A stretch of 64,000 nucleotides of DNA from Dyella acidiphila (GTDB lineage: Bacteria > Pseudomonadota > Gammaproteobacteria > Xanthomonadales > Rhodanobacteraceae): assembly GCF_014863405.1 (NCBI RefSeq), contig NZ_JACZZA010000001.1:62001-126000 (forward strand), written 5' to 3'. The notes under the pieces are model-generated. The model saw nothing but the letters and a program-made list of their open reading frames with translations, ran no database searches and was not told where the DNA came from. A program made the position numbers and the translations under genes. Shown here piece after piece: positions 1 through 64,000 of this stretch; position 1 is the stretch's first letter, and every line of letters begins with the position of its first letter.

Positions 1-188
1 TGCGGCATCTCAAAGAGCGCGGCATCGGCGTGTTGATCACCGATCACAACGTGCGCGAGACGCTGGGCATTTGCGACCGCGCCTACATCATGAACGAGGG
101 TGAGGTTCTTTCGCGCGGCACGCCGGCCCATATCCTGGCCGACGAGAAGGTGCGAGAAGTCTATCTGGGCCGCGAATTCCGACTGTAA
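1..188 (+). CDS. lptB: LPS export ABC transporter ATP-binding protein LptB, C-terminal fragment
   Basis: The frame is open at the window edge and gives the last 61 residues, ending in TAA at 186-188. It contains the end of an ABC ATPase: the H-loop region [12 protein letters not shown], then [12 protein letters not shown] and a tail of the LptB type ([10 protein letters not shown]). LptB is the cytoplasmic ATPase that powers LptFGC extraction of lipopolysaccharide from the inner membrane. Immediate linkage to rpoN is the usual order in proteobacteria and supports LptB over other ABC ATPases. Walker A and the signature motif lie outside the window, so the identification rests on the tail and the synteny. 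Confidence 0.85.
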
Positions 189-330
189 TAGCGCAACTCA
201 AGCGGCTCCACAAGACCTAATTTGCGCGGCTTCACATCCGCACGCACCACCGCTCATTCCGGCCGTGACAAGTATGGTCGGCGTTCCGCCGAAGGGTTAG
301 GATGAACCCATATTCACCCCTTCGGCAGGC

Positions 331-1806
331 ATGAAACCAGGGCTTCAGTTCCGTCTCAATCAACAGCTGGCTCTTACGCCGCAGTTGCAGCAGGCCATCC
401 GCCTGCTGCAATTGTCGCAACTGGAGCTGGCCGCCGAGTTGCGTCAGCTTGCCGAGAGCAATCCGCTGCTCGAATTTGCCGAAGACGCGGACGGCGAGAC
501 AAACGAAGACGACGCCGACAGCGAGTTCGAGAACGACTACGAGCCCGCGGTCTCCGCTGGCAGCGAAAGCACGTCCAGCAGCGACACCAACGACGAAGCG
601 CCGGACTGGACCGAGCCGGATATCAGCACCGACGAACCGATCGATTTTTCCTCCAGCAACGGCAGCGGCAACAGCTCGAACAACCGCGACGACGAAGGCA
701 TGGAACCGCAGAACGCCGCGGCCGAATCACTGCAGGAGCATCTGCTGTGGCAGCTCAATCTGACACCGATGGATGCGCGCTCGAAAGCGATCGCCACGGT
801 ATTGATCGATGCCTTGAATACGGATGGCTATCTGGGCGAAGGCCTGGATGCGGTGCTCGCCGCGCTGCCCCCGCACCTGAAAGCCACGCTTGAGGAAGTA
901 GAGAGCGTACGCCGGCAGTTGCAGCACTTCGATCCCGCCGGCGTGGCCAGTGTCGACCTGCCCGATTGCCTGCGCGCGCAGCTGGAGCAGTTCGATCCCG
1001 GCACGCCGCATCGCGAACTCGCCCTGCGCATTGTCGAGAGCGAACTGGAACTGCTGGCGCGCAACGACATCGCCAAGCTGGCCCGCCGCCTGCACGCCAC
1101 CGAGGAAGAAACCACCGCCGCCGCGCTGCTGATCCGCAGCCTGGACCCGCGCCCGGGCGCCGCGATGGACACGACCCCGGTGGAGTACGTCGCACCCGAC
1201 GTCTACGCCCGCAAGGACGGCACCCGCTGGCGGGTTCTGCTCAATCCCGAGAGCCAGCCGAAACTTAGTCTTAACCAGCATTATTGCAGTCTGATCGCCC
1301 AGGCGCGCAGCGACGATGCCACCTGGATGCGCGGGCAGCTGCAGGAAGCGCGGTGGCTGATCAAGAGCCTGGAATCCCGTGCCGAAACCCTGTTGAAGGT
1401 GGCGGAAGCCATCGTGCGTCGGCAAAGCGCTTTCCTGGACTACGGTCCGGAAGCCATGCAGCCATTGGTGCTGCGCGAAGTGGCGGAGGAAGTGGGTATG
1501 CATGAATCGACCATTTCACGTGTAACCACCCGCAAATACATTCACACGCCGCGCGGCACGTACGAACTGAAATATTTCTTTTCCAGTGGCGTTTCCACCG
1601 AAGACGGCGGCAGCGCGTCCGCCACGGCCATCCAGGCCATGCTGCGCAAGCTGGTCGACGGCGAAGATCCGCGCAAGCCGTTGTCGGATCAGGCGCTGGC
1701 CGAAGAACTGCACAACAAGGGCATTCAGGTGGCCCGCCGCACGGTCGCGAAATACCGGGAAATCCTGCGTATTCCCAGCTCCAGCGAACGACAGCGCAGC
1801 AGCTGA
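331..1806 (+). CDS. rpoN: RNA polymerase sigma-54 factor RpoN
   Basis: The 491-residue protein has all sigma-54 regions. Residues 1-50 are the Gln/Leu-rich activator-interacting region I (LNQQLALTPQLQQAIRLLQL). It is followed by a long acidic, Ser/Asn-rich region II (about 50-130), the core-binding domain, a helix-turn-helix (LREVAEEVGMHESTISRVT), and the RpoN box ARRTVAKYRE at 468-477 that reads the -24 element. Sigma-54 directs core polymerase to -24/-12 promoters and needs an AAA+ activator to open them. This window also holds such an activator (24068-25414) and a matching promoter (40593-40608). Length and start agree with family norms. Confidence 0.97.
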   Translation: MKPGLQFRLNQQLALTPQLQQAIRLLQLSQLELAAELRQLAESNPLLEFAEDADGETNEDDADSEFENDYEPAVSAGSESTSSSDTNDEAPDWTEPDISTDEPIDFSSSNGSGNSSNNRDDEGMEPQNAAAESLQEHLLWQLNLTPMDARSKAIATVLIDALNTDGYLGEGLDAVLAALPPHLKATLEEVESVRRQLQHFDPAGVASVDLPDCLRAQLEQFDPGTPHRELALRIVESELELLARNDIAKLARRLHATEEETTAAALLIRSLDPRPGAAMDTTPVEYVAPDVYARKDGTRWRVLLNPESQPKLSLNQHYCSLIAQARSDDATWMRGQLQEARWLIKSLESRAETLLKVAEAIVRRQSAFLDYGPEAMQPLVLREVAEEVGMHESTISRVTTRKYIHTPRGTYELKYFFSSGVSTEDGGSASATAIQAMLRKLVDGEDPRKPLSDQALAEELHNKGIQVARRTVAKYREILRIPSSSERQRSS

Positions 1807-1956
1807 ACCAGCCCGGCCCCGTTCTCCGCAACGGGGAACTTGCGCGCAAACGGAACGTTCCCATATCGAAGAGTAAGGTTTCGCTTCACGGTGCCACCGA
1901 TCGTTTCACGGCGATCCGCGCACCCAACCACGCCGCCCCCGGGCGGCCAGCTCTAG

Positions 1957-1964
1957 TAAGGAGG
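1957..1964 (+). promoter_or_regulatory. Strong ribosome binding site of hpf
   Basis: TAAGGAGG, an almost full anti-Shine-Dalgarno match, ends 6 nt before the ATG at 1971 and fixes the hpf start. It suggests high translation of the hibernation factor independently of rpoN upstream. Confidence 0.75.
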
Positions 1965-1970
1965 CGCACC

Positions 1971-2297
1971 ATGCAATTCCAACTCAGTGGTCAAAAGATC
2001 GACATCACCCAGGCCCTGCGCACTCATGCAGAAGCCAAGCTCGATCGCTTGACCCGCCTCGACGACCACATAGTCAGCCTGAGCGTCGTGCTTTCGGTGG
2101 ACAAGCTCCAGCAACGCGCCGAAGGAACGCTCAACGTGGCAGGCAAGAGCCTGCATGCCGAGGCCGCCGAGAACGATATGTACGTCTCCCTGGACAAGCT
2201 GTTCGACACGCTTGTCACGCAGTTGCGCCGTTACCGTGAAAAGTTGTGTGACAAACACCAACGCGAGGTATACGAGGCCCGCCAGGCCGCCATGTAA
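1971..2297 (+). CDS. hpf: Ribosome hibernation promoting factor, short form
   Basis: The 108-residue protein has the sigma-54 modulation/S30EA fold: [20 protein letters not shown] at the N-terminus, a central beta region, and a basic C-terminal helix ([15 protein letters not shown]). The length is that of a short HPF, with no C-terminal dimerisation domain. HPF binds the 30S decoding centre and promotes 100S ribosome dimers in stationary phase. It follows rpoN by 164 bp, the classical rpoN-hpf arrangement, with its own strong ribosome binding site. Confidence 0.95.
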
Positions 2298-2451
2298 GCT
2301 CGCTCGCGGCCGCCTCTTCGCACGGAGAGGCGGCCGCAAGGCCTCCCAACCGCCCGCCAGCCCTCCCCGCCGCAGCGCCGATTACAACCGATCGCCCCCA
2401 AACTGGCACAATGTTCCAGCCGCCGCCCCCGACCAGGCAGCCCGACGGCAC

Positions 2452-2466
2452 AAAGGAACATTCTTG
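2452..2466 (+). promoter_or_regulatory. Ribosome binding site and TTG start of hprK
   Basis: AAAGGAA at 2452-2458 precedes TTG at 2464-2466 with a 5-nt gap. This is the only start in the frame that gives a normal-length HprK N-terminus. Confidence 0.6.
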
Positions 2467-3414
2467 GATCGGCTTACCGCACGACAACTCTTCGATGACA
2501 TTCACGAGCGCATGGGGCTACGCTGGATCGCGGGCATGCGTGGTGAGTCGCGCGTGCTCGAATACGGCTCCACCCCTGCCCGGCGTCCGTCGCTGGTGGG
2601 TTATCTCAATGTCATCTATCCGAACAAGATCCAGATCGTCGGCACGGAAGAGCTGAGCTATCTGGACAGCCTGGATTCGCGCCAGCGCTGGGAAGTGGTG
2701 CACAAGGCCGCGGCCACGCGCCCAGTGGCATTCATCGTCACCAAGGACCAGCCCATCCCCACCGACCTGCGCGAAGTGGCGGAAGAAACCGATACCCCGC
2801 TGTGGCTCAGCGCCAAGCGCGGCCACGAGCTGCTGACCTGGATGCAGTACCACCTGGCGCGCAGCATGGCGCCGCGCCTGACCTTGCACGGCGTGCTGCT
2901 GGAAGTGTTTTCGATCGGCGTGCTGATCACCGGCGAGGCCGGCTCGGGCAAGAGCGAGCTGGCGCTGGAACTGATCAGCCGCGGCCATCGGCTGGTCGCC
3001 GACGATGCGCCGGAGTTCACCCTGATTGCGCCGGACGTGATCGACGGCGCCTGCCCGGAGCTGCTGCAGGATCTGCTCGAAGTACGCGGCCTGGGTGTGC
3101 TCAACGTGCGCGAAATGTTCGGCCACACCTCGGTAAAAACCTCCAAGTACCTGCGCCTGGTGATTCACCTCAAGCCCTTGCGCGACGGCGAAAACACCGA
3201 TGCCATGACGCGCCTCACCGGCGACGTCGGCCATCGCGAAATTTTCGACGTGCAGGTGCCGATGATCACCCTGCCCGTCGCTCCCGGCCGCAACCTCGCG
3301 GTGCTGGTGGAAGCGGCCGTACGCAGCCATATGCTCAAGAGCAAGGGCATCGACCCGGCCATGAGCTTTATGGACCGCCAGGCCCACCAGATGCGTCGCC
3401 TTCCTCCCTGGTAA
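2464..3414 (+). CDS. hprK: HPr kinase/phosphorylase
   Basis: The enzyme phosphorylates and dephosphorylates Ser46 of HPr. Both family signatures are present: P-loop GEAGSGKS (157-164) and [15 protein letters not shown]. No ATG lies at a sensible N-terminus. The frame runs open far upstream through hpf, so I place the start at TTG 2464, which is 5-6 nt after AAAGGAA (2452-2458). That gives 316 residues beginning [19 protein letters not shown], the normal HprK length. It lies between hpf and rapZ in one operon. The start codon is inference; the function is well supported. Confidence 0.93.
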
Positions 3415-3418
3415 TGCC

Positions 3419-4315
3419 ATGAGTCAGCAGCAAGACAGCCCCCTTCCCGCCGACGATCCGAGCGCCGTCCATCTGGTGGTCGTGACCGGCATGTCCGGCG
3501 GCGGCAAGACCGTCGCCCTGCGCGCACTGGAAGACCTGGAGTTCTACTGCGTCGACAACCTGCCCAGCGCGCTGTTGCCGCAGGTGGTCGACGCCGCCAC
3601 GCACGGCGACAGCCACCGGCGCCGCATCGCGGTCGGTGTGGACGTGCGCAGCCGCGACGAAGATTTCCAGCACATGCCCAAGGTGCTCTCGGCCCTGGCC
3701 ACGACCGTGCACGTGCATCTGATCTTCATCGACTGCAGCGACGCCGTGCTGATCAAGCGCTATTCGGAAACGCGCCGCCGGCATCCGCTGGCCACGCGCG
3801 GCCTGTCGCTGGCCGATGCCATCGCCGAGGAACGCCGCCTGCTGCGCCCGCTGATGGCGATCGCCGAGCGCGTGATCGACTCCAGCGACTTGAACGTGCA
3901 CCAGCTGCGCCGCCTGATCGCCACCGGCTATGCGCAGACCATGCCCGGCCTGACGCTGATGTTCCAGTCGTTCGCCTTCCGCCGCGGCCTGCCGCTGGAT
4001 TCGGATTTCGTGTTCGATGCGCGCTGCCTGCCCAATCCGCATTGGCAGCCGGCCCTGCGCCCGCTGTCGGGCAAGGACGGCCCGGTGCGCGACTTCCTCG
4101 AACAGCAGGCGGTGGTCGGCGAATATTTTGCCGATACCGCGCGCTGGCTCGACGCCTGGCTGCCGCGCTTCGAAGCGGACGACCGCAGCTACGTCACCAT
4201 CTCCATCGGCTGCACCGGTGGCCGCCACCGGTCGGTCTATCTGGTCGAGAAGCTCGCCGCGCACTACCGCGTCTCGCGCGAAGGCGTGCTTACTTTCCAT
4301 CGTGAACTCGAGTGA
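3419..4315 (+). CDS. rapZ: RNase adapter protein RapZ (YvcJ family P-loop protein)
   Basis: The 298 residues carry a P-loop GMSGGGKT at 24-31, followed by VALRALEDLEFYCVDNLP, and the C-terminal family block SIGCTGGRHRSVYLVEKLA. In enterobacteria RapZ binds the sRNA GlmZ, recruits RNase E and tunes GlmS synthesis. The nucleotide-binding domain is conserved across bacteria, and the RNA role here is extrapolated. It starts 4 nt after the hprK stop, so the two are probably co-translated in the regulatory PTS operon. Confidence 0.94.
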   Translation: MSQQQDSPLPADDPSAVHLVVVTGMSGGGKTVALRALEDLEFYCVDNLPSALLPQVVDAATHGDSHRRRIAVGVDVRSRDEDFQHMPKVLSALATTVHVHLIFIDCSDAVLIKRYSETRRRHPLATRGLSLADAIAEERRLLRPLMAIAERVIDSSDLNVHQLRRLIATGYAQTMPGLTLMFQSFAFRRGLPLDSDFVFDARCLPNPHWQPALRPLSGKDGPVRDFLEQQAVVGEYFADTARWLDAWLPRFEADDRSYVTISIGCTGGRHRSVYLVEKLAAHYRVSREGVLTFHRELE

Positions 4316-4358
4316 TCTCCATGTTGTCTTTACGTAACTCAAGCGAGGCCGCCGTGTC

Positions 4359-4751
4359 ATGAGCGTCGGTGTGCTCCTGATGACCCACGAGTCGGTCGGC
4401 CAGGCGTTGGTGAAGGCGGCGCGTCATGTGCTGCCCAAACTGCCGCTGCGGGTCGCCACGGTGGAAGTGCCTGCCCGCGCCGATCCGGATGTGATGCGCA
4501 CGCTTACAGCCAAGCATGCGCGTGAACTGGATCACGGTGACGGCGTGCTGGTGTTGGCGGATCTGTACGGCGCCACGCCATGCAATATCGGCCTGTCTTT
4601 GAGTGCGGTCGGGGTAAGGCTGCGCTGCGTATCCGGTTTGAACCTGCCCATGCTGCTGCGCGTGCTCAATTACGCCGACAAGCCGCTGGATGAACTTGCG
4701 GAAATCGCGGCCAGCGGCGGTCGCGGGGGAATCTTCATAGACCATGCTTGA
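4359..4751 (+). CDS. PTS EIIA component, mannose family
   Basis: The 130-residue protein has the EIIA-Man fold. The phospho-acceptor is His10 in LLMTHESVGQAL, and the substrate-loop sequence VLVLADLYGATPCNI is also present. No EIIB, EIIC or EIID gene follows, so it probably acts as a regulatory phospho-relay end point receiving phosphate from HPr and not as a sugar transporter subunit. It overlaps ptsH by 8 nt, implying translational coupling. The Man-type EIIA, HPr, EI and HprK set is known from alpha-, beta- and xanthomonad genomes. Confidence 0.92.
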   Translation: MSVGVLLMTHESVGQALVKAARHVLPKLPLRVATVEVPARADPDVMRTLTAKHARELDHGDGVLVLADLYGATPCNIGLSLSAVGVRLRCVSGLNLPMLLRVLNYADKPLDELAEIAASGGRGGIFIDHA

Positions 4752-5013
4752 AAAAGAAATCGTCGTCTCCAACAAATTGGGCTTGCACGCCCGCGCATCA
4801 GCCAAGCTGGTGCAACTGGTGCAAAGCTACAAATCCACCGTCTGGCTGATCAGCAAAGGTCGCGAAGTGAATGCGCAAAGCATCATGGGCGTGATGATGC
4901 TGGCTGCCGGCATCGGTACGCCGTTGATCGTGCGCGCCGACGGTGCGGATGAATCGGCGGCGCTGGATGCCGTAGTGGATCTATTCAATCGTAAGTTTGA
5001 CGAAGGGGCGTAA
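4744..5013 (+). CDS. ptsH: Phosphocarrier protein HPr
   Basis: This 89-residue HPr has both regulated residues at canonical positions. His15, in KLGLHARASAKLV, is the EI phosphorylation site. Ser46, in AQSIMGVMMLAAG, is the HprK site. Retention of Ser46 and its surrounding hydrophobic patch agrees with hprK being encoded in the same operon. It receives phosphate from EI and passes it to the EIIA encoded just upstream. Confidence 0.97.
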   Translation: MLEKEIVVSNKLGLHARASAKLVQLVQSYKSTVWLISKGREVNAQSIMGVMMLAAGIGTPLIVRADGADESAALDAVVDLFNRKFDEGA

Positions 5014-5138
5014 TGCATGAGGCAGGGAACCGGGAACCGGCAACGTCAAGCAGCCGCGCGCAAGCTCGTATTGCGCCGGCAGCCTGATGCCGCCCTTTCC
5101 TCGCCCCCCGTTTTCGGCGCGTCGCGTGGAGGCTGCCC

Positions 5139-6881
5139 ATGAGGCAGATCCTCTCCGGCACGATGGCCTCGCGCGGCATGACCCTGGGCCGCGCGCGACT
5201 GGTGCAGCCCAGTCGCTATCTGGTCGATACGCGCCCGCTCACGGAAGAAGAAATCAGTTCCGAGCTCGAGCATCTGCACACCGCGCTGGAAACCGCGCGG
5301 CAGGAACTGCGCGAATTGCGCGGCAAGCTGCACGGTGCGCTGGCGCGCGAAGTGAACGAATTCATCGACGCGCACAGCCTGCTGCTGGACGATGCCGAAC
5401 TGCTGCGCGGCCTGGATGAAATGATCACCATCGGCCGCTACCGCGCCGGCGCCGCACTGAAAAAACAGCGCGACCGCCTTGCCGGTGTTTTCGGCGCGAT
5501 GGACGATCCCTATCTGCGCAGCCGCATGGAAGATGTCGACCAGGTGATCGGCCGCGTCATCTCCGCCCTGCAGCGGCAGACCAGCGTCGAGGAACGCAAG
5601 CTGGCCGCGCGTGTGGGCGAGATCCTGGTGGCCGATACGCTGGCCCCGGCCGACATGGCGCATCTGGCGGGCAATGGGCTGCTCGGCGTCATCACCAGTT
5701 CCGGCAGCCCCTATTCGCATAGCGCAATCCTGGCGCGCAGCCTCAACCTGCCGATGCTGGTGGGCACGCGCGATGCGCTGGCGACCATCCACGACGACGA
5801 CCTGATCCTGCTCGACACCGAGCACGGCGAAGCCGTGGTGCATCCCACCGCACAGGACCTGGCCCGCTATCGCTCGTGGCAGCGCGAGGCCGCCGCGGAA
5901 GGACGCCGGCTGGCCAGCCTCGCCAATGCGCCCACGCAAACGCGCGATGGCATCAGCGTGCATCTGCTGGCGAATGCCGAATCGGCCAGCGATGTCGCCC
6001 TCGCGCGCTCGCGCGGCGCCGATGGCGTAGGCCTGTATCGCACCGAATTTCTGTTTCTGCGTCACAAAGGGCTGCCGTCGGAAGACGAGCAGTTCATTGC
6101 CTATCGCGACGTGGTGCTCGGCATGGGCGGCGCGCCGGTCACCATCCGCACGCTCGACCTGGGCGCGGACAAGGCCGATGCCGCCGGCCTGGTGATCCGT
6201 GGCGAAGAAAATCCCGCGCTGGGCGTGCGTGGCGTGCGTCTTTCGCTGCGCCATCCGGCGGTATTCACCACCCAGATCCGCGCCATCCTGCGCGCCGCCT
6301 GCTATGGCCCGGTGCGCGTGCTGGTGCCGATGGTGACGCAGCCGGACGAACTGATCGCAGTACGCACGCTGTTCAAGCTGGCGCGGCAAGAGCTCAAGCG
6401 CGAAAACATCGACCTGCCGGAAAAGCTGGCGCTGGGCGCGATGATCGAAGTGCCCGCGGCGGCGATCAATGTGCGCGCGCTGCTCGAACACGCGGATTTC
6501 CTGGCCATCGGCACCAACGACCTGGCGCAGTACGTGCTCGCCGCCGATCGCGGCAACGACGCGCTGGAAAACATTTACAACCCGCTGCAGCCGGCGCTGC
6601 TGCGCTTGCTGTCGCACGTGATTTCCGCCGGACGGCGCGCCGGCAAGCCAGTGAGCCTGTGCGGCGAAATCGGCGGCGACGTGAACTTCACTGCGCTATT
6701 GCTGGCCCTGGGCCTGAATGAATTCAGCATGCACCCGAGCAAGATCCTGCATGTGCGCGATCGACTGGCGGCGCTGGACCATGCCTTGTTGCGTGCGCAT
6801 GCGCCGAAGCTGATTCGGGCACGCACGCATGAAGAAGCCGAAGAGCTGCTGGCCTCGATCTCCAATACTTGCGGTCACTGA
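5139..6881 (+). CDS. ptsI: Phosphoenolpyruvate-protein phosphotransferase, PTS enzyme I
   Basis: The 580-residue EI transfers phosphate from phosphoenolpyruvate to HPr. The swivelling domain carries the active-site His194 in GSPYSHSAILARSL. The PEP-binding barrel contains RTLDLGADK, GLYRTEFLFL, FLAIGTNDLAQY and the C-terminal LCGEIGGD. The start is supported by GTGGAGG at 5126-5132. A gap of 125 bp from ptsH holds no gene. It is the last gene of the rpoN-PTS block and ends just before a hairpin repeat. Confidence 0.96.
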   Translation: MRQILSGTMASRGMTLGRARLVQPSRYLVDTRPLTEEEISSELEHLHTALETARQELRELRGKLHGALAREVNEFIDAHSLLLDDAELLRGLDEMITIGRYRAGAALKKQRDRLAGVFGAMDDPYLRSRMEDVDQVIGRVISALQRQTSVEERKLAARVGEILVADTLAPADMAHLAGNGLLGVITSSGSPYSHSAILARSLNLPMLVGTRDALATIHDDDLILLDTEHGEAVVHPTAQDLARYRSWQREAAAEGRRLASLANAPTQTRDGISVHLLANAESASDVALARSRGADGVGLYRTEFLFLRHKGLPSEDEQFIAYRDVVLGMGGAPVTIRTLDLGADKADAAGLVIRGEENPALGVRGVRLSLRHPAVFTTQIRAILRAACYGPVRVLVPMVTQPDELIAVRTLFKLARQELKRENIDLPEKLALGAMIEVPAAAINVRALLEHADFLAIGTNDLAQYVLAADRGNDALENIYNPLQPALLRLLSHVISAGRRAGKPVSLCGEIGGDVNFTALLLALGLNEFSMHPSKILHVRDRLAALDHALLRAHAPKLIRARTHEEAEELLASISNTCGH

Positions 6882-6924
6882 CTTCGCGCTCGCCACGCGT
6901 GCTTGGTTGCGTTGGTGAGAGATC

Positions 6925-6966
6925 GTTGGGTTACCCCCGGATCAAGTCCGGGGTAACCCACCTACG
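6925..6966. repeat. Single-hairpin variant of the GTTGGGTTA repeat; possible bidirectional terminator
   Basis: TGGGTTACCCCCGGA faces TCCGGGGTAACCCA across a 5-nt loop, with one unpaired C. The ends GTTGGGTTAC and CCTACG match the larger repeats at 23973, 54046, 57801 and 60656, but the internal GCGCAGCG core is missing. It lies between the convergent ptsI and LysR genes and could stop transcription from both sides. The CTA in its last bases (6962-6964) is the stop codon of the LysR gene. Confidence 0.75.
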
Positions 6967-7840
6967 ACACCGAGAGCAAAAATGCTTCCAGCGCGGCGCC
7001 ACGATATTTCTCCCGGTGCAGCAGGATGGAAAGCTTGCGCTGCAGATCCAGGAACGGTGTTTTCAACGCTGCCAGGCGGCCGGTAGCCAGCGCATCGGTC
7101 ACCGCCACTTCCGGCAGACAGGCAATGCCCAGCCCGGCCGTCACCGCCTGCTTGATCGCCTCGATCTGATCGAGCTCCATCACTGTTTCGCCCGGCGGTA
7201 GCTGCGCCAGCGCGCGTTCGCTGGTGGTGCGCGTGGCCGAACCGGGCTCGCGCAATACCCAGCGTGCGCCGGCAAAATGTTCCGGCTGCAGATGGCGTTG
7301 TTTGGCCAAGGGATGGTCGGGCCGCGCGCACACCACCAGCTTGTCGTCGCGCCACGGACGCATCTCGATCAGCGGATGGGTTACCGGGCCCTCCACACAG
7401 CCCACGTCCAGGCTGTGATCGAGCACCGCCGCCGCGATATCGCCGGTATTGGCCACGCGCAGGCGGATCGCCACCTGCGGATGGCTGCGCACGAAATCCC
7501 CCAGCAATTCGCCGACGCGATAGTTGCCGACGGTATTGCTGGCGCCGATGCGCAGGTCGCCCGCCAGCGATTCCAGCTTGCCGCTGGCGCGGCGCCCGAA
7601 CTCGGCGTGCCGCTCCAGCAGTTCCTGCGCCAGCGGCAGCAGCTCGCGCCCGCGGGCGTTCAGGCGCAGCCGGCCGCGCTCGCGGTCGAACACGGGCGCA
7701 TCGAGCTGCCGCTCCATTTCGGCCAGGGCCATGCTGGCGGCGGGTTGGGTGAGGTGCAGGCTCTCCGCCGCGGCCCGCACACTGCCGTGCAAGGCGATCT
7801 GCACGAAAACCTCGAGCTGGCGCAAGCTGACGTTAAGCAT
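6962..7840 (-). CDS. LysR-family transcriptional regulator next to YeiH-type exporter (YeiE-like)
   Basis: The 292 residues have a LysR winged helix at 1-60 (LRQLEVFVQIALHGSVRAAA then LHLTQPAASMALAEME) and a periplasmic-binding-protein-like effector domain from about 90. It is divergent from a YeiH-family gene, the same arrangement as E. coli yeiE-yeiH, so it most likely controls that exporter. The effector is unknown from sequence. Its TAG stop lies in the end of a hairpin repeat. Confidence 0.88.
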   Translation of the reverse strand: MLNVSLRQLEVFVQIALHGSVRAAAESLHLTQPAASMALAEMERQLDAPVFDRERGRLRLNARGRELLPLAQELLERHAEFGRRASGKLESLAGDLRIGASNTVGNYRVGELLGDFVRSHPQVAIRLRVANTGDIAAAVLDHSLDVGCVEGPVTHPLIEMRPWRDDKLVVCARPDHPLAKQRHLQPEHFAGARWVLREPGSATRTTSERALAQLPPGETVMELDQIEAIKQAVTAGLGIACLPEVAVTDALATGRLAALKTPFLDLQRKLSILLHREKYRGAALEAFLLSVS

Positions 7841-7857
7841 CAGCTTAGTTTATATAG

Positions 7858-7874
7858 TTGATTAGATATTTCAA
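7858..7874. promoter_or_regulatory. Candidate LysR-type operator in the divergent intergenic region
   Basis: TTGATTAGATATTTCAA is an inverted repeat of the T-N11-A class (TTGA, 9-nt spacer, TCAA). It sits in an AT-rich stretch 18 bp upstream of the LysR start and about 59 bp upstream of the exporter start. This is the expected place for an autoregulatory and activating LysR site. The site is inferred from form and position. Confidence 0.45.
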
Positions 7875-7932
7875 ATTTTCCTAATAGGAGGCGACGCGGA
7901 CAATAGGCGCATTCCCCAGTGAGGTGGCGCTC

Positions 7933-8973
7933 ATGCACGCTACTACCACCCTCCCCTCGACCCATTCCCATCCCGCCACCCGCCTGGCCGGCCTGCTGCT
8001 GGCGCTCGGCATCGCGGCCGTCGCCTGGCTGCTCGGCCGCGTCGTTCCGCTGATCGGCGGCCCCGTGTTCGGCATCCTGCTCGGCATCGCGGTACGCAAT
8101 CTGTTTACCCTGCCGAATGCCGTCAATCCGGGCATCCAGTTCGCCAGCAAGCAAGTACTGCAGTGGTCGATCATCGCGCTGGGTTTCGGCCTCAGCCTGA
8201 CCCAGGTGGCCAAGACCGGCCTGGAGTCGCTGTCGGTAACCCTGGTGACCATGACCACCGCCTTTGTTACCGCGCTGGTGCTCGGGCGCCTGCTGAAGGT
8301 GCACGACAAGCTGCAGATCCTGATCGGCGTAGGCACCGCCATCTGCGGCGGCTCGGCGATTGCCGCGGTGACACCGATCATCAAGCCGGACGATCACGAC
8401 ACCGCCTTCGCCATCTCCACCATCTTCCTGTTCAACGTGGTGGCGGTGCTGCTGTTCCCCTTGCTCGGCCATCTGCTGCACCTGTCGGATCTGGGCTTTG
8501 GCATGTGGGCGGGCACGGCGATCAACGACACCTCCTCGGTGGTCGCGGCCGGCTACAGCTACAGCAAGGCGGCCGGCGATTTCGCCACCATCGTGAAGCT
8601 GACGCGCGCCACGCTGATCATCCCGATCTGCCTGATCCTGGCGATTGCCGTGGCCGTGCGCGAAAAACGCGCCGCCAGGCACGCCGGCACGGCCAGCGAT
8701 TTCAGCCTGGGCCGCATCTTTCCCTGGTTCATCCTGTGGTTCCTGGTCGCTTCGGCGCTACGCACGGCCGGTTTCGTGCCGGTAGCGATCCAGCCGGCGC
8801 TGCACCTGGCAGCGGAATTCATGATCATCGTGGCGCTCACCGCCATCGGCCTGTCTGCCAACCTGCGCAAGATGGCCTCGACCGGTGCACGGCCGATCCT
8901 GCTGGGGCTGGGGGTATGGGCCGCGGTATCGATCAGCAGTCTGCTGGTGCAGATGGCGATCGGGCAGATGTAA
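7933..8973 (+). CDS. YeiH/UPF0324-family putative anion exporter
   Basis: This very hydrophobic 346-residue protein has about ten transmembrane segments and family blocks such as ICGGSAIAAVTP, WAGTAINDTSSVVAAGYSYS and ALTAIGLSANL. UPF0324/YeiH proteins (PF03601) are poorly characterised inner-membrane proteins annotated as sulfate or sulfonate-type exporters. I prefer the ATG at 7933, which is 5 nt after GAGGTGG, to the in-frame GTG at 7924 that lies inside that site. It is divergent from the LysR gene. Confidence 0.85.
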   Translation: MHATTTLPSTHSHPATRLAGLLLALGIAAVAWLLGRVVPLIGGPVFGILLGIAVRNLFTLPNAVNPGIQFASKQVLQWSIIALGFGLSLTQVAKTGLESLSVTLVTMTTAFVTALVLGRLLKVHDKLQILIGVGTAICGGSAIAAVTPIIKPDDHDTAFAISTIFLFNVVAVLLFPLLGHLLHLSDLGFGMWAGTAINDTSSVVAAGYSYSKAAGDFATIVKLTRATLIIPICLILAIAVAVREKRAARHAGTASDFSLGRIFPWFILWFLVASALRTAGFVPVAIQPALHLAAEFMIIVALTAIGLSANLRKMASTGARPILLGLGVWAAVSISSLLVQMAIGQM

Positions 8974-8991
8974 CGCGGCGGCGCTCGTGCT

Positions 8992-9681
8992 TTACGAGCG
9001 CCCCTGTTCGGCCAGGGTCAGCGCAACTTTGTCGCGCAGATAGACCGGCAACGCATGTTCGGGCGCCTGCGCCTTGCCCGCCTTGAACTCGCTCACCGCC
9101 AACGTTGCGATGTGGCGCGCCTGCGGATAGCAGGCACCGTCAGCCGAACGCGGTGCAGCGCCCAGCCGACCGATCAGTGCCTGGGCGTAAGTGGCCCAGC
9201 CACTGCCGACTACGTTCCACGCCGCCGCTGGCGGCAGCAGCAGCGATTCGGCAGTGCAGACGCGCTCCTCATCCAGCGCAAGCAGGCCACCGTTGCCGTC
9301 GCGGCGATAGCTGGCCGCATAGATTTCGCCCATGCGCGCATCGATCACCGCCAGGATGGCCGCATCGTCTTCCGGTGCCTCCAGGGCCAGCGCCGCCAGC
9401 GAGGACACTGTCACCACCGGCAGATCGAGCGCCATCGCCATGCCCTGCGCCAGCGACACCGCCAAACGCACGCCGGTAAACGCACCGGGGCCGCGGCCGA
9501 CGGCGATCGCATCCAACGCATGCTTGCCGAGGCCGGCCTCGGCAAGCAGCTCATCCGCCATCGGCAGCACGCGCTCGGCATGCCGGCGCGGCGCCAGTTC
9601 GCTGCGCGCCACCACGGTTTCGCCGTGGACCAGGGCAACGGAGCAGGATTCGGTAGCGGTTTCGATGGCGAGCAGGTTCAT
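8992..9681 (-). CDS. tsaB: tRNA threonylcarbamoyladenosine biosynthesis protein TsaB
   Basis: The 229-residue ASKHA-fold protein starts MNLLAIETATESCSVAL and has the characteristic AVGRGPGAFTGVRLAVSLAQG block. TsaB is the scaffold partner of TsaD and TsaE in the t6A37 tRNA modification complex. It lacks TsaD metal ligands, as expected. It stands alone here, convergent with the exporter gene. Confidence 0.95.
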   Translation of the reverse strand: MNLLAIETATESCSVALVHGETVVARSELAPRRHAERVLPMADELLAEAGLGKHALDAIAVGRGPGAFTGVRLAVSLAQGMAMALDLPVVTVSSLAALALEAPEDDAAILAVIDARMGEIYAASYRRDGNGGLLALDEERVCTAESLLLPPAAAWNVVGSGWATYAQALIGRLGAAPRSADGACYPQARHIATLAVSEFKAGKAQAPEHALPVYLRDKVALTLAEQGRS

Positions 9682-9714
9682 GCCGGCATTCTAACGGCCG
9701 CCATCGCCACGCCG

Positions 9715-10674
9715 TCAGTAACGCTTGGCCTTGGGGTTGTAATAGCTGGTATCGGTGGCATCCAGCAGCCGCTGCATGGCCGGCCCCGGGTGCCTGAAAC
9801 CGTAGGCGGCGAGCACTTCTTTCTTGCCTGGAATGTCGTACTGCCCGGTGACGCCTTCCATCGGCGTCCCATCGGTAGGCACCTCCGGCGGCCGCGGCAG
9901 TTGTTCCGGCCAATGCTGGGCGTGCAGGGTCAGCGGCGGACACCAGTGGCGATTATTCGGATGCACCGGCTCGCGCTCGGTAATCGGCACCACCGCACGC
10001 TTGCCGAAGGTCTGCACGAAGGCCTGGTAGAAATCGTATTCGAGCGTGTTCTCGATGGTCGGCTCGATGCCGTCCAGCATGGCGAAGAAACGCGGATCGT
10101 TGCGTGCAATGAAGAACTGGGTGGACAGGGTCTGCTTGCGCTTTACGCCGAAGTCGCTGCCCATCGCATTGAGCACCTTGGCCACGCCCAGCTTGGCCTT
10201 GGCGAAGGGATGCTGCTGGCGGCGCCATTGCGTGCGCTGGTCGGTGCTCCAGGTGGAAGCCGCCAGAAACGCCTTGGGCTGGCGATCGAGGCGCTCGATA
10301 TAGCGCCGGATGATGTCCTGGTCGAACACCCAGGTATCGGCCTCGACATGCACCAGGTATTGCGGGTTGTAGATCTCCGCCGCCGCCCGGCAGGACTGCC
10401 GCAGCAGATTCAGTGCGCCATAGATGATGGTGCGCGGCTGGCAGCGCACCAGCACGTCTTCCATATGCGGCTGATAGCCGGGATCGGAGCAGGCATGCAC
10501 GATCAGCCAGGGCTCGGCATAGTTGAGCTTGATGATCTCCTGATTGATCCGCGCGCAATCGGGGCGCTCATGGTTGGTCATGCAGATGACCGCCTTGGGC
10601 CGCGTCGCCGTGGCCGCCGGCCGTGGCGGCCCCGCGGTTGCGATGTCTACTTCGTTGCGCTCTTCCATCCCCAC
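9715..10674 (-). CDS. Unknown protein with glycosyltransferase-like features
   Basis: The 319-residue soluble protein has no signal peptide. After a Pro/Ala-rich head (1-25), the strand KAVICMTNHER and the later motif LVHVEADTWVFDQDI resemble the nucleotide-binding start and DXD-like acidic motif of GT-A glycosyltransferases. It also contains LSTQFFIARNDPRFF and a Pro-rich C-terminus. The fold assignment is inference from these two motifs, and I do not recognise a named family. The start ATG at 10674 follows no strong ribosome binding site, so a later start near KAVICM is possible. Confidence 0.7.
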   Translation of the reverse strand: MGMEERNEVDIATAGPPRPAATATRPKAVICMTNHERPDCARINQEIIKLNYAEPWLIVHACSDPGYQPHMEDVLVRCQPRTIIYGALNLLRQSCRAAAEIYNPQYLVHVEADTWVFDQDIIRRYIERLDRQPKAFLAASTWSTDQRTQWRRQQHPFAKAKLGVAKVLNAMGSDFGVKRKQTLSTQFFIARNDPRFFAMLDGIEPTIENTLEYDFYQAFVQTFGKRAVVPITEREPVHPNNRHWCPPLTLHAQHWPEQLPRPPEVPTDGTPMEGVTGQYDIPGKKEVLAAYGFRHPGPAMQRLLDATDTSYYNPKAKRY

Positions 10675-10877
10675 CCGTTATCTCGCTCAATGTCCCGCCG
10701 GTGGAAAAATATAGCGGGATTTCCGTACGTCCAGCTGAATTTTCCAAGCAGCAAGAACCTTCGGGCAGCACTGCCGCCGGACGGACAAGCGGGTATGCGT
10801 GCACCGCCTCACCCGTCAGCCCAAGCCGGGCGAGGCACCACGCCACAGGCGCAACAGCCTGAGTTTCCCGCCTTTTT

Positions 10878-10907
10878 TTGGCAAGCCGCCGCTCCGCTCC
10901 GTACAAT
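10878..10907 (+). promoter_or_regulatory. Candidate sigma-70 promoter of valS
   Basis: TTGGCA (10878-10883) and TACAAT (10902-10907) are separated by 18 bp and lie 60 bp upstream of the valS ATG. It is one mismatch from consensus in the -10 and two in the -35. No experimental evidence is visible. Confidence 0.5.
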
Positions 10908-10966
10908 GCAGGTTTTCTTGCCCAGATACCGCGCACCCGCTCCGGTGCGCCACTGCGAGTCCCCGA

Positions 10967-13816
10967 ATGGAAAAGAGTTTCGAACCCCGCCCGATCGAAT
11001 CGAAGTGGTATTCCCGCTGGGAAGCCGGCGGCCAGTTCAAAGCCGACGCGTCCCGGCCCGCGGGGCACGGCCAACCCTATTGCATCCTGCTGCCGCCGCC
11101 GAACGTCACCGGCACCCTGCACATGGGCCACGCCTTCCAGCAGACGGTGATGGACATGCTGATCCGCTACCAGCGCATGCGCGGCATGAACACGCTGTGG
11201 CAGGTGGGTACCGACCACGCCGGCATCGCCACGCAGAAGATCGTGGAGAACCAGCTCGCACTCGAACACAAGACGCGCCACGACCTCGGCCGCGAACCCT
11301 TCGTCGAGCGCGTATGGCAGTGGAAGGAAGAATCCGGCTCCACCATCACCAACCAGATGCGCCGCCTGGGCGTGGCCGCCGACTGGTCGCGCGAACGCTT
11401 CACCATGGACGAAGGCCTGTCCGCCGCCGTGCGCAAGGTGTTCGTGGAGTGGTACCGCGCCGGCCTGATCTATCGCGGCAACCGCCTGGTGAACTGGGAT
11501 CCGGTGCTGGGCACGGCCGTGTCCGACCTGGAAGTGAACATGGAGGAGCGCGATGGCCACATGTGGCACATCCTCTATCCCTTCAGCGACGGCCCCGGCC
11601 ACGACGCAGACGGCCATCCGCTGCGCGGCATGCATATCGCCACCACCCGCCCGGAAACCATGCTGGCCGATGGCGCGCTCGCCGTGCATCCGGATGACGA
11701 ACGCTACAAGCACCTGGTCGGCAAGTACGTCGACCTGCCGCTGTGCGATCGCCGCATTCCGATCATTGCGGACGATTTCGTCGATCCCGCCTTCGGCTCC
11801 GGCTGCGTGAAAATCACCGGCGCGCACGACTTCAACGACTACGCCTGCGCCAAGCGCCATGGCATCGAGATGATCACGATCATGACGCTCGACGCCAAGA
11901 TGAATGACAACGCGCCGGTGAAATACCGCGGCCTGGATCGCTATGCCGCGCGCAAGGTGATCGTGGCCGACCTGGAAGCACTGGGCCTGCTGGAAAAAAT
12001 CGTCTCGCACAAGCATCAGGTGCCGGTGGGCGATCGTTCCGGCGCGGTGATCGAGCCGATGCTCACCGACCAGTGGTTCGTCGATCTCACCAGCGAAAAA
12101 GGCCGCCAGGCAATCACCGAACCGGCACTCGATGCGGTGCGCTCGGGCGAGATCAGGTTCGTGCCGGAAAACTGGAGCACCACCTATACGCAGTGGCTGG
12201 AAAACATCCAGGACTGGTGCATCAGCCGCCAGCTGTGGTGGGGGCATCGCATCCCGGCGTGGTACGACGAGGCCGGCAATATTTTCGTGGGCGAAGACGA
12301 AGCCGATGCCCGCGCCAACGCAGCCAGCACTGTCGTAGGCGCACTGAAGCAGGACGAGGATGTGCTCGACACCTGGTTCAGCTCCGCACTGTGGCCGTTC
12401 TCCACGCTCGGCTGGCCGGCCCAAGGCCCGGTCAAGAACGAGCGCGGCGACGTAGTCGCCAACTGGCAGACCGACCAGATCTTCCTGCCCAGCGCCGTGC
12501 TGGTCACCGGCTTCGACATCATCTTCTTCTGGGTCGCGCGCATGGTGATGGCGACCAAGTACTTCACCGGCCAGGTGCCGTTCCGCGAGGTGTACATCAA
12601 CGCCATCGTGCGCGACGCCGAAGGCCAGAAGATGTCCAAGTCCAAGGGCAATACGCTGGATCCGCTGGACTTGATCGACGGCATCGAGCTGGAACTGCTG
12701 GTAGAGAAATCGACCAGGTCGTTGCTGATTCCGCAGGTGCGCGAAAAAGTCGAAAAGCGTATTCGCAAGGATTACCCCAGCGGCATTCCCGCGATCGGTA
12801 CCGATGCGCTGCGCTTCACCTTCGCCGCGCTGGCCAGCTATAGCCGCACCATCAACTTCGACATCAAGCGTGCCGAAGGCTACAAGGCGTTCTGCAACAA
12901 GCTGTGGAACGCAGCGCGCTTCGTGCTGATGAATCTGCCGGAAGGCGAACTGCCGGCACCGGCCGGCGCACCGGCGACGGAAGCGGAGCGCTGGATCCTC
13001 ACCCGCCTGAAGCAGACGCTGGGCGAAGTGGAGCAGCATTTCGTCACCTATCGCTTCGATCTGCTGGCACAGGCGCTGTACGAGTTCGTGTGGAACGAGT
13101 ATTGCGACTGGTTCCTGGAGCTGTCCAAGCCGGCACTCAATGGCGACGATGCGATCGCTGCCACATCCACCCGCCATACCTTGCTGGTGGTGCTGGAAAC
13201 GGTATTGCGCGCACTGCATCCAATCGTGCCCTTCATCACCGAAGAGATCTGGCAGTCGGTAGCGCCGAAGCTCGGCATCAAGGCCGACGGCATCCTGCAG
13301 CGCCCGTGGCCGGATGCCGGTGAAATTCCGGCTGACGAAGCGGCCACCGCCGAGGTCGAGTGGTTCAAGAACGTGCTCAGCGGCATCCGCCGCATTCGCG
13401 CGGAAATGAACATCGCCCCCGGCAAGACCATTCCGCTGCTGCTGGCCGATGGCGATGCCAGCGATCGTGCGCGTGCGGCCAAGTTCGCCGCGCAGATCAG
13501 CTTCCTGGCCCGCGTGGAGGCGCCGCAGTGGATCGACTCCGGCAGCGACGAACCCGCCGCCGCAGCCGCCGTGGTCGGTTCGCTGCGCGTGCTGATTCCG
13601 CTGGCCGGGCTGATCGATCTGGGCGCGGAGAAAACTCGCCTCGCCAAGGAGATCGGCAAGATCGAAGGCGAGCTCAAGAAGTGCGAGAACAAGCTGAGCA
13701 ATGCCAACTTTGTCGCCAATGCACCGGCCGAAGTGGTGGCGCAGGAGCGTCAGCGCATTGCCGACTGGAGCGCGCAGCTTGCGACCATGCGCGAGCAGTT
13801 GCAGAAGCTTGGTTGA
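10967..13816 (+). CDS. valS: Valyl-tRNA synthetase
   Basis: The 949-residue class I synthetase has the HIGH motif as HMGH in [14 protein letters not shown], the editing-domain block [32 protein letters not shown], and KMSKSKGN. It ends in the C-terminal coiled-coil arm ([19 protein letters not shown]). The frame is open upstream, and I place the start at ATG 10967 ([15 protein letters not shown]), which matches the family N-terminus. It charges tRNA-Val and hydrolyses Thr-tRNA-Val. It is convergent with rimI. Confidence 0.97.
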
Positions 13817-13829
13817 AACATGCTCTGCT

Positions 13830-13852
13830 CCCTCTCCCCGCAGGGGAGAGGG
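13830..13852. repeat. Perfect hairpin between valS and rimI
   Basis: CCCTCTCCCC and GGGGAGAGGG pair perfectly around a GCA loop. No T-run follows on either strand, so it is a repeat-type hairpin that may block read-through or exonucleases between convergent genes. It is not a classical intrinsic terminator. Confidence 0.6.
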
Positions 13853-13869
13853 AAAAGCGCCGCACCACG

Positions 13870-14340
13870 TTACGATCCGGGAAATTCCAGCGCCATCACG
13901 ATCGCTTCCTCGCGCCCGCCATGCGCAGGGTAATAATGCGGCCGGCGGCCGATCTCGCGAAAACCCATCGACACATACAACTGCTGCGCATTCGGATTGG
14001 ATGGCCGCACTTCCAAGAACACGCGCTCGGCGCCGTTCCAGCGTGCGATATCCAGCAGGCGCTTCATCAAATGGCGCCCGAAGCCCTGCCCGCGCTGCGC
14101 AGGATCGATGCATACGTTGAGAATGTGCGCCTCGCCGGCACCGGTCGACAGGATGCCGTAGCCGATCACCTGGCTATCCATGCACAGCACCCAGGACGGA
14201 TGGCCGGCTTTCAGGCAATCGCCAAAAATGCCCTGGGTCCAGGGGAAATCGTAGGAAGCTTTTTCCAGTTCGCTGACGCGGACGAGATCCTCGCGACGCA
14301 TGGCGCGCATCTCCAGTGCGGGACGCGCCACTGCCACCAT
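13870..14340 (-). CDS. rimI: Ribosomal protein bS18-alanine N-acetyltransferase RimI
   Basis: This is a 156-residue GNAT domain. The acetyl-CoA loop is RGQGFGRHLMKRLLD, preceded by AHILNVCIDP and followed by VFLEVRPSNPNAQQLYVSMGF with the family Tyr. RimI acetylates the N-terminal Ala of bS18. The start is ATG 14340, which shares one base with the stop of the upstream gene (TGATG); a second in-frame ATG at 14310 would trim ten residues. It is the last gene of the coupled pssA-HolD-like-rimI trio. Confidence 0.9.
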   Translation of the reverse strand: MVAVARPALEMRAMRREDLVRVSELEKASYDFPWTQGIFGDCLKAGHPSWVLCMDSQVIGYGILSTGAGEAHILNVCIDPAQRGQGFGRHLMKRLLDIARWNGAERVFLEVRPSNPNAQQLYVSMGFREIGRRPHYYPAHGGREEAIVMALEFPGS

Positions 14341-14819
14341 CAGCGTGCGGCTCCCGCCTGCAGGGCGCGGCGCACGCTGCGCAGCGCCTGCCACAAGCGG
14401 CGCTTGGCCGCCGCCTGGCCCAGCACGTCGGCCGGCGCGTCGGCCAGCACGATATGCGCATCGCGCATCACCGCTGCCGGCAGCGCGCGTCCCAGCGTAT
14501 GCGCCTGCGCCTGGCCGAACACCAGATAAGCCTGCGCATGCGGCACCTGCAGGGCGTCGTCGGCACTCGCCTCGATGCGCGCCGCGCGCGCCAGCTGCGG
14601 ACCGAAGGCATACAGCGCACGCCCGAGCAGATCGAGCTCGCGCACCGAACAACCTTTCGGCACCACCACCACCACGTCGGCATGCGCCAGTGGCTCGGCG
14701 TCAGCTACGGTCGCGACCGGCGCTGCCGTGGTTGCCGCCATTCGGCGCTGCCACGGCACTACACCCAGCGCATGCAGCAGGCGGCTGCGATGGGCAGAGC
14801 TGGCTGCCAGCACGCTCAT
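14340..14819 (-). CDS. Possible DNA polymerase III psi subunit (HolD-like)
   Basis: This 159-residue Ala/Arg-rich protein has no clear domain by eye. Its place directly upstream of rimI matches the E. coli holD-rimI pair. Two stretches resemble HolD: SRLLHALGVVPWQRR near the N-terminus (HolD has a similar LGITQW-type segment) and a C-terminal helix with AAAKRRLWQALRSVRRAL. Psi links the clamp loader to chi and SSB and evolves very fast. The start ATG overlaps the pssA stop (ATGA) and its stop overlaps the rimI ATG, so all three are coupled. The function is inferred; the gene itself is secure. Confidence 0.55.
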   Translation of the reverse strand: MSVLAASSAHRSRLLHALGVVPWQRRMAATTAAPVATVADAEPLAHADVVVVVPKGCSVRELDLLGRALYAFGPQLARAARIEASADDALQVPHAQAYLVFGQAQAHTLGRALPAAVMRDAHIVLADAPADVLGQAAAKRRLWQALRSVRRALQAGAAR

Positions 14820-15592
14820 GCCGTGCCACGGCGCGGACGCTTGCGGCGCGTAGCCAGCCCCCACAGCGTCAACACCGGTCCGGACAGCAGATACAGCGTG
14901 AACACGCCCAGCAGCACGCGCGGCGGATCGACAAAGAACGGCACCAGCACCAGCACGCCGATCAGGATCCACAGGAACGGCACCTTGTCGCCCATCGGCA
15001 GCGACTTGAAGCTGTAGTAGCGGAAGCGGCTGACCATCAGCAGGCCCACGATCACCGCCATGAACGGCGTGAACACGTCGAGCTGGTCGCCGGCGATGCC
15101 GAAGTTGTCCATGCTCCACACGAACGACATGCACACCGCCGCCGCGGCCGGACTGGCCAGGCCCTGGAAATAGCGCTTGTCGATCACCGCCACCTGGGTG
15201 TTGAAGCGCGCCAGGCGCAAGGCGGCGCAGGCGGCATAGATGAAAGCGGCGGCCCAACCGATCTTGCCGCCCAGCGGCCCGTACTCGCGCAGGCTCGACA
15301 ACGACCAGTTGTACATCACCAGCGACGGCGCCAGGCCGAAGCTCACCAGGTCCGACAGCGAGTCGTATTGCACGCCGAACTCGCTCTGGGTATTGGTCAG
15401 GCGCGCCACGCGCCCGTCCATGCCGTCCAGCAGGGCGGCCACGAACACGGCAATCGCCGCATCGGTGAAACGGCCGCCGATGCTGACCACAATGGCGTAG
15501 AAACCGGCGAACATCGCACCGGTGGTGAACAGGTTGGGTAACAGGTAGATACCGGGATGCCGCGGCGCCCGGACTGGCGTGGTATCGCTCAT
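14816..15592 (-). CDS. pssA: CDP-diacylglycerol-serine O-phosphatidyltransferase
   Basis: This 258-residue integral membrane enzyme carries the CDP-alcohol phosphotransferase signature: DGMDGRVARLTNTQSEFG, then DSLSDLVSFG. It makes phosphatidylserine, the precursor of phosphatidylethanolamine, at the inner membrane. The start MSDTTPVRAPRHPGIYLLPN is preferred because upstream in-frame sequence is low-complexity. It belongs to the small pss subclass (PF01066 type), unlike the phospholipase-D-like PssA of E. coli. Confidence 0.93.
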   Translation of the reverse strand: MSDTTPVRAPRHPGIYLLPNLFTTGAMFAGFYAIVVSIGGRFTDAAIAVFVAALLDGMDGRVARLTNTQSEFGVQYDSLSDLVSFGLAPSLVMYNWSLSSLREYGPLGGKIGWAAAFIYAACAALRLARFNTQVAVIDKRYFQGLASPAAAAVCMSFVWSMDNFGIAGDQLDVFTPFMAVIVGLLMVSRFRYYSFKSLPMGDKVPFLWILIGVLVLVPFFVDPPRVLLGVFTLYLLSGPVLTLWGLATRRKRPRRGTA

Positions 15593-15807
15593 GAATCCAT
15601 CCGTGACGGGATGCGCGAAGTGTAGCAGGGGCACCGCAAAACGCCCTCGGCCGCCGCCCTGGCGCCGGCCGCCCCGGTCGGCTGGGCCCCGCGGAACGTG
15701 CAAGAAAGCACGTTATCGATATTTCCATGCAGCCAAGGCTTGTGGTCCGCCCTGCACCAGTTGTTAACTAGTGCTTCACCTCGATTCCGCCTGCCCGGAG
15801 CTTGCCC

Positions 15808-16260
15808 ATGCGTCGCCTGTCCATCGCCCTTGCGTTGTTGCTGGTCGCGCCGCTGGCCACGGCCCAGGTTTACAAGTGGACCGATGCACAGGGCACCACC
15901 CATTACTCGGAAAGCCCGCCGCCGGTGGGGACCAAGTACAGTCAGGTCACCGTCAGCGGTGCCGACCAGCCGGTCTCGGCGCCATCCGGCAGCGATGCCG
16001 CGGCACCCGCGCCGAGTTCGTCCGGCACCGCCCAGAACAGCGACGGCGCACCGGCCGGGATGATGGTCGACAACCCGGCCAACCGCGCCAAGCTCTGCGC
16101 CACCCTCAAGAACAGCATCAACACCTTGCAGGGCGCCGCGCCGGTGGTCATGCAGGGCTCGGGCGGCCAGCAGCAGCTGCTAAATCCCGACCAGCGCAAG
16201 CAGCAGCTCGACGCCAGCCAGTCGCAGTTCCAGCAGTACTGCAGCAACAGCAGCAGCTGA
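15808..16260 (+). CDS. Exported DUF4124-domain protein
   Basis: The 150-residue protein begins with a signal peptide (MRRLSIALALLLVAPLATA, then Q). The DUF4124 core QVYKWTDAQGTTHYSESPP follows, then a Ser/Ala/Pro linker and a C-terminal part with two Cys (KLCATL and QQYCS). DUF4124 proteins are periplasmic or outer-membrane-associated with unknown role. ATG 15808 fits the signal peptide better than the TTG six bases upstream. It is divergent from pssA across a 215-bp gap that holds no further gene. Confidence 0.85.
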   Translation: MRRLSIALALLLVAPLATAQVYKWTDAQGTTHYSESPPPVGTKYSQVTVSGADQPVSAPSGSDAAAPAPSSSGTAQNSDGAPAGMMVDNPANRAKLCATLKNSINTLQGAAPVVMQGSGGQQQLLNPDQRKQQLDASQSQFQQYCSNSSS

Positions 16261-16343
16261 TCGATCCGGAGTTCGCCGTTCCACTCGGGATGGGGGCGCC
16301 GGCCCAGCTATAATCGCGTCTTTTAACGCCGGATTCGCCGCAC

Positions 16344-18041
16344 ATGCGCCTCAGCCAATTCCACCTGGCCACCGTCAAGGAAGTCCCCGCCGATGCCGAA
16401 ATCGCCAGCCATCGGCTGATGATTCGCGCGGGCATGATCCGCAAGCTTGCCTCCGGCCTGTACACCTGGTCGCCGCTTGGCCTGCGCGTGCTGCGCAAGG
16501 TGGAGCACATCGTGCGCGAGGAAATGAATCGCGCCGGCGCGATCGAAATGCTGATGCCTTCGGTGCAGCCGCGCGAGCTGTGGGAAGAAACCGGTCGCTG
16601 GGAAAAATTCGGCGGCCAGCTGCTGAAGATCAAGGACCGCAAGGAGCAGGAATTCTGCTACGGCCCCACCCACGAGGAAGTGGTGACCGACTTTGCGCGC
16701 AATGAGCTGAAGAGCTACAAGCAGCTGCCGGTCAATTTCTACCAGATCCAGACCAAGTTCCGCGACGAAATCCGCCCGCGCTTCGGCGTGATGCGCGCGC
16801 GCGAATTCCTGATGAAGGATGCCTACTCCTTCCATCTCAACCAGGAATCGCTGAGCGAAACCTACGAGGTGATGTACCAGGCCTACGCGCGCATCTTCAC
16901 CCGCCTGGGCCTGAAGTTCCGCGCCGTGCAGGCCGACACCGGCGCCATCGGCGGCAACGCCAGCCACGAATTCCAGGTGCTGGCCGACTCGGGCGAAGAC
17001 GCCATCGCCTTCTCCGACGGTTCGGACTACGCCGCCAATATCGAAAAAGCCGAAGCGCTTGCGCCCACCACGGCTCGCCCCGCCCCCGCAGCCAGCCTGC
17101 AGCGCGTGGATACGCCGCGCGTGCGCACGGTCGAAGACGTCACCCGGCATTTCGGCATCGCGGCCGAGCACGTGCTGAAAACCGTGCTGGTGCGCGGCAA
17201 GGACGGCCTGGTAGCGCTGTGCCTGCGCGGCGATCACGAGATCAACGAAGTGAAGGCCGCCAAGCTGGCCGAGCTGCCGGACGAATCGGTACTGGCCAGC
17301 GAGGAAGAAATTCTCGCCGCGGTCGGCAGCCGCCCCGGCTTTATCGGTCCGGTCGGCCTGCCCGATTCGATTCCGGTGATCGTCGATCGCAGCGCCGCGA
17401 TGCTGGCCGACTTTGTCTGCGGCGGCAACGCCAACGACACCCATTACACCGGCGCCAACTGGGAACGCGATGCACGCATCACGCGCGTGGAAGATCTGCG
17501 CAAGGTGATGGCGGGCGATGCGTCGCCCGACGGCAAGGGCACGTTGCATATGGCGCGCGGCATCGAAGTGGGCCACGTGTTCCAGCTGGGCAGCAAGTAC
17601 GCTGAGGCGCTCGGCGCCAGCGTGGTGGACGATCAGGGCAAGCAGCAGGTGATGCTGATGGGCTGCTATGGCATCGGCGTCAGCCGCATCGTGGCCGCCG
17701 CGATCGAGCAGCGCCATGACGATGCCGGCATCATCTGGCCGGAGCCGATGGCGCCCTGGCGTGTGGCCTTGTGCGTGATCAACCCGAAGAACGCACCCGA
17801 CGTGAATGCGGCGGCCGAATCGCTTTACAACGAGCTGACTGCGCGCGGCATCGAGACGGTGTGGGACGACCGCGGCCTGCGCCCCGGCGCGATGTTCGCC
17901 GATATGGAATTGATCGGCATTCCGCATCGCGTGGTAGTAAGCGAGCGTGGACTGGCCGCCGGCACCCTGGAATACCGTGCCCGCGACGCCGCCGAAAGCA
18001 CCGCCATTACGCGCGAAGGGCTGTTCGACATACTGGCTTGA
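16344..18041 (+). CDS. proS: Prolyl-tRNA synthetase, bacterial type with editing domain
   Basis: The 565-residue class II synthetase begins [20 protein letters not shown]. Motif 2 is in [28 protein letters not shown], the INS editing domain spans about 225-405 ([13 protein letters not shown]), and motif 3 is [15 protein letters not shown]. It charges tRNA-Pro and deacylates Ala-tRNA-Pro. A TATAAT at 16309-16314, 30 bp upstream, could be its -10 element. It is followed by an intrinsic terminator. Confidence 0.97.
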
Positions 18042-18060
18042 ATTCGTTTCATTCGTAACA

Positions 18061-18087
18061 AAAAAGGCCGCGCAATGCGGCCTTTTT
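18061..18087 (+). terminator. Intrinsic terminator after proS
   Basis: AAAAAGGCCGC and GCGGCCTTTTT form an 11-bp stem with loop GCAAT, with T5 at the 3' side, 20 bp after the proS stop. The symmetric A/T flanks make it usable in both directions. Confidence 0.88.
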
Positions 18088-18159
18088 GCGATCCGCAGCC
18101 ACTGTTCCCATTAGCCGCCCGATTAACCCGTTTGCAATAAGTCTGCAGGGGTATTCCGA

Positions 18160-18177
18160 GACATAATCGATTATGTC
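18160..18177. promoter_or_regulatory. 18-bp perfect palindrome upstream of the H-NS-like gene
   Basis: GACATAATCGATTATGTC reads identically on both strands. It lies in the AT-rich 259-bp gap between proS and the H-NS-family gene, 123 bp upstream of the ATG. Perfect symmetry and low GC in a GC-rich genome suggest a binding site for a dimeric regulator; the regulator is unknown. Confidence 0.45.
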
Positions 18178-18300
18178 GTGCATATCCGCTTTGCAATTCA
18201 GGGATATATGCGTAAAAATCGAAGATTCGTCCGGGCCCTTATTTCATAATCCAATAGCCCGGCATGTCCCTTCTCTTCTTTCATTTACCGGGAGCGCCAG

Positions 18301-18630
18301 ATGGCCGTCGATCTCAAGAGTCTCAACCACAGTCAGCTCACTGACCTCATCAGCAAGGCCCAGGCTCGGCAGGACGAATTGCGCAAGGAAAAGGTCGGCA
18401 AGCTGCGCGAGAAAGTGCTGGCCATGATCAAGGCCGAAGGCTATGCCTTCGAAGACATCTTCGGTGGTGCGCGTCCCGTCGGCGCCAAGCGCCGCGGCAC
18501 CGGCACCGTGGCGCCCAAGTACCGCAATCCGGCCGATGCGGAACAGACCTGGTCCGGCCGCGGCAAGCGCCCGCGCTGGTTCAGCGATGCGCTGAAGGCC
18601 GGCAAGAAAGAAAAAGATCTGGCGATCTGA
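18301..18630 (+). CDS. H-NS-family nucleoid-associated protein
   Basis: The 109-residue protein has an N-terminal charged coiled coil (about 5-50) for oligomerisation and the C-terminal H-NS DNA-binding block PKYRNPADAEQTWSGRGKRP followed by RWF. This is the XrvA/BpH3/MvaT-distant H-NS class common in beta-proteobacteria and xanthomonads. It probably binds AT-rich DNA and silences foreign genes. It stands alone with a long AT-rich upstream region and its own terminator. Confidence 0.92.
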   Translation: MAVDLKSLNHSQLTDLISKAQARQDELRKEKVGKLREKVLAMIKAEGYAFEDIFGGARPVGAKRRGTGTVAPKYRNPADAEQTWSGRGKRPRWFSDALKAGKKEKDLAI

Positions 18631-18651
18631 TCCGCCGCGCCGCTGCATCCC

Positions 18652-18680
18652 GAAAACGCCGGCCCCTGGCCGGCGTTTTC
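18652..18680. terminator. Bidirectional hairpin terminator after the H-NS-like gene
   Basis: GAAAACGCCGGCC and GGCCGGCGTTTTC pair perfectly (13 bp) around CCT, 21 bp after the stop. The T4 tail is short but the stem is strong. Confidence 0.8.
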
Positions 18681-18834
18681 ATGTCCGCCGCGCTTTCTTC
18701 GCTTGCGGCGACATTGCATTATCCATCGCATGGTTCTCCCACCCAGCGCCAGCGCAGCGGTTTGACGGCACCCAATGATCTTTCGTCGCGCCGCTGCACG
18801 CGATGAAAGGCTTACTCCACCGCACAGGTTCCGC

Positions 18835-19587
18835 ATGACTTCCTCCGAGCATCAACACTGGGATCCCGGTCAATACCAGCAGCATGGCCGCTTCGTATCC
18901 GATCTTGGCGCACCCATTCTCCGGCAGCTCAATCCACAGCCGGGCGAGCGCATCCTCGATCTGGGCTGCGGCGATGGTGCGTTGACCTTGAAGCTGGTCC
19001 AGGCCGGCTGCGAAGTGCTCGGCGTGGACAGCAGCGCGCCGATGATCGACGCGGCACGCAAGCTCGGCGTGCCTGCTCGTGTGATGGATGGCGCATCGCT
19101 GGATTTCACGGCGGAATTCGATGCGGTGTTCAGCAATGCCGCTTTGCACTGGATGCCGCAGCCGGAGCAGGTCATCGCCGGCATTTGGCGCGCCCTGAAA
19201 CCGGGCGGCCGCTTCGTCGCCGAATTCGGCGGTCACGGCAATGTCGCCAGCATCGTCAACGCCTTGCGCAGCGCCCTGGCGGCACGCCACATCGCTGCGC
19301 CCGAACCGTGGTTTTTCCCGACGCCGGAGCATTATCGCTCGCTGCTGCAGCAACAGGGATTCGACGTTCAATGGGTAGAACTGGTGCCGCGCCCGACCTT
19401 GCTGCCCGGCGATGTCGGCGCCTGGTTGAATACCTTTGCGCAACCGTTTATCGCTGCCATTCCCGCCGCCGAACGCGCTGACTTCCTAAGTTCGCTGGTG
19501 GAAGCGCTGCGCCCGTCCATGTGCGATGAAGACGGCAAGTGGTGGGCGGATTACGTGCGGATTCGTTGCCACGCCAGCAAGCCATGA
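18835..19587 (+). CDS. Class I SAM-dependent methyltransferase
   Basis: The 250-residue protein contains motif I ILDLGCGDGALTLKL, an acidic motif II (EVLGVDSSAPMIDAA) and FSNAALHWMPQPEQVI, as in the trans-aconitate methyltransferase/UbiE-type group. The substrate cannot be named from sequence. I use ATG 18835 (MTSSEHQHWDPGQYQQHG) because the 20 residues upstream are atypical. It is convergent with the ThrE-like gene. Confidence 0.85.
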   Translation: MTSSEHQHWDPGQYQQHGRFVSDLGAPILRQLNPQPGERILDLGCGDGALTLKLVQAGCEVLGVDSSAPMIDAARKLGVPARVMDGASLDFTAEFDAVFSNAALHWMPQPEQVIAGIWRALKPGGRFVAEFGGHGNVASIVNALRSALAARHIAAPEPWFFPTPEHYRSLLQQQGFDVQWVELVPRPTLLPGDVGAWLNTFAQPFIAAIPAAERADFLSSLVEALRPSMCDEDGKWWADYVRIRCHASKP

Positions 19588-19618
19588 GCCGACCAGCGGC
19601 GGAGCTGCGCATGTCCCG

Positions 19619-20881
19619 CTATAGCGACCGCCGCGGCGCAATCAGCAATTCGCCGAACATCAGGCCGGCCACCAGCGAGATCAGAATCGTCACCAGCAAC
19701 AAGCCGGTATCGAAGCCCAGCGTCGCATTGCGTTCGAGCAGATAGGACACGCTGCGAAAGCCGACGCTGCCCGGTACCAGCAGCAGGATGCCCGGCTCGC
19801 GCACCACCGCGCCGGGGCGACCCCAATAGCGCGCATAGCCGTTGGCGATCGCGCTCAGCACAAAGCCGCCGAGGAAGACGCCGAACGGCGCGCCGGACAA
19901 ATGCGGCGAAATCTCGCCGCCCAGGCGCGTGGCGAAGTAGCCGATGATCACTGCCACGATCACTACCGGCCAATCGCGCCAGGCCGCACGGAACAGCATG
20001 GCAAAGGCCACCGCCGCCACCAGCAAAGCCGGATAGTCGACCCATTGCGGCAACGCCGGCAGGGTGAAATCGCGCGCCTCGATATCGAACAGGGCGCAGA
20101 TCTGGGTGGCCGCCACGGTGCCGAAGGTGAGCTTGAGCAAGGTGGACATCGCACCGCCCATGCGCGCCATGCCGGAGACCAGATGCTGGCTGGAGATCTC
20201 GCGCACGGCGGTGGTCAGCGACATGCCCGGCACCAGCACGATCAGCCCGGCCAGGATCACCGACTTGATCGCCAGCGGCACCACGAAGGCGCTGAACACG
20301 ATCGCCACCGTGGTGGCCACCATCGCGCAGATCGCATCGCTGGCCACCGCCAGGCGCGGCCGGGTGCCGGCCAGGATGGTGATGCTGCCGATGATCACGC
20401 CGACCAGCGCGGCCACCAGCAAGTCGACCCAGGAGCTGTGCAGGAACAGCGCCGCAATGGCGCCTGCGGACAGACCATAGCTGGCGATCACTCCCGCCTG
20501 CTGCAGCCGCGTATCGGGCAGCTCCAGCGTGCGCAGCAGGCGAAAGCCTTCGCGCAGATCCAGCTCGCCGGCAATTACCCGGTCGGCAATCTCGTCGGCG
20601 CGGCACAGCTTGTCCAGGTTCACGTCGCCGGGCAGCAGGCGGATTACCTGCGTGACCTGCGCCAGGCGTCCCTCGTCGCCATGCGCGAGGTCGGCGAAGG
20701 AAATGATGATCGCGGTGGGGCTCGACCACACTTCGGCGCTCAGGCCGATGCGCTGCGCCGAGCCGGCAATCGCCATCTCCAGGCGCGGCGACGCGGCACC
20801 GTATTTGTGCAGGCGCGTGGCCAGTTCCACCAGGAAAGCAATGCGGGTATTGAGCGCGGTGGTGGCGAACTGGACGCTCAT
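19619..20881 (-). CDS. ThrE-family threonine/serine exporter
   Basis: The 420-residue protein has the ThrE order. A soluble N-terminal domain (about 1-115, FLVELATRLHKYGAASPRLE) is followed by roughly ten transmembrane helices covering the ThrE and ThrE_2 segments. An example is MARMGGAMSTLLKLTFGTVA. The family exports threonine and serine in Corynebacterium. The substrate here is extrapolated. Confidence 0.85.
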   Translation of the reverse strand: MSVQFATTALNTRIAFLVELATRLHKYGAASPRLEMAIAGSAQRIGLSAEVWSSPTAIIISFADLAHGDEGRLAQVTQVIRLLPGDVNLDKLCRADEIADRVIAGELDLREGFRLLRTLELPDTRLQQAGVIASYGLSAGAIAALFLHSSWVDLLVAALVGVIIGSITILAGTRPRLAVASDAICAMVATTVAIVFSAFVVPLAIKSVILAGLIVLVPGMSLTTAVREISSQHLVSGMARMGGAMSTLLKLTFGTVAATQICALFDIEARDFTLPALPQWVDYPALLVAAVAFAMLFRAAWRDWPVVIVAVIIGYFATRLGGEISPHLSGAPFGVFLGGFVLSAIANGYARYWGRPGAVVREPGILLLVPGSVGFRSVSYLLERNATLGFDTGLLLVTILISLVAGLMFGELLIAPRRSL

Positions 20882-20989
20882 GCGTCCCGCCCGGCAATAA
20901 TCAGATGAGCTGGCAAAGTCGACTCGGCGGCGAGGGCAACGATGCCGACATGGTTACACAGGATGTCGTCGCCGCCTTGTTCCATGCAC

Positions 20990-21439
20990 TCAGGCCGCTC
21001 GCACCTTCAAAGTGGTGCCTTCCACCGCCACCACTTCCACGGTGGCGCCCAGCGGCAGATCCGGTCCGCTGACCAGCCATTGCCCATCGCCCACCCGCGC
21101 CTTGCCGCGGCCGTTGACGATGGCTTCGATCAGCACGTAGCGCTGGCCGATCAGTTGTTCGCCGCGGCGGTTGAGTGCTTCCCTGCCCGGCTCCTGTTCC
21201 AGTTGCAGCCGCGGGCGCAGCAGGTAGGCGTAGATCGCGCAGGACAGGAAGGCCAGCAGGGCGAACGCGATCGCCTGGGCCAGCAATCCCAGCCCCGGCA
21301 ACAGCAGCACCAGCAGGCCGGTCACGGCGGCGCCGATGCCGATCCACAACATGAAATAGCCGGGCATGATCACCTCGATGGCGATCAGCACCAGCGCAAC
21401 GATCCACCACAGGTAATGCGCGGCAAGACTGGCGAACAT
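20990..21439 (-). CDS. NfeD-family membrane protein
   Basis: This 149-residue protein has three or four N-terminal transmembrane helices (WWIVALVLIAIEVIMPGYF onward) and a C-terminal OB-fold (LIGQRYVLIEAIVNGRGKAR, then LPLGATVEVVAVEGTTLKV). NfeD proteins partner with SPFH proteins in membrane quality control. Its gene directly follows such an SPFH gene, 111 bp apart, supporting a functional pair. It is a short NfeD without the ClpP-like protease domain. Confidence 0.9.
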   Translation of the reverse strand: MFASLAAHYLWWIVALVLIAIEVIMPGYFMLWIGIGAAVTGLLVLLLPGLGLLAQAIAFALLAFLSCAIYAYLLRPRLQLEQEPGREALNRRGEQLIGQRYVLIEAIVNGRGKARVGDGQWLVSGPDLPLGATVEVVAVEGTTLKVRAA

Positions 21440-21489
21440 GGACAGCTCCAGGTGTGCACAAGCAACGGGGCTATACAGTACTTTCCCCG

Positions 21490-21516
21490 TCGCTCCGGCT
21501 TTCGCCGGAATGAGGG
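21490..21516. repeat. REP-like hairpin between SPFH and NfeD genes
   Basis: TCCGGC-TTTC-GCCGGA lies inside GTCGCTCCGGCTTTCGCCGG followed by AATGAGG. This is a GTC(N)CCGGC-type dispersed element, similar in style to those at 49497 and 50764. Confidence 0.55.
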
Positions 21517-21550
21517 GATCGGCGCGACATCCAGCGCCGAAAAATCCGAA

Positions 21551-22510
21551 TCAGCCGATCGAAGGCGGCGTACGCCGTGTACCCGACTTTTCCTGCTGCT
21601 GCGTCAGGGATTCCTTCGCCAGCTCCGTAATGCCGGCCAGCGAACCGAGAATGCCGGTGGCCTCGATCGGCAGCAGCAGCATTTTCTGGTTCGGCGAATT
21701 GGCCATTTCCTTCAGCGCTTCCACGTATTTGTTGGCGACGAAGTAATTGAGTGCATTGACGTCGCCGCTGGCGATCGCATCGGAGACCAGCTTGGTAGCC
21801 TGCGCTTCGGCCTCGGCCAGGCGGATGCGTGCTTCGGCTTCGCGGAACGCGGCTTCCTTCTTGCCGTCGGCGGCCAGGATCATCGACTGCTTCTCGCCAT
21901 CGGCCCGCAGGATCGCGCTCTGGCGCAAACCTTCGGCCTCCAGGATCTGCGCGCGCTTCTCGCGCTCGGCCTTCATCTGGCGTGCCATCGAATCGACCAG
22001 GTCGCGCGGCGGTGCGATGTCCTTGATCTCGATGCGATTGACCTTCACGCCCCAGGGATGGGTGGCCTCGTCCACCACGGTAAGCAGCTTGGCATTGATC
22101 GCATCGCGCTGGCTCAGCGATTCGTCCAGGTCCATCGAGCCGAGCACGGTGCGGATATTGGTCATCACCAGCGCCAGCGCCGCCTGCTCCAGGTTGGCCA
22201 CTTCATAGGCGGCCTTGGCCGCGTCCAGCACCTGGTAGAACACCACGCCGTCCACGCGCACCACCGCGTTGTCCTTGGTGATCACGTCCTGGCTGGGCAC
22301 GTCCAGCACCTGCTCCATCATGTTCATCTTGCGGCCGATGCCGTAAACGACCGGCACCAGGAAATGCAGGCCGGGCGACAAGGTGTGGGTGTATTTGCCG
22401 AAGTGCTCGACCGTCCATTCGTAGCCCTGCGGCACGATCCGCACCAGCTTGGACACGACGATCACCACCAGCGCGATCAGGACCAGACCCAAGATCATTC
22501 CCATACCCAT
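21551..22510 (-). CDS. SPFH/stomatin-family membrane protein (QmcA-like)
   Basis: The 319 residues comprise one N-terminal transmembrane helix ([18 protein letters not shown]), a band-7 domain starting [16 protein letters not shown], and an Ala/Glu-rich coiled coil (about 185-260) with [24 protein letters not shown] proteins form ring assemblies on the inner membrane and modulate proteases. It is paired with NfeD. It lies 62 bp downstream of the histidine kinase gene on the same strand, so read-through from the array operon is possible. Confidence 0.92.
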
Positions 22511-22572
22511 ACCCCCGCCTCCGTTGGATCGGCCGAGTATAGGCTAGTCGTTTTACGAGGCCGGGGCGGCGA

Positions 22573-23946
22573 TCAGCCCGGATTGGTCGGCTGTGGCAGC
22601 ACCATGGTCACGCGCAGGCCGCCATCTTCACGGTTGGCCAGCGCGATGCGGCCGCCGTGCGCCTCGCTGATCTCGCGCGCCAGAGCCAGGCCCAGGCCGG
22701 TACCGGAACGCTTGGTGGAATAGAACGGCAGCAGCGCCTGCGCCAGCACGGCTTCGCTCATGCCGGGGCCGCGGTCGCCCACTTCGATGCGCAGCTCGTG
22801 GCCGACCTGGGTCAGCGCCAGGCTCACGCCTTCCGGCGCACTGCCCGATTCATGCGCGTTCTTTACCAGGTTGATCAACACCTGCTCGATCTGCGCCAGA
22901 TCGAACCAGCCGGCCTGCGCCGGCATGGCGCCCACCAGCTGGAAACGGCAATGCAGGGCCAGGCCATCCAGGAACGGCCGCCACTCCACCACCGCATGGC
23001 GCGGTGCCGGCAGCTTGGCGAAGCGCGCATAACCGTCGATAAAACCGTGCAGATGCCTGGCGCGCTCGCCAATGGTGGCGAACACGCCGGGCAGGCGCTG
23101 GATATCGCCGCGGCGCGCCAGCTCCGCGCCCGAATGCGCCAGCGAGGAAATCGGCGCCAGCGAATTGTTCAATTCATGGCTCACCACGCGGATCACGCGC
23201 TTCCACGCCGCCACTTCCTGGCGCGACAACTCGCGCGTCATGCGCCGGTACAGTTGCAGGCGATGCGGTCGTCCCTGCAAACGGAACGCGCGCTGCGACA
23301 AATGGAAGGTCTCTTCGCTGCCGTCCATTTCAACGCTGAACAGCGCGTCTTCGCTGCCCTCGGTGGCCTTTTGCAAAGCCTCCGGCGCATCGGCGATCAG
23401 GGTGGCGAAGTGCAGGCCGTTGAGGCTGCGGCCTTCGTTGAACAAATGGCGCGCGGCAATATTGGCGTAGGCCACGCGCCCGTTGCCATCGGTCAATACC
23501 AGCGCCACCGGGGTGTTCTGCACCACCGTGTCGAGCAGCAGTTCGCGCTGCGCCAGATTCTGGCGCTGTTCGCGCAGGGTCTGGCCCAGTTCGTTGTGCA
23601 CGCGGATCAGGTCGCCAAGTTCGTCGCGCCGATGCAAGGCAATGGAGATGCTGAAATCGCCGTCGCGATAACTCGCCACCGCGCCTTCCAGCGCACGCAG
23701 CAGGCGCTTCACCGGCTCCATCACGATATGCGCGAACCACCACGACAGCGGCACCAGGATCGCTGCGCAGATGATCACCGCATCGGAGCGGTTGGGAAAC
23801 GCGATGCTGATGCCCAGGCTATCGTGCATCCAGCCCAGCAGCTGCGGCAGCGGATAGTGAGTGACGCCGACATAGACCAGCGCACCGCTGAGCGACGCGG
23901 CGGCGAGCAGTACGGTCAGGCGGCCTTCCAGCGATCTCAAACGCAT
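22573..23946 (-). CDS. NtrY/NtrB-type sensor histidine kinase of the permease-array operon
   Basis: This 457-residue kinase has two transmembrane helices (about 8-30 and 54-74) bounding a very short periplasmic loop. A HAMP region (75-130) and a PAS domain (about 135-235) follow. The HisKA box has His257 in RVVSHELNNSLAPI. The ATPase domain carries N box LINLVKNAHESG, GDRGPGMS, PFYSTK and GTGLGLALAREI. The short loop suggests sensing in or near the membrane. It most likely phosphorylates the NtrC-family regulator encoded just upstream, from which it is separated by a repeat element. Confidence 0.92.
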   Translation of the reverse strand: MRLRSLEGRLTVLLAAASLSGALVYVGVTHYPLPQLLGWMHDSLGISIAFPNRSDAVIICAAILVPLSWWFAHIVMEPVKRLLRALEGAVASYRDGDFSISIALHRRDELGDLIRVHNELGQTLREQRQNLAQRELLLDTVVQNTPVALVLTDGNGRVAYANIAARHLFNEGRSLNGLHFATLIADAPEALQKATEGSEDALFSVEMDGSEETFHLSQRAFRLQGRPHRLQLYRRMTRELSRQEVAAWKRVIRVVSHELNNSLAPISSLAHSGAELARRGDIQRLPGVFATIGERARHLHGFIDGYARFAKLPAPRHAVVEWRPFLDGLALHCRFQLVGAMPAQAGWFDLAQIEQVLINLVKNAHESGSAPEGVSLALTQVGHELRIEVGDRGPGMSEAVLAQALLPFYSTKRSGTGLGLALAREISEAHGGRIALANREDGGLRVTMVLPQPTNPG

Positions 23947-23972
23947 GCAGCTGTTCCCTGATGGTGGGCGCT

Positions 23973-24051
23973 GTAGGTTGGGTTAGCGCAGCGTAACCCA
24001 ACAATCCGGCTTCGTAGCGACATCGTTGGGTTACGCAGCGCTAACCCAACC
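23973..24051. repeat. GTTGGGTTA paired-hairpin repeat, subtype II, between regulator and kinase genes
   Basis: Two inverted copies of a short hairpin (GGGTTAGCGCAGCGTAACCC-type) flank a spacer containing CCGGCTTCGTAGC, and the outer left end is GTAGG. The same spacer type occurs in the copy at 57801. It sits in the 121-bp gap between the response regulator and kinase genes, where it could lower kinase expression relative to the regulator. Confidence 0.85.
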
Positions 24052-24067
24052 CACTCCGGCCTACGGT

Positions 24068-25414
<1,347 letters not shown>

Positions 25415-25502
25415 TCGTTTTCTGCACATGTCGGCATGGATGCCGCTCCCGCCCAAAAGGTTGCCATGCCTAACGGCCTACGTATATGAAAAGTTGCCCG
25501 CG

Positions 25503-26717
25503 TCAGCCCGCGCGCGTGGCCACCACCGGCGGCACCGCCGCCGCGCGCAGCGCCGGCCACAGCACCGCCAGCTGGCCCAGCGCCCACAGCGACACCGCCC
25601 CGGCGCCCAGGTAGTACCAGGGCATGCGGCTCACTTCGTAGTTCTCCATCAGGTAGATATTGATGGCGAAGGCAAGCACCACGCCGAGCGCCACGCCAGC
25701 CGTGCTGAGCAGGAAATTCTCGGTCTGGAAGTAATGCAGGATATGCGTATAGGTCGCGCCCACCGCACGGCGGATGCCGATCTGGCTGCGCCGCTGGCCG
25801 ACCCAGAAGCTGGTCAGCCCCACGATGCCCAGTGCCGTCACCGCCAGCATCACCACGCAGACCATCGCCAGCATCCAGGCCATATTGCGGCTGCCGGCGA
25901 AGTAATCGGCACGCATGTCGAGATAGGTTTTGGGCTCCAGCACCGCGCCCGGCTCCAGCTTGCCCAGCGCCTGCATGGCCTGCTGCAGCACCCGGTCGCG
26001 GTCCTGCGGTGCGCTGCGCAACAGATAGCGGTTCAAGTCGGCGCTGGCGTGCAGTGGAAAGAACAAACTCGAATAGCGCCCGGCCGGCCCGCTGAATTCC
26101 GGATCCTGCGCCAGCACGTCGGCCACTACGCCGATCACCGTCCAGGCGGTCTTGTCGCTGCTGCTGTAGAGCTGCTGGCCCAGCGGCGATTGTCCCGGCC
26201 ACCAGCGCTGGGCGTCGGCCTGGTTGACGATCACCACGTGGCTGCTGGATTGATGGCTGGTGGTGAAGCCGCCCTGCGCATATTCCTCGGCATTGAAGAA
26301 ACGGCCCTGCAGCAGTTGCAGGCCCAGTGCCTGCTCGCCGCCGCGACTGATGAAGTATTGCGAGCTGTTGATCTGGCTGTCCTGCTCCGGATTGGGCGTG
26401 AAGCCGTTGAGCATGGCATCGGTGCTGAGCGGCAAGGCGTTGATCGCTGCCACCGCCTGCACGCCAGGCACGCTGCGCAAGGCGGCCAGGTCGCGCGCGA
26501 TGCTGTCGGCGGCGTGCTGGTCGTCCAGGCCGCCGACATGGATGATCGCGATGCCCGCTTCGTCGATCGCGTTTGCAGCATGTGTGCCGATCAGGCACTG
26601 CGCGATCATGAATACCGCGTTGCACAGCACTGCGCAGGCCAGCGCGATTTCCAGCACGATCAGCAACGCGGGAATGCGGTGTTTGCGCAGGCTGGCGAGG
26701 ATGGGACGGATTTCCAT
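25503..26717 (-). CDS. MacB/FtsX-like permease, B type, pair 5
   Basis: The 404 residues begin with an N-terminal transmembrane helix (LLIVLEIALACAVLCNAVFM), a MacB-PCD-like periplasmic domain (about 40-280) and three C-terminal helices of the FtsX domain (TALGIVGLTSFWVGQRRSQI, then IGIRRAVGAT). The tail VPPVVATRAG is shared by all B types. No ATPase domain is present, unlike E. coli MacB, so it must use the separate ATPase encoded at 38528. It is the last permease of the array, 88 bp before the regulator gene. Start at ATG 26717 (MEIRPILASLRKHR) by comparison with its paralogues. Confidence 0.9.
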   Translation of the reverse strand: MEIRPILASLRKHRIPALLIVLEIALACAVLCNAVFMIAQCLIGTHAANAIDEAGIAIIHVGGLDDQHAADSIARDLAALRSVPGVQAVAAINALPLSTDAMLNGFTPNPEQDSQINSSQYFISRGGEQALGLQLLQGRFFNAEEYAQGGFTTSHQSSSHVVIVNQADAQRWWPGQSPLGQQLYSSSDKTAWTVIGVVADVLAQDPEFSGPAGRYSSLFFPLHASADLNRYLLRSAPQDRDRVLQQAMQALGKLEPGAVLEPKTYLDMRADYFAGSRNMAWMLAMVCVVMLAVTALGIVGLTSFWVGQRRSQIGIRRAVGATYTHILHYFQTENFLLSTAGVALGVVLAFAINIYLMENYEVSRMPWYYLGAGAVSLWALGQLAVLWPALRAAAVPPVVATRAG

Positions 26718-26725
26718 GCGCAGCC

Positions 26726-28027
26726 TCAGGCGGACTTCAATTGCGGGGCGGGGGTAATGACGCAGGCGCGCCAGGCCGGCAGGATGCCGGCGATCAGGCT
26801 GGCGATCAGCGCCACCGCAAACGTACAGGCGAACATCGACAAGTTCAGATGCGCGAGACTGGCATATTCGGCCGGCTGGCGGCGGATGCACCACAAGCCG
26901 AACTCGGCGAACAGCAGCCCGAACGCACCGCCGGCAATGCCGATCAAGCCCGCCTCGACCATGAACTGCGCAAAGATCGCCGGCCGCGATGCGCCCAGCG
27001 CACGCCGCACGCCGATCTCCTTGGACCGGCGCAGGCATTTGGCCAGCAGCAGGCCGACCGTGTTGACGATGCAGATCAGCAGAAAGCTGAAAGCCAGTCC
27101 GGTCTGCATGCGCACGTTGTCCGGCACCACGTGCTGGCTGTCCAGCCAGTGCATCAGCGTCGACAAACTGGACCGCGGCCGCTGGAAGCGCCCCAGTTCC
27201 ACCTGCTGCTGCGCGTAGGCGGTAAGGAATGAAGCATAGGCTGAGGCTGCGCTCTTATCCGGCAACTGCGCCCAGAAGCCCAGCCAGATCACCGGCGCGG
27301 TTTCCAGTACCTCGCGATTGCCGTCGCCATAGGAAAATTCGTTGATCGGATCCAGCGCTGCCGCGCGCGCCGAGGTCAGCGGCACAAACACCGCATCGCC
27401 ATCGCCATAGTTACGGCCACCCAGATACAGCGAGTAAAAATGCGGCTGCGGGCTCCAATGCCTGAGCACGCCGATGATGCGGAAATCCTGGTCGTTGATG
27501 CGCAACATGCGTCCGACGCTGTTGGCACCGCCGAACAGCCGGTTGTTCAGTGCCTCGGCAATCACCACCACCTTCGCGCGCGTCTCGTCATCCGCCGCGC
27601 TCCAGCCACCGCCGTACTGGAACGGGGCTTCGAACATGCCGAAGAAATCCGCGGTGGTCATCACGCCATCGCTGAAGAACGGGCGCTTCTGGGTGGTGGT
27701 CGGGGTCAGCTTCATCCGGCTCATCGCCACGGCCGCCTGGCGCGGCGCGCGGTGCGCGTGCAGCAGGTTCATCGCGTCGACATAGGTCAGCAGCCAGGGC
27801 AGTTTGTCGCTGCGCGAGAATGGATGATCCTTGGGATACGGATCGAGCTGCACATAAAACAGCTGGCTGCTTTTTTCCGGCAGCGGATTGCCGGACAACA
27901 GCCGCAGCAGGGTCAGCGTGGTCATCGACGCACCGATGCCCAGCGCCAACGCCAGCACCATCAAGGCGGTAAGCACCTTGTTGCGTTTGAGGCTGCGCAG
28001 TGCCAGATCCAGATAGTAAGCAAACAT
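26726..28027 (-). CDS. MacB/FtsX-like permease, A type, pair 5
   Basis: The 433 residues begin MFAYYLDLALRSLKRNKVLT, the A-type start shared with the paralogues, then a transmembrane helix ending ALGIGASMTTLTLL. A large periplasmic domain and three C-terminal helices follow (LICIVNTVGLLLAKCLRR, KEIGVRRALGAS). It is closest in style to pair 4 (TLTxL, LSGNPLP, QLDP). Unlike the other four A types it lacks the periplasmic Cys pair: the region reads SYGDGNREVLETAPVIW. It lies 8 bp from its B partner. Confidence 0.9.
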   Translation of the reverse strand: MFAYYLDLALRSLKRNKVLTALMVLALALGIGASMTTLTLLRLLSGNPLPEKSSQLFYVQLDPYPKDHPFSRSDKLPWLLTYVDAMNLLHAHRAPRQAAVAMSRMKLTPTTTQKRPFFSDGVMTTADFFGMFEAPFQYGGGWSAADDETRAKVVVIAEALNNRLFGGANSVGRMLRINDQDFRIIGVLRHWSPQPHFYSLYLGGRNYGDGDAVFVPLTSARAAALDPINEFSYGDGNREVLETAPVIWLGFWAQLPDKSAASAYASFLTAYAQQQVELGRFQRPRSSLSTLMHWLDSQHVVPDNVRMQTGLAFSFLLICIVNTVGLLLAKCLRRSKEIGVRRALGASRPAIFAQFMVEAGLIGIAGGAFGLLFAEFGLWCIRRQPAEYASLAHLNLSMFACTFAVALIASLIAGILPAWRACVITPAPQLKSA

Positions 28028-28052
28028 AAAACGCCTTCTCATCGCCCCCGTG

Positions 28053-29288
28053 TCATACCGAACGTGTCGCAACCACCGGCGGCACCGCCGCCGCGCGCAA
28101 TGCCGGGCCCAGCACCGCAACCTGCCCGATCGTCCACAGGATCAAGGCACCGACCGGAAAATACAGCGCCGGCATGCGCGGCAATTCGTAGTGCACGATC
28201 AGGAACAGATTGATGCCGTAGGCCAGCACCATGCCCAGTCCGATACCCATGCTGGTAAGCAGGAAATTTTCGGTCTGGAAGTAGCGCAGGATGTTGCCGC
28301 GCGTGGCGCCGAGCGCACGCCGCACGCCGATGCTGCGATTGCGCTGCGCCACCCAGAAACTGGCCAGGCCGACGATGCCCAGCGCGGTCACCACCAGCAA
28401 GGCGATGCATACGCCGACCAGGATGCCGGCCATGGCGCGATCGTTCTGGAAAAACTCGTGCCGGTGCTCCTCCATGGTGCCCTTGGCGGTAACGATGCGG
28501 TTGGGATCGTTCGCCCTCAGTTTCTCCAGCGCCGCCTTCAGCACGCGATCGCGATCCTCCGGCGCACAGCGCAGGATGTAGCCATCGCCTTGCTCCAGCG
28601 TCAGCCGCACCGGCCAGACCGAGCTGTAGCCGGCGCCGTTGCTCATGCGGTCACGCCCGGGACGGATCAGGTTGGCCATTACGCCCACCACGGTAAACGG
28701 CATGCCCGGACCGACATAGAACTGCTTACCCAGCGGATCCTGTCCCGGCCACAGCCGCTCGGCCATGTCGCGCGTAATCAGCGTCGAATGCGGCAGCTTG
28801 TCGTACTGCTTGTTGGCCAGCATGGTGAATACGTCGGTGAGATCGACGTATTCCTCGGGCAGCAGATCGCGACCTTCTACCAGCTGCACGCCGAAGGTTT
28901 TCACCAGGTTCTCGCCGAAGTACTGCGTCGCGTCGAGCGTGGCCACGCGCTGGTTGGGATCGGTGCGCACATCCATATTGTTCGAGCCGTTGTCGAATGG
29001 CATTTCGTTCGGCAGGGTCACCACGGTTACACCCGGGATCTGGCGCAATGCGGCCATGTCCTGGGCCGCGCGCGCCATGCCGTCCGTGCGGCCGCCGATA
29101 TTGGACAGCTCCACATAGACCAGCTCGCGCTCGGCAATGCCGCTGGGAATATGGATGCGGTCCAGGCGCTGGCCGATCAGGAAGATGGTGTTGCAGACGA
29201 TGGCGCAGGTGAATGCAATCTGCAGCACCAGCAGGCAGCAGGTCAGCTTGTGCTTGCGCAGAGTGAAGAGAATCGGCCGGATATCCAT
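28053..29288 (-). CDS. MacB/FtsX-like permease, B type, pair 4
   Basis: The 411 residues begin MDIRPILFTLRKHKLTCCLL. The first helix keeps the CN motif (AIVCNTIFLI) of all B types, but also has extra Cys in KLTCC and FTC. The FtsX part reads TALGIVGLASFWVAQRNRSI and IGVRRALGAT, and the tail is VPPVVATRSV. It probably forms one half of a heterodimeric channel with the A-type protein encoded 4 bp upstream. Substrate unknown. Confidence 0.9.
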   Translation of the reverse strand: MDIRPILFTLRKHKLTCCLLVLQIAFTCAIVCNTIFLIGQRLDRIHIPSGIAERELVYVELSNIGGRTDGMARAAQDMAALRQIPGVTVVTLPNEMPFDNGSNNMDVRTDPNQRVATLDATQYFGENLVKTFGVQLVEGRDLLPEEYVDLTDVFTMLANKQYDKLPHSTLITRDMAERLWPGQDPLGKQFYVGPGMPFTVVGVMANLIRPGRDRMSNGAGYSSVWPVRLTLEQGDGYILRCAPEDRDRVLKAALEKLRANDPNRIVTAKGTMEEHRHEFFQNDRAMAGILVGVCIALLVVTALGIVGLASFWVAQRNRSIGVRRALGATRGNILRYFQTENFLLTSMGIGLGMVLAYGINLFLIVHYELPRMPALYFPVGALILWTIGQVAVLGPALRAAAVPPVVATRSV

Positions 29289-29292
29289 GCGA

Positions 29293-30594
29293 TTACGCCT
29301 TCAGTTGCAGGGCGGGAGCGATGTGGCAGGCGCGCCATGCCGGCAGCAGACCTGCCAGCATGGTGGCCAGCACGGCGATGGCGAACGTGGTCAGCAGCAT
29401 TGCCGAATCCATATGTGCAAGCTTGGCGTAGTCCGACGGTTGCTGGCGCACCAGCCACAGTCCAAGCAGTGCCAGCAGCAAGCCCAGCACGCCGCCGACG
29501 AAACCGACTACGCCCGATTCCAGCAGCAGCTGGCCGAACAGCGCGCGGCGCGAGGCACCCAGCGCACGGCGCACACCCAACTCGCCCGCACGGCGCATGA
29601 ACTTGGCCAGCATCAGGCCAACCGTATTGATCAGACAGACCAGCAGGAAGCCCATCGCCAGCCACGCCTGCAGGCGCGTATCGCTGGGCACCACCTGCTT
29701 GTATTCCAGCCATTGCGGCACGTTGCGCAGGCGCATGGTCGGCGGCCGCGCGAAGCGGCCGCTGGCATGCTGGTCTTCGGCATAGTGCTGCAAAAAGCTG
29801 CGGTAGTCCGCCACGCTGGCCGGGGTATCCAGTTGCACCCAGAACTGCATCCAGGTGCAGGTGGATTGTTCCAGCTTGGCCTGCTCGCCACCGCCGTCAC
29901 CCCAACAATCGACCGAGCCGTCGTGTTCCATATGCAGGTCGCGCGAGGTCGACAACGGCAGATAGACCTCCTCGTAGTCGGCATACGCACCCATGTTGAG
30001 ATCGTAGAAGTGCGGATCGGGCCGCCAGTCGCCGAGCACGCCGATAACGCGGAAATCCGCCTCCTGCAGGCGCAGGGTCTTGCCCACGCTGTTCTGGCCG
30101 CCGAACAACTTGTCGTTGAGCGCGGTACTGATCACTACTACGCGCGCCTTGCTGTCGTCTTCGGCGCTGCTCCAGCCGCTGCCATAGTGGAACGGCACGC
30201 CGAACATCGGGAAGAAATCGGCGGTGGTGTAGCGCCCGTTGGCGTGGAACGGATCAAGGTTGGTCTGCGCCGGCTGCAGCGGCACCATGCCGCCGGTCAT
30301 CAAGGCCTGGTGGGTGGCGCGCTTGGCGCGCAGCAGATTCATGCCGTCGATCCAGGTGAGCTGTTCCGGCGGCTCGATACCGGGCACATAGCCGACCGTG
30401 TCGCGCGGATCGAGCTGCGGGAAATACAGCGATCCGCTGCGCCCGGGCAGCGGATCGCCGGACAGCACATGCAGTACGGTCAGCGTGGTCATGCAGGCAC
30501 CGATGCCCAGCGCCACCGCCAGCACCATCAGCGCGGTGAGCACCTTGCTGCGCCGCAGACTGCGCACCGCCAGATCGAGGTAGTAACCGAACAT
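29293..30594 (-). CDS. MacB/FtsX-like permease, A type, pair 4
   Basis: The 433-residue A-type permease starts MFGYYLDLAVRSLRRSKVLT. Its periplasmic domain holds a Cys pair 16 residues apart (DCWGDGG and EQSTCTW), likely disulfide-bonded. The three C-terminal helices include CLINTVGLMLAKFMRR, with GELGVRRALGAS. It groups with pair 5 by the TLTVL and QLDP segments. The only 4-bp gap to the B gene implies coupled translation. Confidence 0.9.
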   Translation of the reverse strand: MFGYYLDLAVRSLRRSKVLTALMVLAVALGIGACMTTLTVLHVLSGDPLPGRSGSLYFPQLDPRDTVGYVPGIEPPEQLTWIDGMNLLRAKRATHQALMTGGMVPLQPAQTNLDPFHANGRYTTADFFPMFGVPFHYGSGWSSAEDDSKARVVVISTALNDKLFGGQNSVGKTLRLQEADFRVIGVLGDWRPDPHFYDLNMGAYADYEEVYLPLSTSRDLHMEHDGSVDCWGDGGGEQAKLEQSTCTWMQFWVQLDTPASVADYRSFLQHYAEDQHASGRFARPPTMRLRNVPQWLEYKQVVPSDTRLQAWLAMGFLLVCLINTVGLMLAKFMRRAGELGVRRALGASRRALFGQLLLESGVVGFVGGVLGLLLALLGLWLVRQQPSDYAKLAHMDSAMLLTTFAIAVLATMLAGLLPAWRACHIAPALQLKA

Positions 30595-30636
30595 GTGCTT
30601 GTCCCCAAAGGTTATCGGGCCGCGGAATCCATCGCC

Positions 30637-31893
30637 TCAGGCCGAACGGGTGGCCACTACCGGCGGTACGTTGGAGGCACGCCGCGCCGGCACGAATACC
30701 GCCGCCTGCCCCAGCACCATCACCACCACCAGTCCGCTCAGCACGTACACCACCGGCATGCGGTCCATCTCGAAATTCTGGATCAGCAGCAGGTTCAGGC
30801 CGATCGCCAGCCCGATGCCGATCACCGCACCCACCCCGGCAATCAGCAGGTTCTCCAGCTGAAAGTAGTGCAGGATGTCGATCTTGCGTGCGCCCAGCGC
30901 GCGGCGCACGCCGATCTGGCGATGACGTTGGCCGACCCAGAAGCTGGTCAGGCCGACGATACCGGCCGCGGTTACCGCCAGCAGGATCAGGCATACCACG
31001 CCCATCAGCACCGCCATGCCGACGTCGGCGCGATACGCTTCGGCGCGGATGTCGGCGAACGAACGCACGCCATCCTCATCGTCGATCACGCGCATCGGGT
31101 TGACCCGGTAGAGCAAATTCGACACCCCGCGCCGCACCGTATCCAGTTGCCCGGGCTTGGTGCGAATGGCATAGCGCGCAAAATTGGAATTCAGGCGTAC
31201 CGGGCCGATGGTCGAGTTCCAGGTGAAAGCGCTGACCCAGCTGCTGTTACTCGACACCTGCAAGCGCTCCACCTCGCCGATGATGGTGCTCGGCTTGGTG
31301 TCGCCATTGAGATAGATGCCCTTGCCGAGCGCATCGCCTTTCGGGAACAGCTTGTCCGCCAGCGCCTTGGTGATGATGACCACGTCAGGTTCGGAGTTGT
31401 CGCGGAAGGCTTTGTTGGTGACATCGCCGGCGTTGAAATTGCGCCCGGCGACCAGGTGCACGCCCAGCGTGGCCAGCACTTGGTCGTCGCCGTAGTAAAA
31501 CACCGTGCGCGCATCGCCGCCGCGCAGATCGGTGCCCGGCTTGAGCGCTACCGCGCCGCCCCAGGTCGAATTGAGCAGCGGAATCGTATTGATCGGCGTT
31601 ACCGAAGACACGCCCGGCATGGCGCGCAGTGCGGCCAGGTCCTCGCGCAGCATCGAATCCTGCTTCTGGATGCTGGCGGCATCATCGCCGCTGGGCGCGC
31701 CGACCCACTGCTGCTCGACCAGCAGCAGGTTGCTTTCATCCATGCCGGTGGGCCGCTGCACGTTTTCCACGCGGCTGTAGATGATGAAGATGGCGTTGCA
31801 CACGATCGCCAGGGTCAAGGCGATCTGCAAGGCGATCAGCACGACGCCGGCCTTGTGCTTGCGCAATGCGGCAATGATGGGGGGCAAGTTCAT
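30637..31893 (-). CDS. MacB/FtsX-like permease, B type, pair 3
   Basis: The 418-residue B-type permease starts MNLPPIIAALRKHKAG. Helix 1 contains LALAIVCNAIFIIY. The FtsX domain carries AAGIVGLTSFWVGQRHRQ and IGVRRALGARKIDILHYFQL, and the tail is VPPVVATRSA. Its N-terminal segment ALRKHKAG groups it with the B proteins of pairs 1 and 2. No ATPase motif is present. Confidence 0.9.
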   Translation of the reverse strand: MNLPPIIAALRKHKAGVVLIALQIALTLAIVCNAIFIIYSRVENVQRPTGMDESNLLLVEQQWVGAPSGDDAASIQKQDSMLREDLAALRAMPGVSSVTPINTIPLLNSTWGGAVALKPGTDLRGGDARTVFYYGDDQVLATLGVHLVAGRNFNAGDVTNKAFRDNSEPDVVIITKALADKLFPKGDALGKGIYLNGDTKPSTIIGEVERLQVSSNSSWVSAFTWNSTIGPVRLNSNFARYAIRTKPGQLDTVRRGVSNLLYRVNPMRVIDDEDGVRSFADIRAEAYRADVGMAVLMGVVCLILLAVTAAGIVGLTSFWVGQRHRQIGVRRALGARKIDILHYFQLENLLIAGVGAVIGIGLAIGLNLLLIQNFEMDRMPVVYVLSGLVVVMVLGQAAVFVPARRASNVPPVVATRSA

Positions 31894-31904
31894 GACGTCG
31901 CTCC

Positions 31905-33230
31905 TCAGTTCGATTTCAGTTGCAGCGCAGGTTGCACGCGCGACGCACGGAAGGTGGGATACAGGCCGGCCAGCATGGTCGCAACCACCGCCACCAGCAG
32001 GGTCAGCAGCAGCAGGCCGATGTCCAGCCGGGCCAGCGAGGCAATTTCCTTGGGCAGCACCCAGCTCACGCTATGGATGCCGATCCAGGTAAGCAGCAAT
32101 CCCAACACGCCGCCGGTCAATCCAACGATGGCCGCTTCGATCAGGAATTGCGTGTAGATCGCCATGCGCGGCGCGCCGAGCGCACGGCGCACGCCGATCT
32201 CCGAGCTGCGGCGCAGGAACTTGGCGAGCAGCAGGCCGGCGGTGTTGACCAGGCACACCACCAGCAGGCCCAGGGCCACCACCAGCGAGATCTGGGTATC
32301 GCTGGGCACTACATGTTCGCTGTCCAGCCATTCATGCAGATCGCGCAGGCGATTGTTCGGTGCCCAGCTGAAACGGCCCGCTTGTTTCTGGTCGCGTGCA
32401 TAGCCGTCCAGATACTCGCGGTAGGCAGCAGCCGCCGCCTTGTCGTCCAGCTCGACCATGAAGGAGATCCACACGCAGGTGGACTGCTGCAGGCCGACGA
32501 AACCGGAGCTCTTGGGAATTTCCGAGCAGTTGGTATTGCCGTTGTTGGGCATGCCGATATCGATGGCACGCAGGAACGGGATGAACACGTCTTCGTGACC
32601 GGTGGTAAAGCCGCCGGTATTGACCACGTCGAAGAACACCGGCTTGGGACTCCAGTTGTCCAGCACGCCGACCACGCGGTAGTCCTTGCCGTCGATATTG
32701 ACCGTCTTGCCTACGCTGTTGCCGCCGCCGAACAGCTTCTGGTTGATCTCGCCATTGAGCACTACCACTGCGGCACGCTGCGTATCCTCGGCGCTGCTCC
32801 AACCGCTGCCGTATTTGAACGGCGCGTCGGTCATCGGGAAGAACTCGCTGTAGACCGCATGGCCGCCGACATTGATCGGATGCTTGCTGGCGTCGGGCGG
32901 CACGATCGACGGCGATATCGCATACATCGCCGATTGATACTTGGCGCGGTGATCGCGCATCAGGGCGATCGCGTCCAGATAGTCCATCGCATCCGGCGGA
33001 TCGTTATTGCTGCTGCCGTCACGGTGACCCTTCTGTCCCCACATATCGATCTGCGGCACATACAGGTGAGCCGACTTCCACGGAATCGGATCGCCCGAGA
33101 CGGCGCGGAACACCGAATAGCTGGTCATCGACGCGGCCACGCCAAAGGCGATCGCCAGAATCATCAGCGCGGTCAAACCGGGGCTTCTTTTTAGACTGCG
33201 TACTGCCAGATCAACGTAATAGCCCAGCAT
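31905..33230 (-). CDS. MacB/FtsX-like permease, A type, pair 3
   Basis: This 441-residue A type starts MLGYYVDLAVRSLKRSPGLT at ATG 33230; an in-frame ATG nine codons upstream is less likely. It shares SYSVFRAVSGDPIP and QIDMWG with pairs 1 and 2. A periplasmic Cys pair 17 apart (TNCSEIP and QQSTCVW) is present. C-terminal helices include CLVNTAGLLLAKFLRR and EIGVRRALGAP. It lies 11 bp upstream of its B partner. Confidence 0.9.
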   Translation of the reverse strand: MLGYYVDLAVRSLKRSPGLTALMILAIAFGVAASMTSYSVFRAVSGDPIPWKSAHLYVPQIDMWGQKGHRDGSSNNDPPDAMDYLDAIALMRDHRAKYQSAMYAISPSIVPPDASKHPINVGGHAVYSEFFPMTDAPFKYGSGWSSAEDTQRAAVVVLNGEINQKLFGGGNSVGKTVNIDGKDYRVVGVLDNWSPKPVFFDVVNTGGFTTGHEDVFIPFLRAIDIGMPNNGNTNCSEIPKSSGFVGLQQSTCVWISFMVELDDKAAAAAYREYLDGYARDQKQAGRFSWAPNNRLRDLHEWLDSEHVVPSDTQISLVVALGLLVVCLVNTAGLLLAKFLRRSSEIGVRRALGAPRMAIYTQFLIEAAIVGLTGGVLGLLLTWIGIHSVSWVLPKEIASLARLDIGLLLLTLLVAVVATMLAGLYPTFRASRVQPALQLKSN

Positions 33231-33278
33231 GGGGCACCTCCACCTGTTATTGACCATCCCCGCGAGGGGATCCCTCCG

Positions 33279-34505
33279 TCATATCGATCGCGTCGCTTCC
33301 ACCGGCGGCACGCGCGAGGCGCGCAACGCCGGCGCCAGCACGGCGCCCTGCCCCAGCAACAACAGCGTCACCACGCCGGCCAGCAGATATCCCGGCGCCA
33401 GCCGGTCCAGCTCGAATTGCTTCATCAGCCACAGATTCAGCCCGATCGCGAGCACCCCGCCCAGCACTACGCCGCCTACTGCAATCAGCAGGTTCTCGGT
33501 CAGGAAGTAGCTGAGAATGTCGTGCCGGGTGGCGCCCAGCGCGCGGCGCACGCCGATCTGCTTGCGCCGCTGGCCGACCCAGAAACTGGTCAGGCCGACG
33601 ATGCCGGCACCGGTGATCAGCAGCAGGATCACGCTGATGCCGCTCATCAGGATCGCCATGCCGCGGTCGTCGCGATAAGCCTGTTCGCGGACCTGTGCGA
33701 AGCTGCGCACACCATCCTTGGGACTGATCACGCGCAGCCGATTGGCCGCATACAAAGCAGCGCGAACGCGATGCATGACCTCATCCAGCTGACCGGGCTG
33801 CACACGCACGATGTACTGCACGATCGGGGTCAGCTCGCGATACGGGATCAAGGTGGAGTAATCGGCCCACTTGGCGAAACTGGTATCCACCCACGGCGTG
33901 CGCAGCTCATCCACGATGCCGATCACGATGCTCGGCTTGGCGCTGATGTAGATCGGCTGGCCGATCGCCGACCGCTGCGGAAACATGAGCGCCGCCAGTG
34001 CGCGCGTAATGATCACCACGTCCGGCTTCACATAGCCCTGCCGGTCGAGCTGGCCGATTTCGTCCGGCCGGAAATTGCGCCCTTCCACCAGTTTCAGGCC
34101 CAGCGTGGCCAAGGCATTTTCGTCGGCAAAATAGATGCCCGAAGTGGTCACCGACTTGAGCTTGTCCGGCGAGTGACTGACGCCCAGGGCCATGCCGCCG
34201 TTGCCCAGCGGAAAGGTGTTGGTGGCATAGACATTCGCCACGCCCGGCACCTTGCGCAAGGTATCCAGGTCGGCTGCCATCAGCGAGGCCATCTGGTCGG
34301 AGCCCGGCTTGCCGGCCCATTGATTGCCGATTACCAGCAGGCTGGCTTCGTCGATGCCGCTGGGCTGGTGCAGGCGCACCAGTCGGGCGTGAATGATGAA
34401 CAGCGCATTGCAGACGATCGCCAGCGTCAGGGCGATCTGCGCGGCGATCAGCAAGGTGCCGGCCTTGTGGTGGCGAAGTGCGGCGAGGATCGGTTTGATC
34501 TGCAT
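33279..34505 (-). CDS. MacB/FtsX-like permease, B type, pair 2
   Basis: This 408-residue B type starts MQIKPILAALRHHKAG at ATG 34505. GAGG lies 8 nt before that ATG and only 2 nt before the ATG at 34511, which decides the start. Helix 1 is LTLAIVCNALFIIH. The C-terminal part has GAGIVGLTSFWVGQRRKQ, IGVRRALGAT and tail VPPVEATRSI. The gene begins 10 bp after the stop of the A-type gene of its pair. Confidence 0.9.
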   Translation of the reverse strand: MQIKPILAALRHHKAGTLLIAAQIALTLAIVCNALFIIHARLVRLHQPSGIDEASLLVIGNQWAGKPGSDQMASLMAADLDTLRKVPGVANVYATNTFPLGNGGMALGVSHSPDKLKSVTTSGIYFADENALATLGLKLVEGRNFRPDEIGQLDRQGYVKPDVVIITRALAALMFPQRSAIGQPIYISAKPSIVIGIVDELRTPWVDTSFAKWADYSTLIPYRELTPIVQYIVRVQPGQLDEVMHRVRAALYAANRLRVISPKDGVRSFAQVREQAYRDDRGMAILMSGISVILLLITGAGIVGLTSFWVGQRRKQIGVRRALGATRHDILSYFLTENLLIAVGGVVLGGVLAIGLNLWLMKQFELDRLAPGYLLAGVVTLLLLGQGAVLAPALRASRVPPVEATRSI

Positions 34506-34515
34506 CGTCATCGCC

Positions 34516-35841
34516 TCATTGAGACTTCAGCTGCCACGCCGGCTGCACGTGGGCCGCGCGCCAGGTGGGATAGAACGCGGCAACCACCGTCGCGACCAGC
34601 GCGCACAACAAGGTCAGGCCGATCAGGCCCACGCTCATATGCGTCATGCGCGCAATCTCCGGATCGAACACCAGCCCGATGCTGAGCATGCCGACGCCGG
34701 TCAGCAGCAAGCCCACAACGCCGCCGGCCACGCCGACCATCGCCGCCTCGGCCAGATACTGCGTCCAGATTTCCCGCCGCGAGGCGCCGAGCGCGCGGCG
34801 CACACCGATTTCCCCGGCGCGGCGCATGAACTTCGCCAACAGCAGGCCCACCGTGTTCACCAGGCAGACCAGCAGAAAGCCGAGCGAGAGCAGCAGCGAC
34901 ATACGCGTTTCCGGCGGCACCACTTTTTCGTGCTGCAGCCATTGGGTCAGGTCGAACAGTTGCGCATTGGGTGGCCAATGGAAGCGGCCGGCGCGGTTCT
35001 GTTCGGCGCCATAGCCTTGCAGGTAATCCCGATAAGCCTGCACCGCCGCACTGTCCGGCAGTTCGACCCAGAGCGAGACCCATACGCAATTGGAACGCAG
35101 CCAGCCGTCCCAGCCCGGATCGCGGCCGGCACTGCCGTAGCAATTGTTGTTGCCGGCGGTGTCGGTATGCGTATCTACCGCCTGCGTAAACGGCAGGATG
35201 AAATCCGGCGGATCGTTGAAGCCGCCGGAGTTATTCACGTCGTAGAAGCGCGGACGCGGATTCCAGTCGGCCATCACGCCCACGATGCGGTAGTCATGAT
35301 CGTCCAGCCGCACGCTGCGGCCCACGCTGTTGGCGCCGCCGAACAACTGCTGGTTGAGTTGGCTGCTGATCACCACGACTGCTGCGCGCGCATCGTCCTG
35401 CTCGCGGTTCCAGCCACCGCCGTAGACGAACGGCGTCTCGAACATGGGAAAGAAGTCGGCGTAGGCGGCGTACCCGGTAACGTAGAACGGTTCGCGTGAG
35501 ACGTCGGCCGGGATCAGCGTGTGGTTCAACGGGTAGATCGCCGTCTGCCGAGCCGCCTTGCGGTCGCGCATCAGCGCCATCGCATCGGTATAGGTGAACG
35601 CATCGGGGATGTCGTCGCCATTGCCCCGCTCCTGCGGACCCCACACATCGATCAGCGGCGCAAACAGCTGTGCGGATTTATCCGGCAGCGGATTGGCCGA
35701 TACCGCGCGGAATACCGCATAGGTGGTCATCGACGCAGCCACGCCCACGCCGATGGCCAGCACCATCAGCACGGTCAACACCGGGTTGCGCCGCAAGCTG
35801 CGCACACCCAGGCGTAGGTAATAGGCAAGCATCGACTCCAT
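34516..35841 (-). CDS. MacB/FtsX-like permease, A type, pair 2
   Basis: This 441-residue A type starts MESMLAYYLRLGVRSLRRNP. The first ATG is placed correctly behind GGGAGAGGA, so I keep it over the internal ATG at 35832. The helix-1 region reads ASMTTYAVFRAVSANPLP, and IDVWGPQ follows. A Cys pair 18 apart (NNCYGSAG and LRSNCVW) lies in the periplasmic domain. FtsX helices follow with CLVNTVGLLLAKFMRR and EIGVRRALGAS. Confidence 0.9.
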   Translation of the reverse strand: MESMLAYYLRLGVRSLRRNPVLTVLMVLAIGVGVAASMTTYAVFRAVSANPLPDKSAQLFAPLIDVWGPQERGNGDDIPDAFTYTDAMALMRDRKAARQTAIYPLNHTLIPADVSREPFYVTGYAAYADFFPMFETPFVYGGGWNREQDDARAAVVVISSQLNQQLFGGANSVGRSVRLDDHDYRIVGVMADWNPRPRFYDVNNSGGFNDPPDFILPFTQAVDTHTDTAGNNNCYGSAGRDPGWDGWLRSNCVWVSLWVELPDSAAVQAYRDYLQGYGAEQNRAGRFHWPPNAQLFDLTQWLQHEKVVPPETRMSLLLSLGFLLVCLVNTVGLLLAKFMRRAGEIGVRRALGASRREIWTQYLAEAAMVGVAGGVVGLLLTGVGMLSIGLVFDPEIARMTHMSVGLIGLTLLCALVATVVAAFYPTWRAAHVQPAWQLKSQ

Positions 35842-35887
35842 CTATGTCCTCTCCCTTAGTGGAACAATTTGTAGTGCAGCGGCCTGC

Positions 35888-37120
35888 TCATGCCGGCCGC
35901 GTCGCTTCGATCGGCGGCACGCGCGACGCACGCAAGGCCGGCGCCAGGACCGCGCCCTGGCCAAGCAGCAGCAGAATCACGATGCCAGCCAGCACGTAGG
36001 TCACCGGCAGCAAGTTCAGCGTGAAGCGAGTGACCAGCCAGAGATTGAGGCCGAAGGTCAGCAGCACGCCGATGGCCACGCCACCCAGGCTGATCAGCAG
36101 GTTTTCGGTCATGAAGTAGTGCAGGATGTCGCGATGCGTCGCACCCAATGCGCGGCGCACGCCGATCTGCCTGCGCCGCTGGCCGACCCAGAAGCTGGTC
36201 AGGCCGACGATGCCCGCGCCGGTGATAGCCAGCAGCACCACGCAGATGATGCCCATCAGGATCGCCATGCCGCGGTCCTTCTCGAAGGCGCGATGGCGCA
36301 CTTCGGCAAAGCTCAGCAAGCCGTCCTTGGGATCGATCATGCGCATGCGGTTTTCCGCGAACAGCGCCTTGGGCGCGGCGTGCATGGCCTCCTCCAGCTG
36401 ACCCGGCTTGGCGCGCACCACATAGGTAAGCCCCCAGGGCATGGCGATACGGATCGGCGTGATCATCGATTCGCCCAGATACGAGGCACTCCAGCTCGAT
36501 ACATCCTGCCGATGCAGCACGTCCACGATGCCCACGATAGTGATCGGGCTGCTGGTCATGGCGTAAAAGGTCTTGCCCAGCGCGTCGCCGTTCGGATACA
36601 GCTTGTCGGCCATCGCCTTGCTGATGATGGCGACCGCGGGAACGATGCTGTCGCGCAGGCCCTTGTCCTGAATTTCGTCGGCACGGAAATCGCGTCCGGC
36701 GATCAGCTTCAAGCCGAGCGTGCGCACGAAGTTTTCGTCGCCCGTATAGAACGATGCGTCCGTGGTGGGAGAAAGCTGGTCCGGCTTCATCGTGATGAAG
36801 TTGTCCCAGGTGCTGGGACCGAACGGATAGTTGTTGACGGCCGAAACGTCCTGCACGCCCGGCACCTGGCGCAGCGCGGCAACATCTTCTTCGATGTGCT
36901 GCACCGCCTGCTGGGTGGAATATTGTTCGCCCCACATATTTCGGATCACGAACAGGTTCGGCTCATCGACGCCGCTCTGCTCAGACAGATGCGACAGGCG
37001 CTGATTGATGATGAACAGCGCATTGCAGACGATGGCCAAGGTCAGGGCAATCTGCAGGGCGATCAGAATGGTGCCGGCTTTATGGCGGCGCAGGGCGGCG
37101 AGAATCGGCTGGATTTGCAT
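35888..37120 (-). CDS. MacB/FtsX-like permease, B type, pair 1
   Basis: This 410-residue B type starts MQIQPILAALRRHKAGT. Helix 1 is LTLAIVCNALFIIN. Two-thirds is periplasmic. The C-terminal helices contain GAGIVGLTSFWVGQRRRQ, IGVRRALGAT and tail VPPIEATRPA. Near-identity of its first 30 residues with the pair 2 and 3 B proteins points to tandem duplication. Confidence 0.9.
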   Translation of the reverse strand: MQIQPILAALRRHKAGTILIALQIALTLAIVCNALFIINQRLSHLSEQSGVDEPNLFVIRNMWGEQYSTQQAVQHIEEDVAALRQVPGVQDVSAVNNYPFGPSTWDNFITMKPDQLSPTTDASFYTGDENFVRTLGLKLIAGRDFRADEIQDKGLRDSIVPAVAIISKAMADKLYPNGDALGKTFYAMTSSPITIVGIVDVLHRQDVSSWSASYLGESMITPIRIAMPWGLTYVVRAKPGQLEEAMHAAPKALFAENRMRMIDPKDGLLSFAEVRHRAFEKDRGMAILMGIICVVLLAITGAGIVGLTSFWVGQRRRQIGVRRALGATHRDILHYFMTENLLISLGGVAIGVLLTFGLNLWLVTRFTLNLLPVTYVLAGIVILLLLGQGAVLAPALRASRVPPIEATRPA

Positions 37121-37135
37121 GATCGTTGGCTCGCC

Positions 37136-38446
37136 TCAGTTCGACTTCAATTGCCAGGCCGGCTGTACTTGCGCGGCACGCCAGGCGGGATAGAAAGCAG
37201 CTGCCACGGTGGCAAAAATCGCCGCCATCAGGGTCATGCCGATCAGCGACAGATCCAGATGCGCCAGGCGCGCTACCTCCGGTTCGAACAACAGGCCCAC
37301 GCCGGACATGCCCGCCGTGGTGAGCAGCAGACCCAGTACGCCGCCGGCCAGCCCGACCGCCGCGGCCTCCACCAGGTACTGCGCGTAGATCTCGTGCCTG
37401 GTCGCACCCAACGCGCGGCGCACGCCGATCTCGCCGGCGCGGCGCATGAACTTGGCCAGCAGCAGCCCGATCGTGTTGACCAGGCAGATCACGAAGAAGC
37501 TCAGCGCCACCACCAGCGAGATACGGCTTTCCGGCGGCACCACTTCCCTCACATCGAGCCACTTCATCACGTCGGGCAAACGCACATTCGGCGCCCAGGC
37601 AAAGCGACCGGCGCGCTGCTGGTCGGCCGAATAAGCTTCCAGGAATTGGTGATAGCGGGTGACCTCGGCGGCCGTATCCAGCTCGACCCAGGGCATCAGC
37701 CAGACGCAGTTGCTTTGCAGATACTGGTCCCAGCCGTTGTAGGTGATCCGGCCGCGGCAGCTGTTGCGGCCGGCGTTGTCGGTATGCAGGTCCAGCGCGC
37801 GATTGAGCAGAAAGTAGAAATCCGGCGGGTTGTCAAAGCCGGCCTCGCTCCATACGTCGTAAAAGCGCGGCGAAGGATCCCAGTGCCGGGTCACGCCGAC
37901 GATGCGGTAGTCGTGCCCGGAAAGGGTGATCTTCTGGCCGACGCTGTTCGCGCCGCCGAACATGCGCTGGTTGAAGGCGTCGGTAATGACCACATCGGCG
38001 GCGCGCGCATCGTCGTCGGCCGTGCTCCAGCCGCTACCGTACTGGAACGTCACATTGAACATGGTGAAAAAGTCGGCTGTTACCGCGTAGCCGGTGCTGG
38101 CCGAGGGCACCGCATTGGCTTCATGCGGCAGCACCGTCTGCATCACCTGGTAAATCAGCGTCATGCGCGAAGCCTGGTGTGCGCGCAGCAAAGCCATGGC
38201 ATCGACATAGTTGAGCGCACCCGGCGGCTCGCCATGCTCGTTTTGCTGCGGGCCCCAGCTGTCGATTTCCGGCATGAACAGCTGCGCGGATTTTTCCGGA
38301 ATGGGATCGCCGGATACCGCGCGGAACACCGAGTAGGTGATCATCGAGGCGGCCACGCCAAAGCCGATGGCCATCACCATCAACGCGGTAAGCATGGGAT
38401 TGCGCCTGAGGCTGCGCAGACCGAGTTGTGAGTAATAGGCGAACAT
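37136..38446 (-). CDS. MacB/FtsX-like permease, A type, pair 1
   Basis: This first permease of the array is 436 residues long and starts MFAYYSQLGLRSLRRNPMLT. It has ASMITYSVFRAVSGDPIP, IDSWGPQ, a Cys pair 17 apart (RNSCRGR and LQSNCVW), and the C-terminal blocks CLVNTIGLLLAKFMRR and EIGVRRALGAT. An 81-bp gap separates it from the ATPase gene, the largest gap in the adaptor-to-pair-5 run; it shows no terminator. Confidence 0.9.
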   Translation of the reverse strand: MFAYYSQLGLRSLRRNPMLTALMVMAIGFGVAASMITYSVFRAVSGDPIPEKSAQLFMPEIDSWGPQQNEHGEPPGALNYVDAMALLRAHQASRMTLIYQVMQTVLPHEANAVPSASTGYAVTADFFTMFNVTFQYGSGWSTADDDARAADVVITDAFNQRMFGGANSVGQKITLSGHDYRIVGVTRHWDPSPRFYDVWSEAGFDNPPDFYFLLNRALDLHTDNAGRNSCRGRITYNGWDQYLQSNCVWLMPWVELDTAAEVTRYHQFLEAYSADQQRAGRFAWAPNVRLPDVMKWLDVREVVPPESRISLVVALSFFVICLVNTIGLLLAKFMRRAGEIGVRRALGATRHEIYAQYLVEAAAVGLAGGVLGLLLTTAGMSGVGLLFEPEVARLAHLDLSLIGMTLMAAIFATVAAAFYPAWRAAQVQPAWQLKSN

Positions 38447-38527
38447 GCTGGTTCCCGTTGAAGCCCTTGTTCCCTCGCCGCCATTCCCGCTTGTGCGCGA
38501 ATGGCGGCGTCCGCAGCGATGCCGCTA

Positions 38528-39259
38528 TCAGCCGCGCACTTGGCCGGCGGCAGCGGTATACGCCGTGTGGAAGCGCGGATCCTCCGCCAGATCCACCACC
38601 TGGCCATCGATGATGTGCACGTTGCGCTGCGCACGCGCGGCCAGTTCCGGATCGTGCGTCACCATCACGATGGTGGCGCCCTCGCGATGGATCTCTTCGA
38701 GCAGTTCCAGCACGCCGCGGGCCATCTGCGTATCCAGGTTGCCGGTCGGTTCGTCGGCGAGCAGCAGGCGCGGGCTGCCGGCGAGTGCGCGGGCGATCGC
38801 CACGCGCTGTTGCTGGCCGCCGGAGAGTTCGGCCGGATAATGCTTGGCGCGCGAGGCCAGGCCGACGCGCTCCAGCGCGCCCATGATGCGTTCCTTGCGC
38901 TCCGGCGCCTTCATGCCGCGATAGCGCAGCGGCACTTCGACGTTGTCGAACACGTTCAGATCGGGAATCAGGTTGAAGGCCTGGAAAATGAAGCCGATCT
39001 TTTCGTTGCGGATCTTCGAACGCGCGTTGTCGTCGAGGTTGCTCACTTCGATATTGTCGAGGTGGTATTCGCCGCCGGTGAAGGTTTCCAGCAGGCCGGC
39101 GATGGTGAGGAAGGTGGTCTTGCCCGAACCGGACGGGCCGGTCACGGCGACGAACTCGCCTTCCTTCACATCGATGTTGAAATCGCGAAGCGCGTAGGTT
39201 TCCACCACTTCGGTGCGATAGACCTTGGACAGATGCGTCATCTTCAGCATGGGTTTCAT
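38528..39259 (-). CDS. ABC transporter ATPase, MacB/LolD type, sole ATPase of the array
   Basis: This 243-residue ATPase has Walker A GPSGSGKT (41-48), Q-loop IFQAFNLIPDLNVFDNVE, signature LSGGQQQR, Walker B LLLADEPTGNLD and H-loop VTHD. These features place it in the MacB/LolD/FtsE mechanotransmission family, whose ATPases drive periplasmic conformational work and not membrane passage. It is the only ATPase in an operon with ten permease genes, so it probably serves all pairs. Confidence 0.95.
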   Translation of the reverse strand: MKPMLKMTHLSKVYRTEVVETYALRDFNIDVKEGEFVAVTGPSGSGKTTFLTIAGLLETFTGGEYHLDNIEVSNLDDNARSKIRNEKIGFIFQAFNLIPDLNVFDNVEVPLRYRGMKAPERKERIMGALERVGLASRAKHYPAELSGGQQQRVAIARALAGSPRLLLADEPTGNLDTQMARGVLELLEEIHREGATIVMVTHDPELAARAQRNVHIIDGQVVDLAEDPRFHTAYTAAAGQVRG

Positions 39260-39276
39260 CCTTTGGTTGGTAGCCG

Positions 39277-40548
39277 TCAGCGGCTGATTACGACGCGCTG
39301 TGCGCCTTTGAAATTGTCGGTGCCGGAGATCACGATGTTGTCGCCTTCCTTCAGGCCATCGAGAATCTCCACTTTGTCGATGCTGCTTTCGCCCACGCGG
39401 ATCGGCGTCTTGGTGGCGATGCCGTCGCGCACGATGTAGGCATAGCTGCCGCCGGATTCATCCACGAACGAGCCACGCTGCACGGTCAGCACATTGTTGC
39501 GATGGTCGAGCAGGATGCGCACCGACAGGCGCTGGTTCTGGCGCAGCTGCTTGGGCGTTTCGCCGTCGAAGCGCACGCGCGCCGCCACTTCGCCATTGAC
39601 CACTTCGGGCGAGATCGCACTGACGATGCCCTTCCAGGTGTTGTCGTTGCCGCTGATTTCACCGTTCATGCCGATGGCGAGGTCGCGCGCAAAGCTTTCC
39701 GGCACCTTCACTTCCACTTCCAGCGCGGACAGGTCGATCACGCTGAGCAGCTGTGCGTCCTTGGCCACGGTGGCGCGTTCGGCGATAAACAGCTGGCCGA
39801 CCTGGCCATCCACCGGCGAGCGCACATTGAGGTTGTCGACCTGGCGCTGCAGATCCTGCACCACATATACCTGGCGATCGTGCGCGAGCTTCTTCGCCTT
39901 GACGTCGAAGTTCTCGCTGTCGTTGTTCAGGCCCAGATCGTTCTTGGCGTGAGCCAGCGTGATGTTGGCCTTGTCCAGGGTGTCCTGCGCGCGATCCACT
40001 TCCATCTTCGGCACGCCGCCACCCTTGTAGGCGGTTTCGTAGCGATCCAGGTCGCGCTTGGCGGTTTCCACGTCGATCTTGGCGTTGTCGTAGGACTTCT
40101 GCATTTCCGAGCTTTTCTTGCGCGCATCGACCTGCGCCTGCAGATAGGCCACTTCCATGCCGTCGGCGTTGGATTGCTCCTGCGCCAGCTTGTTGCGCAG
40201 CTCGGGACTGTCGATCACCGCCAGAACCTGTCCTTTCTTCACGGTGTCGCCGGCGTGCACCTGCAAGACCACGGCGCCGCCATAGGTGGCGTATAGCGTG
40301 GGACTGACCGCGGCCACCACCTGGCCTTCGGCAGCGATGTCGCGGATAAACGGCCCGCGCTGCACGGTGGCGAAAGCCAGCCGCGACGCACTCACCGATG
40401 CATCGGCCGAAAACAGGCGCATGATGCCGGGCATCACCAGCGCCAGCACGACGACGGCCGCCACGGCGGCACCGATCCACAGAAGTTTTTTCTTCGGGCT
40501 CGGCTTGACCTGAACGAGTCGGTCCTGAGCTGAAGTGTCACGAATCAT
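39277..40548 (-). CDS. MacA/HlyD-type periplasmic adaptor (membrane fusion protein)
   Basis: This 423-residue protein has an N-terminal membrane anchor (LWIGAAVAAVVVLALVMPGI). A split lipoyl domain follows (LQVHAGDTVKKGQVLAVID and VRSPVDGQVGQLFIAE), with an alpha-hairpin coiled coil (about 125-230) and beta-barrel/MP domains. It is first in the operon, 45 bp after a sigma-54 promoter. MacA-type adaptors bridge the permease to a TolC-like duct; no TolC gene is in the operon, so that partner must come from elsewhere. Confidence 0.93.
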   Translation of the reverse strand: MIRDTSAQDRLVQVKPSPKKKLLWIGAAVAAVVVLALVMPGIMRLFSADASVSASRLAFATVQRGPFIRDIAAEGQVVAAVSPTLYATYGGAVVLQVHAGDTVKKGQVLAVIDSPELRNKLAQEQSNADGMEVAYLQAQVDARKKSSEMQKSYDNAKIDVETAKRDLDRYETAYKGGGVPKMEVDRAQDTLDKANITLAHAKNDLGLNNDSENFDVKAKKLAHDRQVYVVQDLQRQVDNLNVRSPVDGQVGQLFIAERATVAKDAQLLSVIDLSALEVEVKVPESFARDLAIGMNGEISGNDNTWKGIVSAISPEVVNGEVAARVRFDGETPKQLRQNQRLSVRILLDHRNNVLTVQRGSFVDESGGSYAYIVRDGIATKTPIRVGESSIDKVEILDGLKEGDNIVISGTDNFKGAQRVVISR

Positions 40549-40562
40549 GGTGTGTTCCCTGA

Positions 40563-40578
40563 CCGCGGACAGTGCGGC
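40563..40578. repeat. Direct repeat, leader copy, CCGCGGACAGTGCGGC
   Basis: The same 16 bases occur at 40678-40693. This copy lies downstream of the -12 element, in the predicted leader of the adaptor mRNA; the other overlaps the upstream dyad. Confidence 0.7.
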
Positions 40579-40592
40579 CCCACACCTGACGC

Positions 40593-40608
40593 AGCAATCC
40601 GCGTGCCA
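40593..40608 (-). promoter_or_regulatory. Sigma-54 (-24/-12) promoter of the permease-array operon
   Basis: On the minus strand the sequence is TGGCACG-CGGA-TTGCT, matching the sigma-54 consensus TGGCACG-N4-TTGCW at every position. It points at the adaptor gene, 45 bp from its ATG. With transcription starting about 12 nt after the GC of the -12 element, the leader would be about 35 nt. The operon encodes an NtrC-family activator, as such a promoter requires. Confidence 0.9.
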
Positions 40609-40673
40609 GCCGGCGGATGCTGAAAAATAAGCGCTTATTCAATCGCTTACAGGCACTCATCGGGAGAGTGCCG

Positions 40674-40718
40674 CTGTCCGCGGACAGTGCGGCGGACAGA
40701 TGGACAAGTGTCCGGACA
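40674..40718. promoter_or_regulatory. TGTCC/GGACA dyads: candidate activator binding sites
   Basis: CTGTCCGCGGACAG (40674-40687) is a perfect 14-bp palindrome and TGTCCGGACA (40709-40718) a perfect 10-bp one. GGACA-AG-TGTCC (40702-40713) overlaps the second. They lie roughly 65-125 bp upstream of the -24/-12 promoter, the usual position for enhancer sites of sigma-54 activators. The cognate protein is presumably the response regulator at 24068. Confidence 0.65.
40678..40693. repeat. Direct repeat, upstream copy, CCGCGGACAGTGCGGC
   Basis: Second exact copy of the 16-base element at 40563-40578; it covers the right half of the 14-bp palindrome. Confidence 0.7.
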
Positions 40719-40722
40719 GACC

Positions 40723-41292
40723 CTAGCGGGAGAGCAGCGCGGACTCGGCCTGGGCGATGCGCGCGGCAACCCGATCGCCCAGCGGCGACAGCGGCGCCGG
40801 ACGCCCGCGTTCGAGCAACTGCAGGCCGCCCAGTTCGCGCAGCGTGAAATTGAGCACGGCCGCACTGTCGGGCCGCAGCGGTGGCGCGTTGGAGCGCACC
40901 GACAATTCGTCATCCACCGCGCATGCGTTGATCAGGCCATCCCAGGCCAGATAGTCGGTGTCGGGCAGCAGATGCAGCCGCGCACGGATCCAGCCCGAGC
41001 GGTCCACGCATTCGAGCCATTCGCGTGGGCCGTCGTCGGTGACGACACTGGTGGCGATCAGCCCATATGTATCGAGCAGCGGCGACAGACTGCGCTCGGC
41101 CACCAGCAGGCCCGGCAGCGAGGTGTCGCGAACCAGCGCGGTCGAAGCGTTATGCAGATAGAGCACGCTGCCGAGACTGGGCAGCTTGCCGATCAGATGC
41201 TGCGCGCTGACGCGCAGGCTGCGTCGCGCGACCAGCGGGCGCGGCGCGTGGCAGCAAAGCGGGGAGGAACGGTTGGCCAGCCAGCCAAACAT
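40723..41292 (-). CDS. HemS/ChuX-like single-domain protein downstream of hemP
   Basis: I do not recognise this 189-residue soluble protein with certainty. Two stretches have the pattern of HemS/ChuS/HmuX haem-handling domains: LPSLGSVLYLHNASTALVRD near the N-terminal third, and WLECVDRSGWIRARLHLL followed by AWDGLI, like the family pattern FFDxxGxAVHKxxL. It is co-directional with hemP, 99 bp downstream of it, under a Fur box. A role in intracellular haem handling is inferred. It ends 114 bp upstream of the sigma-54 promoter. Confidence 0.6.
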   Translation of the reverse strand: MFGWLANRSSPLCCHAPRPLVARRSLRVSAQHLIGKLPSLGSVLYLHNASTALVRDTSLPGLLVAERSLSPLLDTYGLIATSVVTDDGPREWLECVDRSGWIRARLHLLPDTDYLAWDGLINACAVDDELSVRSNAPPLRPDSAAVLNFTLRELGGLQLLERGRPAPLSPLGDRVAARIAQAESALLSR

Positions 41293-41391
41293 GGCGATCT
41301 CCTGGATCGGCTCCGGCTGGCATGCGCATCGGCGCGCTGGCGATAGAGGTTGGGGGTGCCTCTGCGTAGCGCAGGAGGCAACAGGCGGGGC

Positions 41392-41598
41392 TTACTTGGT
41401 GAGGATCAGCTTGCCGTTGCGGGTCAGCCGCAGGTGGTATTCGCTGCCCAGGTGCTGGATCACCAGCTCGCGCTCGCCGGCCAGCAGCCGCTGGCTGGAA
41501 ATGCGCCGCACCGGCGTGGCGGCCGGGCTTGCATCAACGCTGGCCAGCATGGGCGGCTGGATGGGACGAGAAAGGGTAAGCGTTCCGGTGGTGGACAT
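41392..41598 (-). CDS. hemP: Hemin uptake protein HemP
   Basis: This 68-residue protein ends in the HemP family block [20 protein letters not shown] followed by [11 protein letters not shown]. HemP is a small protein needed for haem uptake in several proteobacteria, where it can act as an activator of haem-receptor expression. I take ATG 41598 ([12 protein letters not shown]) as the start because the longer frame overlaps the Fur box. It is the first gene after that Fur box. Confidence 0.9.
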
Positions 41599-41631
41599 GA
41601 CTCGGCTCCGTCGTCGGGGGATGACGATCAA

Positions 41632-41648
41632 ATGATAATTATTCTCAT
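41632..41648 (-). promoter_or_regulatory. Fur box upstream of hemP
   Basis: ATGATAATTATTCTCAT contains the 7-1-7 Fur pattern TGATAAT-N-ATTATCA with one mismatch. It lies about 35 bp upstream of the hemP ATG in an AT-rich island. Iron repression of hemP is expected. Confidence 0.85.
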
Positions 41649-41684
41649 TTAATAGTCAACTCCCCTGCCGCGAGCCGCCACCGC

Positions 41685-42653
41685 TCAGGCGAGCAGCTGT
41701 TCGATCCGCTCTTTCAGGGCCTGGTCGAACTTTGGCAGCAGGTCCAGCGCGCGCAGATTCTGTTCCAGCTGGTCCTTGCGGCTGGCGCCCAGGATGACGG
41801 TGGAGACATGCGGATTGGTCAGGCACCACGCGATCGCCAGCTGCGCCGTGGTCGCCCCCAGCTCCGCGGCGAGCGCCGGTAGCTGTTTCACTTTTTCCGC
41901 GCGCTCGCCCTGCTCGCCCAGCACCATGTCGCGCAACCATTCGTAGCCCGGCTGGGTCAGGCGCGATCCCTGCGGCACGCCCTGGCTGTATTTGCCGCTG
42001 AGCAGGCCCGAGGCCAGCGGCGACCAGATGGTGGTGCCCATGCCGTAGCTGTCGTAGAGCGGCGCGTATTCCTGCTCCACCCGTTCGCGATGCAGCAGGT
42101 TGTACTGCGGCTGCTCCACCACCGGCGCATACATGTGCATGGCCTGCGCGGCACGGTGCGCTTCATGAATTGCCGTGGCCGGCCACTCGCTGGTGCCCCA
42201 GTAGAGAATCTTGCCCTGGCGCACCAGCGTGTCCATCGCCGCCACGGTTTCCTCGACCGGTGTTTCCGGATCCGGGCGATGACACAGATAAAGATCCAGA
42301 TGCCCCACGCGCAGGCGTTCGAGCGCCTGGTGGCAGCCCTCGATCACATGCTTGCGCGACAGGCCGCGCTGGGTGGGGCGCGGCTTCTCCGCCGCGCCGA
42401 AATACACCTTGCTGGACACGCAATAGCTGTCGCGCGGAAAGCGCAGATCGGCCAGCACATCGCCCATCAGGCGCTCGGCTTCGCCGTGGTTGTAGGTTTC
42501 GGCGTTGTCGAAAAAATTGACGCCGTTATCCCAGGCCAGCGCCATCATCTCGCGCGCTTCCGAGCGCCCCACCTGGCGCCCGAAAGTGACCCACGCGCCG
42601 AAAGACAACGCGGACAACTGCAAGCCGGTGCGGCCAAGGCGGCGGTATTGCAT
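41685..42653 (-). CDS. Aldo/keto reductase, potassium-channel beta-subunit-like
   Basis: The 322-residue TIM-barrel oxidoreductase keeps the AKR catalytic tetrad: Asp49 and Tyr54 (DNAETYNHGEAE), Lys82 (SSKVYFG) and His125 (LYLCHRPD). The NADPH-binding end has STVILGASRKDQLEQNL. It is of the AKR6/Kv-beta type (YRRLGRTGLQLSALSFG). The substrate is unknown. It is followed by the Fur-regulated hemP region and faces no operon partner. Confidence 0.9.
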   Translation of the reverse strand: MQYRRLGRTGLQLSALSFGAWVTFGRQVGRSEAREMMALAWDNGVNFFDNAETYNHGEAERLMGDVLADLRFPRDSYCVSSKVYFGAAEKPRPTQRGLSRKHVIEGCHQALERLRVGHLDLYLCHRPDPETPVEETVAAMDTLVRQGKILYWGTSEWPATAIHEAHRAAQAMHMYAPVVEQPQYNLLHRERVEQEYAPLYDSYGMGTTIWSPLASGLLSGKYSQGVPQGSRLTQPGYEWLRDMVLGEQGERAEKVKQLPALAAELGATTAQLAIAWCLTNPHVSTVILGASRKDQLEQNLRALDLLPKFDQALKERIEQLLA

Positions 42654-42694
42654 GGGAATCTCCTGCTGTTTCAGCCAACCGTACGCAAACGCTG

Positions 42695-43513
42695 TTACTC
42701 GACGGTGAAATCGACCACGGTGCTGTCCAGCGAACTCTCCGGATTATGCGTGTGCAAGACCAGCGCCACGTCGTATTTTTCCAGATACGCCAGCGTCATC
42801 TTGTCGGTGACGATGCCGTTGCTGTCGACCGCCTGACAACTCAGCTCGCGCGCCTGCCCCTGGATGGCGGGATGAATTTCCGATGCGTCGTAATGCCTGC
42901 CAGCGTCGCAGATCACCTGGCCCGGATCGGCAAATGCCGCCTGCCCGCTCGCGCCGTACAGGTACGCAAACACCATATGGCCGTCCGTATTGGCGTCCAA
43001 GCGCAGAATCTTGCGCGCCTCGATCATCGGCGGCAGTGCATTGGCATTGCCCGGCACCGTCTGGGTGAGGAACGGAAAATAACCGCGATACGTCAGATCA
43101 AAGCGCACGAAGGCGGTGGCATTCTGCTGCTGCACCGACTGCATGCGGCGGACCAAGCCATGCCCCGCATTTTCCAGTACCACCGTCACCATGTAGGTAG
43201 ACGGACTGGACTGGCCCGGCTGGGCCGGTTGCGCGGCACTGCTGACCTGGTCGCGCGTATGCACCACGATCTTGTTGAACGATACCGGAGCCAGATTGGC
43301 GTTGATAACGGCGCTCTTCACCTCTGCGCCAAGCGCGTCGGTGCTGAAGTGCTGCGAAAAATAGCTCGATCCTGCCGCCGGTGCCGCGGCCGGTGCAGCA
43401 GGCGCCGCGCCCGGCTCTGCCATCTGCATGCCGCCGGCCGTGGCGGCGCAGCTCGCGAAAAACATCGACGCCAGCAGGGATGCAACCATTGTTTTCTTGA
43501 TGGCGAAGGCCAT
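42695..43513 (-). CDS. Exported protein of unknown function
   Basis: The 272-residue protein has a signal sequence (MAFAIKKTMVASLLASMFFA, then SCAATAGG). The Cys could be a lipobox-like site, but FASC is not a strong match. A Pro/Ala-rich linker (about 35-55) follows, then a beta-rich domain with two Cys near the C-terminus (QVICDAG, ELSCQAV). No family is recognised. ATG 43513 is chosen because it begins the signal peptide. Confidence 0.75.
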   Translation of the reverse strand: MAFAIKKTMVASLLASMFFASCAATAGGMQMAEPGAAPAAPAAAPAAGSSYFSQHFSTDALGAEVKSAVINANLAPVSFNKIVVHTRDQVSSAAQPAQPGQSSPSTYMVTVVLENAGHGLVRRMQSVQQQNATAFVRFDLTYRGYFPFLTQTVPGNANALPPMIEARKILRLDANTDGHMVFAYLYGASGQAAFADPGQVICDAGRHYDASEIHPAIQGQARELSCQAVDSNGIVTDKMTLAYLEKYDVALVLHTHNPESSLDSTVVDFTVE

Positions 43514-43594
43514 GACTCGTCCTCGTTCCGGCAGTGACTGGCAGATGGAAGGTGAACACGACCGGCGCCAACGCAGCGTCATGTCCAAGCCGGC

Positions 43595-44095
43595 CTAAGA
43601 TACCCGCAGCAGCAGCCACAATACGACTGCGGCGAACACGCCTGCGATCACGTCGTCGATCATCACGCCGAGTCCACCTTTGAGGTGACGATCCAGCCAA
43701 CGGATCGGCCATGGTTTCCACACATCGAACAGGCGGAACAGCGCGAAGCCCGCCGCCAGCGCCCACCATGGCGCGAGCAAGGCCGGCAGCAAGGCGATCC
43801 ACTGGCCGATGAATTCGTCCCAGACCAGGCTGCGATGATCGTCCACACCGAGGATGCGGCCGGATACATCGCAAGCCCATACGCCGATCGCAAAGCCGAT
43901 CACGATCACCAGCAGATTGATCGAGACGGATGCATGGCGCAGCCACAGCAGCCACGGCAGCAGCGCTGCCAGCGAACCGAACGTGCCCTGCGCCACCGGC
44001 GCAAGGCCGGAACCGAAACCGCAGGCGAGCCAGCCGGCCGGCGTGGCCAGCAGTGCGCGACGTTGCGCGGCGGTAAGTGTCTTGCGTTCGTTCAT
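43595..44095 (-). CDS. pgpA: Phosphatidylglycerophosphatase A
   Basis: The 166-residue inner-membrane phosphatase has the PgpA blocks FGSGLAPVAQGTFGSLAAL, DDHRSLVWDEFIGQW and VMIDDVIAGVFAA with their acidic residues. It makes phosphatidylglycerol from phosphatidylglycerophosphate. The start ATG at 44095 overlaps the thiL stop by 4 nt (ATGA), the usual thiL-pgpA coupling. Confidence 0.94.
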   Translation of the reverse strand: MNERKTLTAAQRRALLATPAGWLACGFGSGLAPVAQGTFGSLAALLPWLLWLRHASVSINLLVIVIGFAIGVWACDVSGRILGVDDHRSLVWDEFIGQWIALLPALLAPWWALAAGFALFRLFDVWKPWPIRWLDRHLKGGLGVMIDDVIAGVFAAVVLWLLLRVS

Positions 44096-45054
44096 GCGCC
44101 GAAATGATCCCAGCCGCGCTGTGCGGGTTGCAGCCATTGCCCGGTCGCATCGCGCACGCGCACGCCCGCGCCTTCCACGATGCGACCGATGCGGGTGACA
44201 CCGCAGCCGAGCCGCGCCAGGTCTGCCTGTACTTGTGCGGCGCGCAACGCCGGCACGGTAAAGCACAGTTCGTAATCGTCGCCGCCACTCAAGGCGAAAG
44301 CCTGCGACGAAGCATCGTCGAACAGGTCCAGCAGCGCGGACGAGCGCGGCAGCAACGCGACATCGAGCTCGGCGCCGACCTGGCTGGCTGCGCAGATATG
44401 TCCGAGGTCGGCCAGCAGGCCATCGGAAATATCGATGCACGCATGCGCGTAACCGCGCAGTGCAAGTCCCGCGGCAATACGCGGTGTCGGACGATTGAGG
44501 CGTTCGATCAGATACGCGGCACGCGCATCGCCATCGCGATGGTCCTGTTGCAGCAGGCGCAGGCCCGCCGCGGCATCGCCCAGCGTGCCGGTGACAAATA
44601 CGACATCGCCCACTTGCGCACCTGCCCGCAGCAAGGCCAGCCCAGGCGGCACAAAGCCGTGTACGGCAACACTCAAGGTCAGCGTGCCGCGGGTGGTATC
44701 CCCGCCGACCAAAGCCAGCCGATACGGTTGCGCCAGCTGCGCAAAACCGTCGGCAAGTTCATCGATAAAGCTTGCGTCGGCCTTGGGCAGGCTCAGCGCC
44801 AGCAATGCCCATGCGGGCGTCGCCCCCATCGCCGCCAGGTCGGACAGATTGACCGCCAGCGCTTTCCAGCCGATGTCGGCCGCAGAGGTTGCGGACGGAA
44901 AATGCACGCCCTCGACCAGCGTATCGATAGCGACCGCCAGCTCCTGTCCGGCCGGCACGGCCAGCAGCGCTGCATCGTCGCCGATCCCCAGGCGCACATC
45001 CTCGCGCGCTTGCGCGGTGCGTTGGCGGATGCGCTCGATAAGGGAAAATTCCAT
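44092..45054 (-). CDS. thiL: Thiamine-monophosphate kinase
   Basis: The 320-residue PurM/ThiL-fold kinase starts MEFSLIERIRQR. It contains GIGDDAALL, AIDTLVEGVHF, GWKALAVNLSDLAAMGATP, ALVGGDTTRG and DISDGLLADLGHI, the Asp clusters that bind Mg-ATP. It phosphorylates thiamine monophosphate to the active cofactor. Coupled to pgpA downstream; 115 bp separates it from nusB upstream. Confidence 0.96.
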   Translation of the reverse strand: MEFSLIERIRQRTAQAREDVRLGIGDDAALLAVPAGQELAVAIDTLVEGVHFPSATSAADIGWKALAVNLSDLAAMGATPAWALLALSLPKADASFIDELADGFAQLAQPYRLALVGGDTTRGTLTLSVAVHGFVPPGLALLRAGAQVGDVVFVTGTLGDAAAGLRLLQQDHRDGDARAAYLIERLNRPTPRIAAGLALRGYAHACIDISDGLLADLGHICAASQVGAELDVALLPRSSALLDLFDDASSQAFALSGGDDYELCFTVPALRAAQVQADLARLGCGVTRIGRIVEGAGVRVRDATGQWLQPAQRGWDHFGA

Positions 45055-45169
45055 GGAATCCGCCGCTGCGCCTGTTCGCGACAGCAATGTCGCGGTCTAT
45101 ACGTGCATAAGCAATGCAGTGCCCGTTGCACGGTCGCGTACGCAGCGCGTGCGCGACCATGCCATCCGC
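45055..45169. other. nusB-thiL intergenic region with two hairpins
   Basis: CGCGACA-GCAA-TGTCGCG (45077-45094) is a 7-bp stem closed by a GNRA-type loop as read on +. GGTCGCG (45132-45138) and CGCGACC (45152-45158) form a second stem with a 13-nt loop. No T-run follows. They may modulate expression between nusB and thiL. Confidence 0.45.
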
Positions 45170-45615
45170 TTAACCGTGCTTTTCGCTGCCCCGCGCTTGT
45201 GCGGCCAGCTTGTCCAGCACGCCATTGACGTAGCTGTGTCCGTGATCCGCGCCGAAGCGCTTGGTCACTTCGATCGCTTCGTTGATGATCACGCGGTACG
45301 GCACGTCGGGGCGGAATTTCAGTTCGTAGGCGGCCAGGCGCAACACCGCGCGCTCGATCGGATCGATCTGCGCCACCTCGCGGTCGATATAAGGCTTGAG
45401 CGCCTCGTCGATCGCTTCGAGATGGCGCTCGACGCCGCGCAGCAAGTCCTCGAAGTATTCCAGGTCCGCCACTTCCATATCCTGCTCGTGGCGGAACTGG
45501 TCGATGACCGCATTCATCTTGCTGCCGCTCATCTGCCACGCATACAGGGCCTGCAGCGCGCGGCGACGAGCGCGCGAGCGCGCGGCCAGATCGATGCCTT
45601 CGGGACGCTGGTTCA

Positions 45616-45616
<1 letters not shown>
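45170..45616 (-). CDS. nusB: Transcription antitermination factor NusB
   Basis: This 148-residue all-helical protein has family blocks ARRRALQALYAWQMSG, DPIERAVLRLAAYELKF and PYRVIINEAIEVTKRFG. NusB with NusE binds boxA RNA in rRNA leaders. Its ATG overlaps the ribH stop by one base (TAATG), the conserved ribH-nusB coupling. Confidence 0.96.
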
Positions 45617-46077
<461 letters not shown>

Positions 46078-46125
46078 GCGGGGTAGCTTCCTGTGGACGG
46101 GCCGGACCCGTGCGAGCCCGGTATT

Positions 46126-47109
46126 TTACGGGTTTGGGGAGGTGACTGCTTGGATCGCGCTGAGCGAGGGCTCGTGTGGGTGCCGCAAATGCGGATAAGC
46201 GTTGAAATCCAGGCTGGCCCGCCGCCCGATCACGCGCAGCCGCGCCGGTGCGCCGAACGGCAGGGTGAATTTGTCCGGCTCGTGGCCAAACGGCATGCCC
46301 GACAGCACGGGGATGCCGGCCATGCGACGGATCTGGGCGAAGCCGTCGGTCAGGTCGTAGCCGTTGTCGTAGGCGGCCGGGCGGCATTGGGTGAAATCGG
46401 CCAGGATCAGCGCCCGCTGGCGCCCCAGCACACCGGAAAGATGCAGCTGGTACAGCAGCCGCTCGATCCGGAACGGCGGCTCGCCCACGTCTTCCACGAA
46501 CAGGATGCCGCCGTCGATGCGCGGGAAATACGGCGTCTGCAGCAGGCTGCACAGCATGGCGAGGTTGCCGCCCCATAGCGGCCCCTCCACCGCCAGCTCG
46601 GCCGTTTCGCCGCAATCCCAGCTGGCATTGCCCTGCGGCGCGCTGATGGTGCGCCAGAAATGCCGCCAGGTGAGCGGACTCAGTTCCTTGGCGCCGAAAT
46701 CCGGCCCCAGCATCGGGCCGCCGAAACTGAGCAGCCCGGCGCGGGCATACAACGCCATCTGCACGGCGGTGAAATCGCTGTGCCCGACCAGCACCATCGG
46801 CTGGCCGGACAGGCGTTCGCGCAGCGCGTCGTAGTGCAGATGCTCCAGCAGCCGCGTGGCGCCATAGCCGCCGCGGATGGACAAGGCGACATCCGGCAGT
46901 ACCTCGGCCGTGGCCAGCGCATTGAGATCGGCCGCACGCTCGGCATCGCTGCCGGCATAGCGCAGCTCGGCGCGGCCCAACACCTCCTCGCCCTCCACTG
47001 TGCAGGCGGCCTGGCGCAGGCGGGCCACGCCGCGGGCCATCGCGGCGCGGTCATGCGGATAGCCCGAAGGCGCGATCAGGCGAATGCGACAGGAGGCATG
47101 GGCCGACAT
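46126..47109 (-). CDS. ldcA: Muramoyltetrapeptide (LD-) carboxypeptidase, S66 family
   Basis: The 327 residues start with a region reading IRLIAPSGYP. The nucleophile region is VLVGHSDFTAVQMAL, preceded by LSIRGGYGATRLLEHL, and the C-terminal domain has GGILFVEDVGEPPFRIERLL carrying the catalytic Glu. No signal peptide, fitting a cytoplasmic role in recycling murein tetrapeptide. It is inserted, with the GH3 gene, between ribB(A) and ribH. Confidence 0.9.
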   Translation of the reverse strand: MSAHASCRIRLIAPSGYPHDRAAMARGVARLRQAACTVEGEEVLGRAELRYAGSDAERAADLNALATAEVLPDVALSIRGGYGATRLLEHLHYDALRERLSGQPMVLVGHSDFTAVQMALYARAGLLSFGGPMLGPDFGAKELSPLTWRHFWRTISAPQGNASWDCGETAELAVEGPLWGGNLAMLCSLLQTPYFPRIDGGILFVEDVGEPPFRIERLLYQLHLSGVLGRQRALILADFTQCRPAAYDNGYDLTDGFAQIRRMAGIPVLSGMPFGHEPDKFTLPFGAPARLRVIGRRASLDFNAYPHLRHPHEPSLSAIQAVTSPNP

Positions 47110-47143
47110 GAAGCGGGATTCTCCGGGATCTCTGCGCGGGGAC

Positions 47144-49381
47144 TCAGGGAGCGATGCTGGCGGCCGCCACCGTCGCGCTGCCGCTCAAGGCGAAATCGCG
47201 CGACGAGTGTCCGACCTGGAGCGGATACGAACCGGCCGCCACTTGCCAGCGATGCGCCTGCGGATCGAATACGGCGAGCAGGCGCGGATCGACGGTGAGC
47301 GTCACCGTGCGGCTCTGGCCCGGCTGCAGCGATACCTTCTCGAAGCCGGCCAGGCGACGGGGCGCCTCGCCGCTGCCTTGCGGCATGCCGACATACAGCT
47401 GCGGCGTATCCATACCGGCGCGGCTGCCGGTGTTGGTCACGGTGAAGCTCACCGTCACATGCGCGCCGTAGTTGTTCACATGCAGGTTGCTGTAGCCGAA
47501 GCTGCTGTAGGACAAGCCGAAGCCGAACGGGAACAGCGGCTCCAGCTGCTTCTTGTCGAACCACTTGTAGCCGACGGCGGCGCCTTCGATGTTGTAGTCG
47601 ACCTGCTGCTCGTTGGTGATGACCGGACGCGGCAGCTGTGTTTCGTCCTTGGGGAAGGTGACCGGCAGGCGGCCGGAAGGATTGATCTTGCCGGTCAGCA
47701 CATTGGCGATCGCCTCGCCACCGCGCGCACCCGGGAACCACGCTTCCACCACCGCGCTCACCTTGGACAGCCACGGCATCTTCACCGGGCCGCCGTTTTC
47801 CAGCACCACCACGCTATGCGGCGTGGCGGCGGCGATCGCGTCGATCAACGCGTCCTGCTTGTCGGGCAGCGCGAGATTCGGCACATCGACGCCTTCGCAG
47901 GTCCACTGCGTGGCGAACACCAGCGTCACGTCGGAGCTCTTGGCCAGTGCCGCCGCGCGCGTCGGATCACTGCCGTCGTCGTAGCTGATCTTCGCGTTCG
48001 GCAGCAGCTTCTGCAGCGCTTTCATCGGCGAGGACGGATCGTAGACCTTCCACTGCCAGTCCGGTCCCTTCACCGCCGGGATGGCAGGGCCGCCGATCGG
48101 CCACACCTGCGCCGAACCGCCGCCCGAAAGCACGCCCGCATCGGCATGGCCGCCAATGATCGCTACCGACTTGATGGCGCCCTGCAGCGGCAACTGCCCC
48201 TGCTCGTTCTTCAGCAGCACGATGCCCTGCTCGGCCGCACGCTGCGAAACCAGCGCATCGGCCTCGGCATCCAGCGCCTTGGTCACCGGCGGGAAGTCGA
48301 ACAATCCCACCGCATACATCGAACGCAGGATCCGCCGCACCATGTCCTCCAGGCGACTGCGCGGAATGCTGCCTTTGGCGATCGCCTGCAGCAGCGGATC
48401 GCCGAAGCTGTTGCTGGTGCTGCCGATGCTGAGTCCAGTGCCGACATCGATGCCGGAGACCTGGTCGGTGCCGGACAGCGCATCCATCGGGCCGTGGTCG
48501 GCGCCCCAGTCGGTCATCACCCAGCCGGGATATTTCCAGTCGCCCTTGAGGATCTCGTTCAACAGGTGGTTGTTGGAGCAATCCCACACACCGTTGACCT
48601 TGTTGTAGCCGCACATCACCGAGCCGGGATGGCCGTCTTCGATGGCCAGCTCGAAGGCGAGCAGATCCGATTCGCGCATGGCGCGCTCGTCGATGTTGGA
48701 GCTGACGGTCAGGCGGTTGGTTTCCTGGTCGTTGACCGCGTAGTGCTTGATGGTGGAGATCACGTGCTGCGACTGGATGCCGCGAATCTCCGCGCCATCG
48801 ATGCGCGCGGCCAGCAGCGGATCCTCGCCGAGGTATTCGAAGGTGCGGCCGTCGCGCGGCTCGCGCGTGAGATTGATGCCGCCAGCCAGCAGGATATTGA
48901 TGCCCTGCGCGTGCGCTTCGCCGCCGATCATGCGGCCGCCGTCATAGGCGATCTGCGGATTCCAGCTGGCGGCCACGGCCAGCGTCGACGGCAGCGGCGT
49001 GGCATTGCCCTGCTCGCCACGCACATGGTTGGGCTGCTTGCCGGGACCGGCGTCGAGCGGATAGTTGTGCACGCCGATGCCGGCGTCGTTCTGCTGCTGG
49101 GCGGGAATGCCGAGCTTGTCCAGCGCCGGCACATAGCCGGCCGTACCGATGCCGCCGGGCGGCTGCTGACCCTGCATGGTGTTGTAGCTCTGCACCATGT
49201 GATGCATGTCCTTGAGCGACATCTGCTTGAGCATCTGCTCCGCACGTTCGTCCGCCGTCAGCGAGGGTGGCGTGGTGGGGGCCTGCTGCGCGAATGCACT
49301 GGATGCGCATGCAACGGCCAGCGCCGTCAGACCCATGGCGCGCAACTGCCTGCGCCCGAACGTCAGATCCTTGATATTCAT
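47144..49381 (-). CDS. Exported GH3 beta-glucosidase
   Basis: The 745-residue protein has a signal peptide ending AVACASSAFA. A GH3 N-terminal barrel follows with the nucleophile Asp in GWVMTDWGADHGP and the substrate-binding KHYAVNDQET. Then come a C-terminal alpha/beta domain (TLVFATQWTCEGVDVPNLAL) and a fibronectin III-like tail (about 660-740). Likely hydrolyses beta-linked glucosides or xylosides in the periplasm or outside; the exact sugar cannot be read. It is a lone carbohydrate gene inside the riboflavin cluster. Confidence 0.92.
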   Translation of the reverse strand: MNIKDLTFGRRQLRAMGLTALAVACASSAFAQQAPTTPPSLTADERAEQMLKQMSLKDMHHMVQSYNTMQGQQPPGGIGTAGYVPALDKLGIPAQQQNDAGIGVHNYPLDAGPGKQPNHVRGEQGNATPLPSTLAVAASWNPQIAYDGGRMIGGEAHAQGINILLAGGINLTREPRDGRTFEYLGEDPLLAARIDGAEIRGIQSQHVISTIKHYAVNDQETNRLTVSSNIDERAMRESDLLAFELAIEDGHPGSVMCGYNKVNGVWDCSNNHLLNEILKGDWKYPGWVMTDWGADHGPMDALSGTDQVSGIDVGTGLSIGSTSNSFGDPLLQAIAKGSIPRSRLEDMVRRILRSMYAVGLFDFPPVTKALDAEADALVSQRAAEQGIVLLKNEQGQLPLQGAIKSVAIIGGHADAGVLSGGGSAQVWPIGGPAIPAVKGPDWQWKVYDPSSPMKALQKLLPNAKISYDDGSDPTRAAALAKSSDVTLVFATQWTCEGVDVPNLALPDKQDALIDAIAAATPHSVVVLENGGPVKMPWLSKVSAVVEAWFPGARGGEAIANVLTGKINPSGRLPVTFPKDETQLPRPVITNEQQVDYNIEGAAVGYKWFDKKQLEPLFPFGFGLSYSSFGYSNLHVNNYGAHVTVSFTVTNTGSRAGMDTPQLYVGMPQGSGEAPRRLAGFEKVSLQPGQSRTVTLTVDPRLLAVFDPQAHRWQVAAGSYPLQVGHSSRDFALSGSATVAAASIAP

Positions 49382-49496
49382 CGCGACCTCGTTTCAGTGG
49401 AATCAGCCCCAGCAGGGTAACGGGAATCGCCGGCACGGCATAGGGAACCAGACCGAATACGACACGCCACCGTCAGCCCTGCAACCAAACACCGTC

Positions 49497-49580
49497 ACCC
49501 CGGCGCAGGCCGGGGCCTAGTGACTTTTTCGCATTTCAAAGACGCCAGGTCCCGGCCTTCGCCGGGATGACGGGATGACG
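49497..49580. repeat. REP-like CCCGGC element between ribB(A) and GH3 genes
   Basis: CCCCGGCGCAGGCCGGGG (about 49498-49515) is followed after a short spacer by TCCCGGCCTTCGCCGGGA and a duplicated TGACGGGA. Two hairpins of a dispersed CCCGGC-type repeat occupy most of the 216-bp gap; no gene is seen in it. Confidence 0.6.
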
Positions 49581-49597
49581 GGATTTACGCGAGCGCT

Positions 49598-50692
49598 TTA
49601 TTCGGTGTGCTCGACTACTTCCAGGCCGAAACCGGCAAGGCCGACCAGCTTGCGCGGCGTGCCCAGCACGCGCAGCCGGCGCACGCCCAGATCGGTCAGT
49701 ATCTGCGCACCAAGACCGTGCTGGCGCCATTCCTGCTGCTGCATTTCTTCCGGCGCCTGCGCCGGCGGCTGGCGGTTGAGGCGCTTGAGCAGGGCATCGG
49801 GGGTGTCTTCGCCGGAAAGCACCAACAGCACACCGCGATTTTCATCGGCAATGCGCCGCAACGCGGAGGTGACCGTAAGGCCCAGGTCGTCGCGCTGCAA
49901 ATGCAGCACATCCGACAGCGTGTTGCGCACGTGCACGCGCGACAGCACCGGCGCGCCGTCGTCCACCGCACCGCGCACCAGCGCGAAATGCAGTCCATGC
50001 TTGATCGCATCGCGATAGGCCACCAGGCGGAACGGACCGAACTCGGTCTGCACTTCTTCTTCATACACGCGCTGGACGGTCTTTTCGGTTTCCAGGCGAT
50101 AACGGATCAGGTCGGCGATCGAGCCGATCTTCAAGCCATGTTTGGCGGCGAATATTTCCAGTTCGGGACGACGAGCCATCGAGCCGTCTTCGTGCAGCAC
50201 TTCGATCAGCACCGCGGCCGGTTCCAGTCCGGCCAGGGCGGCCAGATCGCAGCCGGCTTCGGTATGGCCGGCGCGCGTCAGCACGCCGCCGGGCTGAGCG
50301 GTCAGCGGAAAGATGTGGCCGGGCTGGGAAAGATCCTGCGGCTTGGCATCGCCCTTCACCGCCACCTGGATGGTGCGGGCGCGGTCATGCGCGGAGATGC
50401 CGGTGGTGACGCCTTCGGCCGCCTCGATCGAGACCGTGAAGTTGGTGTGATACGGCGAAGTGTTGTCGCTCACCATCGGACGCAGGCCGAGCTGGCGCGT
50501 GCGCTGTTCGGTCAGCGTAAGACAGACCAGGCCGCGTGCTTCGCGCACCATGAAGTTGATGTCTTCCGGCCGCACCATTTGTGCGGCCATGATCAGATCG
50601 CCTTCGTTCTCGCGATCTTCGTCGTCGAGGATCACCACCATGCGGCCGGCACGGATGTCTTCGAGGATTTCGGGGATGGTATTGAATGCCAT
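49598..50692 (-). CDS. ribB: 3,4-dihydroxy-2-butanone-4-phosphate synthase with degenerate GTP cyclohydrolase II domain
   Basis: The 364 residues contain a complete RibB domain at 1-205: [26 protein letters not shown], and [16 protein letters not shown]. The C-terminal half has the RibA fold ([18 protein letters not shown]) but lacks the zinc ligands. Where active GTP cyclohydrolase II has the SECLTGD and RCDC motifs, this reads [13 protein letters not shown] with no Cys. It is therefore expected to act only as RibB, with a separate RibA elsewhere. Confidence 0.93.
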
Positions 50693-50763
50693 GTTCTGTT
50701 CCTTTGATTAGGACTGGCTTTGGGTGGCTATGCGATGCATAAGTGCCGCATCTTCCTCAGCGC

Positions 50764-50795
50764 CGTCATTCCCGCGAATGCAGAAATGACGGCAA
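50764..50795. repeat. Inverted-repeat element CCGTCATT/AATGACGG between ribE and ribB(A)
   Basis: CCGTCATTCCCGCGAATGC and AGAAATGACGG form outer 8-9 bp arms with inner CGCGAATGC. It resembles the GTCATTCCCGCGAA dispersed repeats of proteobacteria. It lies in the 158-bp gap between two riboflavin genes. Confidence 0.55.
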
Positions 50796-50850
50796 CGGGG
50801 CGCGAGCTACCGTCGGCGCATACCGCGCACGCCAAAGCGATCACGATCAG

Positions 50851-51492
50851 TTACGCAAAGCCGTGCTGCTTGAGAAACGCCTCATCGATGCGCGAGCCTT
50901 CGCCGCCGCCGATCAGCCGCTCCACATAGCGCGCCACCACATCCACTTCGATGTTCACCGCATCACCCGCACGCCGTGCCTGGAAAGCCGTGTGTTCCAC
51001 CGTATGGGGGATAAGGTTTACCCCGAAGCGGTTGCCGATCACTTCGTTGACCGTCAGGCTGGTGCCATCGATGCAGATCGAGCCCTTGGAGGCGATATAG
51101 CGGGCCAACTGGGCCGGCACCTCGAAGGTCCAGCGCTGCGAGCGGCCGTCGGGCGCGATCGAGACCACCTTGCCTACGCCATCGACGTGGCCGGAGACCA
51201 GGTGACCGCCGAGCCGGTCGGCCAGCCGCAGTGCCTTTTCCAGATTCACCGGATCGCCGGCCTGGTGCTTGCCCAGGGTGGTATGCGCCAGGGTTTCGTT
51301 GGACACATCGGCGGAAAATCCGCGCGCTTCCAGCGTGATCGCCGTCAGGCACACGCCGGAAACAGCAATGCTGTCGCCGAGCTGCACATCGGTCAGATCG
51401 AGATCGGCCGTATCGACATGCAGGCGTACATCGCCGCCGCGCGGTTCCAGCCGCAGGATGCGGCCCACGCTTTGCACAATACCGGTAAACAT
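50851..51492 (-). CDS. ribE: Riboflavin synthase, alpha chain
   Basis: This 213-residue protein is built from two lumazine-binding repeats. The first starts MFTGIVQSVGRILRL and has GDSIAVSGVCLTAI; the second has LVSGHVDGVGKVVSI and GSICIDGTSLTVNEV. It dismutates two lumazines to riboflavin. The ATG at 51492 begins the conserved MFTGIV; the frame continues upstream but into non-conserved sequence. It is the first gene after the FMN riboswitch. Confidence 0.96.
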   Translation of the reverse strand: MFTGIVQSVGRILRLEPRGGDVRLHVDTADLDLTDVQLGDSIAVSGVCLTAITLEARGFSADVSNETLAHTTLGKHQAGDPVNLEKALRLADRLGGHLVSGHVDGVGKVVSIAPDGRSQRWTFEVPAQLARYIASKGSICIDGTSLTVNEVIGNRFGVNLIPHTVEHTAFQARRAGDAVNIEVDVVARYVERLIGGGEGSRIDEAFLKQHGFA

Positions 51493-51622
51493 CAGCGCAC
51501 CTCCGCAGCGGAAGGGGACGCAGCCAAGCAAGGACGAATAATCATGAACGTTCTCCACGCAAAGTCATGTGGGAACGCCCCAAGGCATGAGGCACACGCA
51601 CCGCTTGCGCGATACATGCCGC

Positions 51623-51793
51623 CGTCTTCTTTCATCCGGACTCTGAGCAGCCCCGACAAACCGGGACTACGTGACCGTCGGCTCCGGCCTTGGACCGGAT
51701 CTGCTGACCTTCCGGCACCGCCGGAAGCGCTCGCGGGCTCAGGTCTTGCGACCTCTACCGCCGGTGGGGAATTCCACCCCGCCCTGAAGACGT
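51623..51793 (-). promoter_or_regulatory. FMN riboswitch (RFN element)
   Basis: On the minus strand the conserved RFN blocks occur in order: GTCTTCAGGGCGGGGTGGAA, TTCCCCACCGGCGGT, AGCCCGCGAGCG, GGTCAGCAGATCCGGT, GGAGCCGACGGT, and the closing AGTCCGGATGAAAGAAGAC. All helices of the six-way junction can form. It ends about 130 nt before the ribE start and follows ribD, so it should repress ribE and downstream riboflavin genes when FMN is abundant. Confidence 0.95.
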
Positions 51794-51849
51794 TTGTTGT
51801 GTTTGCCGGACCAGCCGGCCGGCGCATTCTAGCACCAAGCCCCGGCCGC

Positions 51850-52938
51850 TCAGGCCGGGCGCAGCTGCAGGCGCCAGTCGCCGCCCAGCTGGCGCTGGTC
51901 CACGGTGTGCAGCGACCAGCGCGAGGCCATCTCGGTCAACGCCGGCAGATGCAGCAGCGGGCGGGCCGCATCGCCCAGCAGCAATGGGGCGATATACAGC
52001 AGCAGCTCGTCCGCCAGGCCGGTGGCCAGCAGCGCGCCGCATAGCGTGGGGCCGGCTTCGACATGCACCTCGCTGCAACCGCGCTCGGCCAGCAGACGCA
52101 ACACAGCGTGCAGGTCCAGCGATGAATCCGCGGAGGGAATGGCCATGCATTCGACGCGCTCGAAACGGTGATCGGGTTGGCCCGCCGTGTCCGCATGCAA
52201 CACCAGCGTGGGTACCTGGCCATCCAGCACGTGGCTGCCTGCCGGCGTGCGCAGCTGGCGATCGAGGATCACACGCCACGGCGGCGTAAACGGCGTTTCG
52301 TCCAGGCGCACCGTAAGGCGCGGATTGTCGGCCAGCACGGTGCCGCTGCCGCTGAGAATGGCCGAGCTGCGCGCACGCCAATGCTGCACATCCGCACGCG
52401 CGGCCTCACCGGTGATCCATTTGGATTCGCCATTGGCCAGCGCCGTGCGGCCATCCAGGCTCATCGCCAACTTCACTCGCACCCAGGGACGTCCGCGTTC
52501 GATGCGACTGAAGAAACCGAGATTGAGTTCGCGCGCTGCATCGCGCAGCAAGCCCGCCTCCACCGCTACGCCGGCCATGCGCAACTTCTCAATGCCGCGT
52601 CCTGCCACCTGCGGAAACGGATCTTCCGCCGCGATCACCACCCGCCCGATGCCGGCCGCAAGCAACGCATCCGCGCACGGCGGCGTGCGTCCGTGATGCG
52701 CACAAGGTTCCAGCGTGACATAGGCCGTTGCGCCCAGTGCGCGCGGTCCCGCCTCGCGCAGTGCAAATACTTCCGCATGCGGCTGGCCGGCGCGTTCATG
52801 CCAGCCCTGCCCGACCACTTCTTCGCCGTGTGCGATCACGCAGCCTACGCGGGGGTTGGGCTGGGTGGTGTAAAGCCCACGTTCCGCCAGGCGTAACGCC
52901 TGTGCCATATGTGCAACATCGACGATGGAGAAACTCAT
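51850..52938 (-). CDS. ribD: Bifunctional diaminohydroxyphosphoribosylaminopyrimidine deaminase / reductase
   Basis: This 362-residue protein has an N-terminal cytidine-deaminase-like zinc domain (PHAEVFAL and PCAHHGRTPPC) and a C-terminal reductase domain (VRVKLAMSLDGRTALANGES). It catalyses steps two and three of riboflavin synthesis. A second in-frame Met at residue 11 is possible. It lies upstream of the riboswitch, so is not directly controlled by it unless a promoter lies between. Confidence 0.95.
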   Translation of the reverse strand: MSFSIVDVAHMAQALRLAERGLYTTQPNPRVGCVIAHGEEVVGQGWHERAGQPHAEVFALREAGPRALGATAYVTLEPCAHHGRTPPCADALLAAGIGRVVIAAEDPFPQVAGRGIEKLRMAGVAVEAGLLRDAARELNLGFFSRIERGRPWVRVKLAMSLDGRTALANGESKWITGEAARADVQHWRARSSAILSGSGTVLADNPRLTVRLDETPFTPPWRVILDRQLRTPAGSHVLDGQVPTLVLHADTAGQPDHRFERVECMAIPSADSSLDLHAVLRLLAERGCSEVHVEAGPTLCGALLATGLADELLLYIAPLLLGDAARPLLHLPALTEMASRWSLHTVDQRQLGGDWRLQLRPA

Positions 52939-52993
52939 GGAAGCGACTGAATATCCATATGCATGATTGTCAGTGTGCGCGATCGCACGGCGT

Positions 52994-53010
52994 TTGTCGC
53001 CTCACGACAA
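52994..53010. promoter_or_regulatory. Short dyad in the ribD-cysK divergent region
   Basis: TTGTCG-CCTCA-CGACAA is a 6-bp dyad 54 bp upstream of cysK. It could be an operator or part of either promoter; no regulator can be named. Confidence 0.3.
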
Positions 53011-53063
53011 TCGGGAGTAGCCTTGAGCTCTTGCGTCTCGCCCATCCGGCCCGGAGAACCGCC

Positions 53064-54020
53064 ATGATCTACGACAATATCCTCGACACCATCGGCAATA
53101 CGCCCATCGTTCGGCTGCATCGGGTGGCGCCGGCGCATGTCACGCTGTACGCCAAGGTGGAGGCGTTCAATCCCGGCGGTTCGGTGAAGGATCGCCTGGC
53201 CATCGCAGTGATCCTGGACGCGGAAAAGAAAGACCTGCTCAAGCCGGGCGATACCGTGGTGGAAGCCACCTCGGGCAATACCGGCGTGGCGCTGGCAATG
53301 GTCTGCGCAGCGCGCGGCTACCACTTCGTGGCGGTGATGACCGAAACCTTCTCGGTGGAGCGGCGCAAATTGATGCGCGCCTACGGGGCGAAGGTGCTGC
53401 TGACGGCAGCAGCCGAGCGCGGTACCGGCATGGTTCGCCGCGCCGAAGAACTGGCTGCCAAGCATGGCTGGTTCCTGCCGCGGCAGTTCCAGAATCCGGC
53501 CAATCCGGCCTATCACCGCAACACCACTGCCGCGGAAATCCTGCGCGATTTCGCCGGCAAGCGGCTGGACGCCTTCGTCACCGGTTGGGGCACGGGCGGC
53601 ACGCTGACCGGCGTGGGCGAAGTGCTGAAGGTGGCGCGTCCCGACGTGAAGATCGTGGTGTCCGAGCCGGCCGGCGCATCGCTGCTCGGCGAACAGCCGT
53701 GGCAGCCGCACAAGATCCAGGGCTGGACGCCGGACTTCGTGCCCGAAGTGCTGAACCGCAAGATCTTCGATCTCGACCTGCCGGTGGACGACGTGCTGGC
53801 CCGCGATACCTCGCGCAGGCTGGCCAAGGAAGAAGGCATCTTCGTCGGCATCTCTGCCGGCGCCACGGTAGCGGCAGCACTGAAGTATGCGGAGAAAGCC
53901 GAAGCGGGCAGCGTGATCCTGGCGATGCTGCCGGATACCGGCGAACGCTATATCTCCACCTTCCTGTTCGAAGGCGTGGAGGAAGGTTCGGATGATGCGT
54001 GGCTGCAAAGCCTGGGCTGA
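53064..54020 (+). CDS. cysK: Cysteine synthase A (O-acetylserine sulfhydrylase)
   Basis: The 318-residue PLP enzyme has Lys42 in NPGGSVKDR, the substrate loop EATSGNTGVAL, and phosphate-binding GWGTGGTLTG. It replaces acetate of O-acetylserine with sulfide. The ATG at 53064 begins MIYDNILDTIGNTPIVRLHR, the family start. It is on the opposite strand inside the nrdR-rib cluster and divergent from ribD. CysK and CysM are hard to separate by eye; K is preferred by length and tail. Confidence 0.92.
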   Translation: MIYDNILDTIGNTPIVRLHRVAPAHVTLYAKVEAFNPGGSVKDRLAIAVILDAEKKDLLKPGDTVVEATSGNTGVALAMVCAARGYHFVAVMTETFSVERRKLMRAYGAKVLLTAAAERGTGMVRRAEELAAKHGWFLPRQFQNPANPAYHRNTTAAEILRDFAGKRLDAFVTGWGTGGTLTGVGEVLKVARPDVKIVVSEPAGASLLGEQPWQPHKIQGWTPDFVPEVLNRKIFDLDLPVDDVLARDTSRRLAKEEGIFVGISAGATVAAALKYAEKAEAGSVILAMLPDTGERYISTFLFEGVEEGSDDAWLQSLG

Positions 54021-54045
54021 CAGCGCAGCAGGCGCAGATCGGCGC

Positions 54046-54130
54046 AGGTTGGGTTAGCGCAGCGTAACCCAACAAGGAATTCGTCGAAGCAATGGGACAT
54101 TGTTGGGTTACGCTGCGCCAACCCAACCTA
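54046..54130. repeat. GTTGGGTTA paired-hairpin repeat, subtype I
   Basis: Two inverted hairpin arms (GGTTGGGTTAGCGCAGCG... and TTGGGTTACGCTGCGCCAAC) flank the spacer ATTCGTCGAAGCAATGGGACAT. The reverse complement of the copy at 60656 has almost the same spacer, so the two are members of one subtype in opposite orientation. It lies between convergent cysK and nrdR. Confidence 0.88.
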
Positions 54131-54141
54131 CCCCAGCCGGC

Positions 54142-54681
54142 TCAGCCCTTGCGGTGATTGCGCTTGACCGCGGCCGCAGCGGCCGCTTCGCCCAGCAGCG
54201 ACAGCTGCATGTTTTCCAGCCCCGGCGGCAGATCGCGCTCGAGTTTCTCGATCTCTTCGCGGAACGCATGCACGTCTTCGAACTTGCGATACACCGAGGC
54301 AAAGCGCACGTACGCCACCTGGTCGAGTTTCTTCAACTCGCGCATCACCAGCTCGCCGATATGGCGCGCCGGCACTTCCCGCTCGCCGCTGCGGCGCAGG
54401 TCGTTGACGATCTCGCGCACTGCGCTGTCGACATCGTGACTGGCCACCGGGCGCTTCTGCAGCGCACGTTCGAAGCTGATGCGCAGCTTGTGCTCGTCGA
54501 AGTTCTCCCGGCGCTCGCCACTCTTGACGATGGCCGGGAGCTTCAATTCTGCGGTTTCGAAGGTATTGAAACGCTCGCCGCACTGCGGGCATTCGCGGCG
54601 GCGACGCACGGTGGCGCCGTCGTCGGCGAGGCGTGAATCGATCACGCGCGTGTCTTCATGCTGACAGAATGGGCAATGCAT
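54142..54681 (-). CDS. nrdR: Transcriptional repressor NrdR
   Basis: The 179-residue protein has a zinc ribbon with Cys3, Cys6, Cys31 and Cys34 ([26 protein letters not shown]) and an ATP-cone (about 49-139). NrdR represses ribonucleotide reductase genes when bound to dATP. An Ala-rich C-terminal tail is slightly longer than usual. It is 26 bp downstream of glyA, the classic pair. Confidence 0.96.
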
Positions 54682-54707
54682 CTAGCGAGTGAAAGCGCCT
54701 TGTACGA

Positions 54708-55961
54708 TCAAGCGTAAACCGGGAATTTCTTGCACTGTGCCGAGACTTTCTCGCGCACGGTTTTAATCACGCTTTCGTCAGCCGGCGCATCCAGCACATC
54801 GCAGATCCACTGGGTGAGCTCGATCACGTCCGCTTCCTTGTAGCCGCGGGTGGTGACGGCGGGCGTGCCGACACGCAGGCCGGAGGTGACGAAAGGCGAG
54901 CGCGGATCGTTCGGCACGGCATTCTTGTTGACCGTGATATGCGCCTTGCCCAGCGCCGCTTCCGCATCCTTGCCGGTAACTTCGCGGCCGATCAGGTCGA
55001 TCAGCATCAGATGGTTTTCGGTGCCGCCGGAGACGACCTTGTAGCCGCGCTCGATCAGCGTCTTGGCCATCGCCTTGGCGTTTTTCACCACCTGCGCCTG
55101 GTATTCCTTGAAGGACGGTTCCAGCGCTTCCTTGAAGGCCACCGCCTTGGCCGCGATCACGTGCATCAGCGGACCGCCCTGGATACCCGGGAACACGATC
55201 GACTGCAGCTTCTTTTCCAGCTCTTCGCCGGCGTCCTTGGCGATGACGAAACCGCCGCGCGGGCCGCGCAGGGTCTTGTGCGTGGTGGACGTCACCACGT
55301 GCGCATGCGGCACCGGGTTCGGGTACACGCCGGCCGCGATCAGGCCGGCCACGTGCGCCATGTCGACAAACAGATAGGCGCCGACCTTGTCGGCAATGGC
55401 GCGGAAGCGCGCCCAGTCCATCACCTGCGAATAAGCGCTGAAGCCGGCGACGATCATCTTCGGCTTGTGTTCGACCGCCAGGCGCTCGACTTCGTCGTAA
55501 TCGACTAGGCCTTGCTCGTTCACACCGTACTGCACGGCGTTGAGCAGCTTGCCGGAGATGTTGACCTTGGCGCCGTGGGTGAGATGGCCGCCATGGGCCA
55601 GGCTCATGCCCAGGATGGTGTCGCCCGGATTGAGCAGCGCGAAATACACCGCCTGGTTGGCCTGCGAGCCGGAGTGCGGCTGCACGTTGGCGTAGGTGGC
55701 GCCGAACAGCTGCTTCAGACGTTCGATCGCCAGGCGCTCGGCCACGTCCACATATTCACAACCGCCGTAGTAGCGCTTGCCCGGATAACCCTCGGCGTAC
55801 TTGTTGGTCAGCACCGACCCCTGGGCTTCCAGCACGCGCGGGCTGGCGTAGTTCTCGGAAGCGATCAGCTCGACATGGTCTTCCTGGCGCCGAGCTTCAT
55901 CGGCAATCGCCTTGGCCAGTTCATCGTCATAGCCGGCAATCGTGTCGGTCTTCGGGAACAT
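54708..55961 (-). CDS. glyA: Serine hydroxymethyltransferase
   Basis: The 417-residue PLP enzyme has [17 protein letters not shown] with the PLP Lys, [18 protein letters not shown] and [15 protein letters not shown]. It converts serine and tetrahydrofolate to glycine and methylene-THF. It heads the glyA-nrdR-rib cluster. The 144-bp upstream region is shared with a divergent hydrolase gene. Confidence 0.98.
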
Positions 55962-56056
55962 TCGAGCCTCTCGGGGGGTGAACGGGGGATTGAGTCTTGA
56001 AAGTGTAATGGTAGGGGGTGGTTGCGGCCACCGGCAGTACTTGCGCCAGGTGTTTC

Positions 56057-56079
56057 GTACAATGTACCGTACGACGTAC
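56057..56079. promoter_or_regulatory. Fourfold GTAC element: candidate TetR operator
   Basis: GTAC-aat-GTAC-c-GTAC-gac-GTAC is a symmetric array of four palindromic tetramers with spacings 3-1-3, 27 bp upstream of the hydrolase ATG. A TACAAT hexamer (56058-56063) that could be the -10 overlaps its left edge, so binding would block transcription. The TetR regulator encoded two genes on is the likely ligand. Confidence 0.55.
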
Positions 56080-56105
56080 GCAATCTATCGACTGGGGAAA
56101 ACCGC

Positions 56106-57182
56106 ATGCACGCCACCCGCTTCCGCTGGGCCCACACGCTACGCTGGCTAGTGCTTGCGTGGCTGCTCGCACCCGTTCTGCTATTTGCCCAGACCGCCAC
56201 GGGAGTCGGCTTCCAGGCGATCACCATCCCTGACCCGGTCAATCAAGGCAGCATGCCGGGCTATGTGTTCTATCCCACCGCGCAGGCCGGCGGCGTCACC
56301 CAGGTCGGCCCTTACGACGTCGAAGCCACCCGCAATGCCCCGCCCTTGCCGGGCGCCAGGCCGCTGGTGGTGATTTCGCATGGCAACGGCGGTTCGGATC
56401 TGGGTCACAACGCACTGGCCACCTATCTGGCCAGCCACGGCTTTGTGGTGGCGACGCTGGAACATCCCAAGGACAATTTCCACGACACCAGCGGCGTCGG
56501 CCACGATGTGGTGCTGGCCGGACGGCCGATCCAGGTCAAGGCCACCATCGATGCGCTGCTCGGCGATGCGCACTGGAAAACCTTGATCGACGCGCAGCGC
56601 ATCGGCGTAGCCGGCTTTTCTGCCGGCGGCTATACCAGCCTGCTGGTGGTGGGCGCGGTGCCGCAATTCGCCCGCTTTATCGACTACTGCCATCGCTATC
56701 CCAAGGATGAGGCGATCTGCCACGACGCCAGCAAGATCGAAGCGCAGGCACGCAGCCAGGGCATGAGCATGCAGCAATGGGCGGCAAACCTGCAGGGCAG
56801 CCTGTCGCACTGGGGCAGCACGGCCGATCCGCGTGTGAAAGCCGCTTTTGTGATGGCGCCGCTGAGCCTGATATTCGATCAGGCCGGCATCGAACAAATC
56901 GATCGCCCGGTATTTCTCTATTACGGCGATGCCGACCACATCCTGATACCGCCGGAAAACGCCGCGCATATCCGACCGTGGCTGAAAACCCTGGCCGGCG
57001 TGAAAGTGGTGCACAAGGCGGATCACTGGGTGTTTATCGATCCCTGCAGCACAACGTTGAAGCAGGATAATCCGGTCATTTGCAGCGACCCGCCCGGCGT
57101 CGATCGCATCGCAGTGCACCGCCAGCTCGATGCCGATGCGCTGGCGTTCTTCCGCAAGACGCTCAGCAGTCCCACGCACTGA
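56106..57182 (+). CDS. Exported alpha/beta hydrolase (dienelactone hydrolase-like)
   Basis: The 358-residue protein begins with a signal peptide (LRWLVLAWLLAPVLLFAQTA). The fold has oxyanion region PLVVISHGNGGS, nucleophile elbow GVAGFSAGGYTS, acid-loop VFLYYGDADHIL and His in KADHWVF. This resembles the platelet-activating-factor acetylhydrolase/dienelactone hydrolase group. The substrate is unknown. It precedes a TetR regulator by 21 bp, likely an autoregulated pair. Confidence 0.86.
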   Translation: MHATRFRWAHTLRWLVLAWLLAPVLLFAQTATGVGFQAITIPDPVNQGSMPGYVFYPTAQAGGVTQVGPYDVEATRNAPPLPGARPLVVISHGNGGSDLGHNALATYLASHGFVVATLEHPKDNFHDTSGVGHDVVLAGRPIQVKATIDALLGDAHWKTLIDAQRIGVAGFSAGGYTSLLVVGAVPQFARFIDYCHRYPKDEAICHDASKIEAQARSQGMSMQQWAANLQGSLSHWGSTADPRVKAAFVMAPLSLIFDQAGIEQIDRPVFLYYGDADHILIPPENAAHIRPWLKTLAGVKVVHKADHWVFIDPCSTTLKQDNPVICSDPPGVDRIAVHRQLDADALAFFRKTLSSPTH

Positions 57183-57203
57183 CGCGGCAACGTAGAGATC
57201 CAC

Positions 57204-57803
57204 GTGCCCAAAGCACTCAGCGATACCGAAACCGAAGCCTTTCGCGCGCGCATCTGCCAGACGGCCGCGAAACTCTTCGTCGACGAAGGCCCGGCGGCGG
57301 TCACCATGCGCCGCCTGGCCGGCGAACTTGGCTGCGGCACCATGACGCCGTACCGCTATTACGCCAGCAAGGAAGAAATCATCACCGCCGTGCGCACGCG
57401 CGGCATGCACAGCCTGTCCGAAGCGCTGGAAAACGCACTGAATACGCCCCGCGACGGTCGCACCCGCAGCCGCAACGTGCGCGATGCGTACATCGACTTC
57501 GCGCGCAGGAACACCGCCAGCTACCGACTGATGTTCGAATACCCGGAAACCAACCGCGACGATGCCGACTATGCCCAAGCGCATGCACGTTTGTGGCGCT
57601 GCATCTCGGCTGATATGCAGGTGATGATCGACGAAGGCGTGATCGCGGCGGAAGCGGCAATCCTCGGGCATCAGATCTGGGCCGCGCTGCATGGGGCGGT
57701 AATGCTGGAGATCGCCGGCCTGCTGCCGGAAGGCTTCGATGCCGCCGCGCTGCATGCGCGCACCTTCGTCGCCGTGATGGAAGCAGCACGCCCGAAACCG
57801 TAG
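57204..57803 (+). CDS. TetR-family transcriptional regulator
   Basis: The 199-residue protein starts at GTG 57204. The N-terminal HTH reads TAAKLFVDEGPAAVTMRRLA, then ELGCGTMTPYRYYASKEEI, and a TetR_C ligand domain follows (HQIWAALHGAVMLEIAGLLP). It probably represses the hydrolase gene upstream. Its stop TAG (57801-57803) is the first three bases of a hairpin repeat, so the repeat may have set the C-terminus. Confidence 0.9.
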   Translation: MPKALSDTETEAFRARICQTAAKLFVDEGPAAVTMRRLAGELGCGTMTPYRYYASKEEIITAVRTRGMHSLSEALENALNTPRDGRTRSRNVRDAYIDFARRNTASYRLMFEYPETNRDDADYAQAHARLWRCISADMQVMIDEGVIAAEAAILGHQIWAALHGAVMLEIAGLLPEGFDAAALHARTFVAVMEAARPKP

Positions 57804-57882
57804 GTTGGGTTAGCGCAGCGCAACCCAACGATGCCGCTTCGTAGCCAATTCGTTGGGTTACGCTGCGCTAACCCAACCTACG
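57801..57882. repeat. GTTGGGTTA paired-hairpin repeat, subtype II, between TetR and DUF817 genes
   Basis: TAGGTTGGGTTAGCGCAGCG and its inverted partner ending CCAACCTACG flank a spacer with CCGCTTCGTAGCCA, as in the copy at 23973. It supplies the TAG stop of the TetR gene on + and, through CTA at 57868-57870, the stop of the DUF817 gene on the opposite strand. Confidence 0.9.
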
Positions 57883-58731
57883 TGGTTTTCGCAGTGCGAC
57901 TGCGCTCACCATCACGTAGCTGATGATCATCAGCAGAAACCATGCACCCAGCTTCGACAGCGGCACCATCTGCCAGCCATGGTGCTGCGCCGGATAGCGC
58001 CATGCGGCGGTAAATGTGCCGATGTTTTCGGCAAACCAGATAAACGTCGCTACCAGCATGAAGCCCAGCAGCAGGGGCATGCGCCGATGTACCTGGCGGA
58101 TCCGGAAATATACCCAGGTGCGACCGAACAGCAGCACCGTCGCCGCAAACAGCAGCAGGCGCAGATCAAGCAGAAAATGATGCGTGAAGAAATTCACGTA
58201 GATCGCCACCGACAGCCAGATCGTCGCCGCCAGCGGCGGATGCGCGCTGAAACGGAAATCGAACAGACGCCAGGCACGCGCGATATAGCTGCCGATCGAG
58301 CCGTACATAAATCCGGTAAACAGCGGCACGCCGCCGATATGCAGCAGTGCGGGGCCCGGATAGATCCACGAGCCCATCGCCGTCTTGAACACTTCCATCG
58401 CCGTGCCTATCGCGTGAAACAACAGGATCACCTTCGCTTCTTCGAAGGTTTCCAGCCGTGTCGCCAGCAGCAGGCACTGGATCGCCAGCGCCGCCAGCGT
58501 CAGGAAGTCATAGCGCGCCAGCGGCAGCCCCGGCGGATAAAACGCCCAGCTCAGGCCCAGCAGCAGCACCATGCAGCCGCCGAACAGGCAGGCCGACGCC
58601 TGTTTGGCGCCGAAGCACAGGAACTCGTGCAGCGCCACGCCGATGCGCCCCTGCGCCTGCGCCCAGCCGGCAACGCGCTGGTCCAATCGCCGCATCGCCG
58701 CGGGCAGGCTCAAGAAATTGCTGCGTACCAT
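57868..58731 (-). CDS. DUF817-family integral membrane protein
   Basis: This 287-residue protein has about eight transmembrane helices and conserved polar segments: SWIYPGPALLHIGGVPLFTG and GRTWVYFRIR, with FIWFAENIGTFTAAWRYP. DUF817 (PF05675) has no known function. ATG 58731 (MVRSNFLSLPAAMRRLDQ) is chosen over an earlier in-frame ATG because of the Pro-rich prefix. The last four residues and stop are encoded inside the adjoining repeat. Confidence 0.85.
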   Translation of the reverse strand: MVRSNFLSLPAAMRRLDQRVAGWAQAQGRIGVALHEFLCFGAKQASACLFGGCMVLLLGLSWAFYPPGLPLARYDFLTLAALAIQCLLLATRLETFEEAKVILLFHAIGTAMEVFKTAMGSWIYPGPALLHIGGVPLFTGFMYGSIGSYIARAWRLFDFRFSAHPPLAATIWLSVAIYVNFFTHHFLLDLRLLLFAATVLLFGRTWVYFRIRQVHRRMPLLLGFMLVATFIWFAENIGTFTAAWRYPAQHHGWQMVPLSKLGAWFLLMIISYVMVSAVALRKPRRLG

Positions 58732-58876
58732 CGTCCGGCTCCCATGCATACCGCCGCAGAGCCTGGCAGGCACAAATGGCGGCGCCGGCGCGAAAGCTGG
58801 CCGATCCATGGCGATCGGCGTGCACCGGCGCGGCCGGCGGCGTCCGCGCCGTCACCGGGATTTACCCATAAGCCGC

Positions 58877-58882
58877 TATAAT
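58877..58882 (+). promoter_or_regulatory. Candidate -10 element upstream of ettA
   Basis: A perfect TATAAT lies 74 bp upstream of the ettA ATG in the 225-bp gap after DUF817. No good -35 is seen at 17 bp, so the promoter call is weak. No gene is seen in the rest of that gap. Confidence 0.35.
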
Positions 58883-58956
58883 GCCGGGTTTGATACCCAC
58901 GCCTTGCGCGCCCTCACCCATCCCCGGGCGGCCACGCGCATGCCTACGGAGCCAGC

Positions 58957-60618
58957 ATGCAATACATCTACACCATGAACGGGGTCAGCAAGATCGTTCC
59001 CCCGAAGCGTCAGATCATCAAGGACATTTCGCTGAGCTTCTTCCCCGGCGCCAAGATCGGCCTGCTGGGCTTGAACGGCGCGGGCAAATCCACCGTGCTG
59101 CGCATCATGGCCGGCGTGGACACCGATTTTCAGGGCGAAGCCCGTCCGCAGCCGGGCATCAAGGTCGGCTACCTGGCGCAGGAACCGCAGCTGGACCCGG
59201 AAAAGACCGTGCGTGAAGCGGTCGAAGAAGGCGTGTCCGTGATTCTGGATGCGCAAAAGCGCCTCGACGAGGTGTACGCCGCCTATGCCGAGGAAGGCGC
59301 CGACTTCGACAAGCTCGCCAAAGAGCAGCAGGAACTGGAAAACATCCTGGCCGCGAACGACGCCCACGCGCTGGAACGCCAGCTCGAAGTGGCCGCCGAC
59401 GCACTGCGCCTGCCGCCGTGGGATGCCAAGATCGGGCCGCTGTCCGGTGGTGAAAAGCGCCGCGTGGCGCTGTGCCGCCTGCTGCTGTCCAAGCCGGACA
59501 TGCTGCTGCTGGACGAACCCACCAACCATCTGGACGCCGAATCGGTGGATTGGCTGGAGCAGTTCCTGCAGAACTACCCCGGCACCGTGGTGGCGGTCAC
59601 CCATGATCGCTACTTCCTCGACAACGCCGCCGAGTGGATCCTGGAACTGGACCGCGGCCGCGGCATTCCGTGGAAGGGCAACTACACCGAATGGCTGGAG
59701 CAGAAGGACGCGCGCCTGAAGCAGGAAGCCAACCAGGAAAAGTCGCGCCAGAAGGCGATCGAAAAGGAACTGGAGTGGGTGCGCTCGGCCGCCAAGGGCC
59801 GTCAGTCCAAGGGCAAGGCGCGCTTGAACCGCTTCGAGGAACTCAACTCGGTCGAATACCAGCACCGCAACGAGACCAATGAAATCTTCATTCCGCCGGG
59901 CGAGCGTCTGGGCCAGGAAGTGATCGAATTCAAGAACGTCAGCAAGTCCTTCGGCGATCGCCTGCTGATCGACGACCTGTCGTTCAAGGTGCCGCCGGGC
60001 GCCATCGTTGGTGTGATCGGTCCGAACGGCGCGGGTAAATCCACGCTGATGAAGCTGATCATGGGCAAGGAGCAGCCCGATTCCGGCGAAGTGAAGCTCG
60101 GCCACACCGTGAAGCTGGCCTATGTGGACCAGTCGCGCGGCATGCTCGACGACAAGCACAATGTTTGGCAGGAAGTGTCCGGCGGCCTGGACATCCTCAC
60201 CATCGGCAACTTCGAAATCCAGTCGCGCGCCTACATCGGCCGCTTCAATTTCAAGGGCACCGATCAGCAGAAGATCGTCGGCAACCTGTCCGGTGGTGAG
60301 CGCGGCCGCCTGCATCTGGCCAAGACCCTGCTGCAGGGCGGCAATGTGCTGATGCTCGACGAACCGTCGAACGACCTGGACGTGGAAACCCTGCGTGCGC
60401 TGGAAGATGCGCTGCTGGAATTCCCGGGCTGCGCGATGGTGATCTCGCATGACCGCTGGTTCCTCGACCGCATCGCCACGCACATCCTCGCCTTCGAAGG
60501 CGACTCGCATGTCGAGTTCTTCCCCGGCAACTACAACGAATACGAGGCGGACAAGAAGCGCCGCCTGGGCGATGAAGCGTCCAAGCCGCATCGCGTGAAG
60601 TACAAGAAGCTTGCTTGA
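58957..60618 (+). CDS. ettA: Energy-dependent translational throttle protein EttA (ABC-F)
   Basis: This 553-residue protein has tandem ATPase domains: Walker A GLNGAGKST and GPNGAGKST, signatures LSGGEKRRV and LSGGERGRL, Walker B DEPTNHLD and DEPSNDLD. The interdomain linker is a basic P-site tRNA interaction motif region (about 245-320). No transmembrane domain. The NDLD in domain 2 and the length (E. coli 555) identify EttA within ABC-F. It gates ribosomes entering elongation according to the ATP/ADP ratio. Confidence 0.95.
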   Translation: MQYIYTMNGVSKIVPPKRQIIKDISLSFFPGAKIGLLGLNGAGKSTVLRIMAGVDTDFQGEARPQPGIKVGYLAQEPQLDPEKTVREAVEEGVSVILDAQKRLDEVYAAYAEEGADFDKLAKEQQELENILAANDAHALERQLEVAADALRLPPWDAKIGPLSGGEKRRVALCRLLLSKPDMLLLDEPTNHLDAESVDWLEQFLQNYPGTVVAVTHDRYFLDNAAEWILELDRGRGIPWKGNYTEWLEQKDARLKQEANQEKSRQKAIEKELEWVRSAAKGRQSKGKARLNRFEELNSVEYQHRNETNEIFIPPGERLGQEVIEFKNVSKSFGDRLLIDDLSFKVPPGAIVGVIGPNGAGKSTLMKLIMGKEQPDSGEVKLGHTVKLAYVDQSRGMLDDKHNVWQEVSGGLDILTIGNFEIQSRAYIGRFNFKGTDQQKIVGNLSGGERGRLHLAKTLLQGGNVLMLDEPSNDLDVETLRALEDALLEFPGCAMVISHDRWFLDRIATHILAFEGDSHVEFFPGNYNEYEADKKRRLGDEASKPHRVKYKKLA

Positions 60619-60624
60619 TGTAAC

Positions 60625-60655
60625 AAAAACGCCCGGCCAAGCCGGGCGTTTTTTT
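60625..60655 (+). terminator. Intrinsic terminator of ettA
   Basis: AAAAACGCCCGGC and GCCGGGCGTTTTT form a 13-bp stem with loop CAA and seven T, just after the ettA stop. A hairpin repeat begins immediately after it. Confidence 0.92.
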
Positions 60656-60744
60656 GTAGGTTGGGTTAGCGCAGCGTAACCCAACAATGCCCCATCGCTT
60701 CGACGAATACCGTGTTGGGTTACGCTGCGCCAACCCAACCTACG
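60656..60744. repeat. GTTGGGTTA paired-hairpin repeat, subtype I
   Basis: GTAGGTTGGGTTAGCGCAGC and its inverted partner ending CCAACCTACG flank a spacer containing ATCGCTTCGACGAAT. The spacer is the reverse complement of that in the copy at 54046. It abuts the ettA terminator. Confidence 0.9.
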
Positions 60745-60763
60745 CGCCTGCGTGCTGACGGGC

Positions 60764-62296
60764 CTAACCGCCCACCCATACCAGCGCTGCGCTGCCGCGC
60801 GGCACATGCAACGCAAACGCCGCATCGCGCACCGCCACGCTTTCCTGCTCGCGCGGCGACCACGCACCATCGCCACTCACCTGCGCACCCGCCAGGCTGA
60901 CCCCATGCACGTCATCCAATGAAGCGCCACGCAAACGCCAGACGCGCGCATGCGCGCCAGCCGTGTCCAGGCTGATCCGCACCTCGGCATCGCGCACCAT
61001 ATCTTTGTTGAACACAGCGACCACGCGCTGCGTGTCGCGAATAGCGGCGTACGCCGTCAAGTTGATACCACCCGTCTGCAATGCCACCGGCATAAACCGC
61101 GCACCGCCAAACTGCTGCGCCAGCAACAGCCCGTAATACAGCGGACGCGCATAGAAGCCCGCATTGATATCGCCGGCAATCGGCGTATAGCGCCCGCTGA
61201 TCGCATCCAGCCGCTGCTGCAGCGAACCACCCGCATCCAGCTTCGGCGCCACACTGTTATCCAGCGAAGTCTCCAGTACCGAGAGCACGCCGCCATGAAA
61301 ATTCAGGCTTTCCACGCCTGCCTGCGCACAGGCCAGCGCGAAATCGCCGCCCCACAGCGCGGAAGCAAGCGTATTGCTCACGCCCAGCTTGCCCCCGCTC
61401 CAATACGAATTCACTTCGGTGAGGACAAACGGCGTATGCCGCGTGGCGGTGGCCGCTGCAACCTGCGGCAGCTCTGCAAAAAATCCGGGATCGCCCGCCA
61501 GCAGCTGGGCGGCACCGGCATCCGGCTCCTTCGCACCGCCGCGGTAGTAGTGGCGACTCAACAGCGCGGCATCCGGCACCTGTTCGGCAAAGCGCAGTAC
61601 CCAATCGGTATTGGCGCCGGTATCCGGGCCGCCCAGCGGCACCTTCACGCGCTGGCGCACGGCCGCTGCCGTGCGTTGCCAGCGTTCGAAATACGCCTCG
61701 AAGCTGAGCAGGCGGCCGTGCTCGTCCTTGAAATCGTTCGGCTCATTGCCGATCTGGATCGCCAGCAGACGATCGCCCACTACACGCTGCACCGCCTCGG
61801 CCAGCTCGGCCGCCATCTCCGGCACGTCGCGTCCCAGATTCACGCCGAAGATCAGGCGCCAATCGGTGGCGTGCAGAAAATCCGCCAGCTTCGACAACTG
61901 CTCCGGCGTGATCAGATACGGCCGCTTGAACACCGCATGCGGCAACTGCGGAAACGGCGGCAGCTGACCGCGATAGCCGCTCCACGCTGCGTAATCGCTG
62001 GTATTGCCGCCCAGGCGCAGCACGCCATGCGGGTTGAGCCGGCGCAGCAGTCCGATCAAGGCCGCGTTATCGCGCGAGAAAAACGCCGGGTCATGCATCT
62101 GCAGGGTTTCGTAGCTCAGGCCGACCAGCCGTTCGGAGATCCGGCCGCCCTCGCCTGCCCGCAGCGCCAGCGTGACGGGTGCCGCGGCGGCATGCGCCCG
62201 CGCCGGCAGCAACGGCCCCAGCGTGGCGGTGGCGGCCAGGGTGCCGGCGGCACACAGAAAGCGGCGGCGTGCCGCATCGGTAGCGCGATCGTCCAT
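60764..62296 (-). CDS. Tat-exported GH79-like glycoside hydrolase
   Basis: The 510-residue protein has a twin-arginine signal (ARRRFLCAAGTLAAT ending ARAHA). A TIM barrel follows with VLRLGGNTSDYAAW, the acid/base Glu in LAIQIGNEPNDF and the nucleophile Glu in FVLTEVNSYWSGG, then a beta-sandwich C-terminal domain. This pattern fits GH79 (beta-glucuronidase/heparanase clan GH-A). The substrate is not readable. Start at ATG 62296; divergent from pyrF. Confidence 0.82.
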   Translation of the reverse strand: MDDRATDAARRRFLCAAGTLAATATLGPLLPARAHAAAAPVTLALRAGEGGRISERLVGLSYETLQMHDPAFFSRDNAALIGLLRRLNPHGVLRLGGNTSDYAAWSGYRGQLPPFPQLPHAVFKRPYLITPEQLSKLADFLHATDWRLIFGVNLGRDVPEMAAELAEAVQRVVGDRLLAIQIGNEPNDFKDEHGRLLSFEAYFERWQRTAAAVRQRVKVPLGGPDTGANTDWVLRFAEQVPDAALLSRHYYRGGAKEPDAGAAQLLAGDPGFFAELPQVAAATATRHTPFVLTEVNSYWSGGKLGVSNTLASALWGGDFALACAQAGVESLNFHGGVLSVLETSLDNSVAPKLDAGGSLQQRLDAISGRYTPIAGDINAGFYARPLYYGLLLAQQFGGARFMPVALQTGGINLTAYAAIRDTQRVVAVFNKDMVRDAEVRISLDTAGAHARVWRLRGASLDDVHGVSLAGAQVSGDGAWSPREQESVAVRDAAFALHVPRGSAALVWVGG

Positions 62297-62371
62297 CTCG
62301 ATAGTCCTGGGTAGGGTCGGGGTGCGGGTTAAACTATTACGAATCGCATCCCACCCTATAGGAATGACGGC

Positions 62372-63190
62372 ATGGTCTTTATCGACGCCTTGCGGCAGCG
62401 CTGGCAGCAGCACGACACCCTGGTGTGCGTGGGCCTGGATCCGGAGCCGGCCAAATTCCCGGCGCAGCTGCATGGGCGCCCGGATGCCGTGTTCGAGTTC
62501 TGCCGCGCCATCATCGACGCCACCGCGGACCTGGCCTGCAGCTTCAAGCCGCAGATCGCCCATTTCGCCGCACTGCGCGCCGACGATGCGCTGGAACGCC
62601 TGATCGCGCATATCCACGCGCAGCATCCGGGCATTCCGGTGATTCTCGACGCCAAGCGCGGCGATATCGGCAGCACCGCCCAGCACTACGTCAGCGAAGC
62701 CTTCGATCGTTATGCCGCCGATGCGGTCACACTCAATCCCTATCTCGGCCGCGACTCCGTGCAGCCGTTCCTGGATCGCGCCGACAAGGGCGTGATCCTG
62801 CTGTGCCACACCTCCAATCCCGGCGCTGCGGACCTGCAAGACCTCGACGTCGGCGGCAAGCCGCTGTACCAGCACGTGGCGCAGATCATCGCGCGCGACT
62901 GGAATACGCATGGCAATTGCGCGCTGGTCACCGGCGCCACCTGGCCGGAGCAGTTGGCCGAAGTGCGCAGCCTGGTCGGCGATCTGCCGCTGTTGGTGCC
63001 TGGCATCGGCGCTCAGGGCGGCGACGTGGAAGCGGTGATGCGCAACGGCCGCACGGCCGATGGCAACGGGCTGATGATCAGTTCTTCGCGCGCCATCCTG
63101 TATGCCGGCCAGGGCGAGGATTTTGCCGAAGCGGCGCGCAAGGCCGCGCTGGAGCTGCGTGATAGCATCAACCGCTATCGCAAACACTGA
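62372..63190 (+). CDS. pyrF: Orotidine 5'-phosphate decarboxylase, long (type 2) form
   Basis: The 272-residue TIM-barrel enzyme has the catalytic block [16 protein letters not shown] with the Asp-Lys-Asp array. It also has [11 protein letters not shown] near the start and [17 protein letters not shown] for phosphate binding. This is the type 2 PyrF of actinobacteria and some proteobacteria and differs from E. coli PyrF. It makes UMP. Divergent from the GH79-like gene across 75 bp. Confidence 0.96.
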
Positions 63191-63227
63191 TATCACGTCT
63201 GGAATCCGCCGCAGGGAGCGTGCGCCG

Positions 63228-63323
63228 ATGCTGGATTTCTATCTGTTGATGCTGGTCGGCTTCGGCGTGCCGGGCGCGCTGATCTGCCTGTTCCACCGCT
63301 ATCTCACGCGGACTTCGCGCTGA
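63228..63323 (+). CDS. 31-residue predicted membrane protein
   Basis: MLDFYLLMLVGFGVPGALIC followed by LFHRYLTRTSR: one transmembrane helix and a basic tail. AGGGAG lies 9 nt before the ATG. Its stop overlaps the next ATG by one base (TGATG), so it is probably a real coupled small gene. No family is recognised. Confidence 0.6.
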   Translation: MLDFYLLMLVGFGVPGALICLFHRYLTRTSR

Positions 63324-63826
63324 TGTACATGGGCCATTACGCGATCGCGCTGGGCGCGCGGCGCTGGCTGCGGCCGCTGCCGATGGCATGGCTGCTGTTC
63401 GCCTCGATCGAGCCGGACCTGCACGACGTGCTCGGCGATCTGATCCCCGCACTCAGCATCGGCCCCGATACGCATACCGTAGCCGGCGCCATCGGCGCAG
63501 CCATCGTGGTTGCGCTGCTCGCTGCCGTGCTGTTCCGGCAAGCTGCGCTGGCCGTGGGCAGCGGCTTGCTGGTGCTGTCGCATGTTGCGGTCGACTATCT
63601 CACCAGCCGCTTGCCGCTATGGCGCCACGGTCCGGTGGTGGGGCTGCATCTGTACGCCGTGCCGTGGGCCGACTTTGTGCTGGAGGCGCTGGCCATAGCC
63701 ATCGGCGTAAGCATCTATGCCACTTCGCCCGACCTGCGCAGGCCGGCGCGGGCCGGCCTGCTGGGCATGGCGCTGCTGATGCTGTGTATGCAGGCGGTGT
63801 GGAATTTCGGCTTCGGCAGCCACTGA
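63323..63826 (+). CDS. Predicted membrane protein resembling YdjM/DUF457-type metal-dependent hydrolases
   Basis: The 167-residue protein has four or five transmembrane helices and polar motifs spaced as in the LexA-regulated YdjM/DUF457 membrane hydrolases: GHYAIALGA near the start, FASIEPDLHDVL, and LSHVAVDYLTS. His and Asp residues at helix ends could bind metal. The family link is inference. It is coupled to the 31-residue gene upstream. Confidence 0.65.
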   Translation: MYMGHYAIALGARRWLRPLPMAWLLFASIEPDLHDVLGDLIPALSIGPDTHTVAGAIGAAIVVALLAAVLFRQAALAVGSGLLVLSHVAVDYLTSRLPLWRHGPVVGLHLYAVPWADFVLEALAIAIGVSIYATSPDLRRPARAGLLGMALLMLCMQAVWNFGFGSH

Positions 63827-63973
63827 TACAAGCGGCCGCCGCGCGCCAAAAACTTGCGAACGGCGGCCGGCAAAACCAGTACTTACGGGCTCTCCCGCGC
63901 CTCTCGCCGCTATGTCAGTATCTGCCGCGGGGATCCGGCCCCAGGCCGGCAGACAATCAGGCGAAGGACACGT
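63827..63973. other. Intergenic region at the window end
   Basis: These 147 bp hold no convincing gene. GCGGCCGCCGCGC and GGCGGCCGGC are GC-rich but form no clear terminator with a T-run. Confidence 0.5.
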
Positions 63974-64000
63974 ATGCGGGCGATGAACGGGCGGATGCGT
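63974..64000 (+). CDS. First codons of a gene running off the window
   Basis: ATG at 63974 follows AAGGA (63964-63968) by 5 nt and opens MRAMNGRMR to the window edge. The good ribosome binding site makes a real start plausible; nine codons do not allow a product call. Confidence 0.4.

Follow-up and report, generated by a model that had tools for sequence, protein, structure and literature searches.

The window, the whole 64,000-nucleotide stretch of DNA that was analysed from the soil bacterium Dyella acidiphila, carries on its minus strand an operon with one HlyD/MacA-type adaptor, one LolD/MacB-type ATPase and five A-B permease pairs, followed by genes for an NtrC-type regulator and for a histidine kinase. 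The system is most likely a MacAB-TolC-like exporter with paired heads, a putative common motor and a regulon that takes in small peptides. The reading favoured here, with moderate confidence, is a tripartite (type VII ABC) trans-envelope exporter with exchangeable permease heads on a common motor.

Operon layout and the paired permeases

All genes named in this section lie on the minus strand. The adaptor (423 aa, 39277..40548) matches HlyD_D23/HlyD_3 and exceeds the cut-off of the wider subfamily TIGR01730 (134.7 vs 94.9 bits). It is followed by the ATPase (243 aa, 38528..39259; ABC_tran), the sole close copy in the genome, and by the permeases A1 (436 aa, 37136..38446), B1 (410 aa, 35888..37120), A2 (34516..35832), B2 (33279..34505), A3 (31905..33230), B3 (30637..31893), A4 (29293..30594), B4 (28053..29288), A5 (26726..28027) and B5 (25503..26717). 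Next come the regulator (24068..25414), with response regulator, sigma-54 AAA+ and Fis HTH domains, and the kinase (22573..23946), with HAMP and HATPase domains. The gene after the kinase encodes an SPFH (HflK/QmcA-like) protein (21551..22510) under the NCBIfam cut-off for HflK (77 vs 159 bits), and its membership of the system is uncertain. Two further genes without an NCBIfam match encode what we take to be an NfeD-like protein (20990..21439) and, presumably, a ThrE-like exporter (19619..20881), the latter again of uncertain membership.

This gene content and the strict alternation of A and B on one strand had been read from the letters of the window, and both are borne out by the gene coordinates and family matches. 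Gaps of 4-48 bp had been given for the pair run. They are indeed small; with the start codons used here the range is 4-55 nt. Elsewhere the gaps are 17 nt (adaptor to ATPase), 81 nt (ATPase to A1), 88 nt (B5 to regulator) and 121 nt (regulator to kinase), all resting on the chosen start codons, which for A2 and A3 are a matter of choice.

A search of the genome with the PF12704 profile found a match in each of the ten permeases. All six permeases scanned with Pfam (A1, B1, A2, B2, A4 and B4) were over the cut-off for both the MacB_PCD periplasmic domain and the FtsX domain, the combination that marks type VII ABC (MacB/FtsX) permeases. The NCBIfam scan took in A1, B1, A2, B2, A3 and B3, and A5 and B5 are further placed by their identity to the other A and B chains. 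The permease profiles match PDB chains of MacB, LolC and YtrF.

The two chain types are distinct: within the operon, A chains share 43-60% identity and B chains 38-55%, while A and B share 18-22%. In alignments of six halves, consistently assigned, A corresponded to the N-terminal and B to the C-terminal half of the duplicated ADOP permease (TIGR03434). The distances among eight A and eight B chains are correlated (r=0.896; equally high in 5 of 10,000 permutations), and in one relative (G080) A and B are naturally fused. Because of the strict alternation, the match to the ADOP halves, this co-divergence and the fusion, one A and one B chain very probably form a unit, as the original prediction had it. 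Homodimers of A or of B are disfavoured by the alternation and the G080 fusion.

One ATPase and many permease pairs

Each of the 16 Dyella-group genomes has a single close ATPase (96-100% identical), and the A-type permeases range from 1 to 17 per genome (134 in total, 56 of them beyond the main operon). Permease pairs outnumber cognate ATPases in 15 of the 16; the exception, G017, has one pair and one ATPase. The D. acidiphila genome adds three pairs elsewhere to the five in its operon. Main operons of the genus hold up to 8 pairs, and exactly one pair is present at 40 of 80 named loci. In the stretches read around each of 25 dispersed pairs, a close ATPase was found beside none. Other ATPases were considered as motors for these pairs and rejected, as the eight next-best in the D. 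acidiphila genome (126 bits and more) adjoin their own permeases, a check confined to these eight; some weaker ATPases reach 40% identity over part of their length. We take the neighbourhoods of the eight to be Met-, Fts-, sulfate-, Ybb- and Lol-type sets; one is the fused set of L005.

Judged from these gene counts, one ATPase is likely to be common to many pairs. The proposal that five heterodimeric permeases share one ATPase and one adaptor thus stands as far as the ratio of ATPases to pairs is concerned, but the array of five is one state only: the number of pairs varies between genomes, and the unit extends past the operon to dispersed pairs, peptide genes and perhaps tolC.

Alternatively, the ATPase may serve just one pair or a few. 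The others would then be ATPase-free orphans, which bind or sense compounds in the periplasm, or signal to the kinase in the manner of BceAB-type modules, and do not export them. The name ADOP itself denotes duplicated orphan permeases, the kinase has just two predicted membrane helices, joined by a short loop, and several dispersed pairs lie behind other regulator-like genes, presumably M56-peptidase-like or LytTR-type. Moreover, the sigma-54 regulatory site described below is missing from 15 of the 25 dispersed pairs. Independent promoters, named beforehand as evidence against a single shared machine, would thus in part apply outside the operon; these pairs may be produced separately from the ATPase. 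However, in 39 A and 37 B sequences the cytoplasmic loop that faces the ATPase has stayed conserved while the periplasmic domain has not, and the promoter type of the ATPase operon is common to the other 10 dispersed pairs and all operon pairs. We therefore consider orphan pairs unlikely and a shared motor the better account.

The operon in the window has no TolC-family gene. Two other genera have one within the operon, and across other genera either TolC is kept in the operon or the system is a one-pair version. In L116 and L140 a TolC-family gene linked to the system lies between the ATPase and A1 (TIGR01844: 299 and 257 bits, cut-off 225). In 14 of 15 genomes the palindrome of the sigma-54 regulon also precedes tolC, there without a -24/-12 element behind it; it is absent in G017, the genome with the one-pair system. 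TolC is probably the exit duct.

A probable sigma-54 regulon with small membrane peptides

The operon is preceded by a perfect palindrome, TGTCCGCGGACA (40675..40686), to which the NtrC-type regulator presumably binds. A predicted sigma-54 -24/-12 element, TGGCACGCGGATTGCT (40593..40608, minus strand), lies 66 nt from it. An imperfect copy of the palindrome with one mismatch (40560..40571) lies between promoter and adaptor. The spacing of 66 nt is found in all 16 operons of the genus, and over all sites it is 64-68 nt. Palindrome and element together were found at 59 sites covering 16 of 16 genus genomes, whereas the reversed-pattern control gave 0, both here and in 147 genomes. A chance origin of the promoter pattern is therefore ruled out, and the predicted sigma-54 control is upheld.

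The 59 sites fall without exception into three classes: 16 stand ahead of the operon, 11 ahead of a dispersed pair and 32 ahead of genes for membrane peptides of 27-75 aa. Outside the genus, 1 of the 25 sites read leads to none of these three gene classes. The regulon as delimited by such sites can be accepted with high confidence, and the co-occurrence of site and regulator genes is the ground for presuming that the NtrC-type protein binds the palindrome. The palindrome alone was rejected as a marker: with one mismatch allowed, the D. acidiphila genome has 20 matches per strand vs 22 for the control. Seven perfect copies occur in that genome, five with a -24/-12 element, one at tolC and one (L010) without a clear target. 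A variant with a 3-nt centre gave one match. The GlrR-type motif, TGTC-N10-GACA, was also considered for the site, and a literature search gave nothing decisive. In open-licence PMC texts, the letters of the palindrome were found only in print on a human gene.

Peptides of the long class consist of a helix and a two-cysteine tail. The 28-aa class has little beyond a conserved helix and is under purifying selection (pN/pS 0.18). Both classes are retained in G017, despite its single pair. Searches with four representatives gave no Pfam or NCBIfam match over cut-off; one reached 20 of the 50 bits for NF040661. AcrZ is an analogue for a small accessory subunit of an exporter, and on that analogy the peptides may be accessory subunits, a role to which we give nearly even chances. 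It has also to be considered that they are cargo, and that the machine matures and releases short two-cysteine-loop peptides as signals or antimicrobials. This would suit the large share of sites ahead of peptide genes, the tail of the long class and the persistence of both classes beside a single pair, but the tail-less 28-aa class, little more than a conserved helix, looks more like a subunit in the membrane than like something released, and cargo appears rather improbable.

The proposed exporter and its relatives

In the exporter favoured here, each permease would be a heterodimer in which an A chain is paired with a B chain, in effect a split ADOP-type protein. One dedicated ATPase, as a homodimer, would power any of several such heads, in D. 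acidiphila five from the operon and three from elsewhere in the genome, and the single HlyD/MacA-type adaptor would connect them to TolC. An envelope cue sensed by the histidine kinase would activate the NtrC-type regulator, which, bound to its palindrome, would switch on through sigma-54 the operon, some dispersed pairs and the single-helix peptides of 27-75 residues. Each head probably handles a compound of its own, periplasmic or embedded in the membrane, by way of its variable periplasmic domain, and the compound would be expelled by mechanotransmission. The peptides would most likely be small subunits that tune or select heads, with cargo as the alternative.

The system resembles MacAB-TolC in its MacB_PCD and FtsX fold (by profile), its HlyD/MacA-type adaptor, its MacB/LolD-type ATPase and a TolC in or near the regulon. 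It differs in having separate ATPase and permease genes, two permease chains, many pairs per ATPase and a sigma-54 regulon with peptides. MacB unites ATPase and permease in one chain, which is the criterion of the MacB equivalog NF007826; against its cut-off of 966 bits the ATPase scored 212 and six permeases 46-64. The adaptor scored 65 vs 342 bits for the MacA equivalog NF008606. ADOP (TIGR03434) is matched half by half and, in G080, in fused form, but here there are two genes with their own adaptor, ATPase and regulators, and six halves scored 166-192 bits vs 622.

For the ATPase, the best NCBIfam model is DarD of the darobactin exporter DarBCD, and the adaptor also resembles DarC; however, DarB is one chain without a pair array, and the scores for DarB (22-32 bits), DarC (86) and DarD (255) are below the cut-offs of 700, 450 and 375. 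In LolCDE, too, two unlike permease chains sit on a homodimeric ATPase (PMC5985334). Unlike it, the present system has an adaptor and many pairs, and the LolD (214 vs 308 bits) and LolC/LolE models (at most 37 vs 362-540) stay below cut-off. MsmK/MsmX-type importers also use one ATPase for several permeases. In the partial accounts available, that sharing is experimental and concerns sugar importers with binding proteins and unrelated permeases, whereas here it is inferred. Among titles and abstract openings in open-licence PMC, an array of the present kind was not found.

A possible link to a phenotype is offered by dssA, a plant-immunity gene of Rhodanobacter R179, given in the available passages of PMC11928319 as an 'ABC transporter permease' within a 17-gene operon, with orthologues in Xanthomonadales and some Oxalobacteraceae. 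The system described here occurs in the same groups. From adaptor to ThrE-like gene there are 17 genes both here and in Rhodanobacter Soil772; the same strand runs on upstream of the adaptor, so this count depends on the chosen operon start. The dssA passages of that paper hold no paired arrays, common ATPase or regulon. On balance, it is fairly probable that dssA belongs to this operon.

Mere amplification, in which near-redundant copies raise the dosage of one exporter, would explain why the array pairs are paralogous and the closest ones adjoin (1-2 and 4-5), but it is very unlikely, as the pairs are 38-60% identical within A or B with the largest difference in the periplasmic domain, and, should dssA be part of the system, the in-frame deletion of a single permease has a phenotype (PMC11928319, in the passages available).

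The more far-reaching version of the shared-motor reading is tentative, and somewhat less probable than its negation: a hub-and-spoke exporter with one ATPase and adaptor, up to 17 operon or dispersed heads, and co-induced dedicated peptides of a new family that choose or gate the heads or are released by them, an exporter that may underlie the dssA effect in Rhodanobacteraceae. In the usual picture, each ABC exporter is a dedicated machine. If the sharing is true, one motor with a growing set of heads would give new export specificities without new engines, as in the shared-ATPase sugar importers. With the regulon come an exact site and very small membrane peptides that form a conserved family, and the system would provide a candidate machine for dssA, a published trait of plant commensals.

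Layout of the operon and pairing of its permeases

The original prediction described an adaptor, a single ATPase, ten permeases, a regulator and a kinase on one strand, and both this layout and the families named were confirmed by gene order and family profiles. In the window the genes follow each other on the minus strand as adaptor, ATPase, ten permeases (five pairs of two MacB-like types, A and B), NtrC-type regulator and histidine kinase. The minus-strand run from the adaptor through a ThrE-like gene contains 17 genes, and beyond it the strand switches; another same-strand frame, upstream of the promoter, has its end at 40723. Among the 16 genomes of the genus, the complete operon down to the kinase is visible in eight (the window, from a genome of 5.07 Mb in 28 contigs, and the fetched loci L045, L053, L054, L055, L056, L058 and L066), and the other eight operons extend past the stretch read. 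Two further minus-strand frames were noted in the window: a protein rich in Ala and Pro (42695-43588), whose N-terminal stretch is signal-like and which by eye has no obvious family, and a 68-aa frame (41392-41598), presumably HemP-like, with the Fur-box-like AATGAGAATAATTATCATT upstream.

The reading of A and B genes as pairs also held up. A1, A2 and A3 align from position 5 or 7 to 401 of the 803-position profile of the duplicated permease family ADOP (TIGR03434), and B1, B2 and B3 to positions 411 to 801 or 802. Identities are 43-60% among A proteins, 38-55% among B proteins and 18-22% between the types. The order of relatedness repeats in A and in B (1 and 2 nearest, 3 next, 4 and 5 apart), and over eight pairs of the own genome A and B distances correlate with r=0.896, a value equally high in 5 of 10,000 permutations. 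The A and B trees concur in their main split; the position of L003 differs and some B nodes are weak. A natural A-B fusion was found in the relative G080 (L202:4789-7362, contig C33), where one 857-aa frame contains A (residues 2-435) followed by B (450-857). Against PDB, the B profile spans nearly the entire permease part of MacB, and the A profile aligns in two stretches. On sequence grounds, A and B each represent half of a single permease.

The operon proteins fall below the MacB, ADOP, DarBCD and Lol cut-offs, and the system is filed as a variant of the MacB-type (type VII) tripartite exporters. It would work like MacAB-TolC with heterodimeric heads like those of LolCE, although its proteins miss the MacB and Lol cut-offs; the ADOP cut-off is likewise missed, even though A and B align to the two halves of that family.

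One ATPase and many permease pairs

Each of the 16 genomes of the genus possesses one ATPase at 96-100% identity, and five possess a second at 55-57%. In the own genome the second (56% identical) sits in a separate, parallel set (L005:4093-13862, contig C27) of adaptor, ATPase, two fused permeases of ~800 aa, NtrC-type regulator and kinase; a near-consensus -24/-12 element precedes its adaptor, before which the palindrome TGTCCGCGGACA is absent. A-type permeases (E<=1e-100) number 8, 7, 12, 8, 7, 8, 6, 5, 17, 9, 14, 10, 1, 7, 7 and 8 per genome. These 134 proteins are split into 78 in main operons (1-8 each; the counts for G149 and G150 may be underestimates because their operons run near contig ends) and 56 elsewhere.

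Of the latter, 25 dispersed pairs were examined from four of the 16 genomes (own 3, G125 6, G115 6, G080 10). No close ATPase was found beside any of them within the stretch read, which for L003 was a whole 5.4-kb contig and for L068 and L071 included short flanks only; at L187 a distant ABC ATPase (51 bits) lies ~1.5 kb from the pair. The eight next-best ATPases of the own genome each adjoin permeases of their own. In MacB the ATPase is contacted by the loop that connects helices 2 and 3. Here this loop is better conserved than the periplasmic domain, with a mean majority fraction of 0.79 versus 0.57 in 39 A proteins and 0.84 versus 0.48 in 37 B proteins. In G017, which has a single pair, the ATPase is 99.6% identical to that of the window over 240 residues, but A is only 51% identical to A1. 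We infer that one motor serves many pairs, as originally proposed for the five of the operon; numbers and neighbourhoods support this well, short of proof.

Sigma-54 sites and their targets

Upstream of the operon lie the palindrome (40675-40686) and a -24/-12 element (40593-40608), an arrangement repeated at two of the own genome's three dispersed pairs. A search for the palindrome, 50-80 nt and TGGCA-N6-TTGC returned 59 matches across all 16 genomes of the genus, and the reversed control pattern none. The genes that follow are the main-operon adaptor (16), an A gene elsewhere (11, all with B adjoining) and a small peptide gene (32). The system extends beyond what was first described. The spacing from palindrome to element is 66 nt in all 16 operons and 64-68 at other sites. 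All 59 sites have at least one further half-site within 90 bp upstream, versus 11% of 90-bp stretches drawn at random from the fetched loci. A slightly looser pattern matched in 107 of 147 family genomes, spread over 22 of 26 genera, with 0 matches for the control; 25 of these loci, a small portion of the family-wide sites, were fetched (L080-L104) and lead to 11 adaptors, 2 A genes, 11 peptides and, at L083, none of these. One perfect palindrome with more half-sites (L010:4804-4815, contig C4 of the own genome) has no -24/-12 element or obvious target.

The predicted sigma-54 control of the operon is thus supported by the sites and would extend to some dispersed pairs, but not to all. Ten of the 25 dispersed pairs have a site (L197 only with a relaxed -24); the 15 without one count against a simple regulon picture, and some come after M56-peptidase-like or LytTR-type regulator genes. 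Directly before the pairs at L002:2947-7820, L186, L195 and L201 lies a gene that we take to be an M56-peptidase (BlaR1-like), in place of a sigma-54 site, which suggests a second kind of control. The pairs at L194, L198 and L200 are preceded by what are presumably LytS/LytTR-type regulator genes.

Two classes make up the 32 peptides of the genus: long ones of 59-75 aa, present once in each of the 16 genomes, and short ones of 27-34 or 51-53 aa, present in 13 of the 16. Their common features are a K-[FL]-E-like N-terminus and a helix with LF/FF-x-x-C, and all seven tested by hydropathy have one hydrophobic stretch; by the positive-inside rule, the tail would be periplasmic. The 28-aa class has a pN/pS of 0.18 (11 distinct sequences) and a nucleotide identity of 82% within the frame and 25% just downstream. 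For the long class pN/pS is 0.44 when 15 sequences of the genus are compared (excluding the 59-aa one) and 0.54 with other genera included (26 sequences), and two cysteines close to the C-terminus are kept in nearly all. Four representatives had no library match that would name the family. Downstream of the 73-aa peptide gene of the own genome (L011:4780-5001) come another peptide of this family, 50 aa long, and then a presumably TrmL-like gene, which peptide genes in some other genera also seem to precede; the own genome's 28-aa peptide gene (L013:5414-5500) is followed by what we take to be a serine-hydrolase/beta-lactamase-like gene (L013:5570-6727).

A close tolC is present in 15 of 16 genomes, and in 14 of these 15 (L209-L223; G017 is the exception) a perfect TGTCCGCGGACA lies upstream of the preceding, presumably pcm-like, gene. 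No -24/-12 element was found behind this palindrome, and activation by the same mechanism is therefore not claimed; a strongly conserved stretch resembling a sigma-70 promoter adjoins it. A TolC-family gene separates the ATPase from A1 in Rhodanobacter panaciterrae (L116) and Roseateles toxinivorans (L140).

Distribution and a possible phenotype

An A-type match (E<=1e-40) was found in 139 of 147 family genomes. The number of pairs varies, and the five-pair array is not general: among the best 80 named loci found with the ATPase, 40 contain just one pair ahead of the regulator, including Solimonas, Roseateles, Lysobacter, Arenimonas, Massilia and Duganella, while Luteibacter has two pairs and two Stenotrophomonas three. 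Many Rhodanobacteraceae loci among the 80 show several pairs and continue beyond the 20 kb fetched, and whole-genome A counts in seven named genomes are 9, 11, 6, 9, 6, 4 and 3. A core of one pair is therefore common, with the most marked expansion in Rhodanobacteraceae.

According to a 2025 study (PMC11928319), dssA of Rhodanobacter R179 encodes an 'ABC transporter permease' in a 17-gene operon, and without it flg22-induced root growth inhibition is no longer fully suppressed. The study assigns orthologues (>30% identity) to 74.7% of Xanthomonadales genomes; elsewhere in the culture collection examined, only some Oxalobacteraceae have one. Rhodanobacter S772 is said to have dssA (PMC11928319). 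Rhodanobacter Soil772, taken to be the same strain, has a five-pair version of the system, and its run from the adaptor to the ThrE-like gene comprises the same 17 genes as in the window. A match between the dssA operon and the present one is suggestive, short of proof because the 17-gene count depends on the chosen operon start, the >30% threshold would take in many permeases, and the number of pairs comes from Soil772. If the match is true, a single permease lost in frame makes a difference, which would favour non-redundant heads.
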